Below, one piece after another: positions 1 through 64,000 of a stretch of 64,000 nucleotides of DNA (position 1 is its first letter; the number at the start of each line of letters is the position of its first letter). Where the stretch lies: positions 1 through 64,000 of the forward strand of contig NZ_SAUZ01000022.1 in the NCBI RefSeq assembly GCF_004022215.1, written 5' to 3'. A program made the position numbers and the translations under genes. Origin of the DNA: Paenirhodobacter populi (GTDB lineage Bacteria; Pseudomonadota; Alphaproteobacteria; Rhodobacterales; Rhodobacteraceae). The notes beneath the pieces are model-generated. The model was not told where the DNA came from. It worked only from the letters and a program-made list of their open reading frames with translations, and did not search any database.

Positions 1-433
1 TGTCATGGGCCGGGTCCTGCCCCAGCACCTTGGCCAGCGCCGGACGCCGCAGGTCGAAGTCGAAGACCATCGTGCGATAGGCCGGCATCCGGCTGAAGGC
101 GAGCGACAGGTTCGCAAGCGTCGTCGTCTTGCCCGCCTGCGGCCGGGTCGAGGTGATGGCGATGCGCCGGATGCTGCGCCGCTTTGCCTCGTCGCGCAGG
201 CGGGTGCGCAGGATGTCGTAATAGGTCGAACTCGGCCCGGTGTTGTAGGCCACCACGCGGTTGCGCCCGAGCACCGCGGGATCGAGCGTCATCTCGGGGA
301 TCGCCGACCAGCTGCTGGCATGTTCGGCATGGATGACGGCCGGGGCCTGCGGGTCGGCACCGGCGGTGGCCGGAACGCGGTGCGCAAGCCGACTGGCGCG
401 GGCCTTTTCGATGGCGATCTGCAGCTTTTCCAT
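1..433 (-). CDS. EPS tyrosine autokinase (CpsD/Wzc-C-like), 3' end cut by window edge
   Basis: Cytoplasmic ATPase/kinase partner of the chain-length protein encoded just upstream; such kinases autophosphorylate on C-terminal tyrosines to control polymer length and export. The first 144 residues are visible, starting MEKLQIAIEKARASR. The region TSTRPQAGKTTT is a Walker A-type loop of the BY-kinase family, and MVFDFDLRRP about 20 residues later is the Walker A' motif (hydrophobic run then D-x-D-L-R-x-P). The Walker B motif and tyrosine cluster would lie beyond base 1. The ATG at 433 is preceded by a GGAG ribosome site and lies 12 bp after the stop of the chain-length gene, so the two are co-transcribed. 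In exosortase-containing EPS loci this protein is the XrtA-type tyrosine autokinase. Confidence 0.82.
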   Translation of the reverse strand, partial: MEKLQIAIEKARASRLAHRVPATAGADPQAPAVIHAEHASSWSAIPEMTLDPAVLGRNRVVAYNTGPSSTYYDILRTRLRDEAKRRSIRRIAITSTRPQAGKTTTLANLSLAFSRMPAYRTMVFDFDLRRPALAKVLGQDPAHD

Positions 434-445
434 GGCAGGCTCCGC

Positions 446-1987
446 TTAGAGATTGAGACCGATCCGACCCGCAACCTTGCGGGCAAGTTCGTCGAAAGGC
501 ATGTAATAGGTGTGGATGCCCCACAAAAGCAGCGGCACCACCACCCCGATCAGCAGCGACAGCAGCACCCGGCGCTGCCATACGGCGCGGATCTCGGCCT
601 CGCTGCGCATCAGCGGGATGGTCACCATCGGCGTGATTCCAAGACCGCTGATCAGATCCTTGGACCGCTGGATCTTGCCCGACAGCAGATCGAGCACCAG
701 AAGAACCCCCATCGCGACGGCAAGTCCCGCGAGGATGCCGAGCGCCACCAGTTGCTTGCGGTTCGGCTTGATCGGGGCCGAAGGCTCCGAGGCGCGCTCG
801 ACCACGCTGACCCGCTGGCCGCGCGACAGCGTTTCGATCCGTTCCCCGGTCGAGGCCCGCGACAGGCTGTCCGCCGCCCGGTTGTACTGGTTCTGGATGT
901 TTTCGTAGTCGCGTTGCAGGGACTCGAGCGCCACCGCATTGCCCGGCGTGCGGTCGACCCGGGCCTGCACCTCGGTGATCTGGTCCTGCAGCCGGGTGCG
1001 GTCCTCGGCCAGCTGCGCGAGCTTTGCATCGATGTCGGCGGTCTGGACATCCAGAAGCGCCTTGCCCGGGTCCTGTGCCTCGGTCGGGTTCTGCTGACCG
1101 CTCGAGGCCGCGAAGGAGGCTTCGAGCTGCTCGATGCGGCGCTTGAGCGTGGTGACGCGCGGGCTGTCCGGGGAATAGATGCTTTCGACCTCGGCAAGCT
1201 GGTTGCGCAATTGCTGGATGCGCTGTTCCTGCGGGCTGAGCTGGGCCCCCGTGCCCGTCACCCGGCCCGTCAGTTCATAGGCCTGCTGAAGGCGCTGCTT
1301 CTGTTCCTCAAGGCTGGCCCGGTCGCGGTCGTTCTGCGTCACCCGGTCCTGCATGCTGATCAGCAGGTCGCGGTGATACTGCAGGCTGTCGGGCAGGGAA
1401 TCGGCGTTCTGGTTCTTGAAGGCGATGATCTTGGCGCCCTGCTCGCTGAGCGCGGTGCTGAGGCGGTCGACCTCCTGCTGGAAGAATTCCTGGGTCTGGC
1501 CGGCGCGCTGGCTGCGATACTGGGCATCCTCGTTCAGGATGAAGGTCAGATAGGCGTCGAGCACCCGCACCGTCATCGCCGGATACTGGGAATCGAAGCC
1601 GACGGTCATCAGCGTCGCCTGCCCCCGCCCGGAGGTGGACCGGATCGTCGTCGCCGCCCGCATCGCCTGCACGATCTGGTCGCCCGACATGCTGGACTGG
1701 TCGCGGAACGGCCGCAGCCGGGTGGCGATGTCGAGCAGGTTGTCGCGCGTCATCAGCCGGGTCTGGAACATCTGGAGCTGTTCCTCGGCCGGGGTGTCGA
1801 CGGTGGACTGCGCCAGATTGCCCGGGATCTGCGAGCTTTCGACCACGAGCCGCATCTGCGCGCGATAGACCGGAGGCAGGCTGATCGCCAGCAGGACCGA
1901 CACCGCCACGATGGGCACGAAGATCAGCAGGAACAACGGCAACCGCCGCCAGAACAGGGTCAGGTAAAAGCGGATTTCCGAGATCAT
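446..1987 (-). CDS. Wzz/GumC-type polysaccharide chain-length determinant
   Basis: Inner-membrane polysaccharide co-polymerase that sets EPS chain length and couples polymerisation to export. It has 513 residues. A transmembrane helix at about 15-36 (LPLFLLIFVPIVAVSVLLAI) is followed by a large periplasmic domain with long glutamine/arginine-rich coiled coil (about 160-380). A second helix lies at about 417-437, after the proline-rich SAPIKPNRKQ stretch typical of Wzz proteins, and a third at about 471-492. The extra C-terminal membrane segment resembles the exosortase-associated chain-length family. Its start overlaps the stop of the upstream ATPase gene by ATGA, and the tyrosine kinase follows 12 bp downstream, giving an ATPase-Wzz-kinase operon. 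Confidence 0.88.
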   Translation of the reverse strand: MISEIRFYLTLFWRRLPLFLLIFVPIVAVSVLLAISLPPVYRAQMRLVVESSQIPGNLAQSTVDTPAEEQLQMFQTRLMTRDNLLDIATRLRPFRDQSSMSGDQIVQAMRAATTIRSTSGRGQATLMTVGFDSQYPAMTVRVLDAYLTFILNEDAQYRSQRAGQTQEFFQQEVDRLSTALSEQGAKIIAFKNQNADSLPDSLQYHRDLLISMQDRVTQNDRDRASLEEQKQRLQQAYELTGRVTGTGAQLSPQEQRIQQLRNQLAEVESIYSPDSPRVTTLKRRIEQLEASFAASSGQQNPTEAQDPGKALLDVQTADIDAKLAQLAEDRTRLQDQITEVQARVDRTPGNAVALESLQRDYENIQNQYNRAADSLSRASTGERIETLSRGQRVSVVERASEPSAPIKPNRKQLVALGILAGLAVAMGVLLVLDLLSGKIQRSKDLISGLGITPMVTIPLMRSEAEIRAVWQRRVLLSLLIGVVVPLLLWGIHTYYMPFDELARKVAGRIGLNL

Positions 1988-2832
1988 GCGCTGGCTCCGG
2001 TGGTAATGTCGCCAAAGAAGACGCCGTCATCCAGCACGGATTGCACCTCTTTGGGTGTCACCACGCGCTGTTCGCCGCTCCAGGCATAGATCATGGCGAA
2101 ATCGGCAAGCTGGTTGACCAGCCGCGGGACCCCGCCGGTATGTTCGAAGATCAGATCCACCGCTTCGGGTTGGATCTCGTCCCCGGTGCCGCCCACCGCC
2201 TGCAGGCGGTGGCGGATGTAGTTGCGCACCCGTTCGAGGTCGAGCCGTTCCAGATGGAAGCTCGCCGCCACGCGCTGCGCGAGCTGACGCATGTTTGGCG
2301 CGCGCACGATGTCGCGCAATTCGGGCTGGCCTACGAGGATCAACTGGATCAGTTCGTCCTTGTTCGAGTTGATGTTGGTCAGCATGCGCACCTCTTCGAG
2401 CCCTTCCGAGGAGAGGTTCTGCGCCTCGTCGATCACAAGAACGACACGTCGTCCTTCTGCATATTCCTTGAGCAGAAAATCCTGGAAACGCTGAAAAAGC
2501 CGGACGTAATCCTCATCCTTGCCGGCCTCGATGCCGAAGGCGTTGAGGATCCAGCGCAGCAGTTCGCCCCGCCCGCCCTGGGCGTTCGAGATCAGTCCGA
2601 CGGTCAGGTCTTCGTCGATATCCTTCAGCAGAGCTTGCACAAGGGTGGTCTTGCCCGCGCCGATCTCGCCCGAGATCAGGGTCACGGGGGCGCGGGACAT
2701 CAGCCCGAAGCGCAGCACCGTGATCGCCCGGCTGTGCTGCGGCGACCAGTAGATCATCGACGGATCGGGCAGCAGGTTGAAGGGGCGCTCCTGCAATCCG
2801 AAGAATTCCGCATAGAGCCCCTCAGTCGTCAT
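1984..2832 (-). CDS. ExeA/GspA-like AAA ATPase of exosortase-type EPS loci
   Basis: An AAA+ ATPase of 282 residues, of the kind found beside chain-length and kinase genes in exosortase/EPS loci. The N-terminus FFGLQERPFNLLPDP is the conserved ExeA-family opening. Walker A is GEIGAGKTT (Lys61) and Walker B is VVLVIDEAQNL (Asp135/Glu136). A GGVPRLVNQLAD segment near residue 235 is the usual sensor-2 region. It has no membrane segment, so it is cytoplasmic. It heads a minus-strand operon (ATPase, Wzz, kinase) and is translationally coupled to the Wzz gene by an ATGA overlap. The family is recognised with confidence, but its biochemical role in EPS assembly is not established. Confidence 0.85.
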   Translation of the reverse strand: MTTEGLYAEFFGLQERPFNLLPDPSMIYWSPQHSRAITVLRFGLMSRAPVTLISGEIGAGKTTLVQALLKDIDEDLTVGLISNAQGGRGELLRWILNAFGIEAGKDEDYVRLFQRFQDFLLKEYAEGRRVVLVIDEAQNLSSEGLEEVRMLTNINSNKDELIQLILVGQPELRDIVRAPNMRQLAQRVAASFHLERLDLERVRNYIRHRLQAVGGTGDEIQPEAVDLIFEHTGGVPRLVNQLADFAMIYAWSGEQRVVTPKEVQSVLDDGVFFGDITTGASA

Positions 2833-2871
2833 GTTCCATCCAAAACCATTTCCGGACGGGTGGGGACCGTC

Positions 2872-2946
2872 CTGTCCGCGAGGCCATTGCCGGACAGCTC
2901 CTGTCGCGGGACAGAGTGTCGCGTGAGCGCAATTAACAATTTGCGC
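2872..2946. promoter_or_regulatory. Operator-like inverted repeats upstream of the ATPase-Wzz-kinase operon
   Basis: The 243-bp gap upstream of the operon holds three inverted repeats in 75 bp. CTGTCCG (2872-2878) faces CGGACAG (2891-2897), CTGTC (2901-2905) faces GACAG (2910-2914), and GCGCAA (2927-2932) faces TTGCGC (2941-2946). The first two share the same half-site, giving four copies of CTGTC/GACAG in 43 bp. That is what a clustered regulator operator would look like. The position in front of the minus-strand operon supports a regulatory role; the binding protein is unknown. Confidence 0.4.
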
Positions 2947-3075
2947 CCCTGCAATTCAATGTCTTTTCCGGGTTAACTGTCGAGGTTGTGAGAACCGTCG
3001 CGCGATGGGGGGATTTCCGCCCACCGCGGGACATGGTGCAAGAGGCCCCCGGTTCGGGACATTTTCCCGGACCCG

Positions 3076-4932
3076 TCACGGGGTGTCCTCGATAAGTTGC
3101 CGCAACGTCGGGGCCAGGAACTTCGCGCCCGCCTCGGTCAGGTGGCCGCCATCGATCGTGACGATCGACCCGTCGTCGGTGAAAAGCCGGCAGGCGGTGT
3201 GATCGCCCTGGCAGAAGGGGTCGAGCAGCTCCGTCAGATAGGGGGCGGGCACCACGCGGCGCATATGTTCGTTGATATCGACGAAATAGGGATCGGCCGG
3301 CTGCCGGTAGCCGGGACGTTCGTCGATCGGGATATCCAGCGCATCGCTGAGACTGGTGTTGCCGAAATGCTTGGGCCCGAAAACCCGCACCTTCACGCCA
3401 TAGGTCTTTTCCAGGTTCACGATGGTTTCGGGCAGCAGATCCACCACCCAGTCGAACCAGCGCGCGTCGAGCCAGACCTCGTCCGCCTGTTCGAGGATGG
3501 CCTGCATCTGCGGATTGTCGAGCCGGCCCATCACCCGGCAGCGTTCCTCCCTGAGGGCGGAGATATACTGGCTCAGGTCACGATTCACGAAGAGGTTGCC
3601 GCATTCGGCATTGATGCGCTTGGTCGAGAACTGGTAGCGGTCGTCGAGCCCGGCCTCGAGCAGCATGTTGTAGAAGTCGCGGGCATGGCTGTCGCCCGCG
3701 ATCACCACCTTGCGCCGGCCGGATGCGTCGAAGGGGCGGAACTGCGCGGCGTTGTAGCGGGTCTCGCTGTAGGCGGAGATCGTGCTGAACTGGCGCATGA
3801 TCGCGATGTCGCGCGGATCGTAGCGGTTCTCGAAGCCGCGGTTCAGCACGATCACCGCGCCGATCGCCATGAAGGCCGCGCTGCCGAGCGCCGCGGCGGT
3901 GAAGATGCGCTTGCGGCTGATCGCGCGGTTGCGCCGGATCGGGGTTTCGACGAAACGGTAGCTGAGCCAGCTCATCAGGAAGACGAGCGGCAGGCTGGCG
4001 AGGGGTGCCGCATATCCCTCGTAGCCCATGTGGCGCAGCCAGGCGAAGATCGGCTGGTGCCACAGATAGAGCGAATAGCTGATCAGGCCGATGGCGACGA
4101 AGGCTTTCGTCGACAGCAGCCGGTGCACCAGATTGCCCTCGGCCCGCGACAGGATGATCATCGCGGTGCCCATCACCGGCACCAGCGCGGCGACGCCGGG
4201 GAAAACGGTGGAATTGCTGAAGGCGAGGATCGCATAGACGATCAGCGCCAGACCCAGCCCCGAAAGCGCCGTCCCCGCCGTTCCGGCAAAGCCCGGATTG
4301 CGCGCGAGGAACAGCGCGCAGAACGCTCCGGTCAGCAGTTCCCAGATCCGCGAGAAGGGCAGATAGAAGCCGGTCTCGAAATGCAGCCGCGTCAGATACC
4401 AGCTCGCCGCCAGCGAGATGAGGAAAAGCACCACCAGAACGGCGCGCAAAAGCCCCCTGCCCCGCGCCGCCAGAAAGGCGAGGAGCGGCGGGAAGAAGAT
4501 GTAGAACTGTTCCTCGACCGCGAGGCTCCAGGTATGCACGAGCGGTTTCAGCTCGGCCGCCGCGCCGAAATAGCCCCGCTCGCTCCAGAACAGGAAGTTC
4601 GAGACGAAGGCCGGAACCGCGATCAGGCTCTTGCCATAGGCGGTAAGTTCGTTGGGCAGCAGCAGCAGGAAGGCCGGGGGAACGGTTGCCGCCATCATCA
4701 CGAAAAGCGCGGGCAGCACGCGCCGGATCCGCCGTTCGTAGAAGCGCAGGATGGAGAAATCGTTCTTGCCGATTTCCCGCAGCAGGATCGAGGTGATCAG
4801 GTAACCCGAGATCACGAAGAAGATGTCGACGCCCACATAGCCGCCCTGAAAGACCGACAGGCCGGCGTGGAAGAGGATGACGGGAAGAATGGCGATGGTG
4901 CGCAGACCGTCGATCTCGGCACGGTATTTCAA
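3076..4932 (-). CDS. OafA/YrhL-like acyltransferase-3 with C-terminal SGNH domain
   Basis: Predicted membrane O-acyltransferase that adds an acyl (often acetyl) group to cell-surface glycan. About 350 residues of multi-helix acyltransferase-3 domain open with YRAEIDGLRTIAILPVILFH and carry the VGVDIFFVISGYLI motif. They are followed by a periplasmic SGNH-hydrolase-like domain with GDSHA (Ser415) and DGGH near the C-terminus (Asp594, His597), the expected catalytic triad positions. I chose the TTG at 4932 because family members usually start MKYRAEIDGLR and an AAGAGA sits 8 nt upstream. A GTG at 4986 in the same frame would add 18 residues that do not look conserved. It lies upstream of and parallel to the Wzz operon but has a 243-bp gap before it. 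Confidence 0.85.
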   Translation of the reverse strand: MKYRAEIDGLRTIAILPVILFHAGLSVFQGGYVGVDIFFVISGYLITSILLREIGKNDFSILRFYERRIRRVLPALFVMMAATVPPAFLLLLPNELTAYGKSLIAVPAFVSNFLFWSERGYFGAAAELKPLVHTWSLAVEEQFYIFFPPLLAFLAARGRGLLRAVLVVLFLISLAASWYLTRLHFETGFYLPFSRIWELLTGAFCALFLARNPGFAGTAGTALSGLGLALIVYAILAFSNSTVFPGVAALVPVMGTAMIILSRAEGNLVHRLLSTKAFVAIGLISYSLYLWHQPIFAWLRHMGYEGYAAPLASLPLVFLMSWLSYRFVETPIRRNRAISRKRIFTAAALGSAAFMAIGAVIVLNRGFENRYDPRDIAIMRQFSTISAYSETRYNAAQFRPFDASGRRKVVIAGDSHARDFYNMLLEAGLDDRYQFSTKRINAECGNLFVNRDLSQYISALREERCRVMGRLDNPQMQAILEQADEVWLDARWFDWVVDLLPETIVNLEKTYGVKVRVFGPKHFGNTSLSDALDIPIDERPGYRQPADPYFVDINEHMRRVVPAPYLTELLDPFCQGDHTACRLFTDDGSIVTIDGGHLTEAGAKFLAPTLRQLIEDTP

Positions 4933-5364
4933 GGTCGGTTCTCTTTTGCGGGCAGGACGGCGGGGAGGAATCGGAACGGCAGGCACCGGCCGGCCGTCAG
5001 GGGCCAGGGTGTCCGGTCCGCGAGGCGCGGTCTTGCGGCAATGCTCTCGCTCGGCACGGACGGGTCTCTACGATGCGGGTTGTTCCGGGATTGCGGAAGG
5101 CGACGAGGGGGAGGCGCCGCCTCGCGCCAGACTGCCCCAAGCCCGGGCGAACCGCAATGCCCGCCGTGCCGCATCCGGCCGGAATGCCGGTCGGCGTTGC
5201 GGATGGTACCAGCGCGCGCTGCCCCAGCGGGCTGGAAAGGATCTTGCGGCAAAGTCCCCGCCATTCCCTCCGGACGGGCGTTCGACACGGGTCCTGCGGC
5301 CGGTTTCCCGCCCGTCCGGCCCCGTTCGCTTCCCCCGGCCGATTTCACAGTGCAGGAGCCCCCC
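4933..5364. other. Divergent intergenic region, no gene seen
   Basis: This 432-bp region separates the minus-strand acyltransferase from the plus-strand 5365-8361 operon. It must hold promoters for both, but I see no clear operator or RNA gene. The only firm signal is the CAGGAG ribosome site just before the ATG at 5365. Confidence 0.4.
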
Positions 5365-5778
5365 ATGTCCGGACCGACGCAGATCACCTTCACCCTCAGG
5401 ACGCCCAATGGGGATCCCCTTATGGGCGGAAAGATCGCCTTCGCCCTGTCCGGCTTCGACCTCGACGAAGCCGTGGTGATCCCCGAAACCATCGAGGCGC
5501 AGATCGCCGCGGACGGGACCGGCACGGTCGTCCTGTGGCCGAATGTCGCGGGGCTGCGCGATACGTCCTACAGGATCACCATCACCACCGCGGGCGGATC
5601 GCGCATCGAACTGGGCGCGATCAGCGTGCCCGAAAGCGATGCGGCGGTGGCGATGCATACGCTGGTGCCGGTCGGAACCCTGGGCGGGCTGAAGACCATC
5701 GTGCTGACCCAGGCGGAATATGACGGGCTCGACGTCCGGGATGGCCAGACGCTCTACCTGATCCGGGCGGAGGTCTGA
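5365..5778 (+). CDS. Small uncharacterised protein, first gene of esterase operon
   Basis: A 137-residue protein with no signal peptide or membrane segment. It begins MSGPTQITFTLRTPNGDPL and looks like one beta-sandwich domain: alternating hydrophobic strands, a GTGTVVLWPN stretch near residue 55 and TSYRITITTAGG near residue 70. It ends in QTLYLIRAEV. I recall similar openings in phage tail/receptor-binding accessory proteins and in Rhodobacteraceae hypotheticals, but I cannot name the family. The ATG at 5365 has a good CAGGAG ribosome site. The next gene starts 3 nt after its stop, so the two are co-translated. It probably forms a structural or chaperone partner of the following SASA-domain protein. 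Confidence 0.6.
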   Translation: MSGPTQITFTLRTPNGDPLMGGKIAFALSGFDLDEAVVIPETIEAQIAADGTGTVVLWPNVAGLRDTSYRITITTAGGSRIELGAISVPESDAAVAMHTLVPVGTLGGLKTIVLTQAEYDGLDVRDGQTLYLIRAEV

Positions 5779-5781
5779 ACC

Positions 5782-7605
5782 ATGGGTCTGAGGGACTACA
5801 CGCGCATCTATCTGGGCGGGCAGGAGATCGGCACGGCCTATCGCGGGGCGGTGCAGATCCTGGGCGGTGCGCCCACCGTGCCGGGGCAGATCCCCGACGC
5901 GGCCTGGGCGGCGCTGACCGGGACCGCGCCGGGCGAGGTGATCGTCACCCTGTCGGCGCAGCCCGCGTCGGGCGGCACGCCGGTCACCGGTTTCGTGTAC
6001 CGTATCGACGACGGAGAGGTCCGGCCGCTGGGGCCGGGTCTGGGCCTGCATGGGCTGAGCGGGCTGGCGCCCGGGGCGGAGATCTCGATCCGGATCGCGG
6101 CGGTCAACGGCGTCGGTCAGGGACCGTGGAGCGCGGCGAAAACGGTAACGGTGAAGGCCGAGACCATCGCCCCGCCGGTCGCGCTCACCGATCCCGCCGT
6201 CACCGGCGCGCTGAGCCAGGGCGCGACGCTCACCGCCTCGGAAGGGGTGTGGAGCGGGTCGCCCGCGCTGACGGTGCAATGGCTGCGGAACGGCGTGGCG
6301 ATCGCCGGAGCGACCGGGGCGAGCCATGTCCTGACGGCGGCCGACAGCGGCGCGATGCTGTCGGTGATGGTGACCGCGACCAATGCGGGCGGCACGGTGG
6401 CCGCGCTGTCGCCCGCCGTGGGGCCGGTCGAGGCTGCGGTGACCTACGAATTCGAGACCGACATCGTCATTCTGGCCTATGGCCAGTCGAACGAGCAGGC
6501 GCAGAACAATTCGGGCGGCCAGCCCTATCTGTCCGGCGATCAGGACAGCACCGGGCGCATCTGCCGGTGGGATGCCACGAGCGGCGCCGCCGTCGCGACC
6601 GGACAGCCGATGACGGGATGGCCGCAGTTCACCCAGATGGGGCCCGCGCGGTCCTACAGGCTGGCGCAGGAACTGCTCGCGCGGCAAAACCCCGAGAAGA
6701 AGATCATCATCGTCAACTGCGCGGTCGCGGGGGCGCGGCTCTCTGGTGCGACGCTCGGGGTTGGCGGGACGCATTACAACACCATGATTTCGCGGATGAC
6801 GGCCTGTCTTGCGGCATATCCCGAAGCGCAGGTGTTCATGTCCTTCACGCAGGGCGAGGCCGATGGCGTTGCCGGAGTGTCCGAGGCCACCTACACGACC
6901 GCTGTCACGAATGTCGTCAACAACATCAAGGCACTGTCGCCCAATGCCGCGCAGATGCGGTCCTTCATTCACCAGATGGTGCCCGAACGCCTGTTCGGCC
7001 CCACTGCCGACCAGCCGACCTGGCTGGCCCAAGACCTGTCGCACAAGAAATTCGCGCTCTCGATCCCGGACACGATCTTTGTGGGCGCGAGCTTCGGCAC
7101 CCAGATCGCGGGGGACCTTTCGCATTTCACCGCCGCGGGGCATCGCAATGCGGGCAACCGCGCGGCCGCGTGGCTGACCCGCATCGCGATGTGGCAGACC
7201 AGCGTTCCGGCCGTGCCCGCCGCACCCGTGGTGGTGTCGGACGACACGATCCGCATCACGGTCAGCGATCCGCAACCGCCGGCCTATGTGATCGAATATC
7301 GGGCGGCAGGTTCGAGCGCTGCCTGGACCGAACAGATCGCGTTCCCCGAGATCTGGATCGACGCGCCCGGAACCTTCGACGTGACGGTTGCGGGCAGCGG
7401 CAACCGCGAGGTGCGGCTGAAGGCGCGGTCCCGCGCCGGCACCAGCGCGGCGGGCGCCAGTGTCACCGTGGCCGAAGTGCCCGCGGACGGGGGCTGGTCG
7501 ATCACCGCAGGCGATGCCTCGGCGGTGATCACGTCCGCGCCCGCGTCCCCCACCACCCCGGTCATCGCCTCGGTGGGCGACACGACCGCAACCATTGCAG
7601 CCTGA
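5782..7605 (+). CDS. Multi-domain protein with SASA-type carbohydrate esterase domain
   Basis: A 607-residue modular protein. Residues 1-30 (GLRDYTRIYLGGQEIGTAY) resemble a phage-tail-like docking segment. Two fibronectin/Ig-like repeats follow (about 40-115 and 125-215; WSGSPALTVQWLRNGVAIAGAT). The SASA (sialate/acetylxylan esterase, SGNH-fold) domain spans about 225-470, with the nucleophile motif YGQSNEQ (Ser236) and a DLSH motif (Asp445, His448) completing a plausible triad. Two further beta-rich segments end the protein. There is no signal peptide, so secretion would need a non-Sec route or a structure assembled elsewhere. Removal of acetyl groups from the EPS is the simplest role, given six acyl-transfer systems nearby. 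The domain is recognised; substrate and location are inferred. Confidence 0.68.
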   Translation: MGLRDYTRIYLGGQEIGTAYRGAVQILGGAPTVPGQIPDAAWAALTGTAPGEVIVTLSAQPASGGTPVTGFVYRIDDGEVRPLGPGLGLHGLSGLAPGAEISIRIAAVNGVGQGPWSAAKTVTVKAETIAPPVALTDPAVTGALSQGATLTASEGVWSGSPALTVQWLRNGVAIAGATGASHVLTAADSGAMLSVMVTATNAGGTVAALSPAVGPVEAAVTYEFETDIVILAYGQSNEQAQNNSGGQPYLSGDQDSTGRICRWDATSGAAVATGQPMTGWPQFTQMGPARSYRLAQELLARQNPEKKIIIVNCAVAGARLSGATLGVGGTHYNTMISRMTACLAAYPEAQVFMSFTQGEADGVAGVSEATYTTAVTNVVNNIKALSPNAAQMRSFIHQMVPERLFGPTADQPTWLAQDLSHKKFALSIPDTIFVGASFGTQIAGDLSHFTAAGHRNAGNRAAAWLTRIAMWQTSVPAVPAAPVVVSDDTIRITVSDPQPPAYVIEYRAAGSSAAWTEQIAFPEIWIDAPGTFDVTVAGSGNREVRLKARSRAGTSAAGASVTVAEVPADGGWSITAGDASAVITSAPASPTTPVIASVGDTTATIAA

Positions 7606-7617
7606 GGAACAGAACGA

Positions 7618-8361
7618 ATGGCAAAATATCTCACGATCCCGGTTGCGGATGGCGACAGTCTTGCGAACGCGAAAATCCACAACAGCGAGGCGCTGAGCGG
7701 GCTGACCAATGGCACCAGCTATCAGTGCTTCAGGCTGTCCGAGGCAAGCACCGCCTTTACTCCGGCGTCCGCGGGCACTGACTGGTGGACGACGGGCGCG
7801 CTGGTTGACATCGACTATGAGAACGACCGGGCCTATGTGAACGGCACGGCCTATGCCTCGGTCGCGGCGGCGCGCACGGCAGGGGCGATCGTCGTGAACG
7901 GCGCCGGTGTTGATACCGTGCCCATCACGCCCGGCGCGTCATATTCGATGGCGTTCACCGGCAACGTCATCAGCGCCTCTGCCACCCAATGCGCCGTGGG
8001 GGTCGATGATGGCACTGCCGCAAACTGGGCTTTCCTTGGTGCAACCAATTCGCGGGGTCCCTCGGCCGGCTCTTTCGTGGCTGGGTCCACCGTCATCAAC
8101 GCCTACTCGTCGTCGCTTGCTAACGGGACGGCAATCCGGTCTGTGATGCGCCTCAAGGCTTCCGGTTATTTCGGGCAGACCAACGGCGCGGCCTTCGGCA
8201 GCGGTGGTGCGATGTCCGGGGCCACGATTCCTGCCGTGACGGCCTTTGTCATCAAGAACCGGAGCGACGGTGCCCGCCCATGGGCCGGCACGCTGCGCCG
8301 CGTGTGCCTCGTGAACGCCGATCTTGATGATGCGGCGGTGGCCGCCCTGCTGGCGGGGTGA
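7618..8361 (+). CDS. Uncharacterised beta-rich protein, third gene of esterase operon
   Basis: A 247-residue protein starting MAKYLTIPVADGDSL, without signal peptide. The first 60 residues resemble small phage virion/tail decoration domains (GTDWWTTGALVDIDYEND). Residues 95-247 look like a LamG/concanavalin-A type jelly roll: SYSMAFTGNVISAS, RSVMRLKASGYFGQTNG and a closing GTLRRVCLVNADLDDAAVAALL typical of such domains. A binding role (EPS or surface) would fit beside a carbohydrate esterase. It starts 12 nt after the stop of the SASA gene. A terminator hairpin lies 160 bp downstream, so the operon appears to end here. Family not recognised with certainty. Confidence 0.55.
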   Translation: MAKYLTIPVADGDSLANAKIHNSEALSGLTNGTSYQCFRLSEASTAFTPASAGTDWWTTGALVDIDYENDRAYVNGTAYASVAAARTAGAIVVNGAGVDTVPITPGASYSMAFTGNVISASATQCAVGVDDGTAANWAFLGATNSRGPSAGSFVAGSTVINAYSSSLANGTAIRSVMRLKASGYFGQTNGAAFGSGGAMSGATIPAVTAFVIKNRSDGARPWAGTLRRVCLVNADLDDAAVAALLAG

Positions 8362-8524
8362 TTCAGAGGATCGTGCCGGCTCAGACGGTCATTGCGCGGT
8401 GCGAGAATGGCGCACGCCCCTTTGCCCGCACGACCCGGCGCATCATTCCCGTCCATGCCGGCACCGGCGGGGCCGGGCGGGCCGCCTTGTCGGCCTGAAT
8501 GGACTTCAGGCAGTTTCCCCTCCC

Positions 8525-8560
8525 CCCGCGATGCGGAATGCCTCGCGGGTGCTTTTCTTT
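8525..8560 (+). terminator. Rho-independent terminator after the 5365-8361 operon
   Basis: CCCGCGA (8525-8531) pairs with TCGCGGG (8543-8549) over an 11-nt loop and is followed by the T-rich run TGCTTTTCTTT. It lies in the 374-bp gap between the esterase operon and the flippase gene, in which I see no other gene. Confidence 0.7.
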
Positions 8561-8735
8561 GCCGATACCGGTTGATAGGTTGCGGCGACCAGCGGGCTCC
8601 CTCCCCCCGGATACCCATCAGGAATACGCATGTCTTCCCACCGACAGAACCGGCCCTCCATGACCGAGCATGAATATGCCATGGCCATGGCGGACAGCGG
8701 GATACCCACTTTCGATCCAGACTTCAGGGGCAGAG

Positions 8736-10103
8736 ATGTTGCGATCCCGCGTTGAACACGCCTTGTCGGCGGTAAAAGGCGACGGCGTGAAGGCGAAGGC
8801 GCTGCGCTCGACCTTCTGGTCCGTGGTCGGCGTATTCGGCCAGAACGGCATCCGGCTGCTGTCGAACATCGTGCTCACGCGGCTGCTGTTCCCCGAGGCC
8901 TTCGGCCTGATGGCGCTGGTGCAGGTCTTCATCGTGGCGTTGCAGACCTTTTCCGACATCGGCATCCAGACCTCGATCATGCAAAGCAAGCGCGGCGATG
9001 ATCCGAATTTCCTGAACACCGCCTGGACATTGCAGATCATCCGCGGCTTCGGGCTGTGGCTCGGGGCCTGTGCGCTCGCCTGGCCCGCCGCGCAGATCTA
9101 CGGCCAGCCCGAACTGCTGCTGCTGCTGCCCGCCACCGCCCTGTCGATCATCGGGCTGGGCTTCCGCCCGACCCGCGCGGTGCAGGTCAACCGCAATCTC
9201 ATGCTTGGACGGTTGACGCTGATCCAGCTGGCGGCGCAGTTCATCATGCTGGTCCTGACGACCGTTCTGGCCTGGTGGTGGCATTCGGTCTGGGCGCTGG
9301 CCGTGGCCCAGGTTCTCGGCACGGTGATCGGCAACGTGATGATCCGCGCCTTCCTGCCCGGCAGGCCCAATCGTCTGCAAATGGAACGCGAAAGCCTGCG
9401 CGAGATCATCGGCTTCGGCAGCTTCATCTTTCTGTCGACCATCGCCACCTTCCTGATCTCGATGGGCGACCGGGCGATTCTGGGCGCATATATCGATGTC
9501 ACGTCCTTCGGGATCTACACCGTCGCCCTGACCTTCGGCACGTTGCCCGCGCTCGTCGTGCAGGCGATCGGCTCCAAGGTCCTGTTCCCGCTCTACCGGA
9601 TCAAATCCCCGATGGAGAGCGACGAGACCCGGCGCAAGGTCTTCCGCGCCGCCCGGACGGTGTCCGCTCTGGGGATCGGCATCGCGGTGGTGCTCGCCTT
9701 CACCGGGGACTGGCTGATCAGGCTGCTTTACGACAGCCGCTATGCGCTGGCCGGCCCGATGCTGGTTCTGTTCGCGCTCGGCTCCATCCCCTCGAACGTC
9801 CTGATCGGTTCGCAATCCGTACTGCTGTCGCATGGCGACAGCAGACGACATTTCTACCTGACTTTGGCACAGGCTGTCGTGCAGACCGCCCTGCTCTTTG
9901 TCCTGATCCATTTCTATGGCGTCGTCGGCGCCATCCTGTCGCCGGGACTCACGCTGCTGCTGACCTATCCACTGCGGGCACGACTGATCGCGCGGTACCG
10001 TGGCTGGGATCCCCTGCATGATGCCCTGGGGCTGGGGTTGGGCTTCGCGCTGACCGGCCTGGCCTGCGCGCTGCACTGGCAGGAGATCGGGAAACTCTTC
10101 TAG
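8736..10103 (+). CDS. Wzx-like polysaccharide flippase
   Basis: Integral membrane protein of 455 residues predicted to flip lipid-linked EPS repeat units across the inner membrane. It belongs to the MOP/MVF superfamily (polysaccharide biosynthesis protein type). After KALRSTFWSVVGVFGQNGIRL come the family's TRLLFPEAFGLMALVQVF segment and about 12 hydrophobic helices, with GDRAILGAYIDVTSFGIYTVA near residue 240 typical of the second half. I chose the ATG at 8736 because it has AGGGG 5 nt upstream; an in-frame upstream start at 8670 would add 22 residues of non-conserved sequence. It pairs functionally with the polymerase at 18.2-19.8 kb. Confidence 0.87.
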   Translation: MLRSRVEHALSAVKGDGVKAKALRSTFWSVVGVFGQNGIRLLSNIVLTRLLFPEAFGLMALVQVFIVALQTFSDIGIQTSIMQSKRGDDPNFLNTAWTLQIIRGFGLWLGACALAWPAAQIYGQPELLLLLPATALSIIGLGFRPTRAVQVNRNLMLGRLTLIQLAAQFIMLVLTTVLAWWWHSVWALAVAQVLGTVIGNVMIRAFLPGRPNRLQMERESLREIIGFGSFIFLSTIATFLISMGDRAILGAYIDVTSFGIYTVALTFGTLPALVVQAIGSKVLFPLYRIKSPMESDETRRKVFRAARTVSALGIGIAVVLAFTGDWLIRLLYDSRYALAGPMLVLFALGSIPSNVLIGSQSVLLSHGDSRRHFYLTLAQAVVQTALLFVLIHFYGVVGAILSPGLTLLLTYPLRARLIARYRGWDPLHDALGLGLGFALTGLACALHWQEIGKLF

Positions 10104-10163
10104 GCCGAGGTTGCATCGGCCCTTGAACAAGCGGCATTCCAGCGCCGCAACAAGATTGTCGGA

Positions 10164-11189
10164 TCAGCCCTGTTCCCGTCCCCGCCGCGTCCGCACGAAG
10201 CCAAGGAAGGCCGCATCGCGCGACCTGAGCCGGGGGCGGCCCGTCGCCGCCCACCAGGCTTTCCATTCGGCTTCGAGCGCATAGACATCGGCGCCCGGAA
10301 AGATCGTGCGCGCCGCCGCGAAGGTCTCGGGCGCAAGCGGTCCCGGCCCCTCGCCCACGTTTTCGATCACCCGATCGCGCAAGCTGAACCGGATCAGGTC
10401 GCCCGGCTCCTCGGCGATATCGTAATCGGGCAGCGACTGCGCCGCGATCATCTCGCGCAGCATGGCGCGGAACACCCGGCGCGGCGAGGCCGAGCCGGAT
10501 TTCTTCAGCAGCGTATCGACCGAGATGCGCCAGCTTTCCTGCCGCCCGCAATGCTTGCGGGCGAGCTCATAGATCCGCCGCTCCAGCGGTTTGCGCAGCC
10601 GGAAGTAATCGCGCGACAGCGTCAGCACCGATTTCGACAGCACCGCCCTGAACAGCCATTCCGACAGCGTGACGGCGACCGAGACCATCCGCCCGCCCCG
10701 CGTCCTGCGCTCGATCTCCCAGCTCTCGATCAGGCCGAAGCCCGAGGTGACCTCGACATCGCCGGTGACGATATTCGTCCGGATGCGGGTGCCCGCCAGC
10801 CGCTCGAAGGCCTCGACCAGCCGGCGGTAGGCATCGCCCGAGGTTTCCCGGTTCGTCGCCGTCAGCAGGTCATGCGCCTTCAGCACGATCCGGCGGCTGA
10901 CCGCGCGCCCGGCATTCAGCGCCGCCATCAGCTGGCTGATGCAATAGATCAGGATGTCCTTGTCGTGGATCGTGGCCAGCCCCTTGACCGAGGGCGTCAC
11001 CTCGATCCCGGCGCCGTTGTGTTCATAGCGCAGGATCCGGCGGTCGGGCCGGGTCGAGAGCGAAAAGATCGGATGCTCCATCGTCGCGATGTCGTCCTTG
11101 GGGATCGCATCGAAGATGTCGCACAGGAAAAATCCCTGGCCCGAAGCGGGCATCCGCCCGCCCCCCGCGGCCGCAAGGGTGCCTGTCAT
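10164..11189 (-). CDS. repA: RepA-type (RPA family) plasmid replication initiator
   Basis: Replication initiation protein of the alphaproteobacterial replication initiator protein A family, which forms one of the standard extrachromosomal replicon types in Rhodobacterales. Diagnostic residues include FFLCDIFDAIPKDD followed by MEHPIFSLSTRPDRR near the N-terminus, then ERRIYELARKHCG around residue 210 and the winged-helix-like SWRISVDTLLKKSGS stretch. It has 341 residues, normal for the family. The ATG at 11189 gives the expected N-terminus; a second ATG at 11155 is possible. It is divergent from parA, with the iteron-bearing origin region between them. Its presence shows that the window belongs to a self-replicating extrachromosomal element. 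Confidence 0.9.
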   Translation of the reverse strand: MTGTLAAAGGGRMPASGQGFFLCDIFDAIPKDDIATMEHPIFSLSTRPDRRILRYEHNGAGIEVTPSVKGLATIHDKDILIYCISQLMAALNAGRAVSRRIVLKAHDLLTATNRETSGDAYRRLVEAFERLAGTRIRTNIVTGDVEVTSGFGLIESWEIERRTRGGRMVSVAVTLSEWLFRAVLSKSVLTLSRDYFRLRKPLERRIYELARKHCGRQESWRISVDTLLKKSGSASPRRVFRAMLREMIAAQSLPDYDIAEEPGDLIRFSLRDRVIENVGEGPGPLAPETFAAARTIFPGADVYALEAEWKAWWAATGRPRLRSRDAAFLGFVRTRRGREQG

Positions 11190-11589
11190 ATGTCACTGCC
11201 CGCCCGATTTTTATCGTGGTTTCATTGACGCCCAGCCTAAGCGGAGCCCCGGCTCCGGTCCAGCCTTTCCATCGGGGGATCAGAGTCACCCGAGCGGGGG
11301 ATCAGAGTCGCCCGGACGTGGTTTCAGAGTCGCATCGGTTTCCCGGCATGCGGCTTTCCGGTTGTCTTTCAATGGATTGGCGGAAAGCCGAAAATCCCGT
11401 AACACTATAAATAACTCAAATCTAACAGGACGATTTTTTCCGCATCCCGCGCCACCGCCCTGCCGGAACGCCGCGAAATGCAATGAAAACAACCCCGTTG
11501 ACGATGTTCCGATTCGCCCTGAGACGTTTTTTCTTCCACATGCCGTCTTTTGTGGTATCTTTCTAAAAAAGCAGAACATGAGGCGGAAA
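11190..11589. other. Putative replication origin between repA and parA
   Basis: This 400-bp non-coding region holds the three iterons (11273-11338), followed by AT-rich tracts at about 11390-11440 and 11520-11580 that contrast with the surrounding GC-rich DNA. A degenerate fourth iteron, CGTGGTTTCA, occurs at 11215-11224 close to repA. The position next to the initiator, with repeats beside an AT-rich unwinding segment, is the usual plan of an iteron-type origin. It also has to contain the divergent repA and parAB promoters. Confidence 0.65.
11273..11338 (+). repeat. Three 22-bp iterons
   Basis: CGGGGGATCAGAGTC starts at 11273 and again at 11295; a diverged copy, CGTGGTTTCAGAGTC, starts at 11317. 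The spacing is exactly 22 bp, two helical turns, which would place bound initiator molecules on the same face of the DNA. The likely ligand is the RepA protein encoded alongside. Confidence 0.8.
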
Positions 11590-12975
11590 ATGGCACATGA
11601 AGCGGTCGAGCTGCCGCCCTATTTCAACATCGATCCCGATCAGGCGCTGCGCGAGCTGGACGGACCGGTGACGACGCAGGGCTTCGAGAAAATTGCCCAG
11701 GCCTGCGCGCGCGGGCGCGACGATCTGGCCTCGCGGGGCATGAACGAGACCGGCCACAAGGAACTGCGGCTGTTCTCGACCTGGGAAATCACCCGCTATC
11801 TGATCCCGGTGGCGCAGCCGCATTTCCGCCGCGTGCTGCGCGCCAATCCCGACCTGCCGCAGGGCCGTTCGGAAAGCGAGGCGGGGGCGCGCTGGTTCAC
11901 CTTGGACGAGGTGCTGCGGCTGCGCGCGCATTTCGCCGCCGAGGGTGCGCGGAACAAGGAATACCGCCCCTACCGTCCCGCCGGGCTGCCCGCCAAGCTG
12001 GTGGCGGTGGCGAATTTCAAGGGCGGCGTCGGCAAGACCTCGACCGCCGCGCATCTGGCGATGTCGGCGGCGCTCGACGGTTACCGGGTGCTGGTGATCG
12101 ACCTCGACAGCCAGGGCTCGATGACCTCGATCTTCGGCGGCCGGGTGAAGGATGAATGGGAAACGGTCTTCCCCCTGCTCGCCCGCCATTACGCCGCTTA
12201 TCAGCAAAAGGCGAACCAGGGCCGGCTCGACCGGGGCGAGGCGCCGGTGCCGCTCGACGAAACCCTGACCGAGGCGCTGGAGATCCGCGCGGGCGACGTG
12301 ATCCAGAAGACCCACTGGCCCAACATCGACCTGATCGGGGCGCAGCTGAACCTCTACTGGTCCGAGTTCCAGATCCCCGTGTGGCGGATGCAGGCGCGCG
12401 GCTGGAAGCTGTGGGACGCGCTGACCGATACGCTGGCTGCGGACGGGGTGCTGGACCAGTATGACGTGATCGTCCTCGATACGCCCCCTGCCCTCGGTTA
12501 CCTGACCATCAACGGGCTCGCGGCGGCGGATATCCTGCTGGTGCCGCTTGGCGCCTCGTTCCTCGAATTCGATTCCACGGGGCGGTTCTTCGACATGCTG
12601 CATTCGACCTTCCGCTCGATCGAGGAGGGCGAGAACATGGCCGCCCGCGCGCTTGGCCGCGATCTGATGGCCTTCCAGTGGGATGCGGTGCGCGCCGTGG
12701 TGACGCGGTTCGACGCGACGCAGCAGGGCGAGCTTGCGGCGCTGATGCAGGCCTACCTCGGCCGGACGCTGTCGCCGCACCGGCAGGATTTCACCGCGCT
12801 GATCGGTCAGGCGGGCGAGCAGGTGAACGGCATCTACGAGGCCGATTACCGCGACTTCAACCGCGAGACCTATGTGCGCGGCCGCCAGACCTTCGATGCG
12901 ACCTATGCCGCCTTCAAGCGGCTTTTGCTGGGCAGCTGGCGGCGCGACGAACTGGCCGCGCAGGCCGCCCAATAG
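11590..12975 (+). CDS. parA: ParA-type partition ATPase
   Basis: Plasmid partition ATPase that moves replicon copies with ParB. It has 461 residues. About 130 N-terminal residues form a DNA-binding/regulatory domain (FSTWEITRYLIP, FTLDEVLRLRAHF), as in type Ia ParA proteins that also repress their own operon. The ATPase domain follows with the deviant Walker A FKGGVGKTSTA (Lys149), Walker A' VLVIDLDSQGS and Walker B DVIVLDTPPAL. I chose the ATG at 11590 because GAGG lies 7 nt upstream; another ATG at 11578 is in frame. parB starts 11 nt after its stop. Confidence 0.93.
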   Translation: MAHEAVELPPYFNIDPDQALRELDGPVTTQGFEKIAQACARGRDDLASRGMNETGHKELRLFSTWEITRYLIPVAQPHFRRVLRANPDLPQGRSESEAGARWFTLDEVLRLRAHFAAEGARNKEYRPYRPAGLPAKLVAVANFKGGVGKTSTAAHLAMSAALDGYRVLVIDLDSQGSMTSIFGGRVKDEWETVFPLLARHYAAYQQKANQGRLDRGEAPVPLDETLTEALEIRAGDVIQKTHWPNIDLIGAQLNLYWSEFQIPVWRMQARGWKLWDALTDTLAADGVLDQYDVIVLDTPPALGYLTINGLAAADILLVPLGASFLEFDSTGRFFDMLHSTFRSIEEGENMAARALGRDLMAFQWDAVRAVVTRFDATQQGELAALMQAYLGRTLSPHRQDFTALIGQAGEQVNGIYEADYRDFNRETYVRGRQTFDATYAAFKRLLLGSWRRDELAAQAAQ

Positions 12976-12986
12976 GAGGGAATGAC

Positions 12987-13964
12987 ATGGCCCGACGTCG
13001 GCTGACGCCCCCGAACCCTGCCCCTCTGACCGAGGAAAAAGACACGATTCCCGCCGGGATAGAGACGAAATCCATGTTCCCGATGGGCGTCGCGCGCACC
13101 GTTTCCCGCCCGCCGATCGCGCAGGTGGCGGGCGAGGCCTCGGCGCTTTCGGCGCTTGAGGATCTGACCGCCGAGATGGCCCGCGCCCGCGCCGAGGGGC
13201 GGATCGTGCAGCGGATCGCGCTCGATGACATCGCGGTCGACCATCTGATGCGCGACCGGATGACGGTCGACGGCGAGGAGATGGAGGGGCTTGTCGCCTC
13301 GATCCGGGCCCGCGGCCAGCAGGTGCCGGTCGAGGTGCTGGACCGCGGCGAAGGGGCCGTGCCGCGCTACGGGCTGATCTCGGGCTGGCGGCGGGTGTTC
13401 GCCTTGCGCGAGACCGGGGCGGAAACGGCGCTGGCCATCCTGCGCGCCCCCGCCACGGCGGCCGAGGCCTATGTGGCCATGGTCGAGGAAAACGAGATCC
13501 GCGCCGACATTTCCTTTTACGAACGCGCGCGAGTGGTGGTGAAGGCGCTGGAGCAGGGCGTCTATCCGGACCCGAAATCGGCGTTGCAGGGGCTTTTCGG
13601 AAATGTTTCGCGTGCGAAACGTTCGAAGATCAAAAGCTTCATGACAATCGTTTCCGCGCTGGACGGGGCGCTGCGTTTTCCGGCGGCGATCAGCGAGAAG
13701 GCCGGGCTCGATCTGGTGCGCCGGATCGAGGCGGAGCCGGATCTGACCGCCCGCCTGACCGCCCGCCTGACCGAGGAGGCGCCGCACACGCCCGGCGCGG
13801 AACTGGCGATCCTCGCGGCGCGCCCGGAACCGGCGACCCCTGCCCCGGCGCGGATCGAGGCCGAGGCGCATTACGACCCCGCGACCCGCACGATCCGGAT
13901 TTCCGGCGCGGGCGTGGACGAGGCGCTGCTGGCCGCGCTGCGTCGTTGGCTCGCGGCGCGGTAG
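12987..13964 (+). CDS. parB: ParB-type partition protein
   Basis: DNA-binding partner of ParA that loads at centromere-like sites. It has 325 residues. The N-terminal ParB/Srx domain shows VDGEEMEGLVASIRARGQQVPVEV and YGLISGWRRVFALRE. The ParB box appears as VEENEIRADISFYERA (about residue 165), followed by a helix-turn-helix region and a short C-terminal dimerisation part. It has an AGGAGGG ribosome site and follows parA as an operon. The C-terminal region holds a near-duplicate LTARLTARLTEE stretch. Confidence 0.92.
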   Translation: MARRRLTPPNPAPLTEEKDTIPAGIETKSMFPMGVARTVSRPPIAQVAGEASALSALEDLTAEMARARAEGRIVQRIALDDIAVDHLMRDRMTVDGEEMEGLVASIRARGQQVPVEVLDRGEGAVPRYGLISGWRRVFALRETGAETALAILRAPATAAEAYVAMVEENEIRADISFYERARVVVKALEQGVYPDPKSALQGLFGNVSRAKRSKIKSFMTIVSALDGALRFPAAISEKAGLDLVRRIEAEPDLTARLTARLTEEAPHTPGAELAILAARPEPATPAPARIEAEAHYDPATRTIRISGAGVDEALLAALRRWLAAR

Positions 13965-14039
13965 GGTGCGGGGGCTGGCCTTGCGCGGCGGTTTATGCCA
14001 CGTTGCTGCCGTCTTCCCTCCGGACTTCAAGGACACTTC

Positions 14040-15227
14040 ATGCGCGATCAGAATATCGTGGCCGCCCTGCGCCTCATGCGACGCTTCATCAAGGTTGACC
14101 CCAAGAAAATCGTGATCCTGCCGCCATCGAGCGGTGGCAGCCTGGGCGATCAGGCGATGCTGGATTCCACCGCTGCCTCGATCAGCCGCTTCGGCGATGT
14201 CGTGCTCGTGGCCGTGCCGGAACCGAATACCACCTTGCGGACCAAACTGACCTATGCGCCCCTGAACGGCGGCTCAAAGCTCGACAAGCTCCGCGCGGTG
14301 AAGGAAATCCTGTCGGCGGGCACCATCCTTTTCCTCGGGGCCGATGTGATCGACGGCGCCTATGGGGGCGATTGCCGCCGGTTGGGCGTGTTCGACCTGT
14401 TCGTGCGGGCCGGACTGCGCGGTGCCTGTCTGGGCTTTTCCGTTTCGGCCAAACCGGGGGCGCGGGCGGTCGAGCGGCTGCTGAACCTGCCGCCGGTGCC
14501 GATGCATGTGCGCGACCGGCTTTCGCTCGAACGGTTCGACAAGCTGACCGGGCGCAAGGGCATTCTGGTGGCGGATACCGCCTTCCAGCTGCGCCCCGAG
14601 GTCACCACGCCGGTGATGGGGCAGGCGATCGACTGGGCGCGCGCGCAGCGTGCCGAGGGGCGCAAGGTGCTGGTGGTCAATCTGGGCGGCTGGACGCTTG
14701 AACGGATGAAGGGCGACGGGGTCGCGGCGGTGAACACCTGTCTTGAACGCTGGCTCGGCGCCAGCCCGGACCGGGCGGTGCTGCTGCTGCCGCATGACTT
14801 CAAGCCCGCGCCGGTGGGCGACATCGAGCCGCTGCGCCGTCTGAACGGGATGCTGGCGCCGCAATTCCCCGACCGGGTGCATTTCGTCGAGCCGCCCTTC
14901 AACACCTGGGACGTCAAGGCGCTGGCGGGCGAGATCGACTTTTCCATGACCGGGCGGATGCATTTCTCGATCGCCTGCCTCGGCATGGGCACGCCGACGA
15001 TCGGCATCGTCTATCAGGGCAAGTTCGAGGGGCTGATGGACCATTTCGGTCTCGACAACATGCTGATCACGCCGGACGAGGCCTCGGATCCCGATGTGCT
15101 TCTGGCGCGGCTGAACGAGACCGAGGCGCAGCTGCCCGAATTGCGCGAGCGGATCGCGGGGAAGCTGCCGACGGTCAAGGAACTGTCGTGGAAGAACTTC
15201 GCCTGGCTGGAACAGGGCCGCACCTGA
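14040..15227 (+). CDS. Polysaccharide pyruvyl transferase family protein
   Basis: Transfers pyruvate from phosphoenolpyruvate to a sugar as a ketal, giving the polymer an extra negative charge. It has 395 residues and is cytoplasmic. Family hallmarks include the N-terminal GGSLGDQAML motif near residue 38, a DVIDGAYGG segment in the first half, and the C-terminal GRMHFSIACLGMGTPTIGI motif with the conserved arginine/histidine pair, followed by YQGKFEGLMDHFGL. The ATG at 14040 has AAGGA 7 nt upstream. It sits directly behind parB, with 75 bp between. The FrhB-family protein at 30.4-31.8 kb is a common genomic companion of this family. Confidence 0.88.
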   Translation: MRDQNIVAALRLMRRFIKVDPKKIVILPPSSGGSLGDQAMLDSTAASISRFGDVVLVAVPEPNTTLRTKLTYAPLNGGSKLDKLRAVKEILSAGTILFLGADVIDGAYGGDCRRLGVFDLFVRAGLRGACLGFSVSAKPGARAVERLLNLPPVPMHVRDRLSLERFDKLTGRKGILVADTAFQLRPEVTTPVMGQAIDWARAQRAEGRKVLVVNLGGWTLERMKGDGVAAVNTCLERWLGASPDRAVLLLPHDFKPAPVGDIEPLRRLNGMLAPQFPDRVHFVEPPFNTWDVKALAGEIDFSMTGRMHFSIACLGMGTPTIGIVYQGKFEGLMDHFGLDNMLITPDEASDPDVLLARLNETEAQLPELRERIAGKLPTVKELSWKNFAWLEQGRT

Positions 15228-15240
15228 TCACGGTGGCCGG

Positions 15241-15280
15241 CTGATATGCCTGTCCTGATATGCCTGTCCTGATATGATCG
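15241..15280 (+). repeat. 14-bp tandem repeat
   Basis: CTGATATGCCTGTC occurs at 15241-15254 and 15255-15268, and a third partial copy (CTGATATG) follows at 15269. It lies in the 185-bp gap between the pyruvyl transferase and the exported glycosidase-like gene. It may be a replication-slippage product or a promoter element; no function is evident. Confidence 0.6.
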
Positions 15281-15412
15281 TGTTCGCCCCGGATTTGCTT
15301 TCCGGGACGAAGGCGGGCATCCTGCCCCCCGGGTCATTTTCGGGGCCGGATCCTGCAACCGGGCTCCGGAGTGGGACCACCTGGACCGGATCGAACAATC
15401 AGGGATTGCAGA

Positions 15413-18271
15413 ATGATGAATATTCGCCGCTTCGTCGGAGCTTGTCTGGCGGGGCTGATCGCCGCGCAGGGCGCTACCGAAGCCAGCGCGCAGGATGCGC
15501 AGTTCACGGTGCAGACCCAGGTGGTGAATCCGGATCTGCCTGCCTTCACCGCGACGCTGGGGGGGCTTGGCAACGGGGCCGAGTTCATGCGCGGCGGCGG
15601 CGGGTTCGAACCCACGGTGTTCCGCAACAGGCTGACGGCGGCGGCGGATGCGCCGAATACGATCATTGCGGACAGGCAGCAGATCTCGAATTACGACAGC
15701 TGGCCCGAAGGCGCTTTCGACGGTGCGGATATCGAGGTGTTGCGGATCGTCAATGGCGTCATGCAGACGGTGCGCCGCGACCGGGTGGCGCAGGGCGGCT
15801 ACCATGCCAGCGGGTGGAACATGGCGACGCCTTCCGGTCGGATGATTCCGGCGGGAACGACCCGATGGAATTTTTCCTGGGACACGTTCAACCGGATGGA
15901 TGCCCCCTATTATTACACGGTGCGCGCGGTCGATGCCTCGGGCAATCTTTCGCAGCCCGCCGCAGCGGTTTCCATCACGCCACCCGGCAAGCCGGGCAAT
16001 GTCGCGGAAAAGGCGACGTTCCAGAAGGTGAAGCTGTCCGGGGGGACGGCATCGCTGCCCGCACCGCAGAATCTGTCCGTGCGATTGGCGGTATCCAGGA
16101 CAGCGATGCTGAGCTGGGACCCGGTTCCGGGCGCGGCGGGCTATGTGGTCTATCGCTCGGATCTGCCGCCGGAACGGCATCGCGGTTATTCGATCGATCT
16201 TGAAGGGACGGGCGAGCCGATCCGCAAGGGGGACATGATCCTGCTGCGCAAGACATTCACCACGCCGACGCGCGCCGAGATCTCGACGAACCGGGTCTGG
16301 GGCGCGGCGACACCGACATCCACTTTCGGCATATCGTTCCTGCCGGGCCTTGCCGGGGATCCGGGCCTGCCTGATTTCCGGCTGGTGCCGCACGATCCAG
16401 ATACGCCGGTGCCCGATCCGGGGGAGACCTATCTGCAGGTCGATCTGAAGAATGGCGGGGATATCCAGCTGGGGAAATTCAATTTCGCCGGTCCCGCCAA
16501 CGGTTATTACCCGACGCTGAAGCCGGACGAGACCTATCGTTTCGAGATCTGGCTGCGCGGCCAGGGCAGGATCACCGGCCGGTTCGGCGCGGGCGGGGTC
16601 TACAAGTCGATACCGGGATTGCCGGTCGAATTCCGGGTCGGGCCGGAATGGCAGAAATATGTCGTCGATTTCCGCGTGCCGCCGGCGCCGCCCGAAAGCC
16701 GGAGCGTGGGGAAGATGGGGATCCGGCTGTTCGGTCACGGACAGGTCGATGTCGACAACCTGCGCATCTATCAGCTGGGAACGGATTTCATGGACATCCG
16801 GCCCGAGGACCGCGCGGCGCTGATGGACTCGGGGATGTCGGCGCTGCGGACGCATATGTTCATCAAGACCAAGTTCAGCTCCTACGATCTGTCGCAACTG
16901 ACGGCTCCGGCGGGGGTTGCGCCGCGGTCGGGCGGGCACAGCCTGCCGCAGATGCTGGGGATCACGCGATCGCTCGGCATGGATCCCTGGGTGCAGGTCG
17001 AGCCGCATTTCAGCGCCGAGGAATGGCTCGGCCTTGTCGAATATCTGGCGGCGCCCTTCGATCCGGCAAAGGACGATCCGAAGGCGCTGCCCTGGGCGGC
17101 GCGGCGTGCGGCCCAGGGCCATTCCGCCCCCTGGACCGAGGATTTCAACAAGATCTGGTTCGAGATCGGAAACGAGACATGGAACCGGCTTTTTGCGCCC
17201 TGGACTTTCCAGCCGATGGCGGATGCGGGACGGCTCAACTGGACGAAATACACCGCGGGGGAGGTTTACGGCCTGTATCAGGAACATGTCCTGTCGATCA
17301 TGCGCCAGAGCCCCTGGTGGGACCGGCTGGAACCGAAGCTTGAGCCGGTGATCGGCGGCTGGGGGATCAACGATTATGGTGTGGATGCGCTGAAACGGTC
17401 TCCCGGCAGCCGGGTTCTGACCAATGCCGCCTATATCGGCGGCTGGGATTCCGGCGAGGGGGCGGTGCAGCAGACGCCGGAGGGATATGCCTCGGTCATG
17501 GCCTATGCGCCGCAGGTGATGGCGGCTGCGGCAAAGCGCTATCACGATGCGGTGGCCAAGGCCGCGCCCGACCGCGACGTGATCCTGGGCACCTATGAAT
17601 CCGGTCCGGGATATGAGCTGAACGGCCTCAACGGCGCCAAGGTCACGCCCGAGGCCGCGCTGGCGCAGGAAAAGGTGATGAAGGGCGCCGGGGCAGGGGC
17701 GGCGACGCTCGACAGTTTCCTGATCCGGGCGATGGCGGGGGACCGGATCCAGAATTTCTTCACCTACGGGCGGGGGGACAAGTTCCGTTCGCATGCACGG
17801 CTGGATGAGGGCGGGCAGCCCTATCCGTCCTGGGCATGGCTTGCGCTGTTCAACCATCTGGGGGCAGGGGGCGATCTGCTCGCGGTCGAGACGGAGGCTG
17901 TGCCGAAGCGTGACCTGCCCGCGATTTCCCGGCGCAAGGAGATACCCGATGCGCCGATGGCGGCGGTCTATGCCTCGCGCAAGGGCGACCGGCTGACGGT
18001 GGTGGTGGTCTCGCGCGCGGTGCCGGACGTGCCGCCGGGGACGGACGGGCACATGTCCGTTGCAGTGGATCTGCCGATCGTCGGTGCGAAGAGCCTGACC
18101 CGCTACCACGAAAGCGGCGATTACCGGGCCGAGAACTTCACCGGCCCCGGCACCGAGATCGTTTCGGATACGCTGCCGGTGCCGTCCGATCCGGGGCGGC
18201 TGGAGATCCCGGACCTGGCCCCGGCCTCGGCCGAGGTCTATGTGTTCGAAGGAGCCGAATTCCCCGGCTGA
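15413..18271 (+). CDS. Large exported glycoside-hydrolase-like protein
   Basis: A 952-residue protein with a Sec signal peptide (MMNIRRFVGACLAGLIAA, cleavage after ASA near residue 28). A fibronectin-like region occupies about 30-280 (two YYYTVRAVDASGN / AAGYVVYRSDL segments), then a carbohydrate-binding-like beta domain (about 330-450), then a TIM-barrel-like region. In the barrel, FEIGNETWN places an acid/base glutamate at 588 and TYESGPGYELNG a second glutamate at 729. The N-E pair and 141-residue spacing fit clan GH-A retaining glycosidases. The likely role is trimming or release of the locus EPS, as PslG does for Psl. A paralogue lies at 60682-63537. Exact GH family unknown. Its 3' end overlaps the convergent polymerase gene by 34 bp. 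Confidence 0.7.
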   Translation: MMNIRRFVGACLAGLIAAQGATEASAQDAQFTVQTQVVNPDLPAFTATLGGLGNGAEFMRGGGGFEPTVFRNRLTAAADAPNTIIADRQQISNYDSWPEGAFDGADIEVLRIVNGVMQTVRRDRVAQGGYHASGWNMATPSGRMIPAGTTRWNFSWDTFNRMDAPYYYTVRAVDASGNLSQPAAAVSITPPGKPGNVAEKATFQKVKLSGGTASLPAPQNLSVRLAVSRTAMLSWDPVPGAAGYVVYRSDLPPERHRGYSIDLEGTGEPIRKGDMILLRKTFTTPTRAEISTNRVWGAATPTSTFGISFLPGLAGDPGLPDFRLVPHDPDTPVPDPGETYLQVDLKNGGDIQLGKFNFAGPANGYYPTLKPDETYRFEIWLRGQGRITGRFGAGGVYKSIPGLPVEFRVGPEWQKYVVDFRVPPAPPESRSVGKMGIRLFGHGQVDVDNLRIYQLGTDFMDIRPEDRAALMDSGMSALRTHMFIKTKFSSYDLSQLTAPAGVAPRSGGHSLPQMLGITRSLGMDPWVQVEPHFSAEEWLGLVEYLAAPFDPAKDDPKALPWAARRAAQGHSAPWTEDFNKIWFEIGNETWNRLFAPWTFQPMADAGRLNWTKYTAGEVYGLYQEHVLSIMRQSPWWDRLEPKLEPVIGGWGINDYGVDALKRSPGSRVLTNAAYIGGWDSGEGAVQQTPEGYASVMAYAPQVMAAAAKRYHDAVAKAAPDRDVILGTYESGPGYELNGLNGAKVTPEAALAQEKVMKGAGAGAATLDSFLIRAMAGDRIQNFFTYGRGDKFRSHARLDEGGQPYPSWAWLALFNHLGAGGDLLAVETEAVPKRDLPAISRRKEIPDAPMAAVYASRKGDRLTVVVVSRAVPDVPPGTDGHMSVAVDLPIVGAKSLTRYHESGDYRAENFTGPGTEIVSDTLPVPSDPGRLEIPDLAPASAEVYVFEGAEFPG

Positions 18272-19827
18272 GCGGGTGGGCGGCGCCCGGATTTCTGATG
18301 TATGCGTGCCCCGGGCGAGCGGATGCGTTCGTTCTGGGCACGCTTTGCGCCCTGTTTGATACTGGCCTCCGCCGATGGGACGCTGGCCTGTTCGAGCCGC
18401 CCCCACATCATGCCCGCCATCAGCCACAGGAGCGGCAAAAGCGACGAATTCGGGATCAGGTCGATCAGATTCGCGCACAGGACGATGGTGATGCCCCCCT
18501 CGATGGCGCCGAATTCATAGCGCCTGTAGCGCAGCGCGGTGAAGATGACCGGCAGGCACAGCAGGCCGAAGATCCCCAAGTATCCGATCCAGCCCTTTTC
18601 CCCGATGATGATGATCCAGCTGCCATCGGGGATGCTGTCCCGTTTCCCGGTCTCGGCGTCGAAGGTCAGCTGGCGCCCCCAGCCGCCCCAGCCGGAAACG
18701 GGTTTCAGGTTCGCCCGTCCGAGGAGCACATCTTCCTGCTCCAGCCGGAAGCCGAGCGAACCCGCGCGTGCCGGGTTGAAGGAATAGACCGCCGTGACAA
18801 CCCTGTCGGCCGGGATCAGCCCGCTGCCGCGGGCCAGCGGATAAACCAGCACCATCGCCGCAATGACCAGGCCGAGCAGGAACTGCAGCCGGACAGGGAA
18901 GAACAGGACGACCGGCAGCAGGCCGAAAGCGATCATCGTGGCGCCCAGATTGCGCGAGACGGCCAGGCAGAAGGTGATCCACAGCGCCATGGCGAGCCAC
19001 ATCCACCGCTTGCCGCCGACATTGTTCCGCGCCAGCGCCGCCGCCGCCAGCGCCGCCATCGCGAGGAAGATCCCCACCCGCAACCCGTGGGCGAGGAAGA
19101 CGATCGGGCGATAGCCGTCCCGCAGGTGCTGCATCCAGTCATGGGCGAAGAAGCCGTAGAGCATGATGTTCAGCTTCGGGCTGATCCGCGTTTCCAGCAA
19201 CACGAGACACGCATAGACGGCACCGGACCAGGCCAGGACTTTCAGCATCTCGACCTGCGCCTCGCGCGAGCGCAGATAGTGCCGCCCTATGAAAAGGGGC
19301 AGGAGCATGACGAGCAGCGCTTTCCACAGCATGCCGACGTCGTAAGCGCTGAGACCCGGCACAATGCGCGCGGCGAAATAGAGCGGATCGCGATTGGTCA
19401 GCCAGCCCACGACCGAGTTGAGCATCAGAACACCGACGGCCAGCGGGATGATCAGGGCGATGCGCGAACCGTGGCGCCGGGCCATGGCCCGGCGACCGCC
19501 CGGACGGCCGTGTGCGGGCGCAGGACGGCCGTCGCCCTGTCCGGCCGTGGCCTGTCCGGCGGCGAGGGCGGCACGCCGGGCCTCCCTCGCCGCCTTCTCG
19601 GCCTCGCGGCGGTGCAGCAGCCATATTGCCGTCAGGGCGCAGAAGGCGGGCAGGGTATGTTTGTTGATCGCCGGCAGAGCCGGCAGACTGAAACCGACCC
19701 GCTCCGGGATGAACAGGTATCCCAGCACGATCGTCGCGATCAGGGCCGTTTCCGGGCGCAGCTTGCGAAACAGCACCCAGGTGACCAGTGGCCATGAATA
19801 AAGCACGATCTGGGCAAGAGCATACAT
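18238..19827 (-). CDS. Wzy/O-antigen-ligase-like EPS polymerase
   Basis: Multi-pass inner-membrane protein of 529 residues, with hydrophobic segments from residue 5 to about 470 and a long periplasmic loop near 330-400 (FRLEQEDVLLGRANLKPVSGWGGWGRQ). The loop's GWGGWGR motif and the following helices match the O-antigen ligase/Wzy-C family found in exosortase EPS loci. It would join flipped repeat units into chains. A cytoplasmic insert at about 75-120 is rich in alanine, arginine and glycine. The C-terminal 50 residues are basic and hydrophilic. Its last 34 bp overlap, in antisense, the end of the glycosidase-like gene. Start ATG at 19827. Confidence 0.8.
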   Translation of the reverse strand: MYALAQIVLYSWPLVTWVLFRKLRPETALIATIVLGYLFIPERVGFSLPALPAINKHTLPAFCALTAIWLLHRREAEKAAREARRAALAAGQATAGQGDGRPAPAHGRPGGRRAMARRHGSRIALIIPLAVGVLMLNSVVGWLTNRDPLYFAARIVPGLSAYDVGMLWKALLVMLLPLFIGRHYLRSREAQVEMLKVLAWSGAVYACLVLLETRISPKLNIMLYGFFAHDWMQHLRDGYRPIVFLAHGLRVGIFLAMAALAAAALARNNVGGKRWMWLAMALWITFCLAVSRNLGATMIAFGLLPVVLFFPVRLQFLLGLVIAAMVLVYPLARGSGLIPADRVVTAVYSFNPARAGSLGFRLEQEDVLLGRANLKPVSGWGGWGRQLTFDAETGKRDSIPDGSWIIIIGEKGWIGYLGIFGLLCLPVIFTALRYRRYEFGAIEGGITIVLCANLIDLIPNSSLLPLLWLMAGMMWGRLEQASVPSAEASIKQGAKRAQNERIRSPGARIHQKSGRRPPAQPGNSAPSNT

Positions 19828-19843
19828 CCGGTTCGTCCGAAGC

Positions 19844-19882
19844 TGGCCCCGGGGGGCGGTCGCAGTTGGCCCCGGGGGGCGG
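19844..19882 (+). repeat. 16-bp direct repeats between polymerase and TPR gene
   Basis: TGGCCCCGGGGGGCGG occurs at 19844-19859 and 19867-19882 (23-bp period), right in front of the polymerase start. The 238-bp region also holds the divergent promoter of the TPR-exosortase operon. The repeats could be operator sites or slipped duplications. Confidence 0.55.
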
Positions 19883-20065
19883 CTCCCCCAGAAATTTCAC
19901 GATCGGCCGGTTTTTGCGAGCCTAAAAACGGCTTCGTGAAACCGATGTCGAAACAGTGCTGGTATAAATCTTTCATGCAGGTTTCTTATGCTATCGCTTT
20001 GTGCGATATGGCTCTTGCCGACGGAAGCGGCGCAGCGGCCGGGCAAGGGATTCTGGAGGATTGAC

Positions 20066-22522
20066 TTGAGGAAGATCATTCTGGCGATCATCGCCGTGCT
20101 GGTCGTCGGCGGGGGTGTCCTGCTGGCAACGGCGGACAGCAAGGGACAGAAGGCGGTCAAGGCTTTCGCTTCCGCACAGGCTTTCGTCGAAAAAGGGGAT
20201 ACGCCGCGCGCGCTGATCGAGCTGCGCAACGCCTTGCGGAACGATCCCGACATGCGCGAGGCGCGGCTGATGTTCGCGGATCTGCTGTTTCAGTCCGGGC
20301 GTCGGGCGGATGCCTTCGGCCAGTATCGCCAGCTCTATCTGAAGAACCCCGAGGATATCGACGCGGCCCGCAAGCTCGCGCTGATCGCCTTTGACGGCAT
20401 GGCCTGGGACGATGCGCGGGAATATGGCGATGCGGTCCTGGCCAAGGACCCCGATGACGCGGAAATCCAGGCGGTCGTCGCCGGGCTCGATTACCGCGAC
20501 GCGGTCAACGCCAAGGACGAAGACGCGATCGCCCGGGCCGTCGAGACCGAAAAATCCCTGCTGGCACAGAATCCCGGCCTGCTTCAGGCGCGCCGCCTGG
20601 TGATTGCCGATGCGATCCGCTCCGGCGACACGGACCGCGCGCTGGCGCTGACCGACGAGGGGCTGGCCGGCCATCCGGACGACCGGGATCTGAACAACAC
20701 GCGGCTTTTCGTGCTCGAGAAGCTCGGGCGGATGGGCGAGCTGGAACAGCAGCTTCTGGCGATGGTGGCGCGCTATCCGGATGACGAGGAACTCGGCCGC
20801 ACGCTGGTGCGGTTCTACGTCAAGGAAGGGCGGATCGACGACGCGGAAAAGATCCTGCGCGCGACGATCGACCCGGACAGCGACAGGATCGAGCCGCGGA
20901 TGGTGCTGATGCGCTTTCTCGCCGAGGTGCGCTCGCCCGAGGCGATGCGCGACGAATTGACGAAGATCCTGGCCGAGGATCCGTTGCCCAGGGATGTGGC
21001 GGCCGATCCGGTGGCGTTCCGCGCGCTCAAGGCGCAGGCGGATTTCACCCTGGGCGGGCGCGATCAGGGGATGGCCGAGCTTGAGGGGCTGATCAAGGGC
21101 GCCGAACCCTCGGCCGAGATCGACGGGGTGAAGGTGCAGCTTGCCCGGATGCGGCAGGCGACGGGCAATTCCGTCGGTGCCCGCGCGCTGGTCGAGGAGG
21201 TTCTGGCCCGCGATCCGAGCCAGGTCGACGCGATGAAGCTCAAGGCGAACTGGCTGGTCGAGGAGGACAAGACCGAGGCGGCGATCACGCTGCTGCGCGA
21301 TGCGCTGTCCGACCGGCCGAACGATGCGCAGATCATGATGCTGCTGTCGCGGGCCTATGAACGCGAGGGGCGGCCGGAACTGATGGCGGACATGATGTCG
21401 CGGGCGGTGGATGTGTCGAACCAGGCGCCGGGGGAATCGCTGACCTATGCGCGCTGGCTGTTCCAGCAGGGGCAATATGCCTCGGCCGAGACCATCCTTG
21501 TCAACGCGCTGCGCCGGCAGCCGGTGAACCTGCCGCTGCTGGAGACGCTCGGCCGGACCCATGTGGCGATGAAGGACTGGGCGCGGGCGCAGCAGGATGT
21601 CGATGCGATCGAATCGCGCTTCGACACCGATCAGGCCCGCAAGGTCGCGCAGGAACTGCGGGCGCAGGTCCTGTCGGGGCAGGGGCGCAACGACGAATTG
21701 TCGCAGCTTCTGGACCAGATGTCGCGCGATCCGGACAGCGAGCTGGCGGCGCGGCTGGCGATGATCCGCACCACGGTGTCGGGCGGGCGGCTGGACCAGG
21801 CGCTGAGCGAGGCGCAGGCGCTGGCCGCGGACAAGCCCGATGCGCCGGCGGCGGCGCTGCTGGTGGCGCAGATCCGGCTGGCGCAGGGCGATACCGCGGG
21901 GGCGATGGATGGGGTTCGCGCCATTCTGGCCGCGCATGGGGATTTCCTGCCCGGCTGGCTGGCGCTGCAGGCCATGCAGACACGGGCCGGCGCGTTCGAC
22001 GACGCGCTGGCGACCGTGAATGCGGGGCTGGAAAAGCTGCCGGATAATCGCAGCCTGGTGCTGAGCAAGGCCTTCCTGCTTGAAAAGAAGGGCGACATCG
22101 ACGGCGCCATCGCGATCTACGAGGCGGGTTATGCCGCCAATTCGGACGATCTTCTGGTGGCGAACAATCTGGCCAGCCTGCTCGCCTCGACGCGGGATGA
22201 TCAGGAAAGCCTCGATCGCGCCTGGACGGTGGCGCGGCGTCTGAACGGCACGCAGGTTCCGGCCTTCCTGGATACCTATGGCTGGATCTCCTTCCGGCGG
22301 GGGGATACGGCGGGCGCGCTTTCGGCGCTGGAAAAGGCGGCCAAGGGGTTGCCCGACGATCCGGCGGTGGCCTATCACCTTGGCCGGGCCTATGCCGCGC
22401 AGGGCAGGAAAGAGGCCGCGGCCGAGGAATATGACCGTGCCGACGCCCTGCTGTCGAAAGGCGCGGTCGGCTATCCGAACCTGGCGCAGGATCTGGTGCG
22501 GGCGCGGGCGCAGATCAACTGA
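20066..22522 (+). CDS. Exosortase/EPS-associated TPR-repeat protein (PrsT-like)
   Basis: An 818-residue protein with one N-terminal helix (IILAIIAVLVVGGGVLL) and then about 20 tetratricopeptide repeats from residue 35 to the end (for example GDTPRALIELRNALRNDPDMREARL). It matches the PEP-CTERM/exosortase-system TPR protein family, a periplasmic scaffold thought to support EPS assembly or export. Named family members are lipoproteins, but here I see no lipobox cysteine, so it is probably held by an uncleaved anchor. I chose the TTG at 20066 because GGAGGA lies 5 nt upstream; the in-frame ATG at 19988 lacks a ribosome site. First gene of a plus-strand operon ending with the exosortase. Confidence 0.82.
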   Translation: MRKIILAIIAVLVVGGGVLLATADSKGQKAVKAFASAQAFVEKGDTPRALIELRNALRNDPDMREARLMFADLLFQSGRRADAFGQYRQLYLKNPEDIDAARKLALIAFDGMAWDDAREYGDAVLAKDPDDAEIQAVVAGLDYRDAVNAKDEDAIARAVETEKSLLAQNPGLLQARRLVIADAIRSGDTDRALALTDEGLAGHPDDRDLNNTRLFVLEKLGRMGELEQQLLAMVARYPDDEELGRTLVRFYVKEGRIDDAEKILRATIDPDSDRIEPRMVLMRFLAEVRSPEAMRDELTKILAEDPLPRDVAADPVAFRALKAQADFTLGGRDQGMAELEGLIKGAEPSAEIDGVKVQLARMRQATGNSVGARALVEEVLARDPSQVDAMKLKANWLVEEDKTEAAITLLRDALSDRPNDAQIMMLLSRAYEREGRPELMADMMSRAVDVSNQAPGESLTYARWLFQQGQYASAETILVNALRRQPVNLPLLETLGRTHVAMKDWARAQQDVDAIESRFDTDQARKVAQELRAQVLSGQGRNDELSQLLDQMSRDPDSELAARLAMIRTTVSGGRLDQALSEAQALAADKPDAPAAALLVAQIRLAQGDTAGAMDGVRAILAAHGDFLPGWLALQAMQTRAGAFDDALATVNAGLEKLPDNRSLVLSKAFLLEKKGDIDGAIAIYEAGYAANSDDLLVANNLASLLASTRDDQESLDRAWTVARRLNGTQVPAFLDTYGWISFRRGDTAGALSALEKAAKGLPDDPAVAYHLGRAYAAQGRKEAAAEEYDRADALLSKGAVGYPNLAQDLVRARAQIN

Positions 22523-22647
22523 GCCCGCCGGAGGTGTGACTTTCTGTGCGGGTGGCGCGTAAAAAAGCCGCCCGTGCCGGAAAACGGGTTTTGACCGGGG
22601 CATGTCTTCCTGTAGGCTGCCCAAAAACCAATAAGGCAGAACGAGGC

Positions 22648-23238
22648 ATGTCCAGAATCAAGTCCCTTATCATCGCGGTCGCGATGCTTCTTGCGCCGCA
22701 GCTGGCCACCGCTTACGTGATCACGCCCGGCGACACGCTGCAGGTCGATGTGCTCGAGGATCCGAGCCTCAGCCGCGCCGTTCTGGTGCTGCCCGACGGA
22801 TCGGTCAACTTCCCCGGCGCCGGTTCGATCAGCGTCGGCGGGAAAAGCCCCGTCGCGGCGCAGGATCTGATCGCCAACCGGCTGGCCTCGGAATTCGCGG
22901 CCAAGCCGTCCGTCTATGTCAGCGTCGCGGGTCTGTCGCCCAGCTCGCAGAAAGACCTGCTGGAAAAGCCCAAGAACATCTACATCATGGGCGAAATCAA
23001 CAAGCCGGGCATCGTCGAGGCCGAACAGGGGATCACCCTGCTGCAGGCGATCGCGCAGGCCGGCGGCTTCACCCGCTTCGCGGCGACCAAGCGGGTCGAG
23101 CTGCACCGCCCCGACCTGCGGGCCGGGACCGAGCGGGTCTTCATCTTCGACTACCGCACCGGGAAGGGCATTTCCGGCGCCACCCCCTTGCTCAAGGGAG
23201 ACGTGATCGTCATTCCCGAACGCCGCCTGTTCGAATGA
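22648..23238 (+). CDS. Wza-like polysaccharide export protein (Poly_export/SLBB)
   Basis: Periplasmic/outer-membrane export component of 196 residues. A signal peptide (SLIIAVAMLLAPQLATA) is followed by the Poly_export domain opening YVITPGDTLQVDVLEDPSLS. An SLBB domain then shows KNIYIMGEINKPGIVEAE and AIAQAGGFTRFAATKRVELHR. It ends with LKGDVIVIPERRLFE, the usual closing motif. There is no lipobox cysteine and no long C-terminal helix, so it is the short form that must rely on a separate outer-membrane barrel; the next gene supplies a candidate. ATG at 22648 has ACGAGG upstream. Confidence 0.88.
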   Translation: MSRIKSLIIAVAMLLAPQLATAYVITPGDTLQVDVLEDPSLSRAVLVLPDGSVNFPGAGSISVGGKSPVAAQDLIANRLASEFAAKPSVYVSVAGLSPSSQKDLLEKPKNIYIMGEINKPGIVEAEQGITLLQAIAQAGGFTRFAATKRVELHRPDLRAGTERVFIFDYRTGKGISGATPLLKGDVIVIPERRLFE

Positions 23239-23260
23239 GGGCGGTCTCGTGGGGAAACAG

Positions 23261-24622
23261 ATGAGACCTGTCCGGTGGCGGCGGGCCGCGGTCTGCGGTC
23301 TCGTCGCGGCCGGGATATCGGGTACACAGGGTCTGGCGCAGGATCAGGCCGGGGGAACGCACAGCACGATCAGCACCTCCATCGGGGTGGAGGCGGGGCG
23401 CAACCTCGACCTCGATCCCGGCGCGAAGGACAAGAGCGCCCGGCTCTACGGAACGCTTGGCTACGCCTATGAGATGCGCACGCGCGTGACGCAGCTGTCC
23501 TTCAGCGCGAGCATCCGGCCGCAGACCGATGACGACAACGGCGACGGGCTGTTTCCGCAGGCGTCGTTGCGGTGGTCCCATGAAACGGCGCGGATGCGGT
23601 TCTCTTTCAATGCCAGCCATGTCGAAGCGAAGGTCACCGACCAGAGCATCGCCTATGACGAGACGACCGGCCAGATCCTGAACTACGACACTTCGGGCAC
23701 GCGTATCTCGAACCGGTTCGGCGCGGCGGTCGAGGGCGGGATCGACATGCCGCTTGGCTATACGATCCGGGTCGACCGCAGCGAAGTCGACTATCGTGAC
23801 ACATCGGAAGGCAGCAACAACAATCCGAGCACATCAACGGGTTTGCAGGCTGCCTTGCGGGCCGATGTCTCGTCGATGACACAGCTCAACCTGACGCTGG
23901 ATCATCGTTACTATGAAACGGAAGGCGATAGATCCCTGCGCAATCGCACGACCGACCTGGCGTCGATCGGATTGCAGCAGCGCATCGATGCGCTGACCTC
24001 GTTCAACGGCTCGATCGGCAAGGAATGGATCGATACCAAGCGTATCGACGTGCCGGACAAAAGCCTGAACGGGCTGATCTTTAGCCTGGGGGTGGAGAGG
24101 CTGGATACGCTCGGCTCCTATCGGGTCGACTTCGCCCAGTCCCAGACCGAAAACGGCAATCGGCAGTCCTTTACCGTGGGGCGCGACCGCGAAACGATGT
24201 TCGGCAGGTTCTCCGGTGGTGTCGGCGCAAGCCGGGGCGAGGAGGGCGATACCGACTGGATTGGCAATCTGGCTTACAGGACGGAATTGCCGCGCGATAC
24301 GCTGAGCGCCAACATGAGCCGGTCCGTCACGACTGACAATGACGGGGATGATGTCGTCGTGACCCGGGTTTCGGCCGGACTTGGCCACAAGCTGAGCGAG
24401 GTGAACGGGCTCAACTTCGGCCTCACGGCGTCGATCACGGAATATGCGACCTATGACAAGAACCGTCTGGATGCGACGATCTCTTACGAGCATATGCTGG
24501 TCAAGGATGTGAGCCTGGAGGCGGGGGTGAAACTCGGGATTGCCAAGACCACTGATCAGGAACAGGCGCGTTCGCAATCCGTGTTCCTCAGCCTGTCGCG
24601 GAGTTTCGATTTCCTGCACTGA
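23261..24622 (+). CDS. Outer-membrane beta-barrel protein of exosortase EPS locus
   Basis: A 453-residue protein with a signal peptide (about 1-30, ending GLAQDQ). The rest is a run of amphipathic beta strands with alternating aromatic/polar residues (GTLGYAYEMRTRVTQLSFSA, RISNRFGAAVEG, LDHRYYETEGDRS). It ends in a strand finishing SLSRSFDFLH, close to the C-terminal aromatic pattern of outer-membrane proteins. It corresponds to the uncharacterised PEP-CTERM-associated barrel family found next to the export protein. The probable role is the outer-membrane pore for EPS. Start ATG at 23261 with GGGGA upstream; a GTG at 23249 is also in frame. Confidence 0.78.
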   Translation: MRPVRWRRAAVCGLVAAGISGTQGLAQDQAGGTHSTISTSIGVEAGRNLDLDPGAKDKSARLYGTLGYAYEMRTRVTQLSFSASIRPQTDDDNGDGLFPQASLRWSHETARMRFSFNASHVEAKVTDQSIAYDETTGQILNYDTSGTRISNRFGAAVEGGIDMPLGYTIRVDRSEVDYRDTSEGSNNNPSTSTGLQAALRADVSSMTQLNLTLDHRYYETEGDRSLRNRTTDLASIGLQQRIDALTSFNGSIGKEWIDTKRIDVPDKSLNGLIFSLGVERLDTLGSYRVDFAQSQTENGNRQSFTVGRDRETMFGRFSGGVGASRGEEGDTDWIGNLAYRTELPRDTLSANMSRSVTTDNDGDDVVVTRVSAGLGHKLSEVNGLNFGLTASITEYATYDKNRLDATISYEHMLVKDVSLEAGVKLGIAKTTDQEQARSQSVFLSLSRSFDFLH

Positions 24623-24628
24623 AATCGC

Positions 24629-25294
24629 ATGGCGGCCATGGCCGTGATGCGCAAGGGGTTCTGGATGCGCCTGCCGTCGTTGCCTGTCGTTCTGATCGTG
24701 CTGGCGGCGGCCTGCATCCTGCCCGAAGCGGCCATCCACCTGTTCCCCTATCCGGATCTGGTGCGCGGGCGGCTGATCCAGAATTTCGCCTTCTGGCCGG
24801 GACTGGTGAAGGGGTGGCATGCGAATTACCCGGGTCAGGCGGAACTGATGTTCCTGAGCTATGGCTTTCTGCATGCCGGGGTCACGCATCTGCTGTTCAA
24901 CATGATCACGCTGATTTCGCTTGGCAGGCCGCTGGCCGAGGAACTGGGGCAGGGGAAATTCCTGCTGCTGTATCTGCTGGCGCAGCTTGGCGGGGGGGCG
25001 GGATATGCGTTGCTGACGACGCAGACCGCGCCGATGGTGGGGGCCTCGGGGGCGCTGTTCGGGCTGGCGGGGGCGCTTTTGTGGACCCGTCTGCGCGAGG
25101 GATTGCGGGATCTGACCCCGGTCGAGGCGCTGCGCGACATCGCCTGGCCGGTGGCGCTGCTGATCGGCATGAATGTGGTGATGTATGTCGCGCTGGACGG
25201 GCGGCTGGCCTGGGAAACGCATCTTGGCGGATTTCTGGCGGGGGCGGCGGCGATGGCCGTATTGTGGCGCCGCCCCGACGACGCCTCCGCGTGA
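24629..25294 (+). CDS. Rhomboid-family intramembrane serine protease
   Basis: A 221-residue membrane protein of about six helices. The rhomboid features are complete: YGFLHAGVTHLLFNM (the His-x(3)-Asn helix), GASGALFGLAGA with nucleophile Ser140, and ETHLGGFLAG with catalytic His198. It would cut transmembrane segments of other membrane proteins. It lies between the outer-membrane barrel (6-nt gap) and the exosortase. Rhomboids can process C-terminal sorting tails (rhombosortase for GlyGly-CTERM), so a role beside the exosortase is possible, but I see no GlyGly-CTERM protein here. Several in-frame ATGs exist (24629, 24638, 24647) and the start is uncertain. Confidence 0.85.
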   Translation: MAAMAVMRKGFWMRLPSLPVVLIVLAAACILPEAAIHLFPYPDLVRGRLIQNFAFWPGLVKGWHANYPGQAELMFLSYGFLHAGVTHLLFNMITLISLGRPLAEELGQGKFLLLYLLAQLGGGAGYALLTTQTAPMVGASGALFGLAGALLWTRLREGLRDLTPVEALRDIAWPVALLIGMNVVMYVALDGRLAWETHLGGFLAGAAAMAVLWRRPDDASA

Positions 25295-25418
25295 AGGGCC
25301 GTTCCGGCGGCGCGGGCGGTCACATTTTCGCAAATGCAGAAATTTACCACGGCTTCGCTTTGTCTGGCGGTTAAACTGGGCTAATAGATCATGAATGCCT
25401 CCCCAGCCGGAAACCGTC

Positions 25419-27011
25419 ATGTCCGATACCAGTCTGCCTCTTTCGCGCGCCTCGATGCTTGGCCGGGTCGCGGGACCGTTCTGGTTGCTGATCGCGACCG
25501 CGGCGGCGCTCATCTATTTCCATGAAGGGTTCAATGCGCTTCTGGCGGCCTGGTCGACGCCCGAATACAGCCACGGCCCGGTCATTCCGCTGCTCTCGGC
25601 CTTCATGTTCCTGCAGGAGCTGAAATACGCGCCGATCCGCACCGGCCCGGTCAACCGCTGGCCGGGGATCGCGCTGCTGGTGTTTGCGATGGCGCTCGGC
25701 GCGCTTGGCAAGTTTTCCCAGATCGACGACGTGGTCGCCTATGCGATCATCCTCTGGGTGGGGTCGATGCTGCTGATTTCCTTCGGCTGGAACCAGGGCA
25801 GGCTTTTCTGGGTGCCGGTGCTGCATCTGGTCTACATGCTGCCGCTGCCGGGGGTGGTCTATTACAAGCTCTCGACCTTCCTGCAGGGCGTGTCGTCCGA
25901 ACTCGGCGTCTGGTTCCTGCATCTGCTGAACGTGCCGGTCTTCCTTGACGGCAATATCATCGACCTCGGCGTGCTGAAGATGCATGTGGCCGAGGCCTGT
26001 TCGGGGCTGCGCTACCTGTTCCCGATCATGTCGTTTTCCTACGTGTTTTCGGTGCTCTACCGGGGGCCGTGGTGGCACAAGGCGGTGCTGCTGCTGGCCG
26101 CCGCGCCGATCACCGTGCTGATGAATTCGGTGCGGATCGCGATCGCCGGCTGGCTGGTGCAATATCTGGGTGAAAGCCACCTTGAGGGGTTCCAGCATTT
26201 CTTCGAGGGCTGGGTGATCTTCATGGCCTCGGTCATCCTCCTGTTCGGCCTCGCCTGGGTGATGCTGAAGCTGCAGGACAGCACCATGTCCCTGCCCGAG
26301 GCGCTGAACCTCGATTTTTCGGGGCTCTGGCCGCAGTTCAAGCGGCTCGGTCTGGTCGAGCCGTCGAAGGGCATGATCGGCGCGGCGCTGATCCTGCTCG
26401 CCGCCGCCGCCGCTTGGGAACTGCGCCCGGTGCCGGAGCCGGTCGCGATCAACCGCGAGCCTTTCGCGCTGTATCCCCGGACGCTGGGTGAATGGCAGTC
26501 GCGGCCGATGGAACGGCTGAGCGATGCGGTGTCGCGGACGCTCGGCGCCGACGATTATTACGGTGCGAGCTTTTCCCGCAGCCCGAACGAACCCTCGGTC
26601 GAGTTCTTCTCGGCCTTCTACAAGGACCAGACCAAGGGCGGCACCCATTCGCCCGAGATCTGCCTGCCGAGCGCGGGCTGGGAAATCGCCCGTCTGGACC
26701 GGGTCGATGTGGGTCCCGAGCTGGGGCTGGGCGAACCCTACCGCCTGAACCGCGCGATCATCCAGAAGGGCGAGGCCAAGATGCTGGTCTACTACTGGTT
26801 CGAGCAGCACGGCCGCCATGTTGCCTGGGATTTCGAGGCGAAGCTGATGCTGCTGTGGGACGGCTTCACCATCCAGCGCACCGATGGCGCGCTGGTGCGC
26901 CTGACCACGGTGATCCTGCCCGGCGAGAACGAGGATCATGCCGAGGCGCGGTTGCAGGACATGTTCCTGAAGACCATCGCGGTGTTGCCGCAGTTCGTGC
27001 CGGGACGGTGA
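25419..27011 (+). CDS. xrtD: Exosortase (XrtD type) fused to EpsI domain
   Basis: Membrane transpeptidase-like enzyme that recognises C-terminal PEP-CTERM-like signals and attaches or processes exported proteins. It has 530 residues. The first 300 are eight or so helices with catalytic residues in order: Cys194 (EACSGLRYL), Arg239 (NSVRIAIAG) and His260 (FQHFFEGW). Residues 320-530 are an EpsI domain (GTHSPEICLPSAGWEI, YYWFEQHGRHV). In alphaproteobacteria, exosortase-EpsI fusions of this kind (XrtD) pair with VPLPA-CTERM substrates, five of which lie at 37.7-46.5 kb. I prefer the ATG at 25419; ATG 25395 is an alternative. It closes the TPR-export-barrel-rhomboid operon. Confidence 0.9.
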   Translation: MSDTSLPLSRASMLGRVAGPFWLLIATAAALIYFHEGFNALLAAWSTPEYSHGPVIPLLSAFMFLQELKYAPIRTGPVNRWPGIALLVFAMALGALGKFSQIDDVVAYAIILWVGSMLLISFGWNQGRLFWVPVLHLVYMLPLPGVVYYKLSTFLQGVSSELGVWFLHLLNVPVFLDGNIIDLGVLKMHVAEACSGLRYLFPIMSFSYVFSVLYRGPWWHKAVLLLAAAPITVLMNSVRIAIAGWLVQYLGESHLEGFQHFFEGWVIFMASVILLFGLAWVMLKLQDSTMSLPEALNLDFSGLWPQFKRLGLVEPSKGMIGAALILLAAAAAWELRPVPEPVAINREPFALYPRTLGEWQSRPMERLSDAVSRTLGADDYYGASFSRSPNEPSVEFFSAFYKDQTKGGTHSPEICLPSAGWEIARLDRVDVGPELGLGEPYRLNRAIIQKGEAKMLVYYWFEQHGRHVAWDFEAKLMLLWDGFTIQRTDGALVRLTTVILPGENEDHAEARLQDMFLKTIAVLPQFVPGR

Positions 27012-27019
27012 GGGATGCC

Positions 27020-28267
27020 TCAGAGGGACATCAGTATCTGCCCCAGCTGTGATCCCCAGGACTGCGACCGGTTATAGAACCGGTCGCACACCGCCCGCGC
27101 ATTGAGCAGCAGGTCCTGATAGGCACGGTTGTCGGACAGGAGATTCTCCAAAGCCCTGTGCAAGGCGGAGACGTCGTCGGCCTCGAATGCGACGCATCCC
27201 TTTCCCAGAATATCCGCGACGGGGACAACCGTGCTCAACAGGGTCGGCAATCCATGCGCGGCAGCCTCGACGCCGACCATTGCCAGACCTTCGTTGAAAG
27301 CGGTCGTTGTCGGACAGATGATGAGATCCGACTGCGCGATCTGGCGGTGCACTCCCTCGGCGTCGAGCTTTCCGGGAAACCGGATGTCCGGGAGCGGATT
27401 CTGATCGATGCGGCGTTGCAGTTCTGCATCCGCCGACCCGGTCCCCGCAAAGGTCAGCGTCAGGTCGGGAAATTTTGGTTTCAGGGATGAGAAGACGTCA
27501 AGCAGCATGAAAATGCCCTTGTTCGCTTCGATCCGCCCCAGATACAGGAGATTGCGGGCCTTTTGCCGCTCTTCTGTCGGATAGTGGTTCAGAAGCTGTG
27601 GGCATTGCACCAGACCGGTAATGCGCCCCCCGGTCACCTCGCGGATCTGGCGCATGCATTCCTCGGAGGTGCATACGGCCGCATCGAGCGCCCTGGCATG
27701 ACGTTCGAGGAGAGCCAGCCGGGCGCGGGCCTTGAGCCCTGTCGGCTTGCGCCCCATCGGCCAGAAGCTGTTGTGGGCCGTCAGGATCAGTTTGCGATCA
27801 GCCCGCACCCGGGGCCAGCCGCGAGGCAGCATGTCGCTGGACGCGAGGACGACATGCGGCTGGAAACGGTCGAGTTCCCGGCACATCGCATCGATGTAGG
27901 CGTTTTCATTCCGGTGATAGCTGATCCGTCCCTGACCGCGTTGCCGCGCGACGTGGACAAAGCGGAGCCATGGTTCCGTTTCGCCGGATGCGGTCGTATG
28001 CACCACCGGCGAGATGATCTCGACCTGAGCGCCGAGACGATACATCAGTTCATAGAACATCGCCGAATAGCTGATGACCGGAACACGGGGATCCTGCACG
28101 CCGGTTTGCCAGTGCCGGTATGTCCCCAGAACATCTCCCGGCCCCGGCAGGTAGGATACTTTCAGCGGAATCTCTGGGGAAATACCAAGCGCTTCATGAA
28201 CGCGATTGCGTGCATCTGCCGGCAGAGTCAGAACATCGGTGCGCTTTGTTTCGTTCACTTCGTTCAT
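27020..28267 (-). CDS. GT4-type glycosyltransferase
   Basis: Cytoplasmic GT-B glycosyltransferase of 415 residues that would add a sugar to the lipid-linked EPS repeat. The C-terminal half carries NLLYLGRIEANKGIFMLLDVF, followed by LTFAGTGSADAELQ, and the catalytic E-x(7)-E type segment FNEGLAMVGVEAAAHGLPTLLS, all standard for family GT4. The acceptor-side half starts with MNEVNETKRTD. It lies 35 bp downstream of the WecG/TagA-like gene on the same strand and ends 8 bp from the convergent exosortase gene. Sugar specificity cannot be read from sequence. Confidence 0.85.
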   Translation of the reverse strand: MNEVNETKRTDVLTLPADARNRVHEALGISPEIPLKVSYLPGPGDVLGTYRHWQTGVQDPRVPVISYSAMFYELMYRLGAQVEIISPVVHTTASGETEPWLRFVHVARQRGQGRISYHRNENAYIDAMCRELDRFQPHVVLASSDMLPRGWPRVRADRKLILTAHNSFWPMGRKPTGLKARARLALLERHARALDAAVCTSEECMRQIREVTGGRITGLVQCPQLLNHYPTEERQKARNLLYLGRIEANKGIFMLLDVFSSLKPKFPDLTLTFAGTGSADAELQRRIDQNPLPDIRFPGKLDAEGVHRQIAQSDLIICPTTTAFNEGLAMVGVEAAAHGLPTLLSTVVPVADILGKGCVAFEADDVSALHRALENLLSDNRAYQDLLLNARAVCDRFYNRSQSWGSQLGQILMSL

Positions 28268-28302
28268 ATGTTGCACGACTCCGGCAAAGGCTATGGGGAT
28301 GA

Positions 28303-29028
28303 TTATCCCTTTTCTTTCAGATAGATCGCAAAGATCCGAGGCCCGTCGATCAGGTAGCGTTTCCACAGCCGGCCGGGCTGGCTGAGCAGACGGTAGAGCC
28401 ATTCGGTGCTGGTCTTGCGGAATATCTCGGGTGCGCGTTTCTGCTGGCCGGTGAGGAAGTCGATGCTGGCGCCGGCGCAGATCGCGGTGCCGCGGGCGTG
28501 GCCGCGCGCCTTCAGGTCGCGGGCGAAGATCTCCTGCTTCGGGAAGGAGATGCACAGCAATGTCAGATCGGCCTGCACGGCCTCGGTCGCCTGCAGGGTG
28601 CGTTCCCACTCCGGGCTGCCGGGTTTCATGAAGGGGGCCTCGACCAGATGCAGGTCGTGGCCGGGGAATTTTTCCCGCAGCAGGCGGAAGCGTTCGGCAT
28701 CGGGGCCGACCACGGCGATTTTCAGCGATCCTGAGCGCGGATCCTGCATCAGGTCGCGCACGAGATCGGCGCCCGGATAGCAGCCGAGTTCGAGCCCCCG
28801 CATCCGGCCGAGCTTTTCGAGGATGCGGCTGTCGCACATCTTCCAGTCGGCCGCGTCATAGACGGGGGCGAGATCGGGCTGTTTCGACAACTGCACCACA
28901 TGGTCGACATTCGGCGTGACCAGATAGCGAAAACCGGTGGCGGGAGGCGGGGCCAGAAGTCTGTCGCGCCAGTGGGAAGGGGACGCGACGGTGAAATCCA
29001 GCGCGAGGAATTCGACGGTATCCGGCAA
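28303..29028 (-). CDS. WecG/TagA/CpsF-family glycosyltransferase
   Basis: A 241-residue GT26-family enzyme; relatives transfer N-acetylmannosaminuronic acid, N-acetylmannosamine or glucose to a lipid-linked first sugar, so it may act early in EPS repeat assembly. Conserved features are YLVTPNVDHVVQL near residue 35, KMCDSRIL near 65, and the AICAGASIDFLTGQQKRAPE and STEWLYRLLSQPGRLWKRY segments that close the family domain. Translation probably starts at the TTG at 29028, which has AGAGG 5 nt upstream. It forms a two-gene minus-strand unit with the GT4 gene. Confidence 0.9.
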   Translation of the reverse strand: MPDTVEFLALDFTVASPSHWRDRLLAPPPATGFRYLVTPNVDHVVQLSKQPDLAPVYDAADWKMCDSRILEKLGRMRGLELGCYPGADLVRDLMQDPRSGSLKIAVVGPDAERFRLLREKFPGHDLHLVEAPFMKPGSPEWERTLQATEAVQADLTLLCISFPKQEIFARDLKARGHARGTAICAGASIDFLTGQQKRAPEIFRKTSTEWLYRLLSQPGRLWKRYLIDGPRIFAIYLKEKG

Positions 29029-29263
29029 GGCAACCTCTGCTTGTCCGTAGTGTTCGCCGCATCATGTCACAGCCGCGCGGGCGGGTCGAGATGCCGCTTC
29101 CCTCGCGGCAGCTGCGTCCGGGGATGCGGAAACCGGTGCCGCAATAGCGTTTACGATTGATTAACCAATGCGGACATAGGGTTAACCGAAATGATCGATG
29201 TTTTCGGGTTTCGGGGGCAGGGGACATGAGCGGGCTGCATTGCGGCATTCCTTGCGAGGCGGC
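29029..29263. promoter_or_regulatory. Divergent promoter region between wecG-like and acyltransferase genes
   Basis: A 235-bp region separating divergent genes. The segment 29150-29215 is AT-richer than its surroundings and contains TTAACC at two points 21 bp apart (29161 and 29182), which may be promoter elements. GGGTTAAC also appears upstream of the ATPase operon near 2970. No terminator or RNA gene seen. Confidence 0.4.
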
Positions 29264-30430
29264 ATGAAAAGCTTCGCCACCATAGAATCCCTGCGCGGCT
29301 GGATGGCCTGGTGGGTTGTCGTCACCCATGCGCTGCAACTTCTGGGCGCGGGGGCGGGGCATGGCCCCATCGACCTGCTGCCGCGGCCGCTGCTGAATCT
29401 GGCGATGTCGGGGGATGCGGGGGTGATGGTCTTCATCATCGTCAGCGGATTCGTCATCACCCATCTGCTGATCTCCCGGCGCGAAAGCTATCCGGACTAT
29501 CTGCTGCGCCGGTTTCTGCGGATCGCGCCGGTCTATTTCGTCTGCCTGCTGATCGCGGTGCTGGTGATGGATCTGGCGCGGCTGGCCTATGCGGAAAGCC
29601 CCCTGCCGCTGCACCAATCCATGCGGATCGACCGTTTCGCGGCGGAAGAGGCGCATTTCACGACCCATCTGTTGCTGCATCTGAGCCTGTTGCACAGCGT
29701 CCTGCCCGACAGCTGGCTGCCCTATGCGGGCTCGGCGCTGCTGGCCCCGGCCTGGAGCCTGTCGCTCGAATGGCAGTTCTACCTGATTGCGCCGGTGCTG
29801 ATCGCGGCGGCGATGCGGTCGCGGTGGACGGTTCTGGCGCTGGCGGCGGGGCTGGTGGTGGCGAAGGCGGGGCTGCATCTGTCGGTTCTGCACTGGCGCT
29901 ACGAGGGGTTCTTTTTCCTTGCGGGCGATCTGTTCCTGATCGGCATCCTGTGCCGGCTGGCGCTGGAACGGATCCGCGCGGGGCAATCGGGGATGGGGCA
30001 TCTGCTGCTGGCCGCGGTGCTGATGGCGCAGACCGACCTCAAGGCGGCGCTGATCTGGGCCCTGTTCTTCGCGCTGACGCTGCGCGAGGCGGGGTTCCTG
30101 CCGTCCGGCCCGCGATGGGTGGCGGCGGCGCATCGGATGCTGGCGCTGAACCCGGTGACGGGGGCGCTCGGCCGCTGGTCCTATTCGACCTATCTGATCC
30201 ACATCCCGCTGTTTTCGCTGCTGGTCGGGCCCTATGTCGCGCAGGTGGGTGCGGCGGGCGTGTCGCAGATGGCGGTGGCGGGCATCCTGCTGGCCGGGAT
30301 GCCGCTTTTGGTGGCGGTGTCGGCGCTGCTTTACCGCTTTGTCGAGCTGCCGCCGATCCGTCTGGGCAAATGGCTGATCGCCGCGCGTGGGCGGCGGGCG
30401 CCTGCCGCAGGTGTCGTTCCGGCGGAATAG
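29264..30430 (+). CDS. Acyltransferase-3 family membrane protein
   Basis: A 388-residue integral membrane O-acyltransferase with about ten helices. It begins MKSFATIESLRGWMAWWVVVTHA, the family's N-terminal SLRG-x(n)-H motif, and carries VMVFIIVSGFVIT, LLRRFLRIAPVYF and AWSLSLEWQFYLIAP (family motif S-L-E-x-Q-F-Y). The closing helices end LLYRFVELPP. It lacks an SGNH domain, so it is the short form. The likely role is adding an acyl group to the EPS or its precursor. ATG at 29264 has GAGG upstream. Its stop is 1 bp from the stop of the convergent FrhB-family gene. Confidence 0.87.
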   Translation: MKSFATIESLRGWMAWWVVVTHALQLLGAGAGHGPIDLLPRPLLNLAMSGDAGVMVFIIVSGFVITHLLISRRESYPDYLLRRFLRIAPVYFVCLLIAVLVMDLARLAYAESPLPLHQSMRIDRFAAEEAHFTTHLLLHLSLLHSVLPDSWLPYAGSALLAPAWSLSLEWQFYLIAPVLIAAAMRSRWTVLALAAGLVVAKAGLHLSVLHWRYEGFFFLAGDLFLIGILCRLALERIRAGQSGMGHLLLAAVLMAQTDLKAALIWALFFALTLREAGFLPSGPRWVAAAHRMLALNPVTGALGRWSYSTYLIHIPLFSLLVGPYVAQVGAAGVSQMAVAGILLAGMPLLVAVSALLYRFVELPPIRLGKWLIAARGRRAPAAGVVPAE

Positions 30431-30431
30431 G

Positions 30432-31784
30432 TCAGCGCTTCAGCTTCTTTTCCGCCGCCGAGATCAGCCGCAGGAACTTGTGCCAGGCCTCCATCTCGAT
30501 CCGGTAGGGCGCGATCGTGCCGAGCCGTTTCGACAGCCGCAGGCTGGCGAAGCTGCGTCGCCGCACCACCCGGCGTATCCGGTAGGTCAGGCGGCGGAAG
30601 GCGCTGAGATCGTTCGAGGGCGTCACCCGCTTGCGCGGATGCCAGACCCCCGCGGCATCGTCGAGCCAGAGCCGGTAGGCCAGCCCCTCGCGCCGGTCGC
30701 GCAGCCCGCCCGCCTGCGATTTCGCGATGTCGTCGGCGGTCAGCGGATCGACCTGCACGGCCCCGCGCGCCGCGCCATCGGCGATCATCTGTTCGACCAG
30801 CGCGCTGCGCACGACGAAGACATTGGTGCCCTGATCGTCATTCGCATATTGCGGCAGCCAGGCATCGCCGAGCGCGACATCCGCCGTTTCACCCAGCACG
30901 TCGTCGCAGTAATCGCAGGCCTTGGCGCGCAGGAAGCCGCCGTCCCAGCTGCGCCCGGCCATTTCGGACATCGGCTTGACGATCTCGGTGTCGCGGTCGC
31001 GCGGCTTCACGGCAAAACCGTATTTCGTGGCATGCCGGCCGGGCAGCTTGCGGCGGAAATCCTCGGCGGCGATGTCGTCCGGGCGCACGCCCGCCTGCCA
31101 GGCGAGGCTTTCACCGAAGCCCGCGGCCTTCATATGTCCGCAGACCAGCGAAACGGCGAGCCGCATCTGCTGTTTCAGCGCCGGGTCCTGCAGCGCGATG
31201 TTGCGCGCCGCCTTGATGTAGCAGGGCACGCCGACAAGCGCGAAGCGCAGCCCCGATGCCACCACCTCGCGCAGGGCCTGATCGAAGGAGACGGAATAGT
31301 AGCGCGTCTTCGCACCCTTTTCGATCTCGTCCACCGAGCGGGAAATGGCATAGCGGAACAGGCCGCCGGTTTCGGGGGGCGTCGCATGGACATGGACGAC
31401 GGCCTCTATATGGCCAAGGCGCATCGCCTCGGCCAGGATCCAGCTGGTGATGCCGCCCGAGCTGCTGTTCGCGCGAAATGCCGGGTCCGCCACATGGCCC
31501 GCCCAGGCAGAACGGAACCGCCCGATGCGGATGTCCTGGTGCGGCGCGTCGGGGAACAGGGCGTTCGCATGGGCATCCTCGTCCGGAGCCTCCGCCGAAA
31601 AGGGGCAGACCTGACCCGGCATCTGCGCGAGCGCCCCGGGATCGGTGATCACCGGCGCCATCATCCCGTCTGCGTTGCGCTCCATCCGGATGGCCTGCGG
31701 GGCGCGGAAGGCGCAGGCGCCGCAACCGATGCAACAGCCGTTCTTCAGAAGCGGGGCGATATCCTGGGCGAGGGAGGAGGGCAT
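30432..31784 (-). CDS. FrhB-family (coenzyme F420 hydrogenase beta subunit-like) iron-sulfur protein
   Basis: A 450-residue cytoplasmic protein with an N-terminal ferredoxin-like cluster CCIGCGACAFRAP and VCPF. The FrhB N- and C-terminal domains follow (SSSGGITSWILAEAM, ALVGVPCYIKAARN, and ACDYCDDVLGETADVALGDAWLP). FrhB-family proteins in polysaccharide clusters usually accompany a pyruvyl transferase or acyltransferases, and their role there is unknown; redox modification of a sugar precursor is one possibility. Alphaproteobacteria of this group are not expected to use F420 hydrogenase, so the name should not be read as function. The last 50 residues are basic. It lies convergent with the acyltransferase gene. 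Confidence 0.8.
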   Translation of the reverse strand: MPSSLAQDIAPLLKNGCCIGCGACAFRAPQAIRMERNADGMMAPVITDPGALAQMPGQVCPFSAEAPDEDAHANALFPDAPHQDIRIGRFRSAWAGHVADPAFRANSSSGGITSWILAEAMRLGHIEAVVHVHATPPETGGLFRYAISRSVDEIEKGAKTRYYSVSFDQALREVVASGLRFALVGVPCYIKAARNIALQDPALKQQMRLAVSLVCGHMKAAGFGESLAWQAGVRPDDIAAEDFRRKLPGRHATKYGFAVKPRDRDTEIVKPMSEMAGRSWDGGFLRAKACDYCDDVLGETADVALGDAWLPQYANDDQGTNVFVVRSALVEQMIADGAARGAVQVDPLTADDIAKSQAGGLRDRREGLAYRLWLDDAAGVWHPRKRVTPSNDLSAFRRLTYRIRRVVRRRSFASLRLSKRLGTIAPYRIEMEAWHKFLRLISAAEKKLKR

Positions 31785-31894
31785 GTCATACCTTATGCTG
31801 CGGCGGCCGGGTCCGGGCCGGGACGTGCGGGCGAGTATATGGCCTGTTCAGTTCGGGGCAACCGCATCCATGAACAGGATACAATGCCCATCTT

Positions 31895-32971
31895 TCAACG
31901 TGTTGCCGCCTGCACCGCGGGAATCGACAGGAAGACCTGCGCCAGGTCCCGGTTCACGGCCGCAGTGAAATGCCCGTCCGGCACATAGGCGCGGGCATCC
32001 GTGGGCAGGGCGGTATCCTCGGTCGCGAGATAGGGGATCGCCCCGGCCTCGAGCGTCGGGCGCAGCAGGTCGCGCAGCGAGGGCACATCCGTCCCCTGCG
32101 ACTGGATCAGCATGATGACCGGGATCTGCCCGTCCTCGCGGGTGATGCGGGCGACGTCCTCGACCATGCGGCGCAGCACCTCGGCCCAGGGCAGGGGGCC
32201 GTCCTCGGGATGGGCGACGATTTCGGCCTCGCGCGCGTCGATGGCATTCTTCGCCACGGCGCGGCGCACCAGCCGCGCGAAGGGCGAGGCGTCGAGCGCG
32301 GGCAGGGCAAAGGCCCCGGGCGTCCACAGCAGGTCCTGTGCCTGCATCTGCGCGGCGAAGGCCGCGGATTTCGCCGGATCGAGGAAATCCGCGAAGGAGC
32401 GGACTTCCGGGTCGATGCGTTCCAGCCCGCCCCCGGCATCGGGGCGGAAGATCGGATAGGTGAAGGGCGCGGGCTGTTCGAAGGCCCAGACCCGGTTCGA
32501 GAACGAGCCGAGCGCCGGCACGCTTTTCGACAGGATGCCGAACAGCACGACATCGCCGGGGCGCCGGTTCGCCCGGTCGTCAAGAAAGGCGGCATAGACG
32601 AAATTCGGCGAGGCACCGGGACCGGCGATGGTCGAGGCGCGCAACGCCGGTTCGGCCGCCTGCGCCGCCGCGACCATCTGGTTGCTGAAGGACATGCCGT
32701 AATTGCGCACGACGGGGCCGGTATCCGGGGGCTCGGCGATGAAGCGGTCATGCGCGGTGGCGATCGCCTCGGGCAGCCAGGCGACGTTCAGCAGGTTGCC
32801 CGAGACGTTCGGGTTGGCCTCCCATTGCGCGAGCTTGCCGGGGACGGAGCGGCCGTAGTCGAAGAAGCTCCGCAGCGATCCCGGCGCCTTCGTCAGCGCG
32901 GCCGCGACCAGCACATCCAGCACGACAAGCGCCGCGAGGGTTGCCAGAACGATCTTTATCTGTCGCATCAT
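31895..32971 (-). CDS. SGNH-like periplasmic partner of the MBOAT acyltransferase
   Basis: A 358-residue protein with one N-terminal helix (IVLATLAALVVLDVLVAAAL) and a periplasmic domain. It follows an MBOAT gene by 11 bp, the typical arrangement of AlgI with AlgJ/AlgX-type partners. The GMSFSN segment (92-97) can supply the SGNH serine, and PDGHFT near the C-terminus (Asp332, His334) matches the catalytic Asp-x-His motif; DVVLFGILSKS fits block II. It should pass acyl groups from the MBOAT to the polymer in the periplasm. Start ATG at 32971, with GAGGGG overlapping the MBOAT stop. Confidence 0.75.
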   Translation of the reverse strand: MMRQIKIVLATLAALVVLDVLVAAALTKAPGSLRSFFDYGRSVPGKLAQWEANPNVSGNLLNVAWLPEAIATAHDRFIAEPPDTGPVVRNYGMSFSNQMVAAAQAAEPALRASTIAGPGASPNFVYAAFLDDRANRRPGDVVLFGILSKSVPALGSFSNRVWAFEQPAPFTYPIFRPDAGGGLERIDPEVRSFADFLDPAKSAAFAAQMQAQDLLWTPGAFALPALDASPFARLVRRAVAKNAIDAREAEIVAHPEDGPLPWAEVLRRMVEDVARITREDGQIPVIMLIQSQGTDVPSLRDLLRPTLEAGAIPYLATEDTALPTDARAYVPDGHFTAAVNRDLAQVFLSIPAVQAATR

Positions 32972-32982
32972 CGGCCGGCCCC

Positions 32983-34431
32983 TCAGAATTTCGCGTAGAT
33001 GAAGGCCGAAGAGGCGGTATTCGCCCCGAAGGCCAGCAGGTAGATCATCGCGGCCCAGATGAAGGCGCGCACCGGCAGCGGCCAGCGCATGTAGAACCGC
33101 TGGTCGTTCGCCCGCTCGGCGCCAAGATCCCACAGGAACAGGAACAGCACGCCGCACATCGCGGGCAGCGCCGGGGGCGAGATCAGCCCCGCCGAGTGCA
33201 GCGGCTGGGTGAAGATCTTCGCCGTGAACCCGGCGATCTGGGGGAATGAGGTGGCGCGGAACAGCAGCCAGCCATAGGCCGTCACCTGGAAGAACAGCGC
33301 GATCACCACGATATGTTTCACAAGGCCCGCGATGCCGCCGCCGATCGGCTGGCCGGGCTTGCGCCCCCTGAGGCCGAGCCAGCGCTGGATCACCTGCACC
33401 GCCCCCTGAAAGGCGCCCCAGGCGACATAGTTCCAGGCCGCGCCGTGCCACAGCCCGCCAAGCAGCATGGTGACCATCAGGTTGCGGTCGGTTGCCGCCG
33501 GGCCGCCGCGGCTGCCGCCGAGCGGGATGTAAAGATAGTCGCGCAGCCAGGTCGACAGGCTGATATGCCAGCGGCGCCAGAATTCCTGCGGGCTGGTGGC
33601 GAAATAGGGTTGCAGGAAGTTGTATTTCAGATCGAACCCCAGCATCCGCGCCACGCCCCGGGCGATGTCGGTATAGCCCGAGAAATCGCAGTAGATCTGG
33701 ATCGCGAAGAGCCAGGTGGCGAAGATCACATCCGCCCCGCCCACGACCGAAGGGTCGGGCGCGTCGAAGACCGCCGAGACGCTGGGGGCGAGGGCGTCGG
33801 CGATGACCATCTTCTTGATCAGCCCGAGCAGGCACAGCACCGCACCGCGGCCGATGTCGTCCCACAGGATCGGGCGCGGCGCGCGGATCTGCGGCAATAG
33901 GTCGCCCGCGCGCTGGATCGGGCCGGCGACGATGGTCGGGAAGAAGGCGGCGAACAGGGCGAAGGCGCCGAAATCACGCTCGGCCGGCAGGGCGCGGCGG
34001 TAGACGTCGATCGTGTAGCCCACCGTCTGGAAGGTGTAGAAAGAGATGCCGAGCGGCAGAAGCAGCCGGATCGCCCAGTCGTCCGCGGTGGGCAGGCCGG
34101 CGATCGTCATCAGCGCGGCGAAGGAATCCACGAAGAAATCCAGGTATTTGAACAGCCCGAGCAGGCCGATGCTGAACACCAGCGACAGCACCAGCCAGCG
34201 CCGCCGCGCGGGGCCTTCGCTGGATTCGATCCGCAGCGCGATGAGCCAGACCACCACCGTCGACAGGATCAGCAGGCCGAGGAACCGCCAGTCCCAGGCC
34301 CCGTAGAACAGCCAGCTTGCGCCAAGCAGCATCAGGCTGCGCGCGCGCCCTCCGAGCAGGCGGGGCAGGGCGACGGCCAGACCGAGAACGGGCAGGAAGA
34401 ACGCCCAGAAACCGAGTTGCGTGAAAAGCAT
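32983..34431 (-). CDS. MBOAT-family membrane O-acyltransferase (AlgI-like)
   Basis: A 482-residue polytopic inner-membrane protein. Family motifs include LFYGAWDWRFLGLL (N-terminal), LLPLGISFYTFQTVGYTIDVYR, FFPTIVAGPIQR, EFWRRWHISLSTWLRDYLYIPLGGS and the catalytic histidine in GGLWHGAAWNYV (His329). It moves acyl groups, usually acetyl, from a cytoplasmic donor to the periplasmic side, where the SGNH partner encoded 11 bp downstream completes transfer to the polymer. The closest characterised role is alginate O-acetylation; here the acceptor is presumably the EPS of this replicon. Confidence 0.93.
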   Translation of the reverse strand: MLFTQLGFWAFFLPVLGLAVALPRLLGGRARSLMLLGASWLFYGAWDWRFLGLLILSTVVVWLIALRIESSEGPARRRWLVLSLVFSIGLLGLFKYLDFFVDSFAALMTIAGLPTADDWAIRLLLPLGISFYTFQTVGYTIDVYRRALPAERDFGAFALFAAFFPTIVAGPIQRAGDLLPQIRAPRPILWDDIGRGAVLCLLGLIKKMVIADALAPSVSAVFDAPDPSVVGGADVIFATWLFAIQIYCDFSGYTDIARGVARMLGFDLKYNFLQPYFATSPQEFWRRWHISLSTWLRDYLYIPLGGSRGGPAATDRNLMVTMLLGGLWHGAAWNYVAWGAFQGAVQVIQRWLGLRGRKPGQPIGGGIAGLVKHIVVIALFFQVTAYGWLLFRATSFPQIAGFTAKIFTQPLHSAGLISPPALPAMCGVLFLFLWDLGAERANDQRFYMRWPLPVRAFIWAAMIYLLAFGANTASSAFIYAKF

Positions 34432-34659
34432 GAATGTCCCTCAGCCGGTATCCGGTCGCGGCGGATGTGTTTTGTTGCCATGCAAACCAGAAATGCCGCA
34501 AGGCAGCAAGGCGCCATTTCGATGTGGGGCGCCGCCGGGAAGCGGGATCTTGGGCAAGACGGCTGTGTCCGGGGGGCGCCGCAATAGTGCCGCAAAAGTC
34601 GGCAATTCTCCCAAAAGGATGGCATATGCGCAAACCCATGCCGACGGCGAGGTATACGC
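34432..34659. promoter_or_regulatory. Divergent promoter region between MBOAT and acyltransferase genes
   Basis: A 228-bp spacer between divergent genes. The small palindrome TGCCGCAAGGCA (34495-34506) is visible. It must contain both promoters. Nothing else stands out. Confidence 0.35.
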
Positions 34660-35817
34660 ATGCATGATACGGAATATGTCGTGCAAGGATGTCAGAGCCG
34701 ATTCGGGAAAGATGGTCAGGATATCGCGATGCCGGGTGCCGCGACGCGGAAGAACCAGATTGAATGGATCAATTCGATCAAGGGCGCCTGCATGGTCCTT
34801 GTCGTTTTCCTGCATGTCTCGCTTTGGGCGGATACGGCCTTCGGCCCCTCGACATGGAAGTCGGTCAGCCTGTTTCTCATCCCGTTCCGGATCCCGGTCT
34901 TTTTCGTGGTCTCGGGCATTCTGGCCGCGGGTTCGGTCATGCACAACCGTCCGAAGGCCATGCGCCGGGCGCTGAACATCTATTTCGTCTATCTGGTCTG
35001 GACGACGGTGGTCACGCTCCGGCTGCATGCCACGCCCGACCCGTCGGATGATCCGAACCTGATCGCCTATTTCACCAATGCCCTTGTGCCGGGGCATTAC
35101 TGGTATCTCTGGGCGCTGCCGGTCTATTATGGGGCAAGCATGATCATGCGGCGGATCCACGGGAACATGTGGCTGTGGCTGCCGGTGGCCTTCGGGCTGT
35201 ATGTCTTCGCCGCGCCGCTTGCGGATTTCATGGCCGGCGTCTTCTCGCAGCCCGCGGAAGTGCCGTATTGGGCCAAGACGATCTCCTGTTTCTGGTGGTT
35301 CTTTCTGGGGCTGTGCGCTGCGGGATCGCTGGTCGCCTTCGGTGGCGGCACGATCGGGCGCCCGGCGCTGCAATGGCTGAACCGGCCCCCGGGCCGGGCC
35401 GCCCTTGCGCTTTTCGCCGTGGCGGGGATCGCCGTGCTGTCGGTCTATCGGGTGGATCTGGCGGGGATGCGCGAGATGGCGGTCACCTTCTGCTATATCG
35501 CGATCGCCTTCACGGCTTTCCCCGCGCTGGCGGGCACCGGACCCGAAAGGGTTCTGGCGATGATCGGGCGGAACACCCTGCCGGTGTATATCTTCCACAA
35601 GCTCATCCTGATCGTGATCATGGCAGCGGAGAGCCGTATCCGCCTGCCGGCCACGGTTTCCTCCATACCTGTCGATGTGATCGTGACCGTGCTTGCCGTG
35701 GCGCTGATCGTCCTGTCGATCGGGATAGGGAGGCTGGTCAAGGCCTCGCCTTTCGCCTTTCTGCTCAACGGGATATTTCAGCCGCGCGGCAGTTCGTCCA
35801 AGACCGTATCGGCCTAG
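34660..35817 (+). CDS. Acyltransferase-3 family membrane protein
   Basis: A 385-residue polytopic membrane protein. After a hydrophilic start it reads IEWINSIKGACMVLVVFLHVSLW, with the family's conserved helix-1 histidine, then FRIPVFFVVSGILAAG, PGHYWYLWALPVYYGAS and NTLPVYIFHKLILI near the end, the usual N-x-L-P-V-Y-x-x-H closing helix. It belongs to the acyltransferase-3/OpgC-like group. It would decorate the EPS or a precursor. The start is uncertain: ATG at 34660 or at 34729, both in frame and neither with a strong ribosome site. Confidence 0.82.
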   Translation: MHDTEYVVQGCQSRFGKDGQDIAMPGAATRKNQIEWINSIKGACMVLVVFLHVSLWADTAFGPSTWKSVSLFLIPFRIPVFFVVSGILAAGSVMHNRPKAMRRALNIYFVYLVWTTVVTLRLHATPDPSDDPNLIAYFTNALVPGHYWYLWALPVYYGASMIMRRIHGNMWLWLPVAFGLYVFAAPLADFMAGVFSQPAEVPYWAKTISCFWWFFLGLCAAGSLVAFGGGTIGRPALQWLNRPPGRAALALFAVAGIAVLSVYRVDLAGMREMAVTFCYIAIAFTAFPALAGTGPERVLAMIGRNTLPVYIFHKLILIVIMAAESRIRLPATVSSIPVDVIVTVLAVALIVLSIGIGRLVKASPFAFLLNGIFQPRGSSSKTVSA

Positions 35818-36220
35818 CGGCCTCTTTCGTGGCGGCTTTCGGGGTTTGTGATCCGAGGCCGCGCGGAGGCCCGCGGCAATCGGCGCCCCTTTTCCGTTAT
35901 CCGGCCTTTCTGCAGCATCAGCGGCACCGAAACCGGATGGGCCGCAAAGCGAACGATGCCGGGCCAGAACCGGAACCCTGACGGATCGCCAGCCGCACTC
36001 CGGCATTTGTCCGGGGGGTCCTGTTCCGGGGAACCCATCGCGCAATACCGGGTGATGGGCTGGGAACAGGCCGGATGTGGCTGGCTCCGGAGGCGGCATC
36101 TGCCTGTCCGCCTGTCGGGCCGGATGATATGGCCTCTGCGGCTGAGATTCGGGTTGACCGATTGCCCCCGGGCATGGTCGACTTGTTCACGTATTTGACC
36201 CCCCACATTGATCAGCAGGC
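35818..36220. other. Non-coding stretch upstream of luxR-type gene
   Basis: A 403-bp stretch with open frames on both strands but no family resemblance, so I take it as non-coding. It should hold the promoter of the regulator gene; the last 35 bp (TTGTTCACGTATTTGACC) are AT-richer and could carry promoter hexamers. Confidence 0.4.
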
Positions 36221-37306
36221 ATGCAGACCCAGGCTGAAGACAGCGACCTCATAGAATTGATCTATGCCTCGTTGCTTGGCGAAAGCAGCTGGCAGGATTT
36301 CCTCGACCGCCTGACGCGGATGGCGCCGGGGTGCTGGTCGGTCCTTCACGCCAATGACCTTGCGAATGGCGAAGCCAGCGTGGGGTTGGTCAGCGGCCGC
36401 AGCGTCGGGGACGTCGCCGATTATGCGACCTATTACCACCACATCAGCCCCTGGGTGAAATATTGCCAGGCGGACCCGACCGGCGCAGCGAATGTGGTCG
36501 AAAGGAACGTGCCGGGCCATATGCTCGAACGGTCGGAATTCTACACGGATTTCCTGCGCCCGATCGAGACGCGCTCAGCGATCGGGATCGGCGTGGACCG
36601 CGAGGGGGAACGTTCGCTCATCGTTTCGCTGATGACGCCGAGGGCGGTCGAGGACGAATTGCTGCCGCTGGCGCAGCGGCTCAACCGCATCGCGCCGCAT
36701 CTGATGCGGGCCGGGGAATTCTACCGCCGCACCAGTTTCGCCGCGCAGACCACCGAGCTGGGGGCCACCTTCTTCGACGCGCTGCACATGGGCATGGTGG
36801 TGGTGGGCAACGGCCGGCGGATCCGGACCTGTTCCGATCTGGCGCGGCGCATGTTCGGGCGCGATGTCGGGCTCGACCCGGCCGGGCGGCTGCGGCTGTC
36901 CGACCCGATGGCGCAATCCCTGCTGAGCGCCATGCTGACGCGCCGCTACGACGGGCCGGCGCATCAGCGCCTGATGGTGGGCGACATGCTCGTGACCCTG
37001 ATCCGCATGGAAGGGGAGCGGGAGCGCAGCATCTTCGAGGGACCCGGCGTCTGCCTGACCATGGAGCCGATGACCGGCGCGGGGCGGTTCTTCGATCTCG
37101 ATCAGTTCTCCCGCTCCTACGGCCTGACCGGGTCCGAGATCCGTGCCCTCACCGGCCTGATCGCCGGCAAGTCGATCGCGGACATCGCGCGCGAGGCCGG
37201 ACGTTCCCGCGAAACGATCCGCACGCAGGTGAAGAGCCTCTATTCCAAGACCGGCGCCCGCGGCGAGGCGGATCTGCTGCGGCTGGTATCCGGAATGACC
37301 TGCTGA
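36221..37306 (+). CDS. LuxR-family transcriptional regulator
   Basis: A 361-residue regulator with a C-terminal LuxR-type helix-turn-helix: YGLTGSEIRALTGLIAGKS, then IADIAREAGRSRETIRTQVKS (about 303-350). The N-terminal 290 residues are not an autoinducer-binding or response-receiver domain that I recognise; the opening SLLGESSWQDFLDRLTRMAPG is common in stand-alone LuxR proteins of alphaproteobacteria. As the only dedicated transcription factor in the window, it is the first candidate for control of the EPS/VPLPA genes. The next gene downstream on the same strand (37672) has a palindrome in its promoter region. Confidence 0.85.
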   Translation: MQTQAEDSDLIELIYASLLGESSWQDFLDRLTRMAPGCWSVLHANDLANGEASVGLVSGRSVGDVADYATYYHHISPWVKYCQADPTGAANVVERNVPGHMLERSEFYTDFLRPIETRSAIGIGVDREGERSLIVSLMTPRAVEDELLPLAQRLNRIAPHLMRAGEFYRRTSFAAQTTELGATFFDALHMGMVVVGNGRRIRTCSDLARRMFGRDVGLDPAGRLRLSDPMAQSLLSAMLTRRYDGPAHQRLMVGDMLVTLIRMEGERERSIFEGPGVCLTMEPMTGAGRFFDLDQFSRSYGLTGSEIRALTGLIAGKSIADIAREAGRSRETIRTQVKSLYSKTGARGEADLLRLVSGMTC

Positions 37307-37591
37307 ACGGTCGTTGTCGCCGGGATCATGGCCCCTCGCCGAGGCTTTCCCGCCCCGGTCCTTTCGGGCCGCATTGGCGCGCGACAGCAAGGCCCCCTCT
37401 CCGTGAAAGACCCTGGCCGCCCGGTCATGCAGGCCGGCTTCGGCGATCCCCGCTGCGGGGCAAAGGGCCTGTGCGGAACGTCCGGGATGCGCGCGCGGCA
37501 GCCCGGACGCAAGGCTCCGCTGCGCCCGACCGCCCGGCATCCCGCCCAGAACGCGGGACAAGGGCCGAAATGCGATCCCTTTTTTCATCTT

Positions 37592-37609
37592 TTCACCCCC
37601 CGGGGTGAA
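37592..37609. promoter_or_regulatory. Palindromic operator candidate upstream of a VPLPA-CTERM gene
   Basis: TTCACCCC and GGGGTGAA face each other across 2 bp, centred 71 bp before the ATG at 37672, in a 365-bp gap (37307-37671) that otherwise shows no gene. The dyad size and position suit a dimeric regulator, and the LuxR-type gene lies directly upstream. A related perfect dyad lies at 42815-42830. Confidence 0.5.
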
Positions 37610-37671
37610 TGCAGGCTGGACGGGCCCCGATAAGTTGAAACTCCCTCACCAGATTCACCGGAGATTTCAGC

Positions 37672-38583
37672 ATGAAGAAGATTGCCGCAGCCATTGCCCT
37701 GACCTGCCTGCCTGCGCTTCCCTCCGTGGCGGCCCTGTCCATCGCCTTCCTGCCGGTTCAGGCGGCGCAAGCGGCGACGATCCAGGCTTCTCTATCTGCC
37801 ACTACCGGCCTCGTGGAACACGCGACCCAAGAGATTGTTCGCATTCCCATTCATACAACAACCGACAGCCATCTGAGCATATCCGAACAAAGATATGCCA
37901 CAGGAGCATGGGGATCCGGGTCGTTTTCGGCGAACATGTCCGCCAATACCACGACGGGCGAAATCAAGGCCGATCTTCGCCTCGACCGGACCGGAGCGCC
38001 GGGCGACGTGTCGCCGGGACCTGCTATCTCGGCAGGGCTTTCCATCGCAGAACAGTTCCTGCTGACGGGAACGGGCACTTTCACCGTCTATGCCCTGATC
38101 GATGCCTCATGGTCGTTCACCCATTCAGGCGCGTTCATATTTGAACTTCTCACCTATCGTACCGAGAACCACTACGATCAGGGACGTGATGATTTCATCT
38201 TCGATATCAACGGAACACCGGAGAGCGTCGCTTCCGGAGCGTACGACGCGTTCAGCAAGTCCGGTTCCGTGACGGATCATCTGCTTGTGGCGAGCGTCGA
38301 CATCAGGAACGCCGACAATGCATTGCAATCTTTCATCTTTTCATTCGTCGCAGGTTTGGGCACGATGTCCACGGCCGCGTTTCTGGACGCGTCCCATACG
38401 GCATCCTTCATGTTCGCGACCACCGGCGATCTCACGGCCACGCCGGTAACGCCCGGTTTTCTGAGCAATCCCGCGATCCTTGACCCTCTCCCGGCGGTGC
38501 CGCTTCCGGCCGGGGCGCCGCTCATCCTTTCCGGTCTCGTCGCGCTCTTCGGTCTGCGCCGGATGAAGCGCCGGGCCGCGTGA
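37672..38583 (+). CDS. Exported VPLPA-CTERM protein
   Basis: A 303-residue surface protein of unknown function, probably an exosortase substrate. It has an N-terminal signal peptide (about 1-35, ending AAQAA), a serine/threonine-rich beta-strand body, and a C-terminal tail AVPLPAGAPLILSGLVALF followed by GLRRMKRRAA: the VPLPA motif, a hydrophobic helix and a basic end, exactly the VPLPA-CTERM signal plan. The body (SISEQRYATGAWGSGSFSAN, LLTGTGTFTVYALIDASW) matches no fold I recognise. CCGGAG gives a clear ribosome site. It is the largest of the non-enzymatic CTERM proteins in the window. Confidence 0.83.
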   Translation: MKKIAAAIALTCLPALPSVAALSIAFLPVQAAQAATIQASLSATTGLVEHATQEIVRIPIHTTTDSHLSISEQRYATGAWGSGSFSANMSANTTTGEIKADLRLDRTGAPGDVSPGPAISAGLSIAEQFLLTGTGTFTVYALIDASWSFTHSGAFIFELLTYRTENHYDQGRDDFIFDINGTPESVASGAYDAFSKSGSVTDHLLVASVDIRNADNALQSFIFSFVAGLGTMSTAAFLDASHTASFMFATTGDLTATPVTPGFLSNPAILDPLPAVPLPAGAPLILSGLVALFGLRRMKRRAA

Positions 38584-38587
38584 ATGC

Positions 38588-38717
38588 CCTTTCCCGGTGA
38601 TGACGGCCCGGTTCTGTTCGCGGGAACCTCCCCGCGCTCTGACCCCCGCCGCGTCGACCGGGAAAGGCGTGGGGCGGCGTCGGCATCTGTCTGGTGAGGT
38701 CCGGACGCCGACGCCGC
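38588..38717. other. Strongly structured intergenic segment
   Basis: Downstream of the VPLPA gene, the 394-bp gap (38584-38977) holds no gene but folds well. CCTTTCCCGGT (38588-38598) pairs perfectly with ACCGGGAAAGG (38657-38667). Inside this, CGCGGG (38619-38624) pairs with CCCGCG (38631-38636). A second stem then follows: GCGGCGTCGGC (38674-38684) with GCCGACGCCGC (38707-38717). It could be a terminator/3' UTR structure or a small structured RNA. No T-run follows. Confidence 0.45.
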
Positions 38718-38977
38718 ATGCCCGCCCCGTCCGTCATCTGGCCGCGCGCCAGCCCATCGGCAGTGCCGCGGGATCGAACGACCGGAGATTGCTTCATTCC
38801 CGGCCTTCCCTCCGACCCAAGCGCCCGCCGCTTTCACTGCGGACAATCCGCGACAGACCGAAAGCCCCACCCCATCTGTTCATCGGGTGAGCCTTCGGGA
38901 CCAGCCACCCCATATTTTGGTCCAACCAGATCAGCAGAGAGCCACGTCGCTTCAGCGCTTCATTTATAACTCTTCCT

Positions 38978-39367
38978 TCACAGCAGCGGATGCATCCCCG
39001 CCCGCAACCAGTCAGCGAACCGGGGCTCGTCAACCGCGCCGGATGCCAGATCTTCCATCATGCGCACCCCTTCCGCCGGCATCGGGCGGAAGCCAAGGCC
39101 ATTGAGCCGCAGGAACGTCAGGGCGGTCACGAAGGCCGTGCGCTTGTTGCCATCGACGAAAGCATGCGCCTTCGACAGGTCGAGGGCATAGGCCGCCGCA
39201 ACCGATGCGCTATCCGCTTCCGTATAGGCGGCAAGGTTCATCGGCCGGGCGCATCCCATCTCGAGCAGGGCCATGTCCCGCAAGCCCGGCGCCCCGCCGT
39301 GCCGGGAAATCTGCCGGTCATGGATGATGACGATCGCGCGAAGAGGAACCCAGACCGGGGGTGTCAC
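38978..39367 (-). CDS. doc: Doc/Fic-family toxin (death-on-curing)
   Basis: A 129-residue toxin of a type II toxin-antitoxin pair. Doc kinases phosphorylate elongation factor Tu and block translation. The Fic/Doc active motif is intact: HAFVDGNKRTA beginning at His68, followed by FRPMPAEGVRMMEDLASG, typical of Doc proteins. The GTG start at 39367 overlaps the stop codon of the antitoxin reading frame (GTGA), which is normal coupling for such operons. On a plasmid it would serve for stable maintenance. The partner antitoxin seems frameshifted, which is odd beside an intact toxin. Confidence 0.85.
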   Translation of the reverse strand: MTPPVWVPLRAIVIIHDRQISRHGGAPGLRDMALLEMGCARPMNLAAYTEADSASVAAAYALDLSKAHAFVDGNKRTAFVTALTFLRLNGLGFRPMPAEGVRMMEDLASGAVDEPRFADWLRAGMHPLL

Positions 39368-39596
39368 GCCAGAGCCTGAAGCAGATCGCGGTTCCCGTCC
39401 ATGACCACCTCCGCCGCGGCCAGGGCATCGGCCAGCGTGGGATCATGCGCCAGGACCTTCTTCCGTCGTCTCCGCGCACCACGAAGAGGGTGTCGCCTTC
39501 CTTCGCATCAAGGATGGTCAGCATTTCCGCCGTCAGGGTCATGACGGCGATGTTCCCCACCTTGCGGATTCTCGTCTCGATCATGCGGCCCCCCAT
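39364..39596 (-). pseudogene. AbrB/MazE-type antitoxin of doc, frameshifted
   Basis: Encodes the DNA-binding antitoxin expected upstream of doc. The first part reads MIETRIRKVGNIAVMTLTAE...LFVVRGDD, a SpoVT/AbrB swapped-hairpin domain. Near base 39467 the frame breaks. The other frame continues RKKVLAHDPTLADALAAA and VVMDGNRDLLQALA, then stops in a TGA overlapping the doc GTG. That tail is what intact antitoxins of this type carry to neutralise the toxin. Restoring one base (for example GACCGG for GACGG) would join the parts. Either the gene is broken, or the assembly has a 1-nt error. Starts at 39596 or 39584. Confidence 0.75.
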
Positions 39597-39691
39597 GAAT
39601 ACATCCGCATATACGCACGAAGCGGCGGAACAATGCCGGAGAAAACCTCAGGACGGATCGTTGGCCCGGCCGGGATCGGGGGGCTGGCAGT

Positions 39692-39717
39692 CTCCCTGCC
39701 GCGCCAGCGGCAGGGAG
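39692..39717 (-). terminator. Strong hairpin after the VPLPA gene at 39734
   Basis: CTCCCTGCCGC (39692-39702) pairs perfectly with GCGGCAGGGAG (39707-39717) over a 4-nt loop, 17 bp past the stop of the minus-strand gene. There is no long T-run, but stem length and position favour a terminator or 3'-protecting structure. Confidence 0.6.
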
Positions 39718-39733
39718 GAGGGGCGCAGGGCTC

Positions 39734-40399
39734 TTACGAGCGGCGGCGGCGCAGGCCGCGCAGACCGGCCAGGACAACCAGCCCCGAACCAAGCAGCGGC
39801 AGCCCCGCCGGAAGCGGCACGGCGGGAAGTTCGGCCATCGTGAAGGAGGCGTTGTCGATATAGCCGTCGTTGTTCGTGCCGCCGCCGATCCGGGTCGAGG
39901 AAATCACGAATTGCAGCGTCATCGTGTCCGTCGGCACGAGGCCGGAAACCGACTGGTAATATTTGCCGCCGGCGGTGATTTCCGTATCCCACCAGCCATC
40001 GTAGAGGGTCGAGGACATCAGCGTCGAGCTGGTGATCCGGTCGCCTTCCCCATCAAGGAAGAACACCGAAAGCGTGCCGCGATCCTGCTGGCTGTGCCAG
40101 CCGAACAGATCCGCCGACAGGGTATAGCTGAGGCCGGTATCCCACAGGCTGGCCAGATCCGTATCCGTCAGCGTGTAGTTCTGATAGATCATGTGGAAAG
40201 CGCCGGCCCCGGGGAAGAAGTAGGACCCCGTGTCGATCACCGGATCGTTGCTGCGGATCTGGTAGTTGCCGATCCAGCCGGTGGTGAAGTCGTCGAAAGT
40301 GCCGTTGACGATGAGGTTTTCGGTGGCCGCCGCGGCGGGCATCGCGGCCATGCCGAAGGCCAGCATCGCAAGGCCGCAGGGCAGAATGGATTTCAGCAT
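39734..40399 (-). CDS. Exported VPLPA-CTERM protein with carbohydrate-binding-like fold
   Basis: A 221-residue exported protein. A signal peptide (about 1-25, ending AAAATEN) is followed by NLIVNGTFDDFTTGWIGNY, the typical opening of CBM-like jelly-roll domains (N-G-x-F-x-x-x-x-x-W), and strands through residue 190 (DNASFTMAELPAV). The C-terminus VPLPAGLPLLGSGLVVLAG plus GLRRRRS is a textbook VPLPA-CTERM signal. It is probably a secreted, exosortase-processed protein that binds matrix polysaccharide. A hairpin terminator follows, and the next upstream gene on the same strand (GDPD-like) also has a CTERM tail. Confidence 0.85.
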   Translation of the reverse strand: MLKSILPCGLAMLAFGMAAMPAAAATENLIVNGTFDDFTTGWIGNYQIRSNDPVIDTGSYFFPGAGAFHMIYQNYTLTDTDLASLWDTGLSYTLSADLFGWHSQQDRGTLSVFFLDGEGDRITSSTLMSSTLYDGWWDTEITAGGKYYQSVSGLVPTDTMTLQFVISSTRIGGGTNNDGYIDNASFTMAELPAVPLPAGLPLLGSGLVVLAGLRGLRRRRS

Positions 40400-40432
40400 C
40401 TGTGTGCTCCAGTCAGGGTATGCAGGGTGAAG

Positions 40433-40455
40433 GGACGCCCGGGTTCAGGGCGCCC
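40433..40455 (-). terminator. Weak hairpin after the GDPD-like gene
   Basis: GGACGCCC (40433-40440) can pair with GGGCGCCC (40448-40455) with one G-U pair over a 7-nt loop, in the 72-bp gap after the GDPD-like gene. No T-run, so only a possible terminator. Confidence 0.3.
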
Positions 40456-40471
40456 GGTTTCGTTGGAAGGC

Positions 40472-41554
40472 TCAGGCAGCCCGGGCGCGACGCCGGCGCA
40501 GCAGCGCCAATGCGCCAAGGCCGGTGCACAGCAGCGGCAGGGCCGCCGGAACCGGAACCGCAGGCAGCGAGTCTTCGGCCATCAGGAACATCTGCGCCGC
40601 AGCGAAGCTGGTCGTGGCGCCGATCGCCGCGTCGACGAGGTCGGGATTGTCGGTGATGAAACCGTCGAGACCCCAGTCGAGGAAGCTCGCCATCAGGGAT
40701 TCCGCCGCCTCCAGATCCGACGGACGGAAGGTCCAGCCGTAGACGGACAGTCCCAGATCATGCGCCGCCTCGATGAACGCTTGCGACAGTGAACCGTAGC
40801 TGATCGCGACGGTATCGGTATACTGGGCCATGTTCTGCAGCGAGATCAGATTGCTCACCGTCCAGGCGTAGCCATTCCAGCTGGCATCGCCCAGTTGCGC
40901 GATGCCGAGATCCATGCCGAGTTCGTCTTCCAGAAGGGCGTAGTCGAAGACATTGCCGAAATCGAACGACTGGATCATCGCCTTGTCGGCGGTGGTGTAG
41001 CCTTTCTCCTTCAGGGTCTCCATCACCGCGCGGTTGGTGTCCGCGTTGAACCCGTATTTGCCTTCAATGAGAATGCCGTATTCGGTGCCATTCGCCGCGT
41101 TGTAGGTGCTGATCAGATCAAGCTGTTCCGCGAAGGTGGGAACCTCATAGGCCTTGTCGCCCGACAGCAGGAAATCGTAGCCGGTGTTGATCTTCGTATC
41201 GACCGTCAGCTGCTTGATTTCCGCCAGGGTGAAATCCGCGACATTGTAGCCGCCATTGCGGCGTTCATAGAGGTTTTCGATGTTGGTGGTGCGATCCAGG
41301 GTGCCATCGTGCATCACCACGAGCACGCCGTCCTTGGTCATCTGCACATCGTTTTCGACATAGGGCGCGGCCATGTCCAGCGCCATCTCGGTGCTGGCAA
41401 GGGTATTCTCCGAAACATAGGCAGAGGCGCCGCGATGCGCGATGACGATGGGCGCATCGCCCGTCAGCGTATTGAAGACCGCCGCATCCGCGGTGGAAAG
41501 GGTCCCGGCGGCCGCGGCAAGAGCCGCAGCGCAGAGAAGCGTCGATTTCTGCAT
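40472..41554 (-). CDS. Exported glycerophosphodiester phosphodiesterase with VPLPA-CTERM-like tail
   Basis: A 360-residue enzyme that would hydrolyse glycerophosphodiesters outside the cytoplasm. It has a signal peptide (about 1-24). The GDPD TIM-barrel starts PIVIAHRGASAYVSENT with catalytic His40, then the metal ligands Glu67 and Asp69, and HDGTLDRTT with His82. FITDNPD closes the barrel near residue 310. The tail PAVPVPAALPLLCTGLGALAL then RRRRARAA is a VPLPA-type sorting signal. An enzyme with a full catalytic set delivered by an exosortase is unusual among CTERM proteins, which are mostly structural. A dyad GGAAAAATTTCC lies 30 bp upstream of the start. Confidence 0.87.
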   Translation of the reverse strand: MQKSTLLCAAALAAAAGTLSTADAAVFNTLTGDAPIVIAHRGASAYVSENTLASTEMALDMAAPYVENDVQMTKDGVLVVMHDGTLDRTTNIENLYERRNGGYNVADFTLAEIKQLTVDTKINTGYDFLLSGDKAYEVPTFAEQLDLISTYNAANGTEYGILIEGKYGFNADTNRAVMETLKEKGYTTADKAMIQSFDFGNVFDYALLEDELGMDLGIAQLGDASWNGYAWTVSNLISLQNMAQYTDTVAISYGSLSQAFIEAAHDLGLSVYGWTFRPSDLEAAESLMASFLDWGLDGFITDNPDLVDAAIGATTSFAAAQMFLMAEDSLPAVPVPAALPLLCTGLGALALLRRRRARAA

Positions 41555-41706
41555 GAGTTCGTCCCTGATATGCTTAATCCAGCGGAAAAATTTCCACTGA
41601 AGCGGCGACTACGGCAGGAATGTGACGCATAAGTGACTGTAATGTTGAACTTATTATAAGAAACCATGTCAGCCCGTCGCCGCCATGACCCCCTTCGGCA
41701 GAGAAC

Positions 41707-42060
41707 CTGGATCAGGTCACCCTTGCGGCCGCGGAAGCAGAAGAGCGCGCCGCCATGCGGATCACGACGCAATCCCCGAACCTTCAGCACGAGGCTGTTC
41801 CTCCCGCACCGCACGTCCGCGATGCCACCCGCGATCCAGACCTTCACCCCGACGGGAAAGGCAATCATCGCGGCAACATGAAAAGGGAACAGTGCGGCGG
41901 CCGGGATCATCATGCGCCGCCCATTCGTTAGCGTGATCTGGATCCCGGCGTCGTCCGTCTGTCGCTCCGGTTGCCCCCCTTCCACCCCAGCCTCTGGACT
42001 GGCCATCACCAACGGAGTGAAGCCGGCCGGCGCATCTGAGGCGCCAGGCGTTCCACGGCG
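41707..42060 (-). pseudogene. IS66-family TnpA/TnpB remnant
   Basis: A scar of an IS66-type insertion sequence. Reading minus, AGFTPLVMASPEAGVEG and IQITLTNGRRMMIPAAA match the C-terminal end of IS66 TnpA. These run on, without a stop, into VGVKVWIAGGIADVRCGRNS and RDPHGGALFCFRGRKGDLIQ, the first half of TnpB. In intact elements these are separate genes followed by the large TnpC transposase, which is absent here. Key TnpB residues are altered (CGRNS for the usual KGFNG) and the sequence degenerates after LIQVL. It marks past insertion and decay in this part of the replicon. Confidence 0.75.
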
Positions 42061-42234
42061 TCGTGCGGTAGCACGCAGGCTCAGGCTTCGTATCAGATTA
42101 TCGGGATGATGCAGATCCCGACCTGCTTGCGAAAGAAATGACCGCGAGTTTCATCACCAATCTGAATCGAGGCAGCTGTTTCGATTCAGGAAAGTCATTG
42201 GACCTGCCCCATTCCGGGATGCGAGACTCTCACT

Positions 42235-42522
42235 ATGCAACAGGACGATCACAGATCATTTCACCTTCTGCGGATAGATACCGGATGCAATATGCGCCGT
42301 TTCTATGCCGCATCGGTTCAGCCGACGCTGTTCGGTGGCATATCGGTGATCCGCAACTGGGGCCGGATCGGCTCGTCCGGCCGGATGCGGATCGAAACCT
42401 TTGATGAGGCCGATCAGGCCGATGACGCTCTCGACAAGCTGATCCGGACAAAGCGGCGGCGCGGCTATCGCTCTGCGGAAGCCATGGCGGGAGGGCGATC
42501 CGATGTCGAACCGTCCTCCTGA
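42235..42522 (+). CDS. WGR-domain protein
   Basis: A 95-residue protein made of one WGR domain: RRFYAASVQPTLFGGISVI, then RNWGRIGSSGRMRIETF with the eponymous Trp-Gly-Arg, and ALDKLIRTKRRRGYR at the end. WGR domains bind nucleic acids in PARP-type and other proteins. Stand-alone WGR proteins are common on plasmids and near IS elements in alphaproteobacteria; their role is unknown. The ribosome site before the ATG is weak. It lies beside the IS66 scar in a gene-poor zone and is the only convincing gene between 41.6 and 43.9 kb. Confidence 0.8.
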   Translation: MQQDDHRSFHLLRIDTGCNMRRFYAASVQPTLFGGISVIRNWGRIGSSGRMRIETFDEADQADDALDKLIRTKRRRGYRSAEAMAGGRSDVEPSS

Positions 42523-42814
42523 ATTGACCCGGAAACCTCGTATCTGGAAACACACGGGCCTGTTGCCTGTGATCGGATCAAGGGCCTTCGGGTTCCCCGA
42601 TCTGGCTCTGGTCCCAGATCGATCGCGATCCTGGTTGCTCGTCTGGGGAATTGGCATTTGACGAGACTCTGGCCGCAGACGGGATGCCTGCCTTGAAGCC
42701 GCAGCTGGTGACATGCAGTGCAACCCGGAGCGGAACGCACCGTGGCGATCATCCGGCTTGAATGCCTGTCAGGCGAAGTTTTCCGCAATTTTTTCGCCAT
42801 CTGAGCATGGGATC

Positions 42815-42830
42815 TCACCCAATTGGGTGA
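42815..42830. promoter_or_regulatory. Perfect 16-bp palindrome
   Basis: TCACCCAATTGGGTGA is fully self-complementary. Its half-site TCACCC is shared with the dyad at 37592-37609. No intact gene starts nearby (nearest is a gene-poor zone), so it might be the leftover operator of a lost gene or a protein site of another kind. Confidence 0.45.
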
Positions 42831-43554
42831 AGCGCGGGGGATCGTCGCCGTCTACACTGAGGCCGTTACCACTCATCGTTACCAGGGGGGGGCATGATGA
42901 GGGTATCTGTTGTATCGGCCATTGCCCCGCCAGCGGGAACCATATCTTGCCGCGGCTGTCTTCGGTGGCCGGGACGGGACGTGTTTGCGAGGGCGTCGGC
43001 AGCTTCGAACCTGGTAACACAAGAAAGGTATCGGGCGCGAGGCGGCGTCGATACGTCGAAATCATCGCCTCGCCCCATGCGCCCACATGGCGGCAGGATC
43101 GGGCGGCGCTGTGGAACGGGGGGCGAGGCCCGGAAGCATTTGCAGGTTGCCCGCAAAATCCGGGCCCTGCCCGTCGAGCCGGATCATGTGCAGGGCGTCC
43201 AACTGGTATAGACGTTCTGTCTGCGCGAGATGAACGGGATCGCCCCCGAGCAAGTCGATCATCAGGTTTCTCTGCACGCCCGGAGCCTTGATCCGCGTCG
43301 GCGCCATACTGCCTCATGACGAAGCAGAAGTAGATCAGAGCCATCACCCACCGCATCGGGATGCGGATCAGTTCACGCAGGGAATGCGTGCTCGGCTTCC
43401 TCTGCCCGGGCAATATGCGTGGGCGGCACGGCAGGCTGGCTTCTCCGGAAGCCGTGAGGCGAAACGGGCTCGCGGGACGGATCTGTGACGGTCGTCTCAG
43501 CATCCGTGCACCACGACCGCGGACCGGGAATCACGCCGAAGCCGAATTTTCTCT

Positions 43555-43690
43555 CCAGCACAATTCATATTGTAGAATCTGCATATACGTATATCAAGCC
43601 GCACTATATACAACATACGCGGCTTATAACGCATTCTTCTGGCGATCCTCATTGCTTACGATAAGATGCCATTATCGTGAGTAAGAAGAA
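43555..43690. other. AT-rich island with palindromes
   Basis: About 135 bp of conspicuously AT-rich sequence in otherwise GC-rich DNA. It contains the perfect 12-bp palindrome ATATACGTATAT (43583-43594) and a stem CTTACGATAA/TTATCGTGAG (43655-43664 with 43672-43681, one G-U pair, 7-nt loop). It could be foreign DNA, a nucleoid-protein site or a secondary origin-like element. Confidence 0.45.
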
Positions 43691-43865
43691 TACCGACGGC
43701 ATCGCGGATCCGATGCCTTGATGGAACGCAGGAAACCGCAACCCTGGCCCCTTCAAGCTCCGGAAACCCGGCACTGACGAACGGGTGCCGGCGAAGATCC
43801 CCTAATATGGCAATGCAGAATATGGCGGAGCCCCACTTGTGGGGGCCCCGGACTTCGATGCCGCG

Positions 43866-45032
43866 TCAGTCCGAGCCGAACAGGTCGCGGGTGAAGACCT
43901 TGTCCTTCACATCGGCCAGATCCCCGGTCATCCGGTTCGACAGGATCACGTCGCTTTCCGCCTTGAAGGCCGCCAGATCGCGCTCGACCCGACTGTTGTA
44001 GAAGTCGTCTTCCTGCAAGGCAGGCTCATAGACGATGACCTCGATACCCTTCGCCTTGATCCGCTTCATGATCCCCTGGATCGAGCTGTGGCGGAAGTTG
44101 TCCGAGCCCGCCTTCATCACCAGCCGGTAGACGCCGACGACCTTCGGGCGCCGCGCGATGATCTGCTCGGCGATGAAATCCTTGCGGGTGCGGTTCGCCT
44201 CGACCACGGCGCGGATCAGGTTCTGCGGCACGTTGTCGTAATTCGCCAGCAGCTGCTTGGTGTCCTTGGGCAGGCAGTAGCCGCCATAGCCGAAGGAGGG
44301 GTTGTTGTAATGCGTCCCGATGCGGGGATCGTAGCCCACGCCCTCGATGATCGCGCGGCTGTCGAGCCCGCTTGCCAGCGCATAGCTGTCGAGTTCGTTG
44401 AAATAGGCGACCCGCAGCGCAAGATAGGTATTGGCGAAAAGCTTGATCGCCTCGGCCTCGGCCGAACCGCAGAAGATGACGGGGATGTCTTCCTTGATCG
44501 CGCCGCCCTTCAGCAGATCGGCGAAGATCCGGGCGCGTTCCGATTTTTCGCCCACCACGATCCGCGAAGGATGCAGGTTGTCGTAGAGCGCCTTGCCCTC
44601 GCGCAGGAACTCGGGGCTGAAGATCACGTTGGAACAGCCCATTTCGGCGTTGATTTCAGCGGTATAGCCCACGGGAATCGTCGATTTGATCACGATCGTC
44701 GCCGAGGGCTGGATCCGGTTCACGTCGCGGATGACCGCCTCGACCGAGCGGGTGTCGAACTGGTTCGAGACCGGATCGTAATTCGTCGGCGTCGAGACGA
44801 TGACGTAATCCGCGCCGCTATAGGCTTCCTCGGGCGAGGTGGTGGCGTGCAGGTTCAGATCGTGATGCGCCAGATAGTCCTCGACCTCGCGGTCGACGAT
44901 CGGACTCTTGCGCGCGTTCACCAGGGCGACCCGCTCGGCCGAAAGGTCGAGGGCCACCACCTGGTTGTGCTGCGCGAGCAGGATCGCATTCGAAAGCCCA
45001 ACATAGCCGATCCCGGCAACAGCGATTTTCAT
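43866..45032 (-). CDS. ugd: UDP-glucose 6-dehydrogenase
   Basis: Oxidises UDP-glucose to UDP-glucuronate with two NAD+, supplying an acidic sugar for the EPS. It has 388 residues, the short bacterial form. The Rossmann start is [16 protein letters not shown]. The middle shows STPTNYDP, and [11 protein letters not shown] and [14 protein letters not shown] follow. The catalytic cysteine is Cys253 in [14 protein letters not shown]. The ATG at 45032 gives the canonical N-terminus. Together with the epimerase at 54.7 kb it can provide UDP-galacturonate. It is minus-strand, downstream of a VPLPA gene but separated from it by a terminator. Confidence 0.95.
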
Positions 45033-45088
45033 TCCGTCATCCTGATATTGCCTGCGCAAAGATGGGGTTGCGCCGGGTCATAGAAGCA

Positions 45089-45121
45089 CAAAAAGAAACT
45101 GCCGCCCAGTGGGGGCGGCAG
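45089..45121 (-). terminator. Terminator after the VPLPA gene at 45146
   Basis: CTGCCGCCC (45099-45107) pairs with GGGCGGCAG (45113-45121); in the minus direction the stem is followed by TTTCTTTTTG, a proper T-tract. It ends the small VPLPA gene 25 bp upstream. Confidence 0.85.
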
Positions 45122-45145
45122 CTGATTTTCAGGGTTGCGCGAGGC

Positions 45146-45655
45146 TCAGGCCTTCTTCGCGCGACGCTTCGCGATGCCCAGACCGGCCAGAGCCGAGACG
45201 AGCAGGATGCCCGCGGCCGGAACCGGAACAGCCGGGACGTCCGGAACTTCGGTCGCAGTGAACATGTGGTTGACCAGAACCGGAGCCGTGCCGCCGGCCG
45301 CGTAGGTGTACTCGATGGTGAAGTCGCTCGAGGTGGTGAAGCCCAAAGCCGACAGGGTCGCGGTCGTGCCAGCGCCCGGAATCCACTCGCCGTACGTTTC
45401 GACCACACCGCCGTTGGCCACGGTGATGGTGATCAGCGAGATGTTGGAATAGGCGCCGTTCGCCGTGAAGGAGATATCGCTGATATTCCAGGTGGTGCCT
45501 TCAGCCACGTCATAGGTGTAGCTGGCGGTGGTGCTGGTGGCCAGCGTCGTGTAGGCGTAGTTGAAGCCTTCGTTGAGGTTCACGGTGGCGGCCTCAGCGG
45601 CGAGCGGGAGGGCCAGCGCCACGGTGGCTGCAGAAAGAACTGCTTTCATGTTCAT
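45146..45655 (-). CDS. Small exported VPLPA-CTERM protein
   Basis: A 169-residue exported protein: signal peptide (about 1-22, ending AAEAA), a threonine/serine/glycine-rich beta body of unknown fold (NLNEGFNYAYTTLATSTTAS), and the C-terminal signal VPAVPVPAAGILLVSALAGL followed by GIAKRRAKKA. It probably forms a surface or matrix component processed by the exosortase at 25.4 kb. The gene at 46008 is a close relative in its tail: the DNA encoding the hydrophobic end is almost identical, and both genes end in near-identical terminator hairpins. The promoter region upstream (45656-45800) is AT-rich. Confidence 0.85.
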   Translation of the reverse strand: MNMKAVLSAATVALALPLAAEAATVNLNEGFNYAYTTLATSTTASYTYDVAEGTTWNISDISFTANGAYSNISLITITVANGGVVETYGEWIPGAGTTATLSALGFTTSSDFTIEYTYAAGGTAPVLVNHMFTATEVPDVPAVPVPAAGILLVSALAGLGIAKRRAKKA

Positions 45656-45925
45656 GATAATCTAGCCTTTGGGAGCGGTTAGAGGGTTATACGTTCACAC
45701 GCGATTTAACGCGCTCTTTACTATGTAGCACACGCATAGGAGGAGTTCAGCGTTAGTTTTCTCAACCGCAGCATTTTTTCTTAAAAGAGATCAATCTGTC
45801 GCAGTAGGGGTGCCGTTTTCTTGATCATCCGTGAGATTCCACCCACTCCGGACCCGTCCGGGGGCGAATCCCCTCTCTTTTGCACAGCCCTCCGCACCGC
45901 GGCAAGGCCAGACGACCCGCCTCCG

Positions 45926-45960
45926 GAAATGCAAACTGCCGCCCCGGTGGGGGGCGGCAG
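45926..45960 (-). terminator. Terminator after the VPLPA gene at 46008
   Basis: CTGCCGCCCC (45936-45945) pairs with GGGGCGGCAG (45951-45960); in the minus direction TTTGCATTT follows. It resembles the terminator at 45089-45121 in sequence, including the flanking AAACTGCCGCCC. Confidence 0.75.
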
Positions 45961-46007
45961 TCGAGTCGATCCGTTCTGGATTGTGCCGTCGAAGAACGGA
46001 AGAGCGT

Positions 46008-46463
46008 TCAGGCCTTCTTGTTGCGGCGCGCAGCGATGCCCAGACCGGCCAGAGCCGAGAGCAGCAGGACGCCTGCAGCCGGAACCGGAACCACGCTCGC
46101 GTTGAACGAATAGGTGCCGAGGGCGAACTGCGGCGGAGTGCCGTTCCCGAGGTAGTCAACAAAGATCGAGAACGAGTCGGAAACCGTGAAATCCGGAATC
46201 GACAGGGTGTTCGTGGTGCCGACGCCGATGTTTTCCCAAGCGTAGCTGATGCCGTCCACATAGACGGTCAGGAAGGCCGCGCCAGCAGCAGAGGCGAAAT
46301 CGAAGTCGGTGATTTTCCAGGTCTTGCCTGCGGCAAACCAGGTTTCGGTGTAATCCGCGTTGTAATAGTAGAAGCCGTTTCCGCCTTCATTGATGGTCGC
46401 TGCGCCAGCAACGGCAGGAAGCAGCGCCACGGCAGTCGCCGCGAGATATGTTTTAATGCTCAT
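46008..46463 (-). CDS. Small exported VPLPA-CTERM protein, paralogue of 45146
   Basis: A 151-residue exported protein with a signal peptide (SIKTYLAATAVALLPAVAGA), a short beta body (TINEGGNGFYYYNADYTE; YSFNASVVPV) and the tail VPVPAAGVLLLSALAGLGIA plus ARRNKKA. The tail matches the neighbouring gene at 45146, while the bodies differ apart from an N-terminal N-E-G pattern. I chose the ATG at 46463 because GAGG precedes it; a further in-frame ATG lies at 46484. It is probably another exosortase substrate, monocistronic with its own terminator. Confidence 0.84.
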   Translation of the reverse strand: MSIKTYLAATAVALLPAVAGAATINEGGNGFYYYNADYTETWFAAGKTWKITDFDFASAAGAAFLTVYVDGISYAWENIGVGTTNTLSIPDFTVSDSFSIFVDYLGNGTPPQFALGTYSFNASVVPVPAAGVLLLSALAGLGIAARRNKKA

Positions 46464-46755
46464 TACCCAATCCTCACAATCCACGGGGGGAGGTCACATA
46501 TACTGTTACTGCCTTGAAAATACCGGCTTAATCTTGACAAGCAAGCATCCAAAAGGCCTGCGTAACATGCCGATCACATGATCGGTAAAGATCTTTTAAC
46601 AGATTACCAAATCGTTATCAATGGAGCAGTGAAAGCTTCGTTAGCACATTCGTGAGGCTTCACGGAAAGAAATCCCTCCCGCGGGGGCCCCCTTCCGGTC
46701 CCGGATTTCCGGGGCCGGGGAGAATCGATTCTGCGATGCGGTTCCGCCGCGCGGA
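46464..46755. promoter_or_regulatory. Upstream region of the VPLPA gene and 3' region of manC
   Basis: A 292-bp gap. The first 160 bp are AT-rich (GATCGGTAAAGATC palindrome at 46579-46592) and should hold the promoter of the 46008 gene. The GC-rich remainder follows the manC stop. No gene seen. Confidence 0.4.
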
Positions 46756-48210
46756 TCAGCCCTTGGCGCCCTGTCCGCGGGAATAGACGTCCTCGTAGCG
46801 GATGATGTCGTCCTCGCCCAGATAGGTGCCGGTCTGCACTTCGATCAGCACCATCGGCACCTTGCCCGGGTTTTCCATCCGGTGCACCGCGCCGAGCGGA
46901 ATGTAGACGGACTGGTTTTCCGTCACCAGCTTCACCTCGTCGTCGATGGTGACGCGGGCCGTGCCCTCGACCACGATCCAGTGCTCGGAACGGTGGAAGT
47001 GGCTTTGCAGGCTCAGCGCGGCGCCCGGATGGACATGGATGCGCTTGACCTGGAAACGGTCGCCGATGACCAGGCTCTCGAACCAGCCCCAGGGGCGGTG
47101 ATCCATCGGGAACTGCGTCGCCTGCGCGGCCTGCTTGGCCTTCAGCGCCTCGACCGCCTTCTTGACGTCCTGCGCGCGCGACATGTCGGCGATCAGGACG
47201 GCGTCGTTCATCGCCACGGCGATGATGTTGTCGAGCCCGATCCCCACGACCTCGAGATTCGCGCTGTCCGACCGCAGCAGCGTGTCGGTGCAGTCGATCG
47301 CCGTCGCCGCGCCCGACAGGCCGACGCCGTTGTCGTCCTGCGTGCCTTCGCGCCAGACGGCATCCCAGCCGCCCAGATCCGACCAGCCCGCCGCGAAGGG
47401 CACGACCGACAGGTTCGGGGCCTTTTCCATCACCGCATAGTCGATGGAGATGTCTTTCGCCTGCTCCCACGGGCCGGGGGCGAGTCGCAGGAAGCCCAGA
47501 TCGGCCTGTGCTTCGTCCACCGCGGCCTTGACCGGGGCGCAGAGGTCCGGGGCATGGGCCTCGAAGGCCGCGACGATATCCTGCGCGCGGAACAGGAAGA
47601 TGCCCGCGTTCCACAGGTAGCTGCCGTCGGCCAGCATCTCGGCCGCGCGGGCCGCGTCGGGTTTTTCCACGAACCGGGCCAGCTTCACCGGCGCGCCGGA
47701 GCCGTCGGGCTGCGCGGTCAGCTCCAGATAGCCATAGCCGGTTTCCGCCCGGTCGGGCTGGATCCCGAAAGTGACGAGATTGCCGGCGGCGACCGCGGCC
47801 AGCCCCTGGGTCACCGCGGCATGGAAGGCCGCCGCATCCGGGATCACGTGATCCGAGGGCGCGACCAGCATCACCGCCCCGGGGTCGGTCTTCAGCAGGT
47901 GCAGCGCCGCCGCCAGAACCGCGGGGCCGGTGTTGCGGCCCTCGGGCTCGATGATGACCGCGCCGGGGTCGATGCCAACCTCGGCCAGCTGTTCGGTGAC
48001 GATGAAGCGGAAATCCGAATTGGTCAGCACCACCGGGGGCTGGAACGCCAGCCCGTTTTCACGTCCCGCCATGCGCAGCGCCGAAGCCTGGAACAGCGTC
48101 TGTTCGCCCACCAGACGGGTGAACTGCTTGGGATAGGACTTGCGCGAGAGCGGCCAGAGGCGGGTGCCGGACCCACCGGCGAGAATGACGGGAGTGATGG
48201 AGGATGTCAT
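46756..48210 (-). CDS. manC: Mannose-1-phosphate guanylyltransferase / mannose-6-phosphate isomerase
   Basis: Bifunctional ManC/AlgA-type enzyme that makes GDP-mannose and interconverts mannose-6-P and fructose-6-P. It has 484 residues. The pyrophosphorylase domain opens VILAGGSGTRLWPLSRKSYP; FVEKPDAARAAEML, then LWNAGIFLFRAQ, follow in the middle. The C-terminal cupin isomerase domain (about 350-484) has RPWGWFESLVIGDRFQVKRI and HFHRSEHWIVVEGTARV, with the metal-binding histidines and glutamate. It supplies GDP-mannose for EPS assembly. No phosphomannomutase gene is seen in the window, so that step may be chromosomal. Confidence 0.94.
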   Translation of the reverse strand: MTSSITPVILAGGSGTRLWPLSRKSYPKQFTRLVGEQTLFQASALRMAGRENGLAFQPPVVLTNSDFRFIVTEQLAEVGIDPGAVIIEPEGRNTGPAVLAAALHLLKTDPGAVMLVAPSDHVIPDAAAFHAAVTQGLAAVAAGNLVTFGIQPDRAETGYGYLELTAQPDGSGAPVKLARFVEKPDAARAAEMLADGSYLWNAGIFLFRAQDIVAAFEAHAPDLCAPVKAAVDEAQADLGFLRLAPGPWEQAKDISIDYAVMEKAPNLSVVPFAAGWSDLGGWDAVWREGTQDDNGVGLSGAATAIDCTDTLLRSDSANLEVVGIGLDNIIAVAMNDAVLIADMSRAQDVKKAVEALKAKQAAQATQFPMDHRPWGWFESLVIGDRFQVKRIHVHPGAALSLQSHFHRSEHWIVVEGTARVTIDDEVKLVTENQSVYIPLGAVHRMENPGKVPMVLIEVQTGTYLGEDDIIRYEDVYSRGQGAKG

Positions 48211-48327
48211 GGAACAACTGCTATGGATTGTTTACGGGAAGGACAACAGCAAAGGCGGGCTTTGTCCAGCCTCGACCTTGCTGCGGCGGCGGAAAACGGG
48301 TGCCTGTCCGCCGGGGAAGGCATCGGG

Positions 48328-50934
48328 TCATTGGAAGTACATCTGGTTGAGCCGCCGCATCCCGTAGCCGATCGCCGCCGCGAAAACCACCAGCGGCAGG
48401 GCCAGCGCCACAGGTCCCGGAAGCCCGGACAGAAGCAGCAGGTTCTTCAGCGGAATGACCAGTTCGTGCAGCGCGAAGACCGGCAGCGCCAGCCCCCCCA
48501 GCAGGATCAGCCCCCGCGCCAGCAGCTGCAGCGGCCCCGGCAGTTCCTGCCAGCGTTCCAGCGCCCGGACGGCGACCGCCAGCAGCAGCGTCGTGAACCC
48601 GGCATAGATCAGCGCGCCGAGCAGGCTGAACCACAGGGGATCCTCGCGGTTGATCAGCACCCCGGGGCCCTGGATCTCGATCAGCATCACCAGCCCGCAT
48701 CCCAGCAGCAGCACCCCGCCCAAGGTGGCCTGCCGGACAAAGCGGCGGATGTCCGTCGCCTGCATCATCCAGCTGCCAAGCGCGACCCCCGCCAGCACCA
48801 GCGCCATCATCGGCAGGTAGCTGTATTTCGCCACGATCACCAGGCGCGCCCATTCCAGCGGGTTTTCCCAGTGGTCATGGCCGATCAGCCGCTCGGCCAC
48901 CAGCCACAGCAGCCACAGCCCCGGGATCCCCACGGCGATCACCGGCAGGATGCGGCCATGCAGCAGGCGCAGCCACAGCGGCATGGTCGCCAGCGCCAGG
49001 AAATAGAAGCTGAGCACGTTGAAGAAGGCCTCGCCCCAACTCCGCCCTGTCAGCGGCAGGCCGTTGGCCGTTCTCAGGATCTGATAGATGAAGGCGATCG
49101 CCAGCATGGCCAGAAAGACGAACAGCAGCGAGAATTGCAGACGCCGCCGCACCGAAAAGCGGTTCTTCGGATAGCCGTCGAGCATGAAGCACGCGATGCC
49201 CAGCCCGAAGACGATCGCGAAGCCCGGCGTTCCCATGCGTGAAATGAAGGCCAGCGGGTCGTAATGCAGGCCCGGGACGGCACGCTCCCAGACCCCCGGC
49301 ATCCAGTGCGACATCAGCACCGTGATCACCATGAAGCCGCGCGCGACATTGACGCCCCAGCTCTTGACGGTGCGGGAGGGAAGGCCGGCGCCCTCGGCAG
49401 CGGGGCTGGTTTCACCCTCCGCCTCCAGCATCCGGGCAATGTCGGCAAGGCTGCGCCCCTCGAGCGTCGCGCGCACAACGGGGCGGGGGAAATGCGATTC
49501 CATCGCCAGGCCGATCTGCATCGCGCCAAGGGAATCGCCGCCGACATCGTAAAAGCCGCTTTCCGGGTGCAGATCCGCCGGCCCGAGGACGCTGCGCCAG
49601 ACTTCGGCGATGCGTTCCTGCGCGGGCGTGAGGCTGCTGTCCGCGGCCGCATCCGGGGTTCCGGACTGCGGCTGCGCGGGGGCCTCGGCGGTCCAGATCG
49701 CGCGCAGTTCCTTGCGCCGGATCTTGCCGGTTCCGGTGCGCGGCAGCTCTTCCACCGACAGCATGCGGATCTGCCCTGCGGCATGGATGCCGCGCGCCGC
49801 CAGCGCCTGCACCAGCGCCGCCTGCAACAGCCCCGCATGCGGCGCCGCCACCGTGTCATGCGCCAGCAGGATCGTTTCGCCGCGCAGCGGATCCTGCACG
49901 GAGCTGATGGCGAAATGCCCCGGCTCCAGCGTCACCAGCGCCGCCACCTCGGTTTCCATCGCCTCGGCCGAAAGCTTGATGCCCGACAGGTTGATCTGGT
50001 CGTCCAGCCGGCCGAGATAATAGAGCCAGCCGTCCCGCAATTCGCCCCGGTCGCGGGTGTGCAGCCAGCCGTCCGCATCGGCCAGCGGCACAAGCTCGCC
50101 CGCCGCCGACAGCATCCCCGTCGCCAGATGCGGACCGCGGATGCAGATCGCGCCCTCGTCGCCGATCCGTACCTCGGTCTGGCCCACCGGGCCGCCGACG
50201 CTTTCGAGAACGCCCTCATCCGCCTCGCTGATGACGAGGAAGGTCGAGCGCGAGGCCTCGGTCAGGCCGTAGTGCTGCACGATCCGCGCATTCGGGAACA
50301 TCCGCCGCAGGGCGAGCTTTTCCTCTGCGGACATGTATTGGCTGCCGATCTCGATCCAGCGCACCCGGCTGCCCAGGTCGCCCAGGAATTCCGGCCGCGC
50401 CAGCAGGATGCGCCACATGCTGGGCACGGCGGAAATGGCATTGATCTCGCCCGCCGCCAGCATGTCGCGGATCTCGACCGGATCGAACCGTTCGGGCAGG
50501 AAGAAGGCGCCCCCCGCCCGCGCCACCACCCGCGCCCGGCCGAGGCCGAAGGAATAGGTCACCGGCACGCCGATATATTCCCGGATCTCGTCCGTGATCC
50601 GCATGACCGACAGCAGCCGGTCCTCGACATCGGCAAGCGCCCTGCGGCTGAGCACGATCGCCTTCGGCTTGCCCTCGGTCCCCGAGGAGAAGACGACCTG
50701 CGCGGCCTCGTCCTGTCCGCCCGCCGCGGGCGGCGCAAGGGCGGGCCGCATCCAGCCATGTCCCGCGCCCACCTCGATCTGGCGCTCCACCTGCAACGAG
50801 GGGTAATCCGCCGGATCCGTTCCCGGCCGGCAGATCGCGAAGGGGACCCCGTCCGCATACAACCTGAATATCTCTTCGAGGAATTCGAGCGAATTCCGCG
50901 CGTCCAGAACGGTGATCTTGAGGGAGTAAGCCAT
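48328..50934 (-). CDS. Adenylation-carrier-membrane acyltransferase fusion protein
   Basis: A single 868-residue protein with three functions. (1) An ANL-type adenylation domain, residues 1-415: VVFSSGTEGKPKAI (core A3), QHYGLTEAS (A5), DGWLYYLGRLDDQINLSG (A7) and TGTGKIRRKEL with the catalytic Lys404 (A10). It lacks roughly the first 90 residues of a full-length domain. (2) A carrier domain, about 430-505, with YDVGGDSLGAM and phosphopantetheine site Ser468. (3) A membrane part, about 530-868, with some ten helices; RGFMVITVLMSHW and FALHELVIPL resemble acyltransferase-3. The natural reading is activation of an acid or amino acid, loading on the carrier, and transfer through the membrane to the EPS or a precursor, as DltA/DltC/DltB do for D-alanine. 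The substrate is unknown. Confidence 0.82.
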   Translation of the reverse strand: MAYSLKITVLDARNSLEFLEEIFRLYADGVPFAICRPGTDPADYPSLQVERQIEVGAGHGWMRPALAPPAAGGQDEAAQVVFSSGTEGKPKAIVLSRRALADVEDRLLSVMRITDEIREYIGVPVTYSFGLGRARVVARAGGAFFLPERFDPVEIRDMLAAGEINAISAVPSMWRILLARPEFLGDLGSRVRWIEIGSQYMSAEEKLALRRMFPNARIVQHYGLTEASRSTFLVISEADEGVLESVGGPVGQTEVRIGDEGAICIRGPHLATGMLSAAGELVPLADADGWLHTRDRGELRDGWLYYLGRLDDQINLSGIKLSAEAMETEVAALVTLEPGHFAISSVQDPLRGETILLAHDTVAAPHAGLLQAALVQALAARGIHAAGQIRMLSVEELPRTGTGKIRRKELRAIWTAEAPAQPQSGTPDAAADSSLTPAQERIAEVWRSVLGPADLHPESGFYDVGGDSLGAMQIGLAMESHFPRPVVRATLEGRSLADIARMLEAEGETSPAAEGAGLPSRTVKSWGVNVARGFMVITVLMSHWMPGVWERAVPGLHYDPLAFISRMGTPGFAIVFGLGIACFMLDGYPKNRFSVRRRLQFSLLFVFLAMLAIAFIYQILRTANGLPLTGRSWGEAFFNVLSFYFLALATMPLWLRLLHGRILPVIAVGIPGLWLLWLVAERLIGHDHWENPLEWARLVIVAKYSYLPMMALVLAGVALGSWMMQATDIRRFVRQATLGGVLLLGCGLVMLIEIQGPGVLINREDPLWFSLLGALIYAGFTTLLLAVAVRALERWQELPGPLQLLARGLILLGGLALPVFALHELVIPLKNLLLLSGLPGPVALALPLVVFAAAIGYGMRRLNQMYFQ

Positions 50935-51051
50935 TCAGATATTCCGATTTTCCAAGGAAGGCCGCCGCAGGGAGGCTGGGGCCGGCGGCCCGTCGGGAGA
51001 GGCCCCGGAAGGCCATGAAACATGCGGCGCCTTGCCGGGCGGTCCCGGCGC

Positions 51052-51081
51052 GCGGCGGGGAGGATACCGTCTCCCCGCCGC
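51052..51081 (-). terminator. Hairpin after rmlA
   Basis: GCGGCGGGGAG (51052-51062) pairs perfectly with CTCCCCGCCGC (51071-51081) over an 8-nt loop, 5 bp after the rmlA stop. No T-run, but an 11-bp GC stem at an operon end is probably a terminator. Confidence 0.55.
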
Positions 51082-51086
51082 CGTGG

Positions 51087-51971
51087 TCATTGCGGCTTTT
51101 CCCGCAGCAGGCCGGCCAGATAGCGGCCGTAATCGGTCTTGCCGAAGGTCTTGGCGTGTTTGGCCATCAGCTCGTCGTCGATCCAGCCCTGCGCCCAGGC
51201 GATTTCCTCGGGGCAGCCCGACTGCACGCCCTGCCGCAGCGTCAGCGTGCGCACGAAATTCCCGGCGTCGAGCAGGCTTGCATGCGTGCCGGTGTCGAGC
51301 CAGGCATAGCCGCGCCCCATCTGCTCGACGTTGAGGGTGCCGTCCTGCAGGTAGCTTTCGAGAAGGGTGACGATTTCCAGCTCGCCGCGCGGCGAGGGCT
51401 TCACCGCCTTCGCGCGGGCGGGGGCCTCGCCGTCGAGGAAATAGAGCCCGGTGACGGCGTAGTTCGAGGGCGGCACCTCGGGCTTTTCGATGATCTCGCG
51501 CACGGTGCCGTCGCGGTCGAAGGCGACGACGCCGTAGCGTTCGGGATCGGCGACGCGGTAGCCGAAGACGGTGCCGCCGGTTTCCTTGGCATCCGCCGCC
51601 TTCAGCATCTTGGGCAGGTCATGCCCGAAGAAGATGTTGTCGCCCAGAACCATCGCCGAAGGCGCACCGGCGAGGAAATCCTCGGCCAGCAGATAGGCCT
51701 GCGCAAGCCCGTCGGGCGTGGGCTGGACGATCCAGGTCAGGTCCATCCCCCACTGGCTGCCATCGCCCAGAAGCCGCTGGAACTGCGCCTGATCGGCGGG
51801 GGTGGTGATGATCGCCACCTCGCGGATGCCGGTCAGCATCAGCACGCTGAGCGGGTAGTAGATCATCGGCTTGTCGTAGATCGGCATCAGCTGTTTCGAG
51901 ACCGCCATGGTCAGCGGATAAAGCCGCGTGCCCGAACCGCCCGCCAGAATGATGCCCTTGCGTTTCGTCAT
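51087..51971 (-). CDS. rmlA: Glucose-1-phosphate thymidylyltransferase
   Basis: First enzyme of dTDP-L-rhamnose synthesis: dTTP + glucose-1-P to dTDP-glucose. It has 294 residues. Signature motifs are GIILAGGSGTRLYPLT at the N-terminus, SKQLMPIYDKPMIYYPLSVL, MVLGDNIFFGHDL, EIIEKPEVPPSNYAVTGLYF and GRGYAWLDTGTHASL. Last gene of the rmlCBDA operon; its ATG overlaps the rmlD stop (ATGA). A hairpin follows its stop. In roseobacter biofilm plasmids the rhamnose operon is needed for attachment. Confidence 0.97.
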   Translation of the reverse strand: MTKRKGIILAGGSGTRLYPLTMAVSKQLMPIYDKPMIYYPLSVLMLTGIREVAIITTPADQAQFQRLLGDGSQWGMDLTWIVQPTPDGLAQAYLLAEDFLAGAPSAMVLGDNIFFGHDLPKMLKAADAKETGGTVFGYRVADPERYGVVAFDRDGTVREIIEKPEVPPSNYAVTGLYFLDGEAPARAKAVKPSPRGELEIVTLLESYLQDGTLNVEQMGRGYAWLDTGTHASLLDAGNFVRTLTLRQGVQSGCPEEIAWAQGWIDDELMAKHAKTFGKTDYGRYLAGLLREKPQ

Positions 51972-52822
51972 GCCTTGGCTCCCAGTTGCGTCAGGACATC
52001 GGCGAGTTCCGCCCGCCAGTCGGGCCGCTCGATGCCGAATACCTTGCGCGTCGTCGTGCAGTCGAGCCGCGAATTCGCCGGCCGTTTCGCCGGCGTCGGA
52101 TAGGCCGAGGTCGGGATGTCCTCGACCACCGTATCCCGGCCGGCCTGGGCGAAGATCTCGCGGGCGAAATCGGCCCAGCTCGCATCCGGCGCGCCGGAGA
52201 AATGATAGGTGCCGCCCTTGGACGGATCGGCGGCAAGCTGCCGGGCGATGGCCAGACAGGCTTCGGCGATGGCGCGGGCGGGGGTCGGCCCGCCGATCTG
52301 GTCGGCCACCACGGTCAGCCTGTCGCGTGTCTCCGAGAGCCGCAGCATCGTCTTGACGAAATTCGCCCCATGCGCCGAAAACACCCACGACGTGCGCAGG
52401 ATCGCATGGATGCCGCCCGCGTCGAGGACGCCCTGTTCCCCCGCAAGCTTGGACCGCCCGTAGGCGCCAAGCGGCGCCACCGGATGATCGGGCGCGAAAG
52501 GCGCGCTGCCGGTGCCGTCGAAGACGTAATCGGTCGAGATCTGCACGAAAGGCACGCCCAGTTCCGCCGCCGCCCGCGCCATGGCGGCGGGGGCCGCGCC
52601 GTTCACCACGGTCGCGGCCTCTTCCTCGGCCTCGGCCTTGTCCACCGCCGTCCATGCGGCGGCGTTGATGACGGCATCGGGGTGGATTTCACGGATCACC
52701 GCGGCGCAGGCCCCGGGATCGGTCAGATCGGCGCGATCGCGGCCAAGGAAGATCGCCCCCGGCTCCTGCGCGCGCAGTTCGGTGGCGACCTGACCGGTGG
52801 AGCCGAAAACGAGGATCGTCAT
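51968..52822 (-). CDS. rmlD: dTDP-4-dehydrorhamnose reductase
   Basis: Last step of dTDP-L-rhamnose synthesis: NAD(P)H-dependent reduction of dTDP-4-keto-L-rhamnose. It has 284 residues. The Rossmann motif is [26 protein letters not shown] and [14 protein letters not shown] (S-T-D-Y-V-F-D-G) follow; the active site Y-x(3)-K is [11 protein letters not shown], then [14 protein letters not shown]. Start ATG 52822 overlaps the rmlB stop, and its own stop overlaps rmlA, so the three genes are translationally coupled. Confidence 0.96.
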
Positions 52823-53868
52823 GCCTTCGTCCCCAGCCGTTGGCCGACGCCCGCGCGGTCTTGCAGCGCGCGCCACCAGGGCTCGTTGTCGAGATACCAT
52901 TGCACGGTCTTTTCCAGCCCCTCCTCGACCGTCACGGAGGGCTTCCAGCCGAGTTCGGCGCGGATCCGCGAGGGATCGATCGCATAGCGCGCGTCATGGC
53001 CGGGGCGGTCGGTGACGAAGGTGATCTGGTCGGCGTAGCTGCCCTGCGCCTTCGGGCGCTTGGCGTCGAGGATGCCGCACAGCGTCTTCACCAGTTCGAG
53101 GTTGGTGCGCTCGTTCTCGCCGCCGATGTTGTAGCTGCGCCCGACCTCGCCCTTCTGCACCACCAGAAGCAGCGCATCGGCGTGATCCTCGACGTAAAGC
53201 CAGTCGCGGATATTGGCGCCGTTGCCGTAGATGGGCAGCGGCTTGCCCGCGAGCGCGTTGAGGATGACGACCGGGATCAGCTTTTCCGGGAAGTGGAACG
53301 GCCCGTAGTTGTTCGAGCAGTTGGTCAGCACGACGGGCAGGCCATAGGTTTCATGCCAGGCGCGGACCAGGTGATCCGAGGATGCCTTCGACGCCGAATA
53401 GGGGCTGCGCGGATCGTAGGGCGTGTCCTCGGTGAATTTCACACTCGGATCGTCGGGCAGCGAACCGAAGACCTCGTCGGTCGAGATATGGTGAAAACGG
53501 AAAGCCTCCGGCTTGCCCCGCGCCGTCCAGTAGCGCCGCGCGGCCTCCAGCATGTTGAAGGTGCCGGTGATGTTGGTCTGGATGAAGTCGCCCGGCCCGT
53601 CGATCGAGCGGTCGACATGGGATTCCGCAGCCAGATGCATCACCGCATCGGGCCGGTGCTTGTCGAACACCGCGTCGAGCGCCGCGCGGTCGCGGATGTC
53701 GGCCTTTTCGAAGGCGTAATCCGGGCTGTCGGCCACCGAAGCGACGTTGTCGAGGCAGGCGGCATAGGTCAGCGCATCGAGATTGACCACCGAATGTCCC
53801 CGCGCGATCGCCAGACGGACGACGGCGGACCCGATGAAGCCGGCGCCGCCGGTGACGAGAAGTTTCAT
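52819..53868 (-). CDS. rmlB: dTDP-glucose 4,6-dehydratase
   Basis: Second step of dTDP-L-rhamnose synthesis: dTDP-glucose to dTDP-4-keto-6-deoxyglucose. It has 349 residues. [15 protein letters not shown] opens the NAD-binding fold; [15 protein letters not shown], the catalytic STDEVFG (Asp-Glu), [15 protein letters not shown] (Tyr-x(3)-Lys) and [17 protein letters not shown] are standard for RmlB. It starts 3 bp after the rmlC stop and overlaps rmlD by ATGA. Confidence 0.97.
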
Positions 53869-53871
53869 GGA

Positions 53872-54429
53872 TCAGGCCTCGTAGGTGAAGGGGCTGTCGA
53901 AATCGGCGAAGGCCTGTGCTTTCGCATCCTTGTCGGAAATGACCGGGTCGATGTCATCCACCGGCCATGCGATCCCGCAGCTGTCCCATCTCACCGCGCC
54001 GTCGCATTCGGGCGCGTAATGATCGGTGCATTTGTAGACAAGCTCGCTGTCGGGTTCGAGCGTCATGAACCCGTGCAGGAAGCCCGCCGGGATCCAGAGC
54101 TGCCGGCCGTTGTCGAAGCTCAGTTCCTCGCCCACCCATTGCCCGTAGGTCGGGCTGCCCTTGCGCGCATCGACGGCGACGTCAAAGACCCGGCCGCGGC
54201 CGCAGCGCACCAGCTTGCCCTGCGCATGGGGGGGCGACTGGAAATGCAGGCCCCGCACGGTGCCCACCTCGCGCGACAGCGAATGGTTGTCCTGCACGAA
54301 TTCCGGCAGGAACAGGCCTTCGGATTCGAGCTTCCGCTTGTTCCAGCTTTCCGAGAAGAAGCCGCGATGATCGCCGAAACGGGGCGGGGTGATGATGACA
54401 ACGCCGGGGAGAGCGGTGCTTTCGATCAT
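53872..54429 (-). CDS. rmlC: dTDP-4-dehydrorhamnose 3,5-epimerase
   Basis: Third step of dTDP-L-rhamnose synthesis, an epimerase with a cupin fold. It has 185 residues. Conserved motifs are FGDHRGFFSESWNKR, FVQDNHSLS, RGLHFQSPPHAQGKLVRC (catalytic His), VFDVAVDARKGSPTYG and WIPAGFLHGFMTL, all in the expected order. The ATG at 54429 gives the standard length. It is the first gene of rmlCBDA; the promoter should lie in the 228-bp divergent gap to the epimerase gene. Confidence 0.97.
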   Translation of the reverse strand: MIESTALPGVVIITPPRFGDHRGFFSESWNKRKLESEGLFLPEFVQDNHSLSREVGTVRGLHFQSPPHAQGKLVRCGRGRVFDVAVDARKGSPTYGQWVGEELSFDNGRQLWIPAGFLHGFMTLEPDSELVYKCTDHYAPECDGAVRWDSCGIAWPVDDIDPVISDKDAKAQAFADFDSPFTYEA

Positions 54430-54657
54430 GGTATCTGTAATCCAATCTGCCGTGTCCGGTCCCGCACCTTCTGGATGCGTCGCTCCGGCCCGGGCAAGGT
54501 GATCAATTTCCATGCGAAAGGCAACCGCAGCCGGTGATTTATTCCGGTTTGTGGACGGGATTTTCCCTGCCGCCCATACGGCGGGCAAAGTCTCCCCGGC
54601 TTGTCAGAAACCGCCATCGGGGCTATGGCCCGACCGGACCCATCGGAGCGACCAGAC
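54430..54657. promoter_or_regulatory. Divergent promoter region between rmlCBDA and the epimerase gene
   Basis: The 228-bp spacer contains the AT-richer segment 54530-54560 (GATTTATTCCGGTTTGTGG), the probable promoter area for one or both units. No clear operator seen. Confidence 0.35.
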
Positions 54658-55674
54658 ATGTCCCGTTGCCTTCTGTTGACCGGTGTCGCCGGTTTCATCG
54701 GCTTCCATCTCGCGCGCCGCCTGCTGAACGACGGGTGGCGGGTCATCGGCCTCGACAGTCTGAACGATTACTACGATGTGGCGCTCAAGGAACGCCGCCG
54801 CGACATATTGGCGCGCGCGCCCGGGTTCCGGTTCATCCACGACAAGGTCGAGACGCCGGGGCTTCTGCGCGACCTGATGGCGGCGGAGCGCCCCGATACG
54901 GTGGTGCATATGGCGGCGCAGGCCGGGGTGCGCCATTCGATCGAAAGCCCCCGCGACTATGTCGAGGCGAACCTGATCGGCACCTATGAGCTGCTGGAGG
55001 CCGCCCGCGCGACGCCGCCCCGGCACATGCTGCTGGCCTCGACCTCCTCGGTCTATGGCGCGAACACCCGGATGCCCTATCGCGAGACGGACAAGGCCGA
55101 CACGCAGATGTCCTTCTATGCCGCGACCAAAAAGGCGGTCGAGGCGATGTCGCATTCCTATGCCCATCTTTACGGCCTGCCCACGACGATGTTCCGCTTC
55201 TTCACCGTCTACGGTCCCTGGGGGCGGCCGGACATGGCCTTGTTCAAATTCACCCGCAACATCCTGCAGGGCGTGCCGATCGACGTCTACAACAACGGCG
55301 ACATGCTGCGCGACTTCACCTATGTCGACGATCTGGTCGAGGCGATCGCGCGGCTGATCGGGGTGGCGCCGGTGCGCCCCGCCGGTCCCGAGGGGATCGC
55401 GCCCGGCGACAGCCTGTCGCCCGTCGCGCCCTGGCGGGTGGTGAACATCGGCAATGGCGCGCCGGTGCGGCTGATGGATTTCATCCGCGCGGTCGAGGCG
55501 GCGACGGGGCGCAGCGCGGTGCTGAACATGCTGCCGATGCAGGCGGGCGACGTGCCCGCGACCTGGGCGGACGGCACGCTGCTGAACCGGCTGACCGGCT
55601 ATCACCCGCAGACCGGCATTTCCGAGGGGGTCGGGCATTTCGTCACATGGTATCGCGATTACTACGATATCTGA
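54658..55674 (+). CDS. UDP-glucuronate 4-epimerase
   Basis: Short-chain dehydrogenase/epimerase of 338 residues, most likely converting UDP-glucuronate to UDP-galacturonate (CapI/LspL type). The start CLLLTGVAGFIGFHLARRL is followed by the family-specific LDSLNDYYDVALKERRRD, the feature that separates this group from GalE. The active site is SFYAATKKAVEAM (Tyr-x(3)-Lys), then the FFTVYGPWGRPDMA motif. Start ATG 54658 with GGAG upstream. Combined with Ugd it links UDP-glucose to two uronic acids. It faces away from rmlC. Confidence 0.88.
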   Translation: MSRCLLLTGVAGFIGFHLARRLLNDGWRVIGLDSLNDYYDVALKERRRDILARAPGFRFIHDKVETPGLLRDLMAAERPDTVVHMAAQAGVRHSIESPRDYVEANLIGTYELLEAARATPPRHMLLASTSSVYGANTRMPYRETDKADTQMSFYAATKKAVEAMSHSYAHLYGLPTTMFRFFTVYGPWGRPDMALFKFTRNILQGVPIDVYNNGDMLRDFTYVDDLVEAIARLIGVAPVRPAGPEGIAPGDSLSPVAPWRVVNIGNGAPVRLMDFIRAVEAATGRSAVLNMLPMQAGDVPATWADGTLLNRLTGYHPQTGISEGVGHFVTWYRDYYDI

Positions 55675-55780
55675 TCTGATGCGGGCTCGGGGCGGTGCCT
55701 TTCCGGCGGGCGTCCGGCGCATTTCGCGGCAAAATCCGGCGCGGAAGGCGCTGATGGCTTGCAAGCCGCCCCGCCATTGG

Positions 55781-55812
55781 CCATTCACTGGAAACGCCAT
55801 TCACTGGAAACA
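55781..55812 (+). repeat. 16-bp tandem repeat in front of a glycosyltransferase gene
   Basis: CCATTCACTGGAAAC occurs at 55781-55795 and 55797-55811, a 16-bp tandem duplication 25 bp before the ATG at 55837. It might affect the leader of the transcript; it could equally be a slippage event. Confidence 0.6.
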
Positions 55813-55836
55813 ATTGTCGGAAGGCGAAAGTCCCCC

Positions 55837-57078
55837 ATGACCGAAAGCAAGCCCCCCATCGCCTATCTGACCGGGGAATATCCGAAGGTCTCGCATACCT
55901 TCATCCAGCGCGAGATCGAGGCCCTGCGCACCGCCGGCTGGCCGGTCCTGCCCTGCACCATCCGCCGCGCCGCCGCGAAGGACGTGGTGGGCGCGGCGCA
56001 GAAGGAAGAGGAAAAGCGCACCTTCGCGGTGATCGCGGCGGCGAAGAAGCCCGCGACGCTGTTGGGCGCGCAGATCTGGGCGCTGAAGACGGGGCGGTGG
56101 GGGCGCACGCTGAAGCTCGCCTGGAAGACCCGGCCGCCGGGGCTCAAGGCCGGGCTGTGGCAGATGTTCTACTTTCTCGAGGCCGCCGTGCTGGCGCGGC
56201 ATCTGGCAGCGCAGGGGGTGAGGCACATCCACAATCATTTCGCGGATTCGAGCGGCTCGGTCACCATGCTGACCGCCGAACTGGCGGGCATCCCGTTTTC
56301 CATGACGATGCACGGCCCGGCGCTGTTCTACGAACCGCGCTGGTGGCGGCTCGACGAAAAGACCGCACGAGCGGCCTTTGTCAGCTGCATCAGCCATTTC
56401 TGCCGCTCGCAGGCGATGTATTTTTCAAAGCCCGACTATTGGGACAAGCTGAAGATCGTGCATTGCGGCGTCGATCCGGCGCGCTACGGCCGGGCCGACA
56501 TCCCGCGCGGCAAGCGGCTGATCTTCGTCGGGCGGCTGGCCGCGGTGAAGGGGCTGCCGATCCTGGTCGAGGCCTTTGCCCGGCTGCGCGAACGCCACCC
56601 GGACGCGCATCTGTCGATCGTCGGCGACGGGCCGGAACGGAAACCGGCCGAGGCGCGGGTCGCGGGGCTCGGCATCGGCGATGCGGTCACCTTCCACGGC
56701 TATCAAAGCTCGGACGAGGTGTCGGAGCTGCTCGCGCGGTCGGATGTGATGGTGCTGCCCTCCTTCGCCGAGGGGGTGCCCGTCGTGCTGATGGAGGCGA
56801 TGGCCTCGGGCCTGCCGGTCGTCGCCTCGCGCGTGGCGGGGGTGCAGGAACTGGTGGATGACGGTGTGTCCGGCTATGCGGTGCCGCCCGGCGATGTCGA
56901 CAGCCTCGTCGCGCGGCTGGACACGCTGCTGGCCGATCCGGATCTGTGCGCGCGGATGGGGGCTGCCGGGCGCGCGAAGGTCGCGGCCGAATTCGACCAG
57001 GCCGCCGAGGCGCGCTGGCTGGAGCGGATCCTTTCGGGGAGCCTCGCCGGCAAATTGCCGGACGGGCTGCGACCATGA
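55837..57078 (+). CDS. GT4-type glycosyltransferase
   Basis: Cytoplasmic GT-B enzyme of 413 residues. The N-terminal half starts YLTGEYPKVSHTFIQREIEA, a signature of colanic-acid/EPS GT4 enzymes (WcaL/ExoL-like). The C-terminal half has LIFVGRLAAVKGLPILVEAF, LSIVGDGPE, then PSFAEGVPVVLMEAMASGLP with the E-x(7)-E pair, and VAGVQELVDDGVSGY. It would add a hexose to the repeat unit. Start ATG at 55837. Its stop overlaps the ATG of the following acyltransferase (ATGA), suggesting the two act on the same sugar. Confidence 0.9.
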   Translation: MTESKPPIAYLTGEYPKVSHTFIQREIEALRTAGWPVLPCTIRRAAAKDVVGAAQKEEEKRTFAVIAAAKKPATLLGAQIWALKTGRWGRTLKLAWKTRPPGLKAGLWQMFYFLEAAVLARHLAAQGVRHIHNHFADSSGSVTMLTAELAGIPFSMTMHGPALFYEPRWWRLDEKTARAAFVSCISHFCRSQAMYFSKPDYWDKLKIVHCGVDPARYGRADIPRGKRLIFVGRLAAVKGLPILVEAFARLRERHPDAHLSIVGDGPERKPAEARVAGLGIGDAVTFHGYQSSDEVSELLARSDVMVLPSFAEGVPVVLMEAMASGLPVVASRVAGVQELVDDGVSGYAVPPGDVDSLVARLDTLLADPDLCARMGAAGRAKVAAEFDQAAEARWLERILSGSLAGKLPDGLRP

Positions 57079-58118
57079 CGGCGCGGCGGGAACATCTGCG
57101 CTGGCCGGATATGGCCAAGGGGCTGGGGATTATCCTCGTGGTCTTCGGCCATTCCTGGCGGGGTCTGGAAATGGCCGGGCTCCTGCCCGACGGAGTGCTG
57201 TTCCGGGCGGTGGACGATGCGATCTATGCCTTTCACATGCCGCTCTTCTTCTTCCTGTCGGGGTGGTTCTTTCCCGGATCCCTGGCGCGGCTCGGTCCGG
57301 GGGAACATGCGCGGCGGATCTTCTGGCGGCTGTTCTATCCGATGTGTGTCTGGACCTATGTGTTCCTGGCGATGAAACTGCTGGCCGGGGATGGGGCGAA
57401 CAACGCGGTCGGGCCGGCGGCGTTGCTGACCTGGCCGGTGCCGGGACAGCTGCATCTGTGGTTCCTCTGGGCACTGATCCTGATCCAGGGCGTCGCGGTG
57501 CTGCTGCGCCCGATGGCCCTGCGCGGGATCATGCCGTTCTTCGCGATCATGACCGGATTGAGCGCGGCGCTCTGGCTGTCGGCGCTGGTACCCCCCGGAT
57601 CGGCATGGACGGCGGGGGCGATCCGCTCGGCCCCCTTCTTCTTCCTCGGCGGGCTGTGGCATCTGCTGGGCGATCTGCCCGCCTCGCGCCGGGCGGGGGC
57701 GCTGGCGGTCGTGGCCTTCGTTGCGGTCGAAGTGCTGGCGATCCGGCTGGAAGGCGGGGTGGCGGAGCATCTGCTGATCGCCACGGTCGCGGTGGTGGCG
57801 GTTCTGGTCATGGTCCGGGTCTGCGAGCCGCACGCGGGGGCGGCCGGACGGCTGCTTGTGCTGCTCGGACAATGCTCGATGACGATTTACCTGATGCACA
57901 CGATCTTTGCCGCGGCGATCCGCATCCTGCTGGCCAGAGAGCTGGGGATCGAGGCGCTGTTGCCGAATCTGCTGCTGACGGTGGCGGGCGGGCTGTTCCT
58001 GCCGCTGATGATCCATCTCGCGCCGGTACCGCCGGTGCTGCGCCGGGTCCTCGGCCTGCCGGAACAGCCGGTCCTGCGGCTGTTCCGACCGGCCGCGCCC
58101 GGCGCGATCGCGCACTAG
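57075..58118 (+). CDS. Acyltransferase-3 family membrane protein
   Basis: A 347-residue polytopic protein. It begins LRWPDMAKGLGIILVVFGHSW with the helix-1 histidine. YAFHMPLFFFLSGWFFPG follows, then LHLWFLWALILIQ and GQCSMTIYLMHTIF near the end. The H-M-P-L-F-F-x-L-S-G motif is typical of the EPS/Nod-factor acyltransferase group (NodX/YeaX-like fold). Translational coupling to the GT4 gene implies that it acylates the sugar that enzyme adds. The gene is convergent with the GT2 gene, 12 bp apart. Confidence 0.88.
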   Translation: MTARREHLRWPDMAKGLGIILVVFGHSWRGLEMAGLLPDGVLFRAVDDAIYAFHMPLFFFLSGWFFPGSLARLGPGEHARRIFWRLFYPMCVWTYVFLAMKLLAGDGANNAVGPAALLTWPVPGQLHLWFLWALILIQGVAVLLRPMALRGIMPFFAIMTGLSAALWLSALVPPGSAWTAGAIRSAPFFFLGGLWHLLGDLPASRRAGALAVVAFVAVEVLAIRLEGGVAEHLLIATVAVVAVLVMVRVCEPHAGAAGRLLVLLGQCSMTIYLMHTIFAAAIRILLARELGIEALLPNLLLTVAGGLFLPLMIHLAPVPPVLRRVLGLPEQPVLRLFRPAAPGAIAH

Positions 58119-58130
58119 GGCCGGGTTCCG

Positions 58131-59099
58131 TCAGGCGGCGGTGCGCGCGTGGCTGCGGGCGAAGACGGCGGCCTGACGGGCATCGATCTCGGCGATGGCC
58201 TTGTTCTTGCCCTTGAGGAGCGCGTTCCTCTGATAGTCGCGGATGAAGGCGCGCAGTTCGGGATCGGGCAGCTGTGGCTTTTTCTGCAGGGCCGACCGCA
58301 CATAGCCCCACCAGCTGGCCAGCCCGCCCGTCACATAGGGCGGATGCGCCATGCGGAAGATGCAGCTTGCGGTGAAGAACCAGAAGCTCGACCCCATGAA
58401 ATACTGGCCGTAGCCGTGCCGCATCCGGCCGGTGTAGACGCTTTTCTGGCTCGACCCCATCGGGCGGAGATGTTCAAAGGACAGCTCCGGGTCGTTGAAG
58501 GCCTGCGCCTGCCAGCCGAGCTGACGCGACTTGTGGCAGTCGATCGCGTCCCACATCACCTCGCGCACGAAGCCGCCGATTTCCTTGAAGCATTGCACGC
58601 GATAGAATTTCGTCATGCCGACGGACATCTCGTCGCCGCATTTCTCGGACACCTTGCCGCCGTTCCAGGTGAACCAGGGCTTGCCCGAGCACGATCCGAG
58701 CCGCGGGTTCGCCTCCATCCGGTCCATCAGGATCTCGAAGTAGCGGGGCGGCATTTCCAGATCGAGGTCGAATTTGCAGATGTAGTCGAAATCGTCCATC
58801 GAGATCTGGTCGAGGCCGAAATAGAAGGCCTCGATCACCCCGGGGCCGACGGCGCGGACGCCGCGGTTGGGTTTCGGCACCACCCGGATCCAGTCGTGCC
58901 GCGCCGCATATTCGGCAAGGATCTTCGGCGTGTCGTCGGTCGAGCCGTCATCGACCACCAGCCACAGCGCCGGACGTTCGGTCTGGGCCACGACGCTGTC
59001 GAGCGTGCGGCGCATGTATTGCGCCTCGTCGCGGCAGGGCGTGATCAGGGCATAGCGGCGCCCGGGGCGCGGGGCGGAAGTGGAAATCGGCTGGGTCAT
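58131..59099 (-). CDS. GT2-type glycosyltransferase
   Basis: A 322-residue GT-A enzyme. The nucleotide-sugar fold starts YALITPCRDEAQYMRRTLDS; WLVVDDGSTDDTPKIL carries the first metal-site aspartates, and YICKFDLDLEMPPRYFE the D-x-D-type metal motif. GGFVREVMWDAIDCHKSRQ matches the acceptor region. There is no clear transmembrane segment except weak hydrophobicity near 220-235. It would add a sugar to the EPS repeat. I chose the ATG at 59099; an in-frame start at 59180 would add 27 atypical residues. Confidence 0.88.
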   Translation of the reverse strand: MTQPISTSAPRPGRRYALITPCRDEAQYMRRTLDSVVAQTERPALWLVVDDGSTDDTPKILAEYAARHDWIRVVPKPNRGVRAVGPGVIEAFYFGLDQISMDDFDYICKFDLDLEMPPRYFEILMDRMEANPRLGSCSGKPWFTWNGGKVSEKCGDEMSVGMTKFYRVQCFKEIGGFVREVMWDAIDCHKSRQLGWQAQAFNDPELSFEHLRPMGSSQKSVYTGRMRHGYGQYFMGSSFWFFTASCIFRMAHPPYVTGGLASWWGYVRSALQKKPQLPDPELRAFIRDYQRNALLKGKNKAIAEIDARQAAVFARSHARTAA

Positions 59100-59509
59100 C
59101 GAGGGTCCGGATCGCTGGGGAGGGCAGGCCCCCCGGAAAAAGTTCGTGTGCAGTTTCATCCATATGGAAGGTGCTGACAAGCATCTGTTGCCCGCAGGGC
59201 GCGCATGGCTGCCGATCAGCGTTCGGTGGGGTCAGGAATTATGAAACGCTTTTTCTTCTAATCACCCGGCCCGTTATTCGAAACGTGCCCATGGCGGACC
59301 CGCGGTCCGCTGTTTTCGGGACCGGATGACGGGCCGGTGGCCCGCGCGGCCATCGGCATCATTGAACCCGAAGACCACCGCATCTCCCGAAGGCTCCGGC
59401 CCGACGGCGGGGTCTCCGGGCGCGGAGTTCGCATGCTCCCGCATTCGTGACGATCCAGCAGTTTTCCATCATCCCCCAACGCCGGACCACCCCCGGCAAA
59501 GGAGTAGCC
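59100..59509. other. Intergenic region upstream of the 59510 operon
   Basis: A 410-bp spacer between divergent genes. The segment 59230-59275 is AT-richer and probably contains promoters. A hairpin with T-tract lies inside it (59294-59317). No gene seen. Confidence 0.4.
59294..59317 (+). terminator. Terminator-like hairpin in the leader of the 59510 operon
   Basis: GCGGACC (59294-59300) pairs perfectly with GGTCCGC (59304-59310), then TGTTTTC. It reads in the plus direction although no plus-strand gene ends before it, so it could be an attenuator in the leader of the following operon, or a stop for antisense transcription. Confidence 0.4.
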
Positions 59510-60685
59510 ATGACCTCATATCCGACCAGCCCGGTCGTGACCGGGCAGTCCCCCGACACCGCGCAGCCGCAGGCCGATCCGCCGGAGGAAAGCGTGACCA
59601 TCCGGGTCGCGGATGACGGCCGGAGCTTCGAGCTGACGGTCGCCGAAGGCACCGGCACGATCGGGATCAACGGGACGTCCTATGCCTTCGACACGGCGGA
59701 GATCATCGGCAAGGCCCCGGTGATTCTGGCCCCGCCGACGACCGCCGCCGCCCTGCCCGAGGATCTGGCCGAGCTGACCTCGGTGGACTATGTCACGGGA
59801 CCCTATCTTTACGATCCCGCGGGCGGGGAGCCGGTCGTCATCCTGCGCACGATCCGCGGGGACGAGATGCTGGACCTGGGGCCGGACTATGCGCCGACAC
59901 CCTTTGACCGGATCGCCGGCTTTTCGGTCCGGCAGGAGGTTGTGAACGGCTGGGGCGAGGGCACGGCAACATCCGAGGTCGTCGCCCCGGTCGCCCATGC
60001 CCCCGCCGTCCTGACCTTCACCAGAACCTCGGCGCTGCGAAAGGCGGACGGCATCCAGGCCGGAGGCGCCGATTCCGTCCTGATCGTCGCCAATACCGTG
60101 CTCGAGCGGCGGGGCGGCACCCTGTTCCGCGACCCGACGGGCGGGAAGCTGCGGGCCTATTTTTCCTCGGGCATGGGGCGGCTCTATGCGTCCAACCTGA
60201 ACGGCAACAAGCTGCTCAACTTCGACGGCTGGTTCAACACGGCCATAGAGATCGCGGAGGGGGACAACGTCTGTCTCATGCTCAACCTGCGGTCCTCGGG
60301 CTATGCCCAGGTGCAGAGTTATCGCAACGGGCAGGTGGTCGCCTCGACGAGCCGCACGATCGCCTCGGCGGCCGGAAAGATCGACACGAGCGTCATGCTC
60401 ACCATCGGCTACACCGATTTCGGCAGCTCGAAGGACTATTCCATCGAGGGCGGATATCAGGATTTCCGGATCTGGACAGATCTTGCCGAAGAGATCGACA
60501 TCTCCACCAGCAGCTTCGCTTACGCCTTCATGGATGAAACCGGCGCCGCGCGGAACCCCGCCCTCGCCAATGACCTGTTCGGCACGCCGCGGATCTGGCT
60601 GCCGACGGATCCGGCGCAGGCCAATGCGCTCGTCAATCTCGGGACCGCCGGGAACTTCACCGCCAAATCGGAGGAATTCGCATGA
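59510..60685 (+). CDS. Uncharacterised LamG-like protein
   Basis: A 391-residue protein without signal peptide. It starts MTSYPTSPVVTGQSPDTAQP with a proline/glutamine-rich stretch, then a short beta domain (about 35-70). From about 150 to 360 it reads as a concanavalin A/LamG-like jelly roll (VLTFTRTSALRKADGI, YSIEGGYQDFRIWTDLAEE). The ending DLFGTPRIWLPTDPAQANAL resembles phage-tail fibre or surface-binding proteins. The ribosome site is strong (AAAGGAG). Its stop overlaps the start of the glycosidase-like gene (ATGA), so the two proteins are made together and may form a complex. Probably EPS-binding; family not recognised. Confidence 0.6.
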   Translation: MTSYPTSPVVTGQSPDTAQPQADPPEESVTIRVADDGRSFELTVAEGTGTIGINGTSYAFDTAEIIGKAPVILAPPTTAAALPEDLAELTSVDYVTGPYLYDPAGGEPVVILRTIRGDEMLDLGPDYAPTPFDRIAGFSVRQEVVNGWGEGTATSEVVAPVAHAPAVLTFTRTSALRKADGIQAGGADSVLIVANTVLERRGGTLFRDPTGGKLRAYFSSGMGRLYASNLNGNKLLNFDGWFNTAIEIAEGDNVCLMLNLRSSGYAQVQSYRNGQVVASTSRTIASAAGKIDTSVMLTIGYTDFGSSKDYSIEGGYQDFRIWTDLAEEIDISTSSFAYAFMDETGAARNPALANDLFGTPRIWLPTDPAQANALVNLGTAGNFTAKSEEFA

Positions 60686-63537
60686 AAACCATTTCCCTGA
60701 GCGGCATTGCCGGCACCGCCGGCGTCAGTGTCCTGTCGCAGGGCCAGAGCGCCTCGGTCACGGGGCAACTCGCGCCCGCGGGCATGCCGGAACCCGCCTC
60801 GGCCTATGTGATGGGCGACAGCCGGGACCGGATCTGCACGCCGGTCTCGGCGACGATCGCCGGCGGCTGGAACGGATCGGGCTTCGGGGCCGGATTCGCC
60901 CCGGGCGTCCTGTCCAACTTCTCCACGATCAGCGGCGTGGAAGGGAACAGGGTCATCGTATCCGGCCTGGACTATTACACCTCCTACGCGCCGGAGATGT
61001 ACGACGGCGCCGAGGTCGAGTTCCGCCGCGTCAGCAACGGGCAGATGATCCATGTCGGGACCGCCGGAATGACAGAGGTGAAATTCCCGCTGCGCGCCCT
61101 CCTGCCCTCGAATACGGGGCAGGCGATCTCGGGCACGACCTTCCGCCATCAGCTGGACAGCTGGAACCGGCGCGGTGTGTCCTACTGGTATGCCGTCTCG
61201 GCCGTGGCCTCCGATGGCGCGATGGGGGCGCGGTCGGCCTGGGTCTCGCATCTCGCACAGGGGACGGACAGCGGGCTGGAGGTTCCCGCCCCCGTCACGG
61301 TCACCGTTCCGGCGCGCTCGGCGAACGGCACGCTCGCCGCACCGGCGAATCTGGTGCTGACGGCGGCCGGAGGGGTGACCGTCGATCTGTCCTGGTCGGC
61401 CGTTGCCGGGGCTGTGGGCTATGTGGTCTGGCTGGCCTACAGCGATCCCGCGACCTGGCCGGAGACGGTGGGCGAATTCCGCCTGCAGGATCTGCAGGGC
61501 GACATGCCGCAGCCGGGCGACATGGTCATCTGGCGCAAGGAGGTGACCACGCTGACCCCCGACATGCTCTGCGCGCGTGTCCGCAGCGCGAGCGGCTCCT
61601 ATCTGGGTCTCTGCCCCGCCTTCATCGAAAGCGCGATGGACAGCGCCACCCCGGCCGCGGGCTGGGAAATCCGCAGCTGGGACGCGGCGGAAAAACCCTC
61701 TGCCGATCTTGGCCGGTATTATCTGCGCCGCACGATCCCGGCGGGACGGCGGATCACCGAGGGGATCTACTGGTCCGGCGGATCGGGGCAGACCTATTAC
61801 CACCACAAGAAACAGGGCGAGGTCCTGGTGGTGGATGTGTGGATCCGCGCCTCGGCCCCCGTCACCATGCGCTTCAATTCGGGCCAGCCGGGCGAGACGA
61901 GCCAGACCTTCGAGGTGGATACCGAATGGCGGCAGTATCACCTGACCTCGGATTACGCGCCGGAACCCACGGGCAAGACCCCTTATCGCTGGGGCATCGG
62001 GGTGACGGCGGGCGAGGCGGAGCTGACGGTCGAATATGCCCAGTTGCGCCCGCATCTGGAGGGGTCCGGCTACGGTGTCCTGCGGTCTTATCTGGCGCAG
62101 GCTCTGGTGCCCGGCCAGAAGGTCCGCGACCATTCCCTGATCAAGACCCGTCCGATGACCTATACCGCGAAGACCATCACCAATCCGGCGGGCGAAGGGT
62201 TCAAGGGCAATACCAGCGGCATGCACATGGATCTGTGCCGCACCAATGGCTGCATCCCGTGGGTGCAACTCGAATGGTCGCTGTTCAAGGAGGACTGGCT
62301 GCTCTGGGCCGGATGGCTGGCCGAAAACCATGCCGATTTCGACAAGATCATGCTGGAGATCGGCAACGAGAACTGGAACACCCTGAAGGCCTTCTGGACG
62401 ATGCCGTCGCTGAAGGATGCCGCCACCGGCGAAACGGTTTCCGCCGGTGCGGTCTACGGGATGATGACGCAGATGGTCTATGAATGGCTGCAGGAAAGCC
62501 CGCACTGGCCGGTGCTTCAGCACAAGATCGAGATGGTCATCGGCGGCCGCCTGATCTCGGCCTATGGCGAGGAGGCCTATGCCCGCTGCCCGGCGGCGAA
62601 ATACGTGACGGTGGCCAATTACAACGGCGGCTGGGACAATACCACGGAGAAGCGGGATGAAACCGGGGCATCGTTCCGCAACATGCTGAGCTTCGCGGGG
62701 GGAGAGGCGAATCTGGTGAAGCGCGAGGCGGCTCTTGAAGGGGTTGCCGCGACGCATGGGGCCACGGTCGGGGTCGACGTCTTCCACGACTTCTACGAAG
62801 CGGGACCGGGCTATCAGCTGAACGGGCTGAATGGCGCCAGTCTCACGGCGGAAGAGACCATCGCGCAGGAATGCGTGATGAAATCCCGGGCCGCGGCGAC
62901 GGCGCAGCTGGATGCGATCTGCACCGCATGGCGGCGCGAATGGCTGTCGAACTGGTTCGTTCTGGGGCGGGGCAACTCTTTCACCTCGCACAGCAACGAT
63001 GGCGTGGAATATCCGACCCATGCGGTCGGCCGGGTGATCGGCGCGTCTTTGGGGGAATTCCGGGCGCATGACATCCACACCCTTGCCATGAGCGCGTCGG
63101 ACGGGCTGGACGATATCGCCATCCATGCCTTCGAATCGCTGACCCATGCGGGAAAGTGGATGTTCGTCGCGCTGAACCGGGCGATCGACCGCAGCGTGCT
63201 CGATCCGCAGGATCCGCTTCACGATGCGGCGGACAGGGGGGTGCGGGCCGTCACCATCCATACCGGCTTCGCCTCGGCCACCGGGTGCCGGGTGTTCCGC
63301 GCCGGGCTCGGCAACATGCGCGAACACAACCGCTATCCCGAGGGCACCCGGCTGACGGCGCAGGGAAGCTACGCCGCCGATCCGCTGTGCGTGAGTTTCG
63401 ATACCGGCTGGCACGAAATCGACCCGCCCGCGGATATCGGGCACCTGACCGTCGACGCGGCTTTCGGTGCCGAAACGGGCGGCCTGCGGGGCGGCAATTT
63501 CATCCTGATCGAGATGACCGGCATGACCCGCGCCTGA
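60682..63537 (+). CDS. Glycoside-hydrolase-like protein, paralogue of 15413-18271
   Basis: A 951-residue protein with the same plan as the exported enzyme at 15.4 kb: fibronectin-like segments (YYTSYAPEMYDGAEVEFRRV; AVGYVVWLAYSDPATWPE), a middle beta domain, then a TIM-barrel-like part. Catalytic candidates match in order and spacing: Glu563 in LEIGNENWN and Glu706 in FYEAGPGYQLNGLNG, 143 residues apart. Unlike its paralogue, it begins MKTISLSGIAGTAGVSVLSQ, which is not a Sec signal peptide. It overlaps the LamG-like gene by ATGA. It may be assembled or exported by another route, or act in the cytoplasm. Clan GH-A membership is a motif-based inference. Confidence 0.68.
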   Translation: MKTISLSGIAGTAGVSVLSQGQSASVTGQLAPAGMPEPASAYVMGDSRDRICTPVSATIAGGWNGSGFGAGFAPGVLSNFSTISGVEGNRVIVSGLDYYTSYAPEMYDGAEVEFRRVSNGQMIHVGTAGMTEVKFPLRALLPSNTGQAISGTTFRHQLDSWNRRGVSYWYAVSAVASDGAMGARSAWVSHLAQGTDSGLEVPAPVTVTVPARSANGTLAAPANLVLTAAGGVTVDLSWSAVAGAVGYVVWLAYSDPATWPETVGEFRLQDLQGDMPQPGDMVIWRKEVTTLTPDMLCARVRSASGSYLGLCPAFIESAMDSATPAAGWEIRSWDAAEKPSADLGRYYLRRTIPAGRRITEGIYWSGGSGQTYYHHKKQGEVLVVDVWIRASAPVTMRFNSGQPGETSQTFEVDTEWRQYHLTSDYAPEPTGKTPYRWGIGVTAGEAELTVEYAQLRPHLEGSGYGVLRSYLAQALVPGQKVRDHSLIKTRPMTYTAKTITNPAGEGFKGNTSGMHMDLCRTNGCIPWVQLEWSLFKEDWLLWAGWLAENHADFDKIMLEIGNENWNTLKAFWTMPSLKDAATGETVSAGAVYGMMTQMVYEWLQESPHWPVLQHKIEMVIGGRLISAYGEEAYARCPAAKYVTVANYNGGWDNTTEKRDETGASFRNMLSFAGGEANLVKREAALEGVAATHGATVGVDVFHDFYEAGPGYQLNGLNGASLTAEETIAQECVMKSRAAATAQLDAICTAWRREWLSNWFVLGRGNSFTSHSNDGVEYPTHAVGRVIGASLGEFRAHDIHTLAMSASDGLDDIAIHAFESLTHAGKWMFVALNRAIDRSVLDPQDPLHDAADRGVRAVTIHTGFASATGCRVFRAGLGNMREHNRYPEGTRLTAQGSYAADPLCVSFDTGWHEIDPPADIGHLTVDAAFGAETGGLRGGNFILIEMTGMTRA

Positions 63538-63565
63538 AATCCGCCCTCCGGGCAGATCTGAAAAG

Positions 63566-63598
63566 CGAAAGAGGCGGGCGCGATGCCCGCCTCTTTCG
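63566..63598. terminator. Bidirectional terminator between convergent genes
   Basis: CGAAAGAGGCGGGC (63566-63579) pairs perfectly with GCCCGCCTCTTTCG (63585-63598): a 14-bp stem with a 5-nt loop, between the glycosidase-like gene and the convergent glycosyltransferase. The stem is A/T-rich at its base in both directions. Confidence 0.85.
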
Positions 63599-63638
63599 GC
63601 ATTTGCCGCAGGCCGGATGCCTGCCGGTGCGGAGCGCC

Positions 63639-64000
63639 CTAGCCCAAGGCGGACCGGATGTCGTCCTCGATCTGCTGTTCCGCCGACCGGCGCGAGAACT
63701 GCGCCTGTTGGAGGGCGCGCAGCCTGTCCGTCGCCGCATGCAACGCCGCATCGTCCCTGAGATAGAGATCGCACAGATCGATGAACCCCGCCGGATCGTC
63801 GGCCTTGGGCAGGGCCTCGAAGAGCGCATCCCCGAAGCCCCGCGCCGAATGGACGGACACGACCGGAAGCCGGCGGTAGGCGCAGGTCTCGATCACCTTG
63901 ATCTTGGAACCGCCGCCATCGAAGACCGGCGAGATCGCGAACCGGGCACGGGCATATTCCGGCGCCAGTTCGTCCACCGTCCCGACATAATCGACATTCG
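63639..64000 (-). CDS. Glycosyltransferase, C-terminal part (5' end outside window)
   Basis: The last 120 residues of a GT4-like glycosyltransferase whose start lies beyond base 64000. The frame enters as NVDYVGTVDELAPEYARARF, then AISPVFDGGGSKIKVIETCA (the conserved P-x(3)-G-G-G-S-K-x-K-x(2)-E donor-binding motif), VVSVHSARGFGDALFEALP, and a helical end. The P-V-F-D-G-G-G-S-K pattern is common in GT1/GT4 enzymes of EPS loci. It is convergent with the glycosidase-like operon. Confidence 0.82.
   Translation of the reverse strand, partial: NVDYVGTVDELAPEYARARFAISPVFDGGGSKIKVIETCAYRRLPVVSVHSARGFGDALFEALPKADDPAGFIDLCDLYLRDDAALHAATDRLRALQQAQFSRRSAEQQIEDDIRSALG

Follow-up and report, generated by a model that had tools for sequence, protein, structure and literature searches.

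The window, a stretch of 64,000 nucleotides from Paenirhodobacter populi (contig NZ_SAUZ01000022.1, positions 1 to 64,000), contains an exosortase-type exopolysaccharide (EPS) locus. It holds XrtD, the sole PF09721 match in the whole genome, as well as Poly_export (Wza), a WecG-type GT, flippase-like and TPR proteins, ManC, Ugd and RmlA, so that exosortase, export and sugar-nucleotide genes lie near one another (Table 1). The same locus encodes an 868-residue protein with adenylation (A), carrier and ten-helix membrane parts, as the preliminary description had read it; the ORF, Pfam and a structure model confirm this arrangement. The codon GC of 0.70/0.46/0.88 is the bias of a real gene. The full-length model has a mean pLDDT of 89.5 and a pTM of 0.57, and the best fold match of the full-length protein is the A-PCP didomain of McyG (4r0m), part of a peptide synthetase.

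The fusion gene does lie between manC and rmlA, all three on the minus strand, and manC also adjoins it in the nearest relative, L043. A GC-rich hairpin separates the fusion gene from rmlA, and given this hairpin the two may or may not be co-transcribed.

Table 1. Position, strand and basis of the features discussed, in window coordinates
Feature	Position	Strand	Basis
XrtD, VPLPA-CTERM-specific exosortase of the EPS locus shared with the fusion gene	25395..27011	+	TIGR04152, 614 bits (cut-off 400)
MBOAT gene, separate from the fusion gene	32983-34431
manC, mannose-1-P guanylyltransferase/isomerase, directly downstream of the fusion gene	46756..48210	-	Pfam
Adenylation-carrier-AT3 fusion gene (868 aa)	48328..50934	-	ORF, Pfam, relatives
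Ten-helix membrane acyltransferase domain (AT3/TmAT fold), residues 518-868	48331..49383	-	Model pLDDT 94.1; HGSNAT fold matches
His543 of R-X10-H	49306..49308	-	By motif, His25 of OafA/OafB (portions of PMC7448272, PMC9833829)
Arg532 of R-X10-H	49339..49341	-	By motif, Arg14 of OafA/OafB (portions of PMC7448272, PMC9833829)
Carrier (PP-binding) domain, residues 440-503	49426..49617	-	Pfam, E 1.1e-9
Ser468 in GGDSL, predicted phosphopantetheine attachment site	49531..49533	-	Invariant in 57 rows
A (ANL) domain, residues 1-415, N-terminally short	49690..50934	-	Pfam; McyG A-PCP fold match; motifs
Lys404, A10 catalytic lysine	49723..49725	-	Invariant (57-row alignment)
Arg229, second predicted pocket Arg, right after YGLTEAS	50248..50250	-	Arg in 79/79 members, 0/5 control ligases
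Arg133, predicted acid-pocket lining (Phe129-Gly130-x-x-Arg133)	50536..50538	-	Arg in 79/79 members, 0/5 control ligases
GC-rich hairpin	51052-51081
rmlA	51087..51971	-	ORF and Pfam NTP_transferase
rmlD, rmlB, rmlC, beyond rmlA	51968-54588	-	Named from sequence, without family-model scan

Members and variants of the family

A homologue search, which the preliminary description had proposed, gives 79 full-length members including that of the window, and the three-domain order is common to all. They occur in Rhodobacterales, Methylophaga, Chlorobium, cyanobacteria and others. A chance domain order is excluded because the 78 other full-length members have the identical order. The idea of a strictly Rhodobacterales curiosity is ruled out by relatives in Chlorobiota, Cyanobacteriota, Planctomycetota, Myxococcota and Gammaproteobacteria. 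From the search, 80 of 140 relatives were kept, with two or three candidates per genome scored in the candidate searches; the near-duplicates L055/L056 and L091/L092 are left among the 79, and L036 and L042, copies of L105 and L098, are not counted.

A second sequence group has a different membrane part and keeps the A-carrier unit and the R-X10-H motif. Variants with three or four tandem carriers and a dedicated TauD-type oxygenase also occur. The AT3 architectures named in the available portions of two papers are AT3-only, AT3-SGNH and AT3-racemase, and adenylation-carrier-AT3 is absent from those portions (PMC7448272, PMC9558356). In a literature search of open-licence PMC papers, none of the titles listed was on this architecture.

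Adenylation and carrier domains

Pfam AMP-binding is matched at residues 55-273 (E 1.3e-26), covering positions 151-382 of the 384 in the profile, with the beginning of the profile absent. The A3, A5, A8 and A10 motif patterns are present in 79/79 full-length members, Asp295 of A7 is invariant in the family alignment, and the window protein has the core motifs and catalytic lysine of the ANL superfamily (PF00501). Its ANL N-terminal subdomain is incomplete. Residue 72 aligns with MatB residue 152, so that the shortening noted in the preliminary description is real, but amounts to approximately 80 residues relative to MatB rather than 90. A wrong start codon or a truncated gene is ruled out as the cause, with 73-93 residues preceding motif A3 in 78 of the 79 members; the exception, L083, has 52 residues and an ambiguous residue in its start. 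The alignments indicate that a short N-terminus is typical of the family.

The carrier domain is matched by PP-binding in 57/57 members scanned, and a GGDSL-like site is found in all 79 full-length members. The window protein combines the PF00550 match with a GGDSL-type serine, to which the arm is predicted to attach. The earlier assignments of Lys404 and Ser468 were right, as their invariance demonstrates. It had also been proposed that the system is self-contained. This holds for activation, carriage and transfer within one chain, but not fully, because the carrier needs a phosphopantetheinyl transferase (PPTase), the gene for which lies next door in five relatives. A search of the window's genome for an Sfp-type PPTase with one Chlorobium query found none, an empty answer that proves little, and the single PF01648 match in this genome is AcpS-like.

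The positions predicted to line the acid pocket were assigned through NRPS-code anchors. In ordinary A domains, Asp235 holds the alpha-amino group of the substrate. Under the same anchors the aligned position is Phe129 in 79/79 members, so the aspartate of an NRPS-type amino-acid A domain is missing. Two invariant arginines, Arg133 and Arg229, are predicted to line the pocket instead; neither occurs in the control ligases, a small comparison in which the motif found an ORF in only 5/20 control loci. An ordinary alpha-amino acid is an unlikely substrate because the predicted pocket has two invariant arginines and no Asp235, and the two arginines suggest that the activated acid is probably anionic or polar. 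The suggestion of an unusual pocket is thus borne out as far as its appearance goes, but the missing N-terminus is not the cause, as the lining positions come after A3 and are present.

In NCBIfam the window protein scores best against acyl-CoA ligases, which take the first three ranks. The second-best of them is TIGR03098 (exosortase A system acyl-CoA ligase), a model of the AMP-forming ligase of exosortase loci. Its score of 97 bits is far under the 592-bit cut-off, and the model describes a ligase of 517 positions, with the carrier and AT3 domains of the fusion lying outside it.

A true Dlt- or Alm-like aminoacylation, whereby an amino acid is activated by the A domain (possibly at its side-chain carboxyl) and attached to the polysaccharide by the AT3 domain, is judged unlikely. 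It draws on the A-carrier architecture and the peptide-synthetase fold match, on the amino-acid adenylation model TIGR01733, which is matched and ranks fourth among the NCBIfam models, and on neighbouring genes: 6 loci have TauD-type oxygenase genes at a distance of 4-40 bp upstream, and gamma-glutamyltranspeptidase genes adjoin three relatives of the second sequence group. TauD-type oxygenases can hydroxylate carrier-bound amino acids. The invariant Phe129 in place of Asp235 and the three acyl-CoA ligase models at the head of the NCBIfam ranking argue against it.

Membrane domain and acyl donor

The predicted structure of the membrane part has ten long membrane helices by count, the ninth of which is bent. 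In a Foldseek search of the PDB, ranks 1-7 are human HGSNAT chains (probability 1.00, E 0.017-0.05), followed by the best transporter at a probability of 0.33; no match falls below E 0.001. The R-X10-H motif lies in the first membrane helix of 78/79 full-length members, including the window protein, and the FxxxxG motif of the second helix is present (F572, G577). By fold and motif, the modelled domain belongs to the AT3/TmAT superfamily. The structure prediction thereby yields a ten-helix acyltransferase fold behind an A-PCP-like front, in agreement with the resemblance to acyltransferase-3 proposed at the outset, and counts against a transporter.

Profile methods are less decisive. In the window's own protein, the Pfam and NCBIfam scan finds no match to the membrane part, PF01757 included. 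Among 48 membrane parts of the window's type, Acyl_transf_3 (PF01757) is matched in nine, at E values of up to 0.1, and every other Pfam family matches one of them at most. A profile comparison of these 48 with nine ordinary AT3s is weak, at 18.5% probability over 48 columns, and searching PDB sequences with a profile of the membrane part gave two irrelevant matches at E 0.46. The missing Pfam match, the weak profile comparison and the lack of a fold match below E 0.001 are what a transporter unrelated to acyltransferases would have in its favour. Such an identity is nonetheless highly improbable given the HGSNAT ranks, the near-universal R-X10-H motif and the recurrent Acyl_transf_3 matches.

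The TmAT fold also rules out a DltB/MBOAT identity of the membrane part. The DltA-DltC-DltB system for D-alanylation of teichoic acids shares the logic of ANL activation, a carrier and a multi-helix membrane acyltransferase, but consists of separate proteins, and its amino-acid Asp is not shared by the fusion. AlmE-AlmF-AlmG, which glycylates Vibrio lipid A, is likewise a Gram-negative activate-carry-transfer surface decoration made of separate proteins. In the relevant portions of PMC3783018, DltB is an MBOAT protein and AlmG has an LPLAT domain, unlike the AT3 of the fusion (PMC3783018). The description of the protein as Dlt-like is consequently correct in logic and incorrect in transferase homology: the fusion is Dlt- or Alm-like in its logic, with a transferase that is not homologous.

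AT3-only and AT3-SGNH acyltransferases (PF01757; OafA, OafB, OatA) resemble the fusion in the ten-helix TmAT fold, R-X10-H and FxxxxG. The fusion has N-terminal A and carrier domains, rather than the C-terminal SGNH domain of AT3-SGNH proteins. Single-module A-T-membrane NRPSs, e.g., epsilon-poly-lysine synthetase, have an A domain, a carrier and then membrane helices in a single chain. The fusion differs in having no condensation domain by Pfam and an acyltransferase fold in its membrane part.

Ordinary AT3 enzymes take acyl-CoA as the donor, according to portions of two papers (PMC9833829, PMC12423673). Simulations of OafB described in a portion of the first have Arg74, the second Arg of RXXR, and Arg14 binding the 3′-phosphate of CoA (PMC9833829). 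The fused domains were compared with 30 ordinary AT3s, drawn from the 62 places that 41 genomes of the window's bacterial family yielded. RXXR followed by Pro occurs in 0/78 fused domains and 26/30 ordinary AT3s, and the Asp of DxxR in 1/78 and 26/30, respectively (Fisher p of approximately 4e-21 and 1e-19, with rows that are not independent). Without the Pro requirement, RXXR is found in 20/78 fused domains versus 28/30. In the window protein itself, a regular expression finds no RXXR at the third helix, the CoA 3′-phosphate site. The loss of RXXR-Pro fits a donor handed over by the fused carrier and not acyl-CoA, the carrier being the presumed donor. As judged from these motifs, loss of the CoA site is not universal: 20 domains retain RXXR, and Arg532, whose counterpart by motif in OafB contacts CoA, is also retained.

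This retention, together with that of His543 and the known donor of ordinary AT3 enzymes (portions of PMC9833829, PMC12423673), could speak for an AT3 domain still working on free acyl-CoA, with the A-carrier unit serving another step and the fusion amounting to co-localisation. Such an arrangement is improbable. The DxxR Asp and RXXR-Pro are lost relative to ordinary AT3s, and the chain holds no second transferase. Moreover, the A-carrier unit of L099 is fused to a hexapeptide acyltransferase of EpsC/CysE-like type in place of AT3, so that in an independent case the partner of the retained unit is again an acyltransferase.

EPS context and the proposed decoration

At least two EPS markers are found in 29/41 loci of the window's type, which come from several phyla, versus 0/20 control ligase loci, which were hand-picked among generic-ligase rows and belong without exception to the window's bacterial family. 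In the second sequence group, 3/24 loci have at least two markers. The labels of both groups rest on a His-Trp motif and not on a tree (L038, L040, L041 and L070 fell into the second). Outside both groups are three loci without an intact ORF (0/3 with two markers, 3/3 with one), five truncated loci (two markers in 1 of the 3 that are long) and three multi-carrier loci (two markers in 2/3); L056 was omitted from all of these marker counts. The link to EPS proposed for the gene thus stands for the window's type but not for the second group, which lies mostly outside EPS loci, and an EPS role does not extend to the family as a whole.

These counts leave room for the same enzyme acting on another acceptor, an acylated lipid or small molecule as in NRPS-like secondary metabolism, to which a place in the EPS locus would be incidental or secondary. 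The second group, with its A-carrier unit and R-X10-H kept mostly outside EPS loci, is consistent with this, as are the 12/41 loci of the window's type with fewer than two markers (ten with none, two with one). The alternative is rather unlikely in view of the repeated embedding of the gene in long co-directional exosortase/EPS runs, in several orders, and the lack of any EPS marker in the 20 control loci. In Methylophaga (L078), for example, the run reads GT2, two EpsC-like, GT2, fusion gene, GT2, GT4, WecG-type, exosortase, PrsT-type and ManC-like.

The fusion probably acts as an AT3 acyltransferase dependent on a carrier and decorates an EPS of the exosortase type. The proposal that one chain activates, carries and transfers is supported by the domain calls and the family motifs. 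A host PPTase would place the arm on Ser468, as the adjacent PPTase genes of five relatives suggest. The short ANL domain, the core motifs of which are intact, would then activate a small acid with ATP and load it onto the arm, with Arg133 and Arg229 pointing to an acid that is probably anionic or polar. The loaded arm, belonging to the same chain, would enter the AT3 domain at its cytosolic mouth, in the place of acyl-CoA; the retained R-X10-H and the degraded RXXR, the holder of the CoA 3′-phosphate, may reflect this exchange. Based on AT3 biology and the gene context, the acyl group would cross the AT3 pore and reach a hydroxyl of a rhamnose/mannose/uronate EPS, or of a lipid-linked precursor, at the outer face.

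There is an even chance that the family represents a widespread AT3 class that does not use acyl-CoA, in which a self-charged, tethered carrier feeds the pore and acids without a cellular CoA ester reach surface polysaccharides; the TauD-type oxygenase of the variants with three or four carriers would modify the bound acid. The handling and movement of the acyl donor in AT3 enzymes are described as largely unknown in a portion of PMC9833829 (PMC9833829). A natural fusion with a tethered donor and an apparently eroded CoA site offers a test case for separating CoA-serving from catalytic residues. If the proposal is true, polysaccharide decoration would extend beyond the acyl groups available as CoA esters, and the gene would mark such decoration in exosortase EPS loci. 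An exosortase is found in 18/41 loci of the window's type, and exosortase neighbours occur in Rhodobacterales, Thiotrichales, Oceanospirillales and Emcibacterales.

Domain order and predicted fold of the fused protein

The preliminary description placed an adenylation domain, a carrier and a membrane acyltransferase in one chain. This was right, as the domain order is observed in the window protein and recurs in its relatives. Pfam assigns AMP-binding to residues 55-273 and PP-binding to residues 440-503, with no Pfam match in the C-terminal third. Among the best 25 of 93 NCBIfam matches, no model reached its cut-off; acyl-CoA ligases lead, TIGR03098 (exosortase-A-associated ligase) comes second, scoring 97 bits where the cut-off is 592, and an amino-acid adenylation model ranks fourth. 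In the alignment with MatB (4fuq), residue 72 of the window protein falls opposite MatB residue 152, so the adenylation domain lacks approximately 80 residues at its N-terminal end.

When GTDB contigs were scanned with a profile, 156 stretches matched and 140 of them encode relatives; 80 of these were kept and, together with earlier loci, gave a set of 86 proteins, 79 of them at least 780 aa long (window protein counted). All 79 carry the A3, A5, A8 and A10 motif patterns and a carrier site. In 78, A3 is preceded by 73-93 residues, the exception (L083) having an ambiguous residue there. Own genome included, close relatives (E<1e-90) occur in 7/248 genomes of the same bacterial family, and relatives at E<1e-40 in 1/385 of the class sample, 2/398 of the phylum and 1/18 of the genus; the fusion family is therefore sporadic. 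The nearest relative, from a Rhodobacterales MAG (L043), is 79% identical in the adenylation domain and has manC directly downstream of the fusion gene, as in the window.

Residues 518-868 were modelled at pLDDT 94.1, with ten long helices by the author's count. Foldseek against the PDB ranked HGSNAT chains first to seventh (probability 1.00, E 0.017-0.05), followed by a transporter at probability 0.33; no PDB match to the membrane part reached E 0.001. PMC12423673 names 8jkv as HGSNAT and describes the TmAT fold as common to HGSNAT and AT3. The model gives the membrane part this fold as a prediction. Support from sequence for an AT3 identity is uneven: Acyl_transf_3 matches 9/48 membrane parts of the window's type, 15/57 proteins of family set A4 and 7/10 of set A1 (where 7/10 are not of the window's type), and it did not match the window protein in any Pfam scan. 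Profile-profile comparison of the family membrane part with nine ordinary AT3s gave 18.5%, which counts against this identity. The R-X10-H motif is present in 78/79 members (R532-H543 in the window protein). It is described as absolutely conserved in AT3 (PMC9833829), and as essential in OafA, where R14A and H25A leave 0.07% and 0.33% of wild-type signal (PMC7448272).

Acyl donor and adenylation pocket

A further motif of AT3 proteins is RXXR at the third helix. Motifs were compared by regular expression with 30 ordinary AT3s, out of 62 places located across 41 genomes of the window's bacterial family; R-X10-H had served to locate the domain there and was left out. RXXR with Pro, RXXR alone and the DxxR Asp are found in 26/30, 28/30 and 26/30 ordinary AT3s, in 12/14 each of the stand-alone AT3s from the same loci as the relatives, and in 0/78, 20/78 and 1/78 of the fusion family. 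The p-values of Fisher tests on these counts overstate, the rows being related. The fusion family has thus kept one AT3 motif and lost others. A carrier-bound donor contains 4'-phosphopantetheine and lacks adenosine 3'-phosphate, so a switch from CoA to the fused carrier would be expected to erode the RXXR site. From these motifs we infer that the carrier, not CoA, is the probable acyl donor for the AT3 domain. This reading is limited in that Arg532 is retained and that the CoA site of OafB, in which Arg14 and Arg74 of RXXR bind the 3'-phosphate, was defined by simulations, not structures (PMC9833829).

The preliminary description suggested that the shortened N-terminus may make the substrate pocket unusual. 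Pocket positions were mapped via A4 and A5 motif anchors with the NRPS code; PheA 235, 236, 239, 278, 301, 322 and 330 are taken to be F129, G130, R133, S168, I196, H221 and R229. F129, G130, R133, I196 and R229 are identical in 79/79 members, S168 in 78/79 and H221 in 77/79. Arg at 133 or 229 occurs in 0/5 control ligases, the author's motif having yielded an ORF at only 5/20 control loci. Since Asp235 is missing, an ordinary alpha-amino acid is an unlikely substrate, and the two Arg in the predicted pocket point to a substrate with another acidic or polar group; we infer an anionic or polar acid. The pocket is unusual in these respects, but the shortening is not the cause because the pocket positions come after A3. 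The full-length model (pLDDT 89.5, pTM 0.57) best matches the McyG A-PCP didomain, with MenE and MatB entries in the top ten. The substrates of MenE and MatB are acids with two carboxyl groups.

Neighbourhoods and partner genes

ORFs of the loci were clustered and representatives of the main clusters named by NCBIfam/Pfam; 17 window proteins served as EPS markers (tblastn E 1e-10, 40% of marker covered). The window's type is associated with EPS genes: among its loci of at least 13 kb (seven shorter ones are outside the count), at least two markers occur in 29/41 and an exosortase in 18/41, against 3/24 and 1/24 in the second sequence group and, for markers, 0/20 control loci around generic ligases in the window's own bacterial family. 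At least two markers were also found in 2/3 multi-carrier loci, 0/3 loci without an intact ORF and 1/3 long loci with a truncated ORF. Exosortase neighbours belong to Rhodobacterales (13), Thiotrichales (4), Oceanospirillales (1) and Emcibacterales (1). Methylophaga sulfidovorans (L078) has the gene inside a co-directional run with GT2, EpsC-like, GT4, WecG-type, exosortase and PrsT-type genes. The proposed EPS role is broadly borne out; outer-face EPS is the presumed acceptor. The proposed likeness to Dlt holds as a functional analogy and not as membership of the same family. The adenylation-carrier-AT3 architecture is not described in the portions of the literature surveyed.

A PPTase gene adjoins the target in L064, L067, L072, L081 and L089, ending at the target ORF start in L064 and convergent with it in L089; in L037 it is 5.6 kb away. 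All six match PF01648, for which an AcpS-like protein is the sole match in the window's genome. L037, L095, L098, L099, L103 and L116 have a TauD-type oxygenase gene 4-40 bp upstream of the target ORF and on its strand, while in L077 the distance is 5.3 kb; 4/4 scanned match PF02668 (L103, L095, L099 and L042, which duplicates the L098 locus). L099 is an independent case of an adenylation-carrier unit paired with an acyltransferase, a hexapeptide enzyme scoring below the cut-offs of the EpsC/CysE models. Three or four similar carrier sites stand in tandem in L037, L098 and L103, which also have the upstream oxygenase; the arrangement looks suited to holding or modifying more than one acyl group at a time. 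A gamma-glutamyltranspeptidase-type gene adjoins the second-group relatives L033 (by annotation), L120 (by Pfam) and L121.

The window locus

The locus encodes four VPLPA-type proteins, three passing the TIGR03370 cut-off, Poly_export (Wza), flippase-like and TPR proteins, a Wzc-like protein with a GNVR match just under cut-off, and WecG-type and pyruvyl transferases. As ordinary AT3 and MBOAT genes stand beside the fused enzyme, a number of different acyl groups may be present on the EPS of this locus. Because hairpins flank the fusion gene, it may not be co-transcribed with rmlA. The RepA-like gene points to a repABC replicon as a possible location of the locus. Two sorting-type enzymes are adjacent, the rhombosortase-like protein directly before XrtD.

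Features of the window locus and of the variant fusion in L099
Feature	Position	Strand	Remarks
Adenylation-carrier-membrane fusion gene	48328-50934	-	ORF, 868 aa
GC-rich hairpins flanking fusion gene	51052-51081 and 48247-48283		fold z about -2; without obvious T-run
Ordinary AT3 and MBOAT genes	3076-4986, 29198-30430, 34660-35817, 56946-58118, 32983-34431		four AT3 (one AT3-SGNH), one MBOAT
RepA-like plasmid partition gene, mid EPS locus	11089-12975		197 bits, below cut-off 348
Rhombosortase-like protein	24629-25294		TIGR03902, 45 bits, below cut-off 84
XrtD exosortase	25395-27011		
Two large ORFs at locus edge	59447-63537	+	412 and 951 aa; unmatched in Pfam at E up to 0.1
Short adenylation domain, carrier and EpsC/CysE-type hexapeptide acyltransferase, AT3 replaced	L099 9989-12148		TauD-type oxygenase 40 bp upstream
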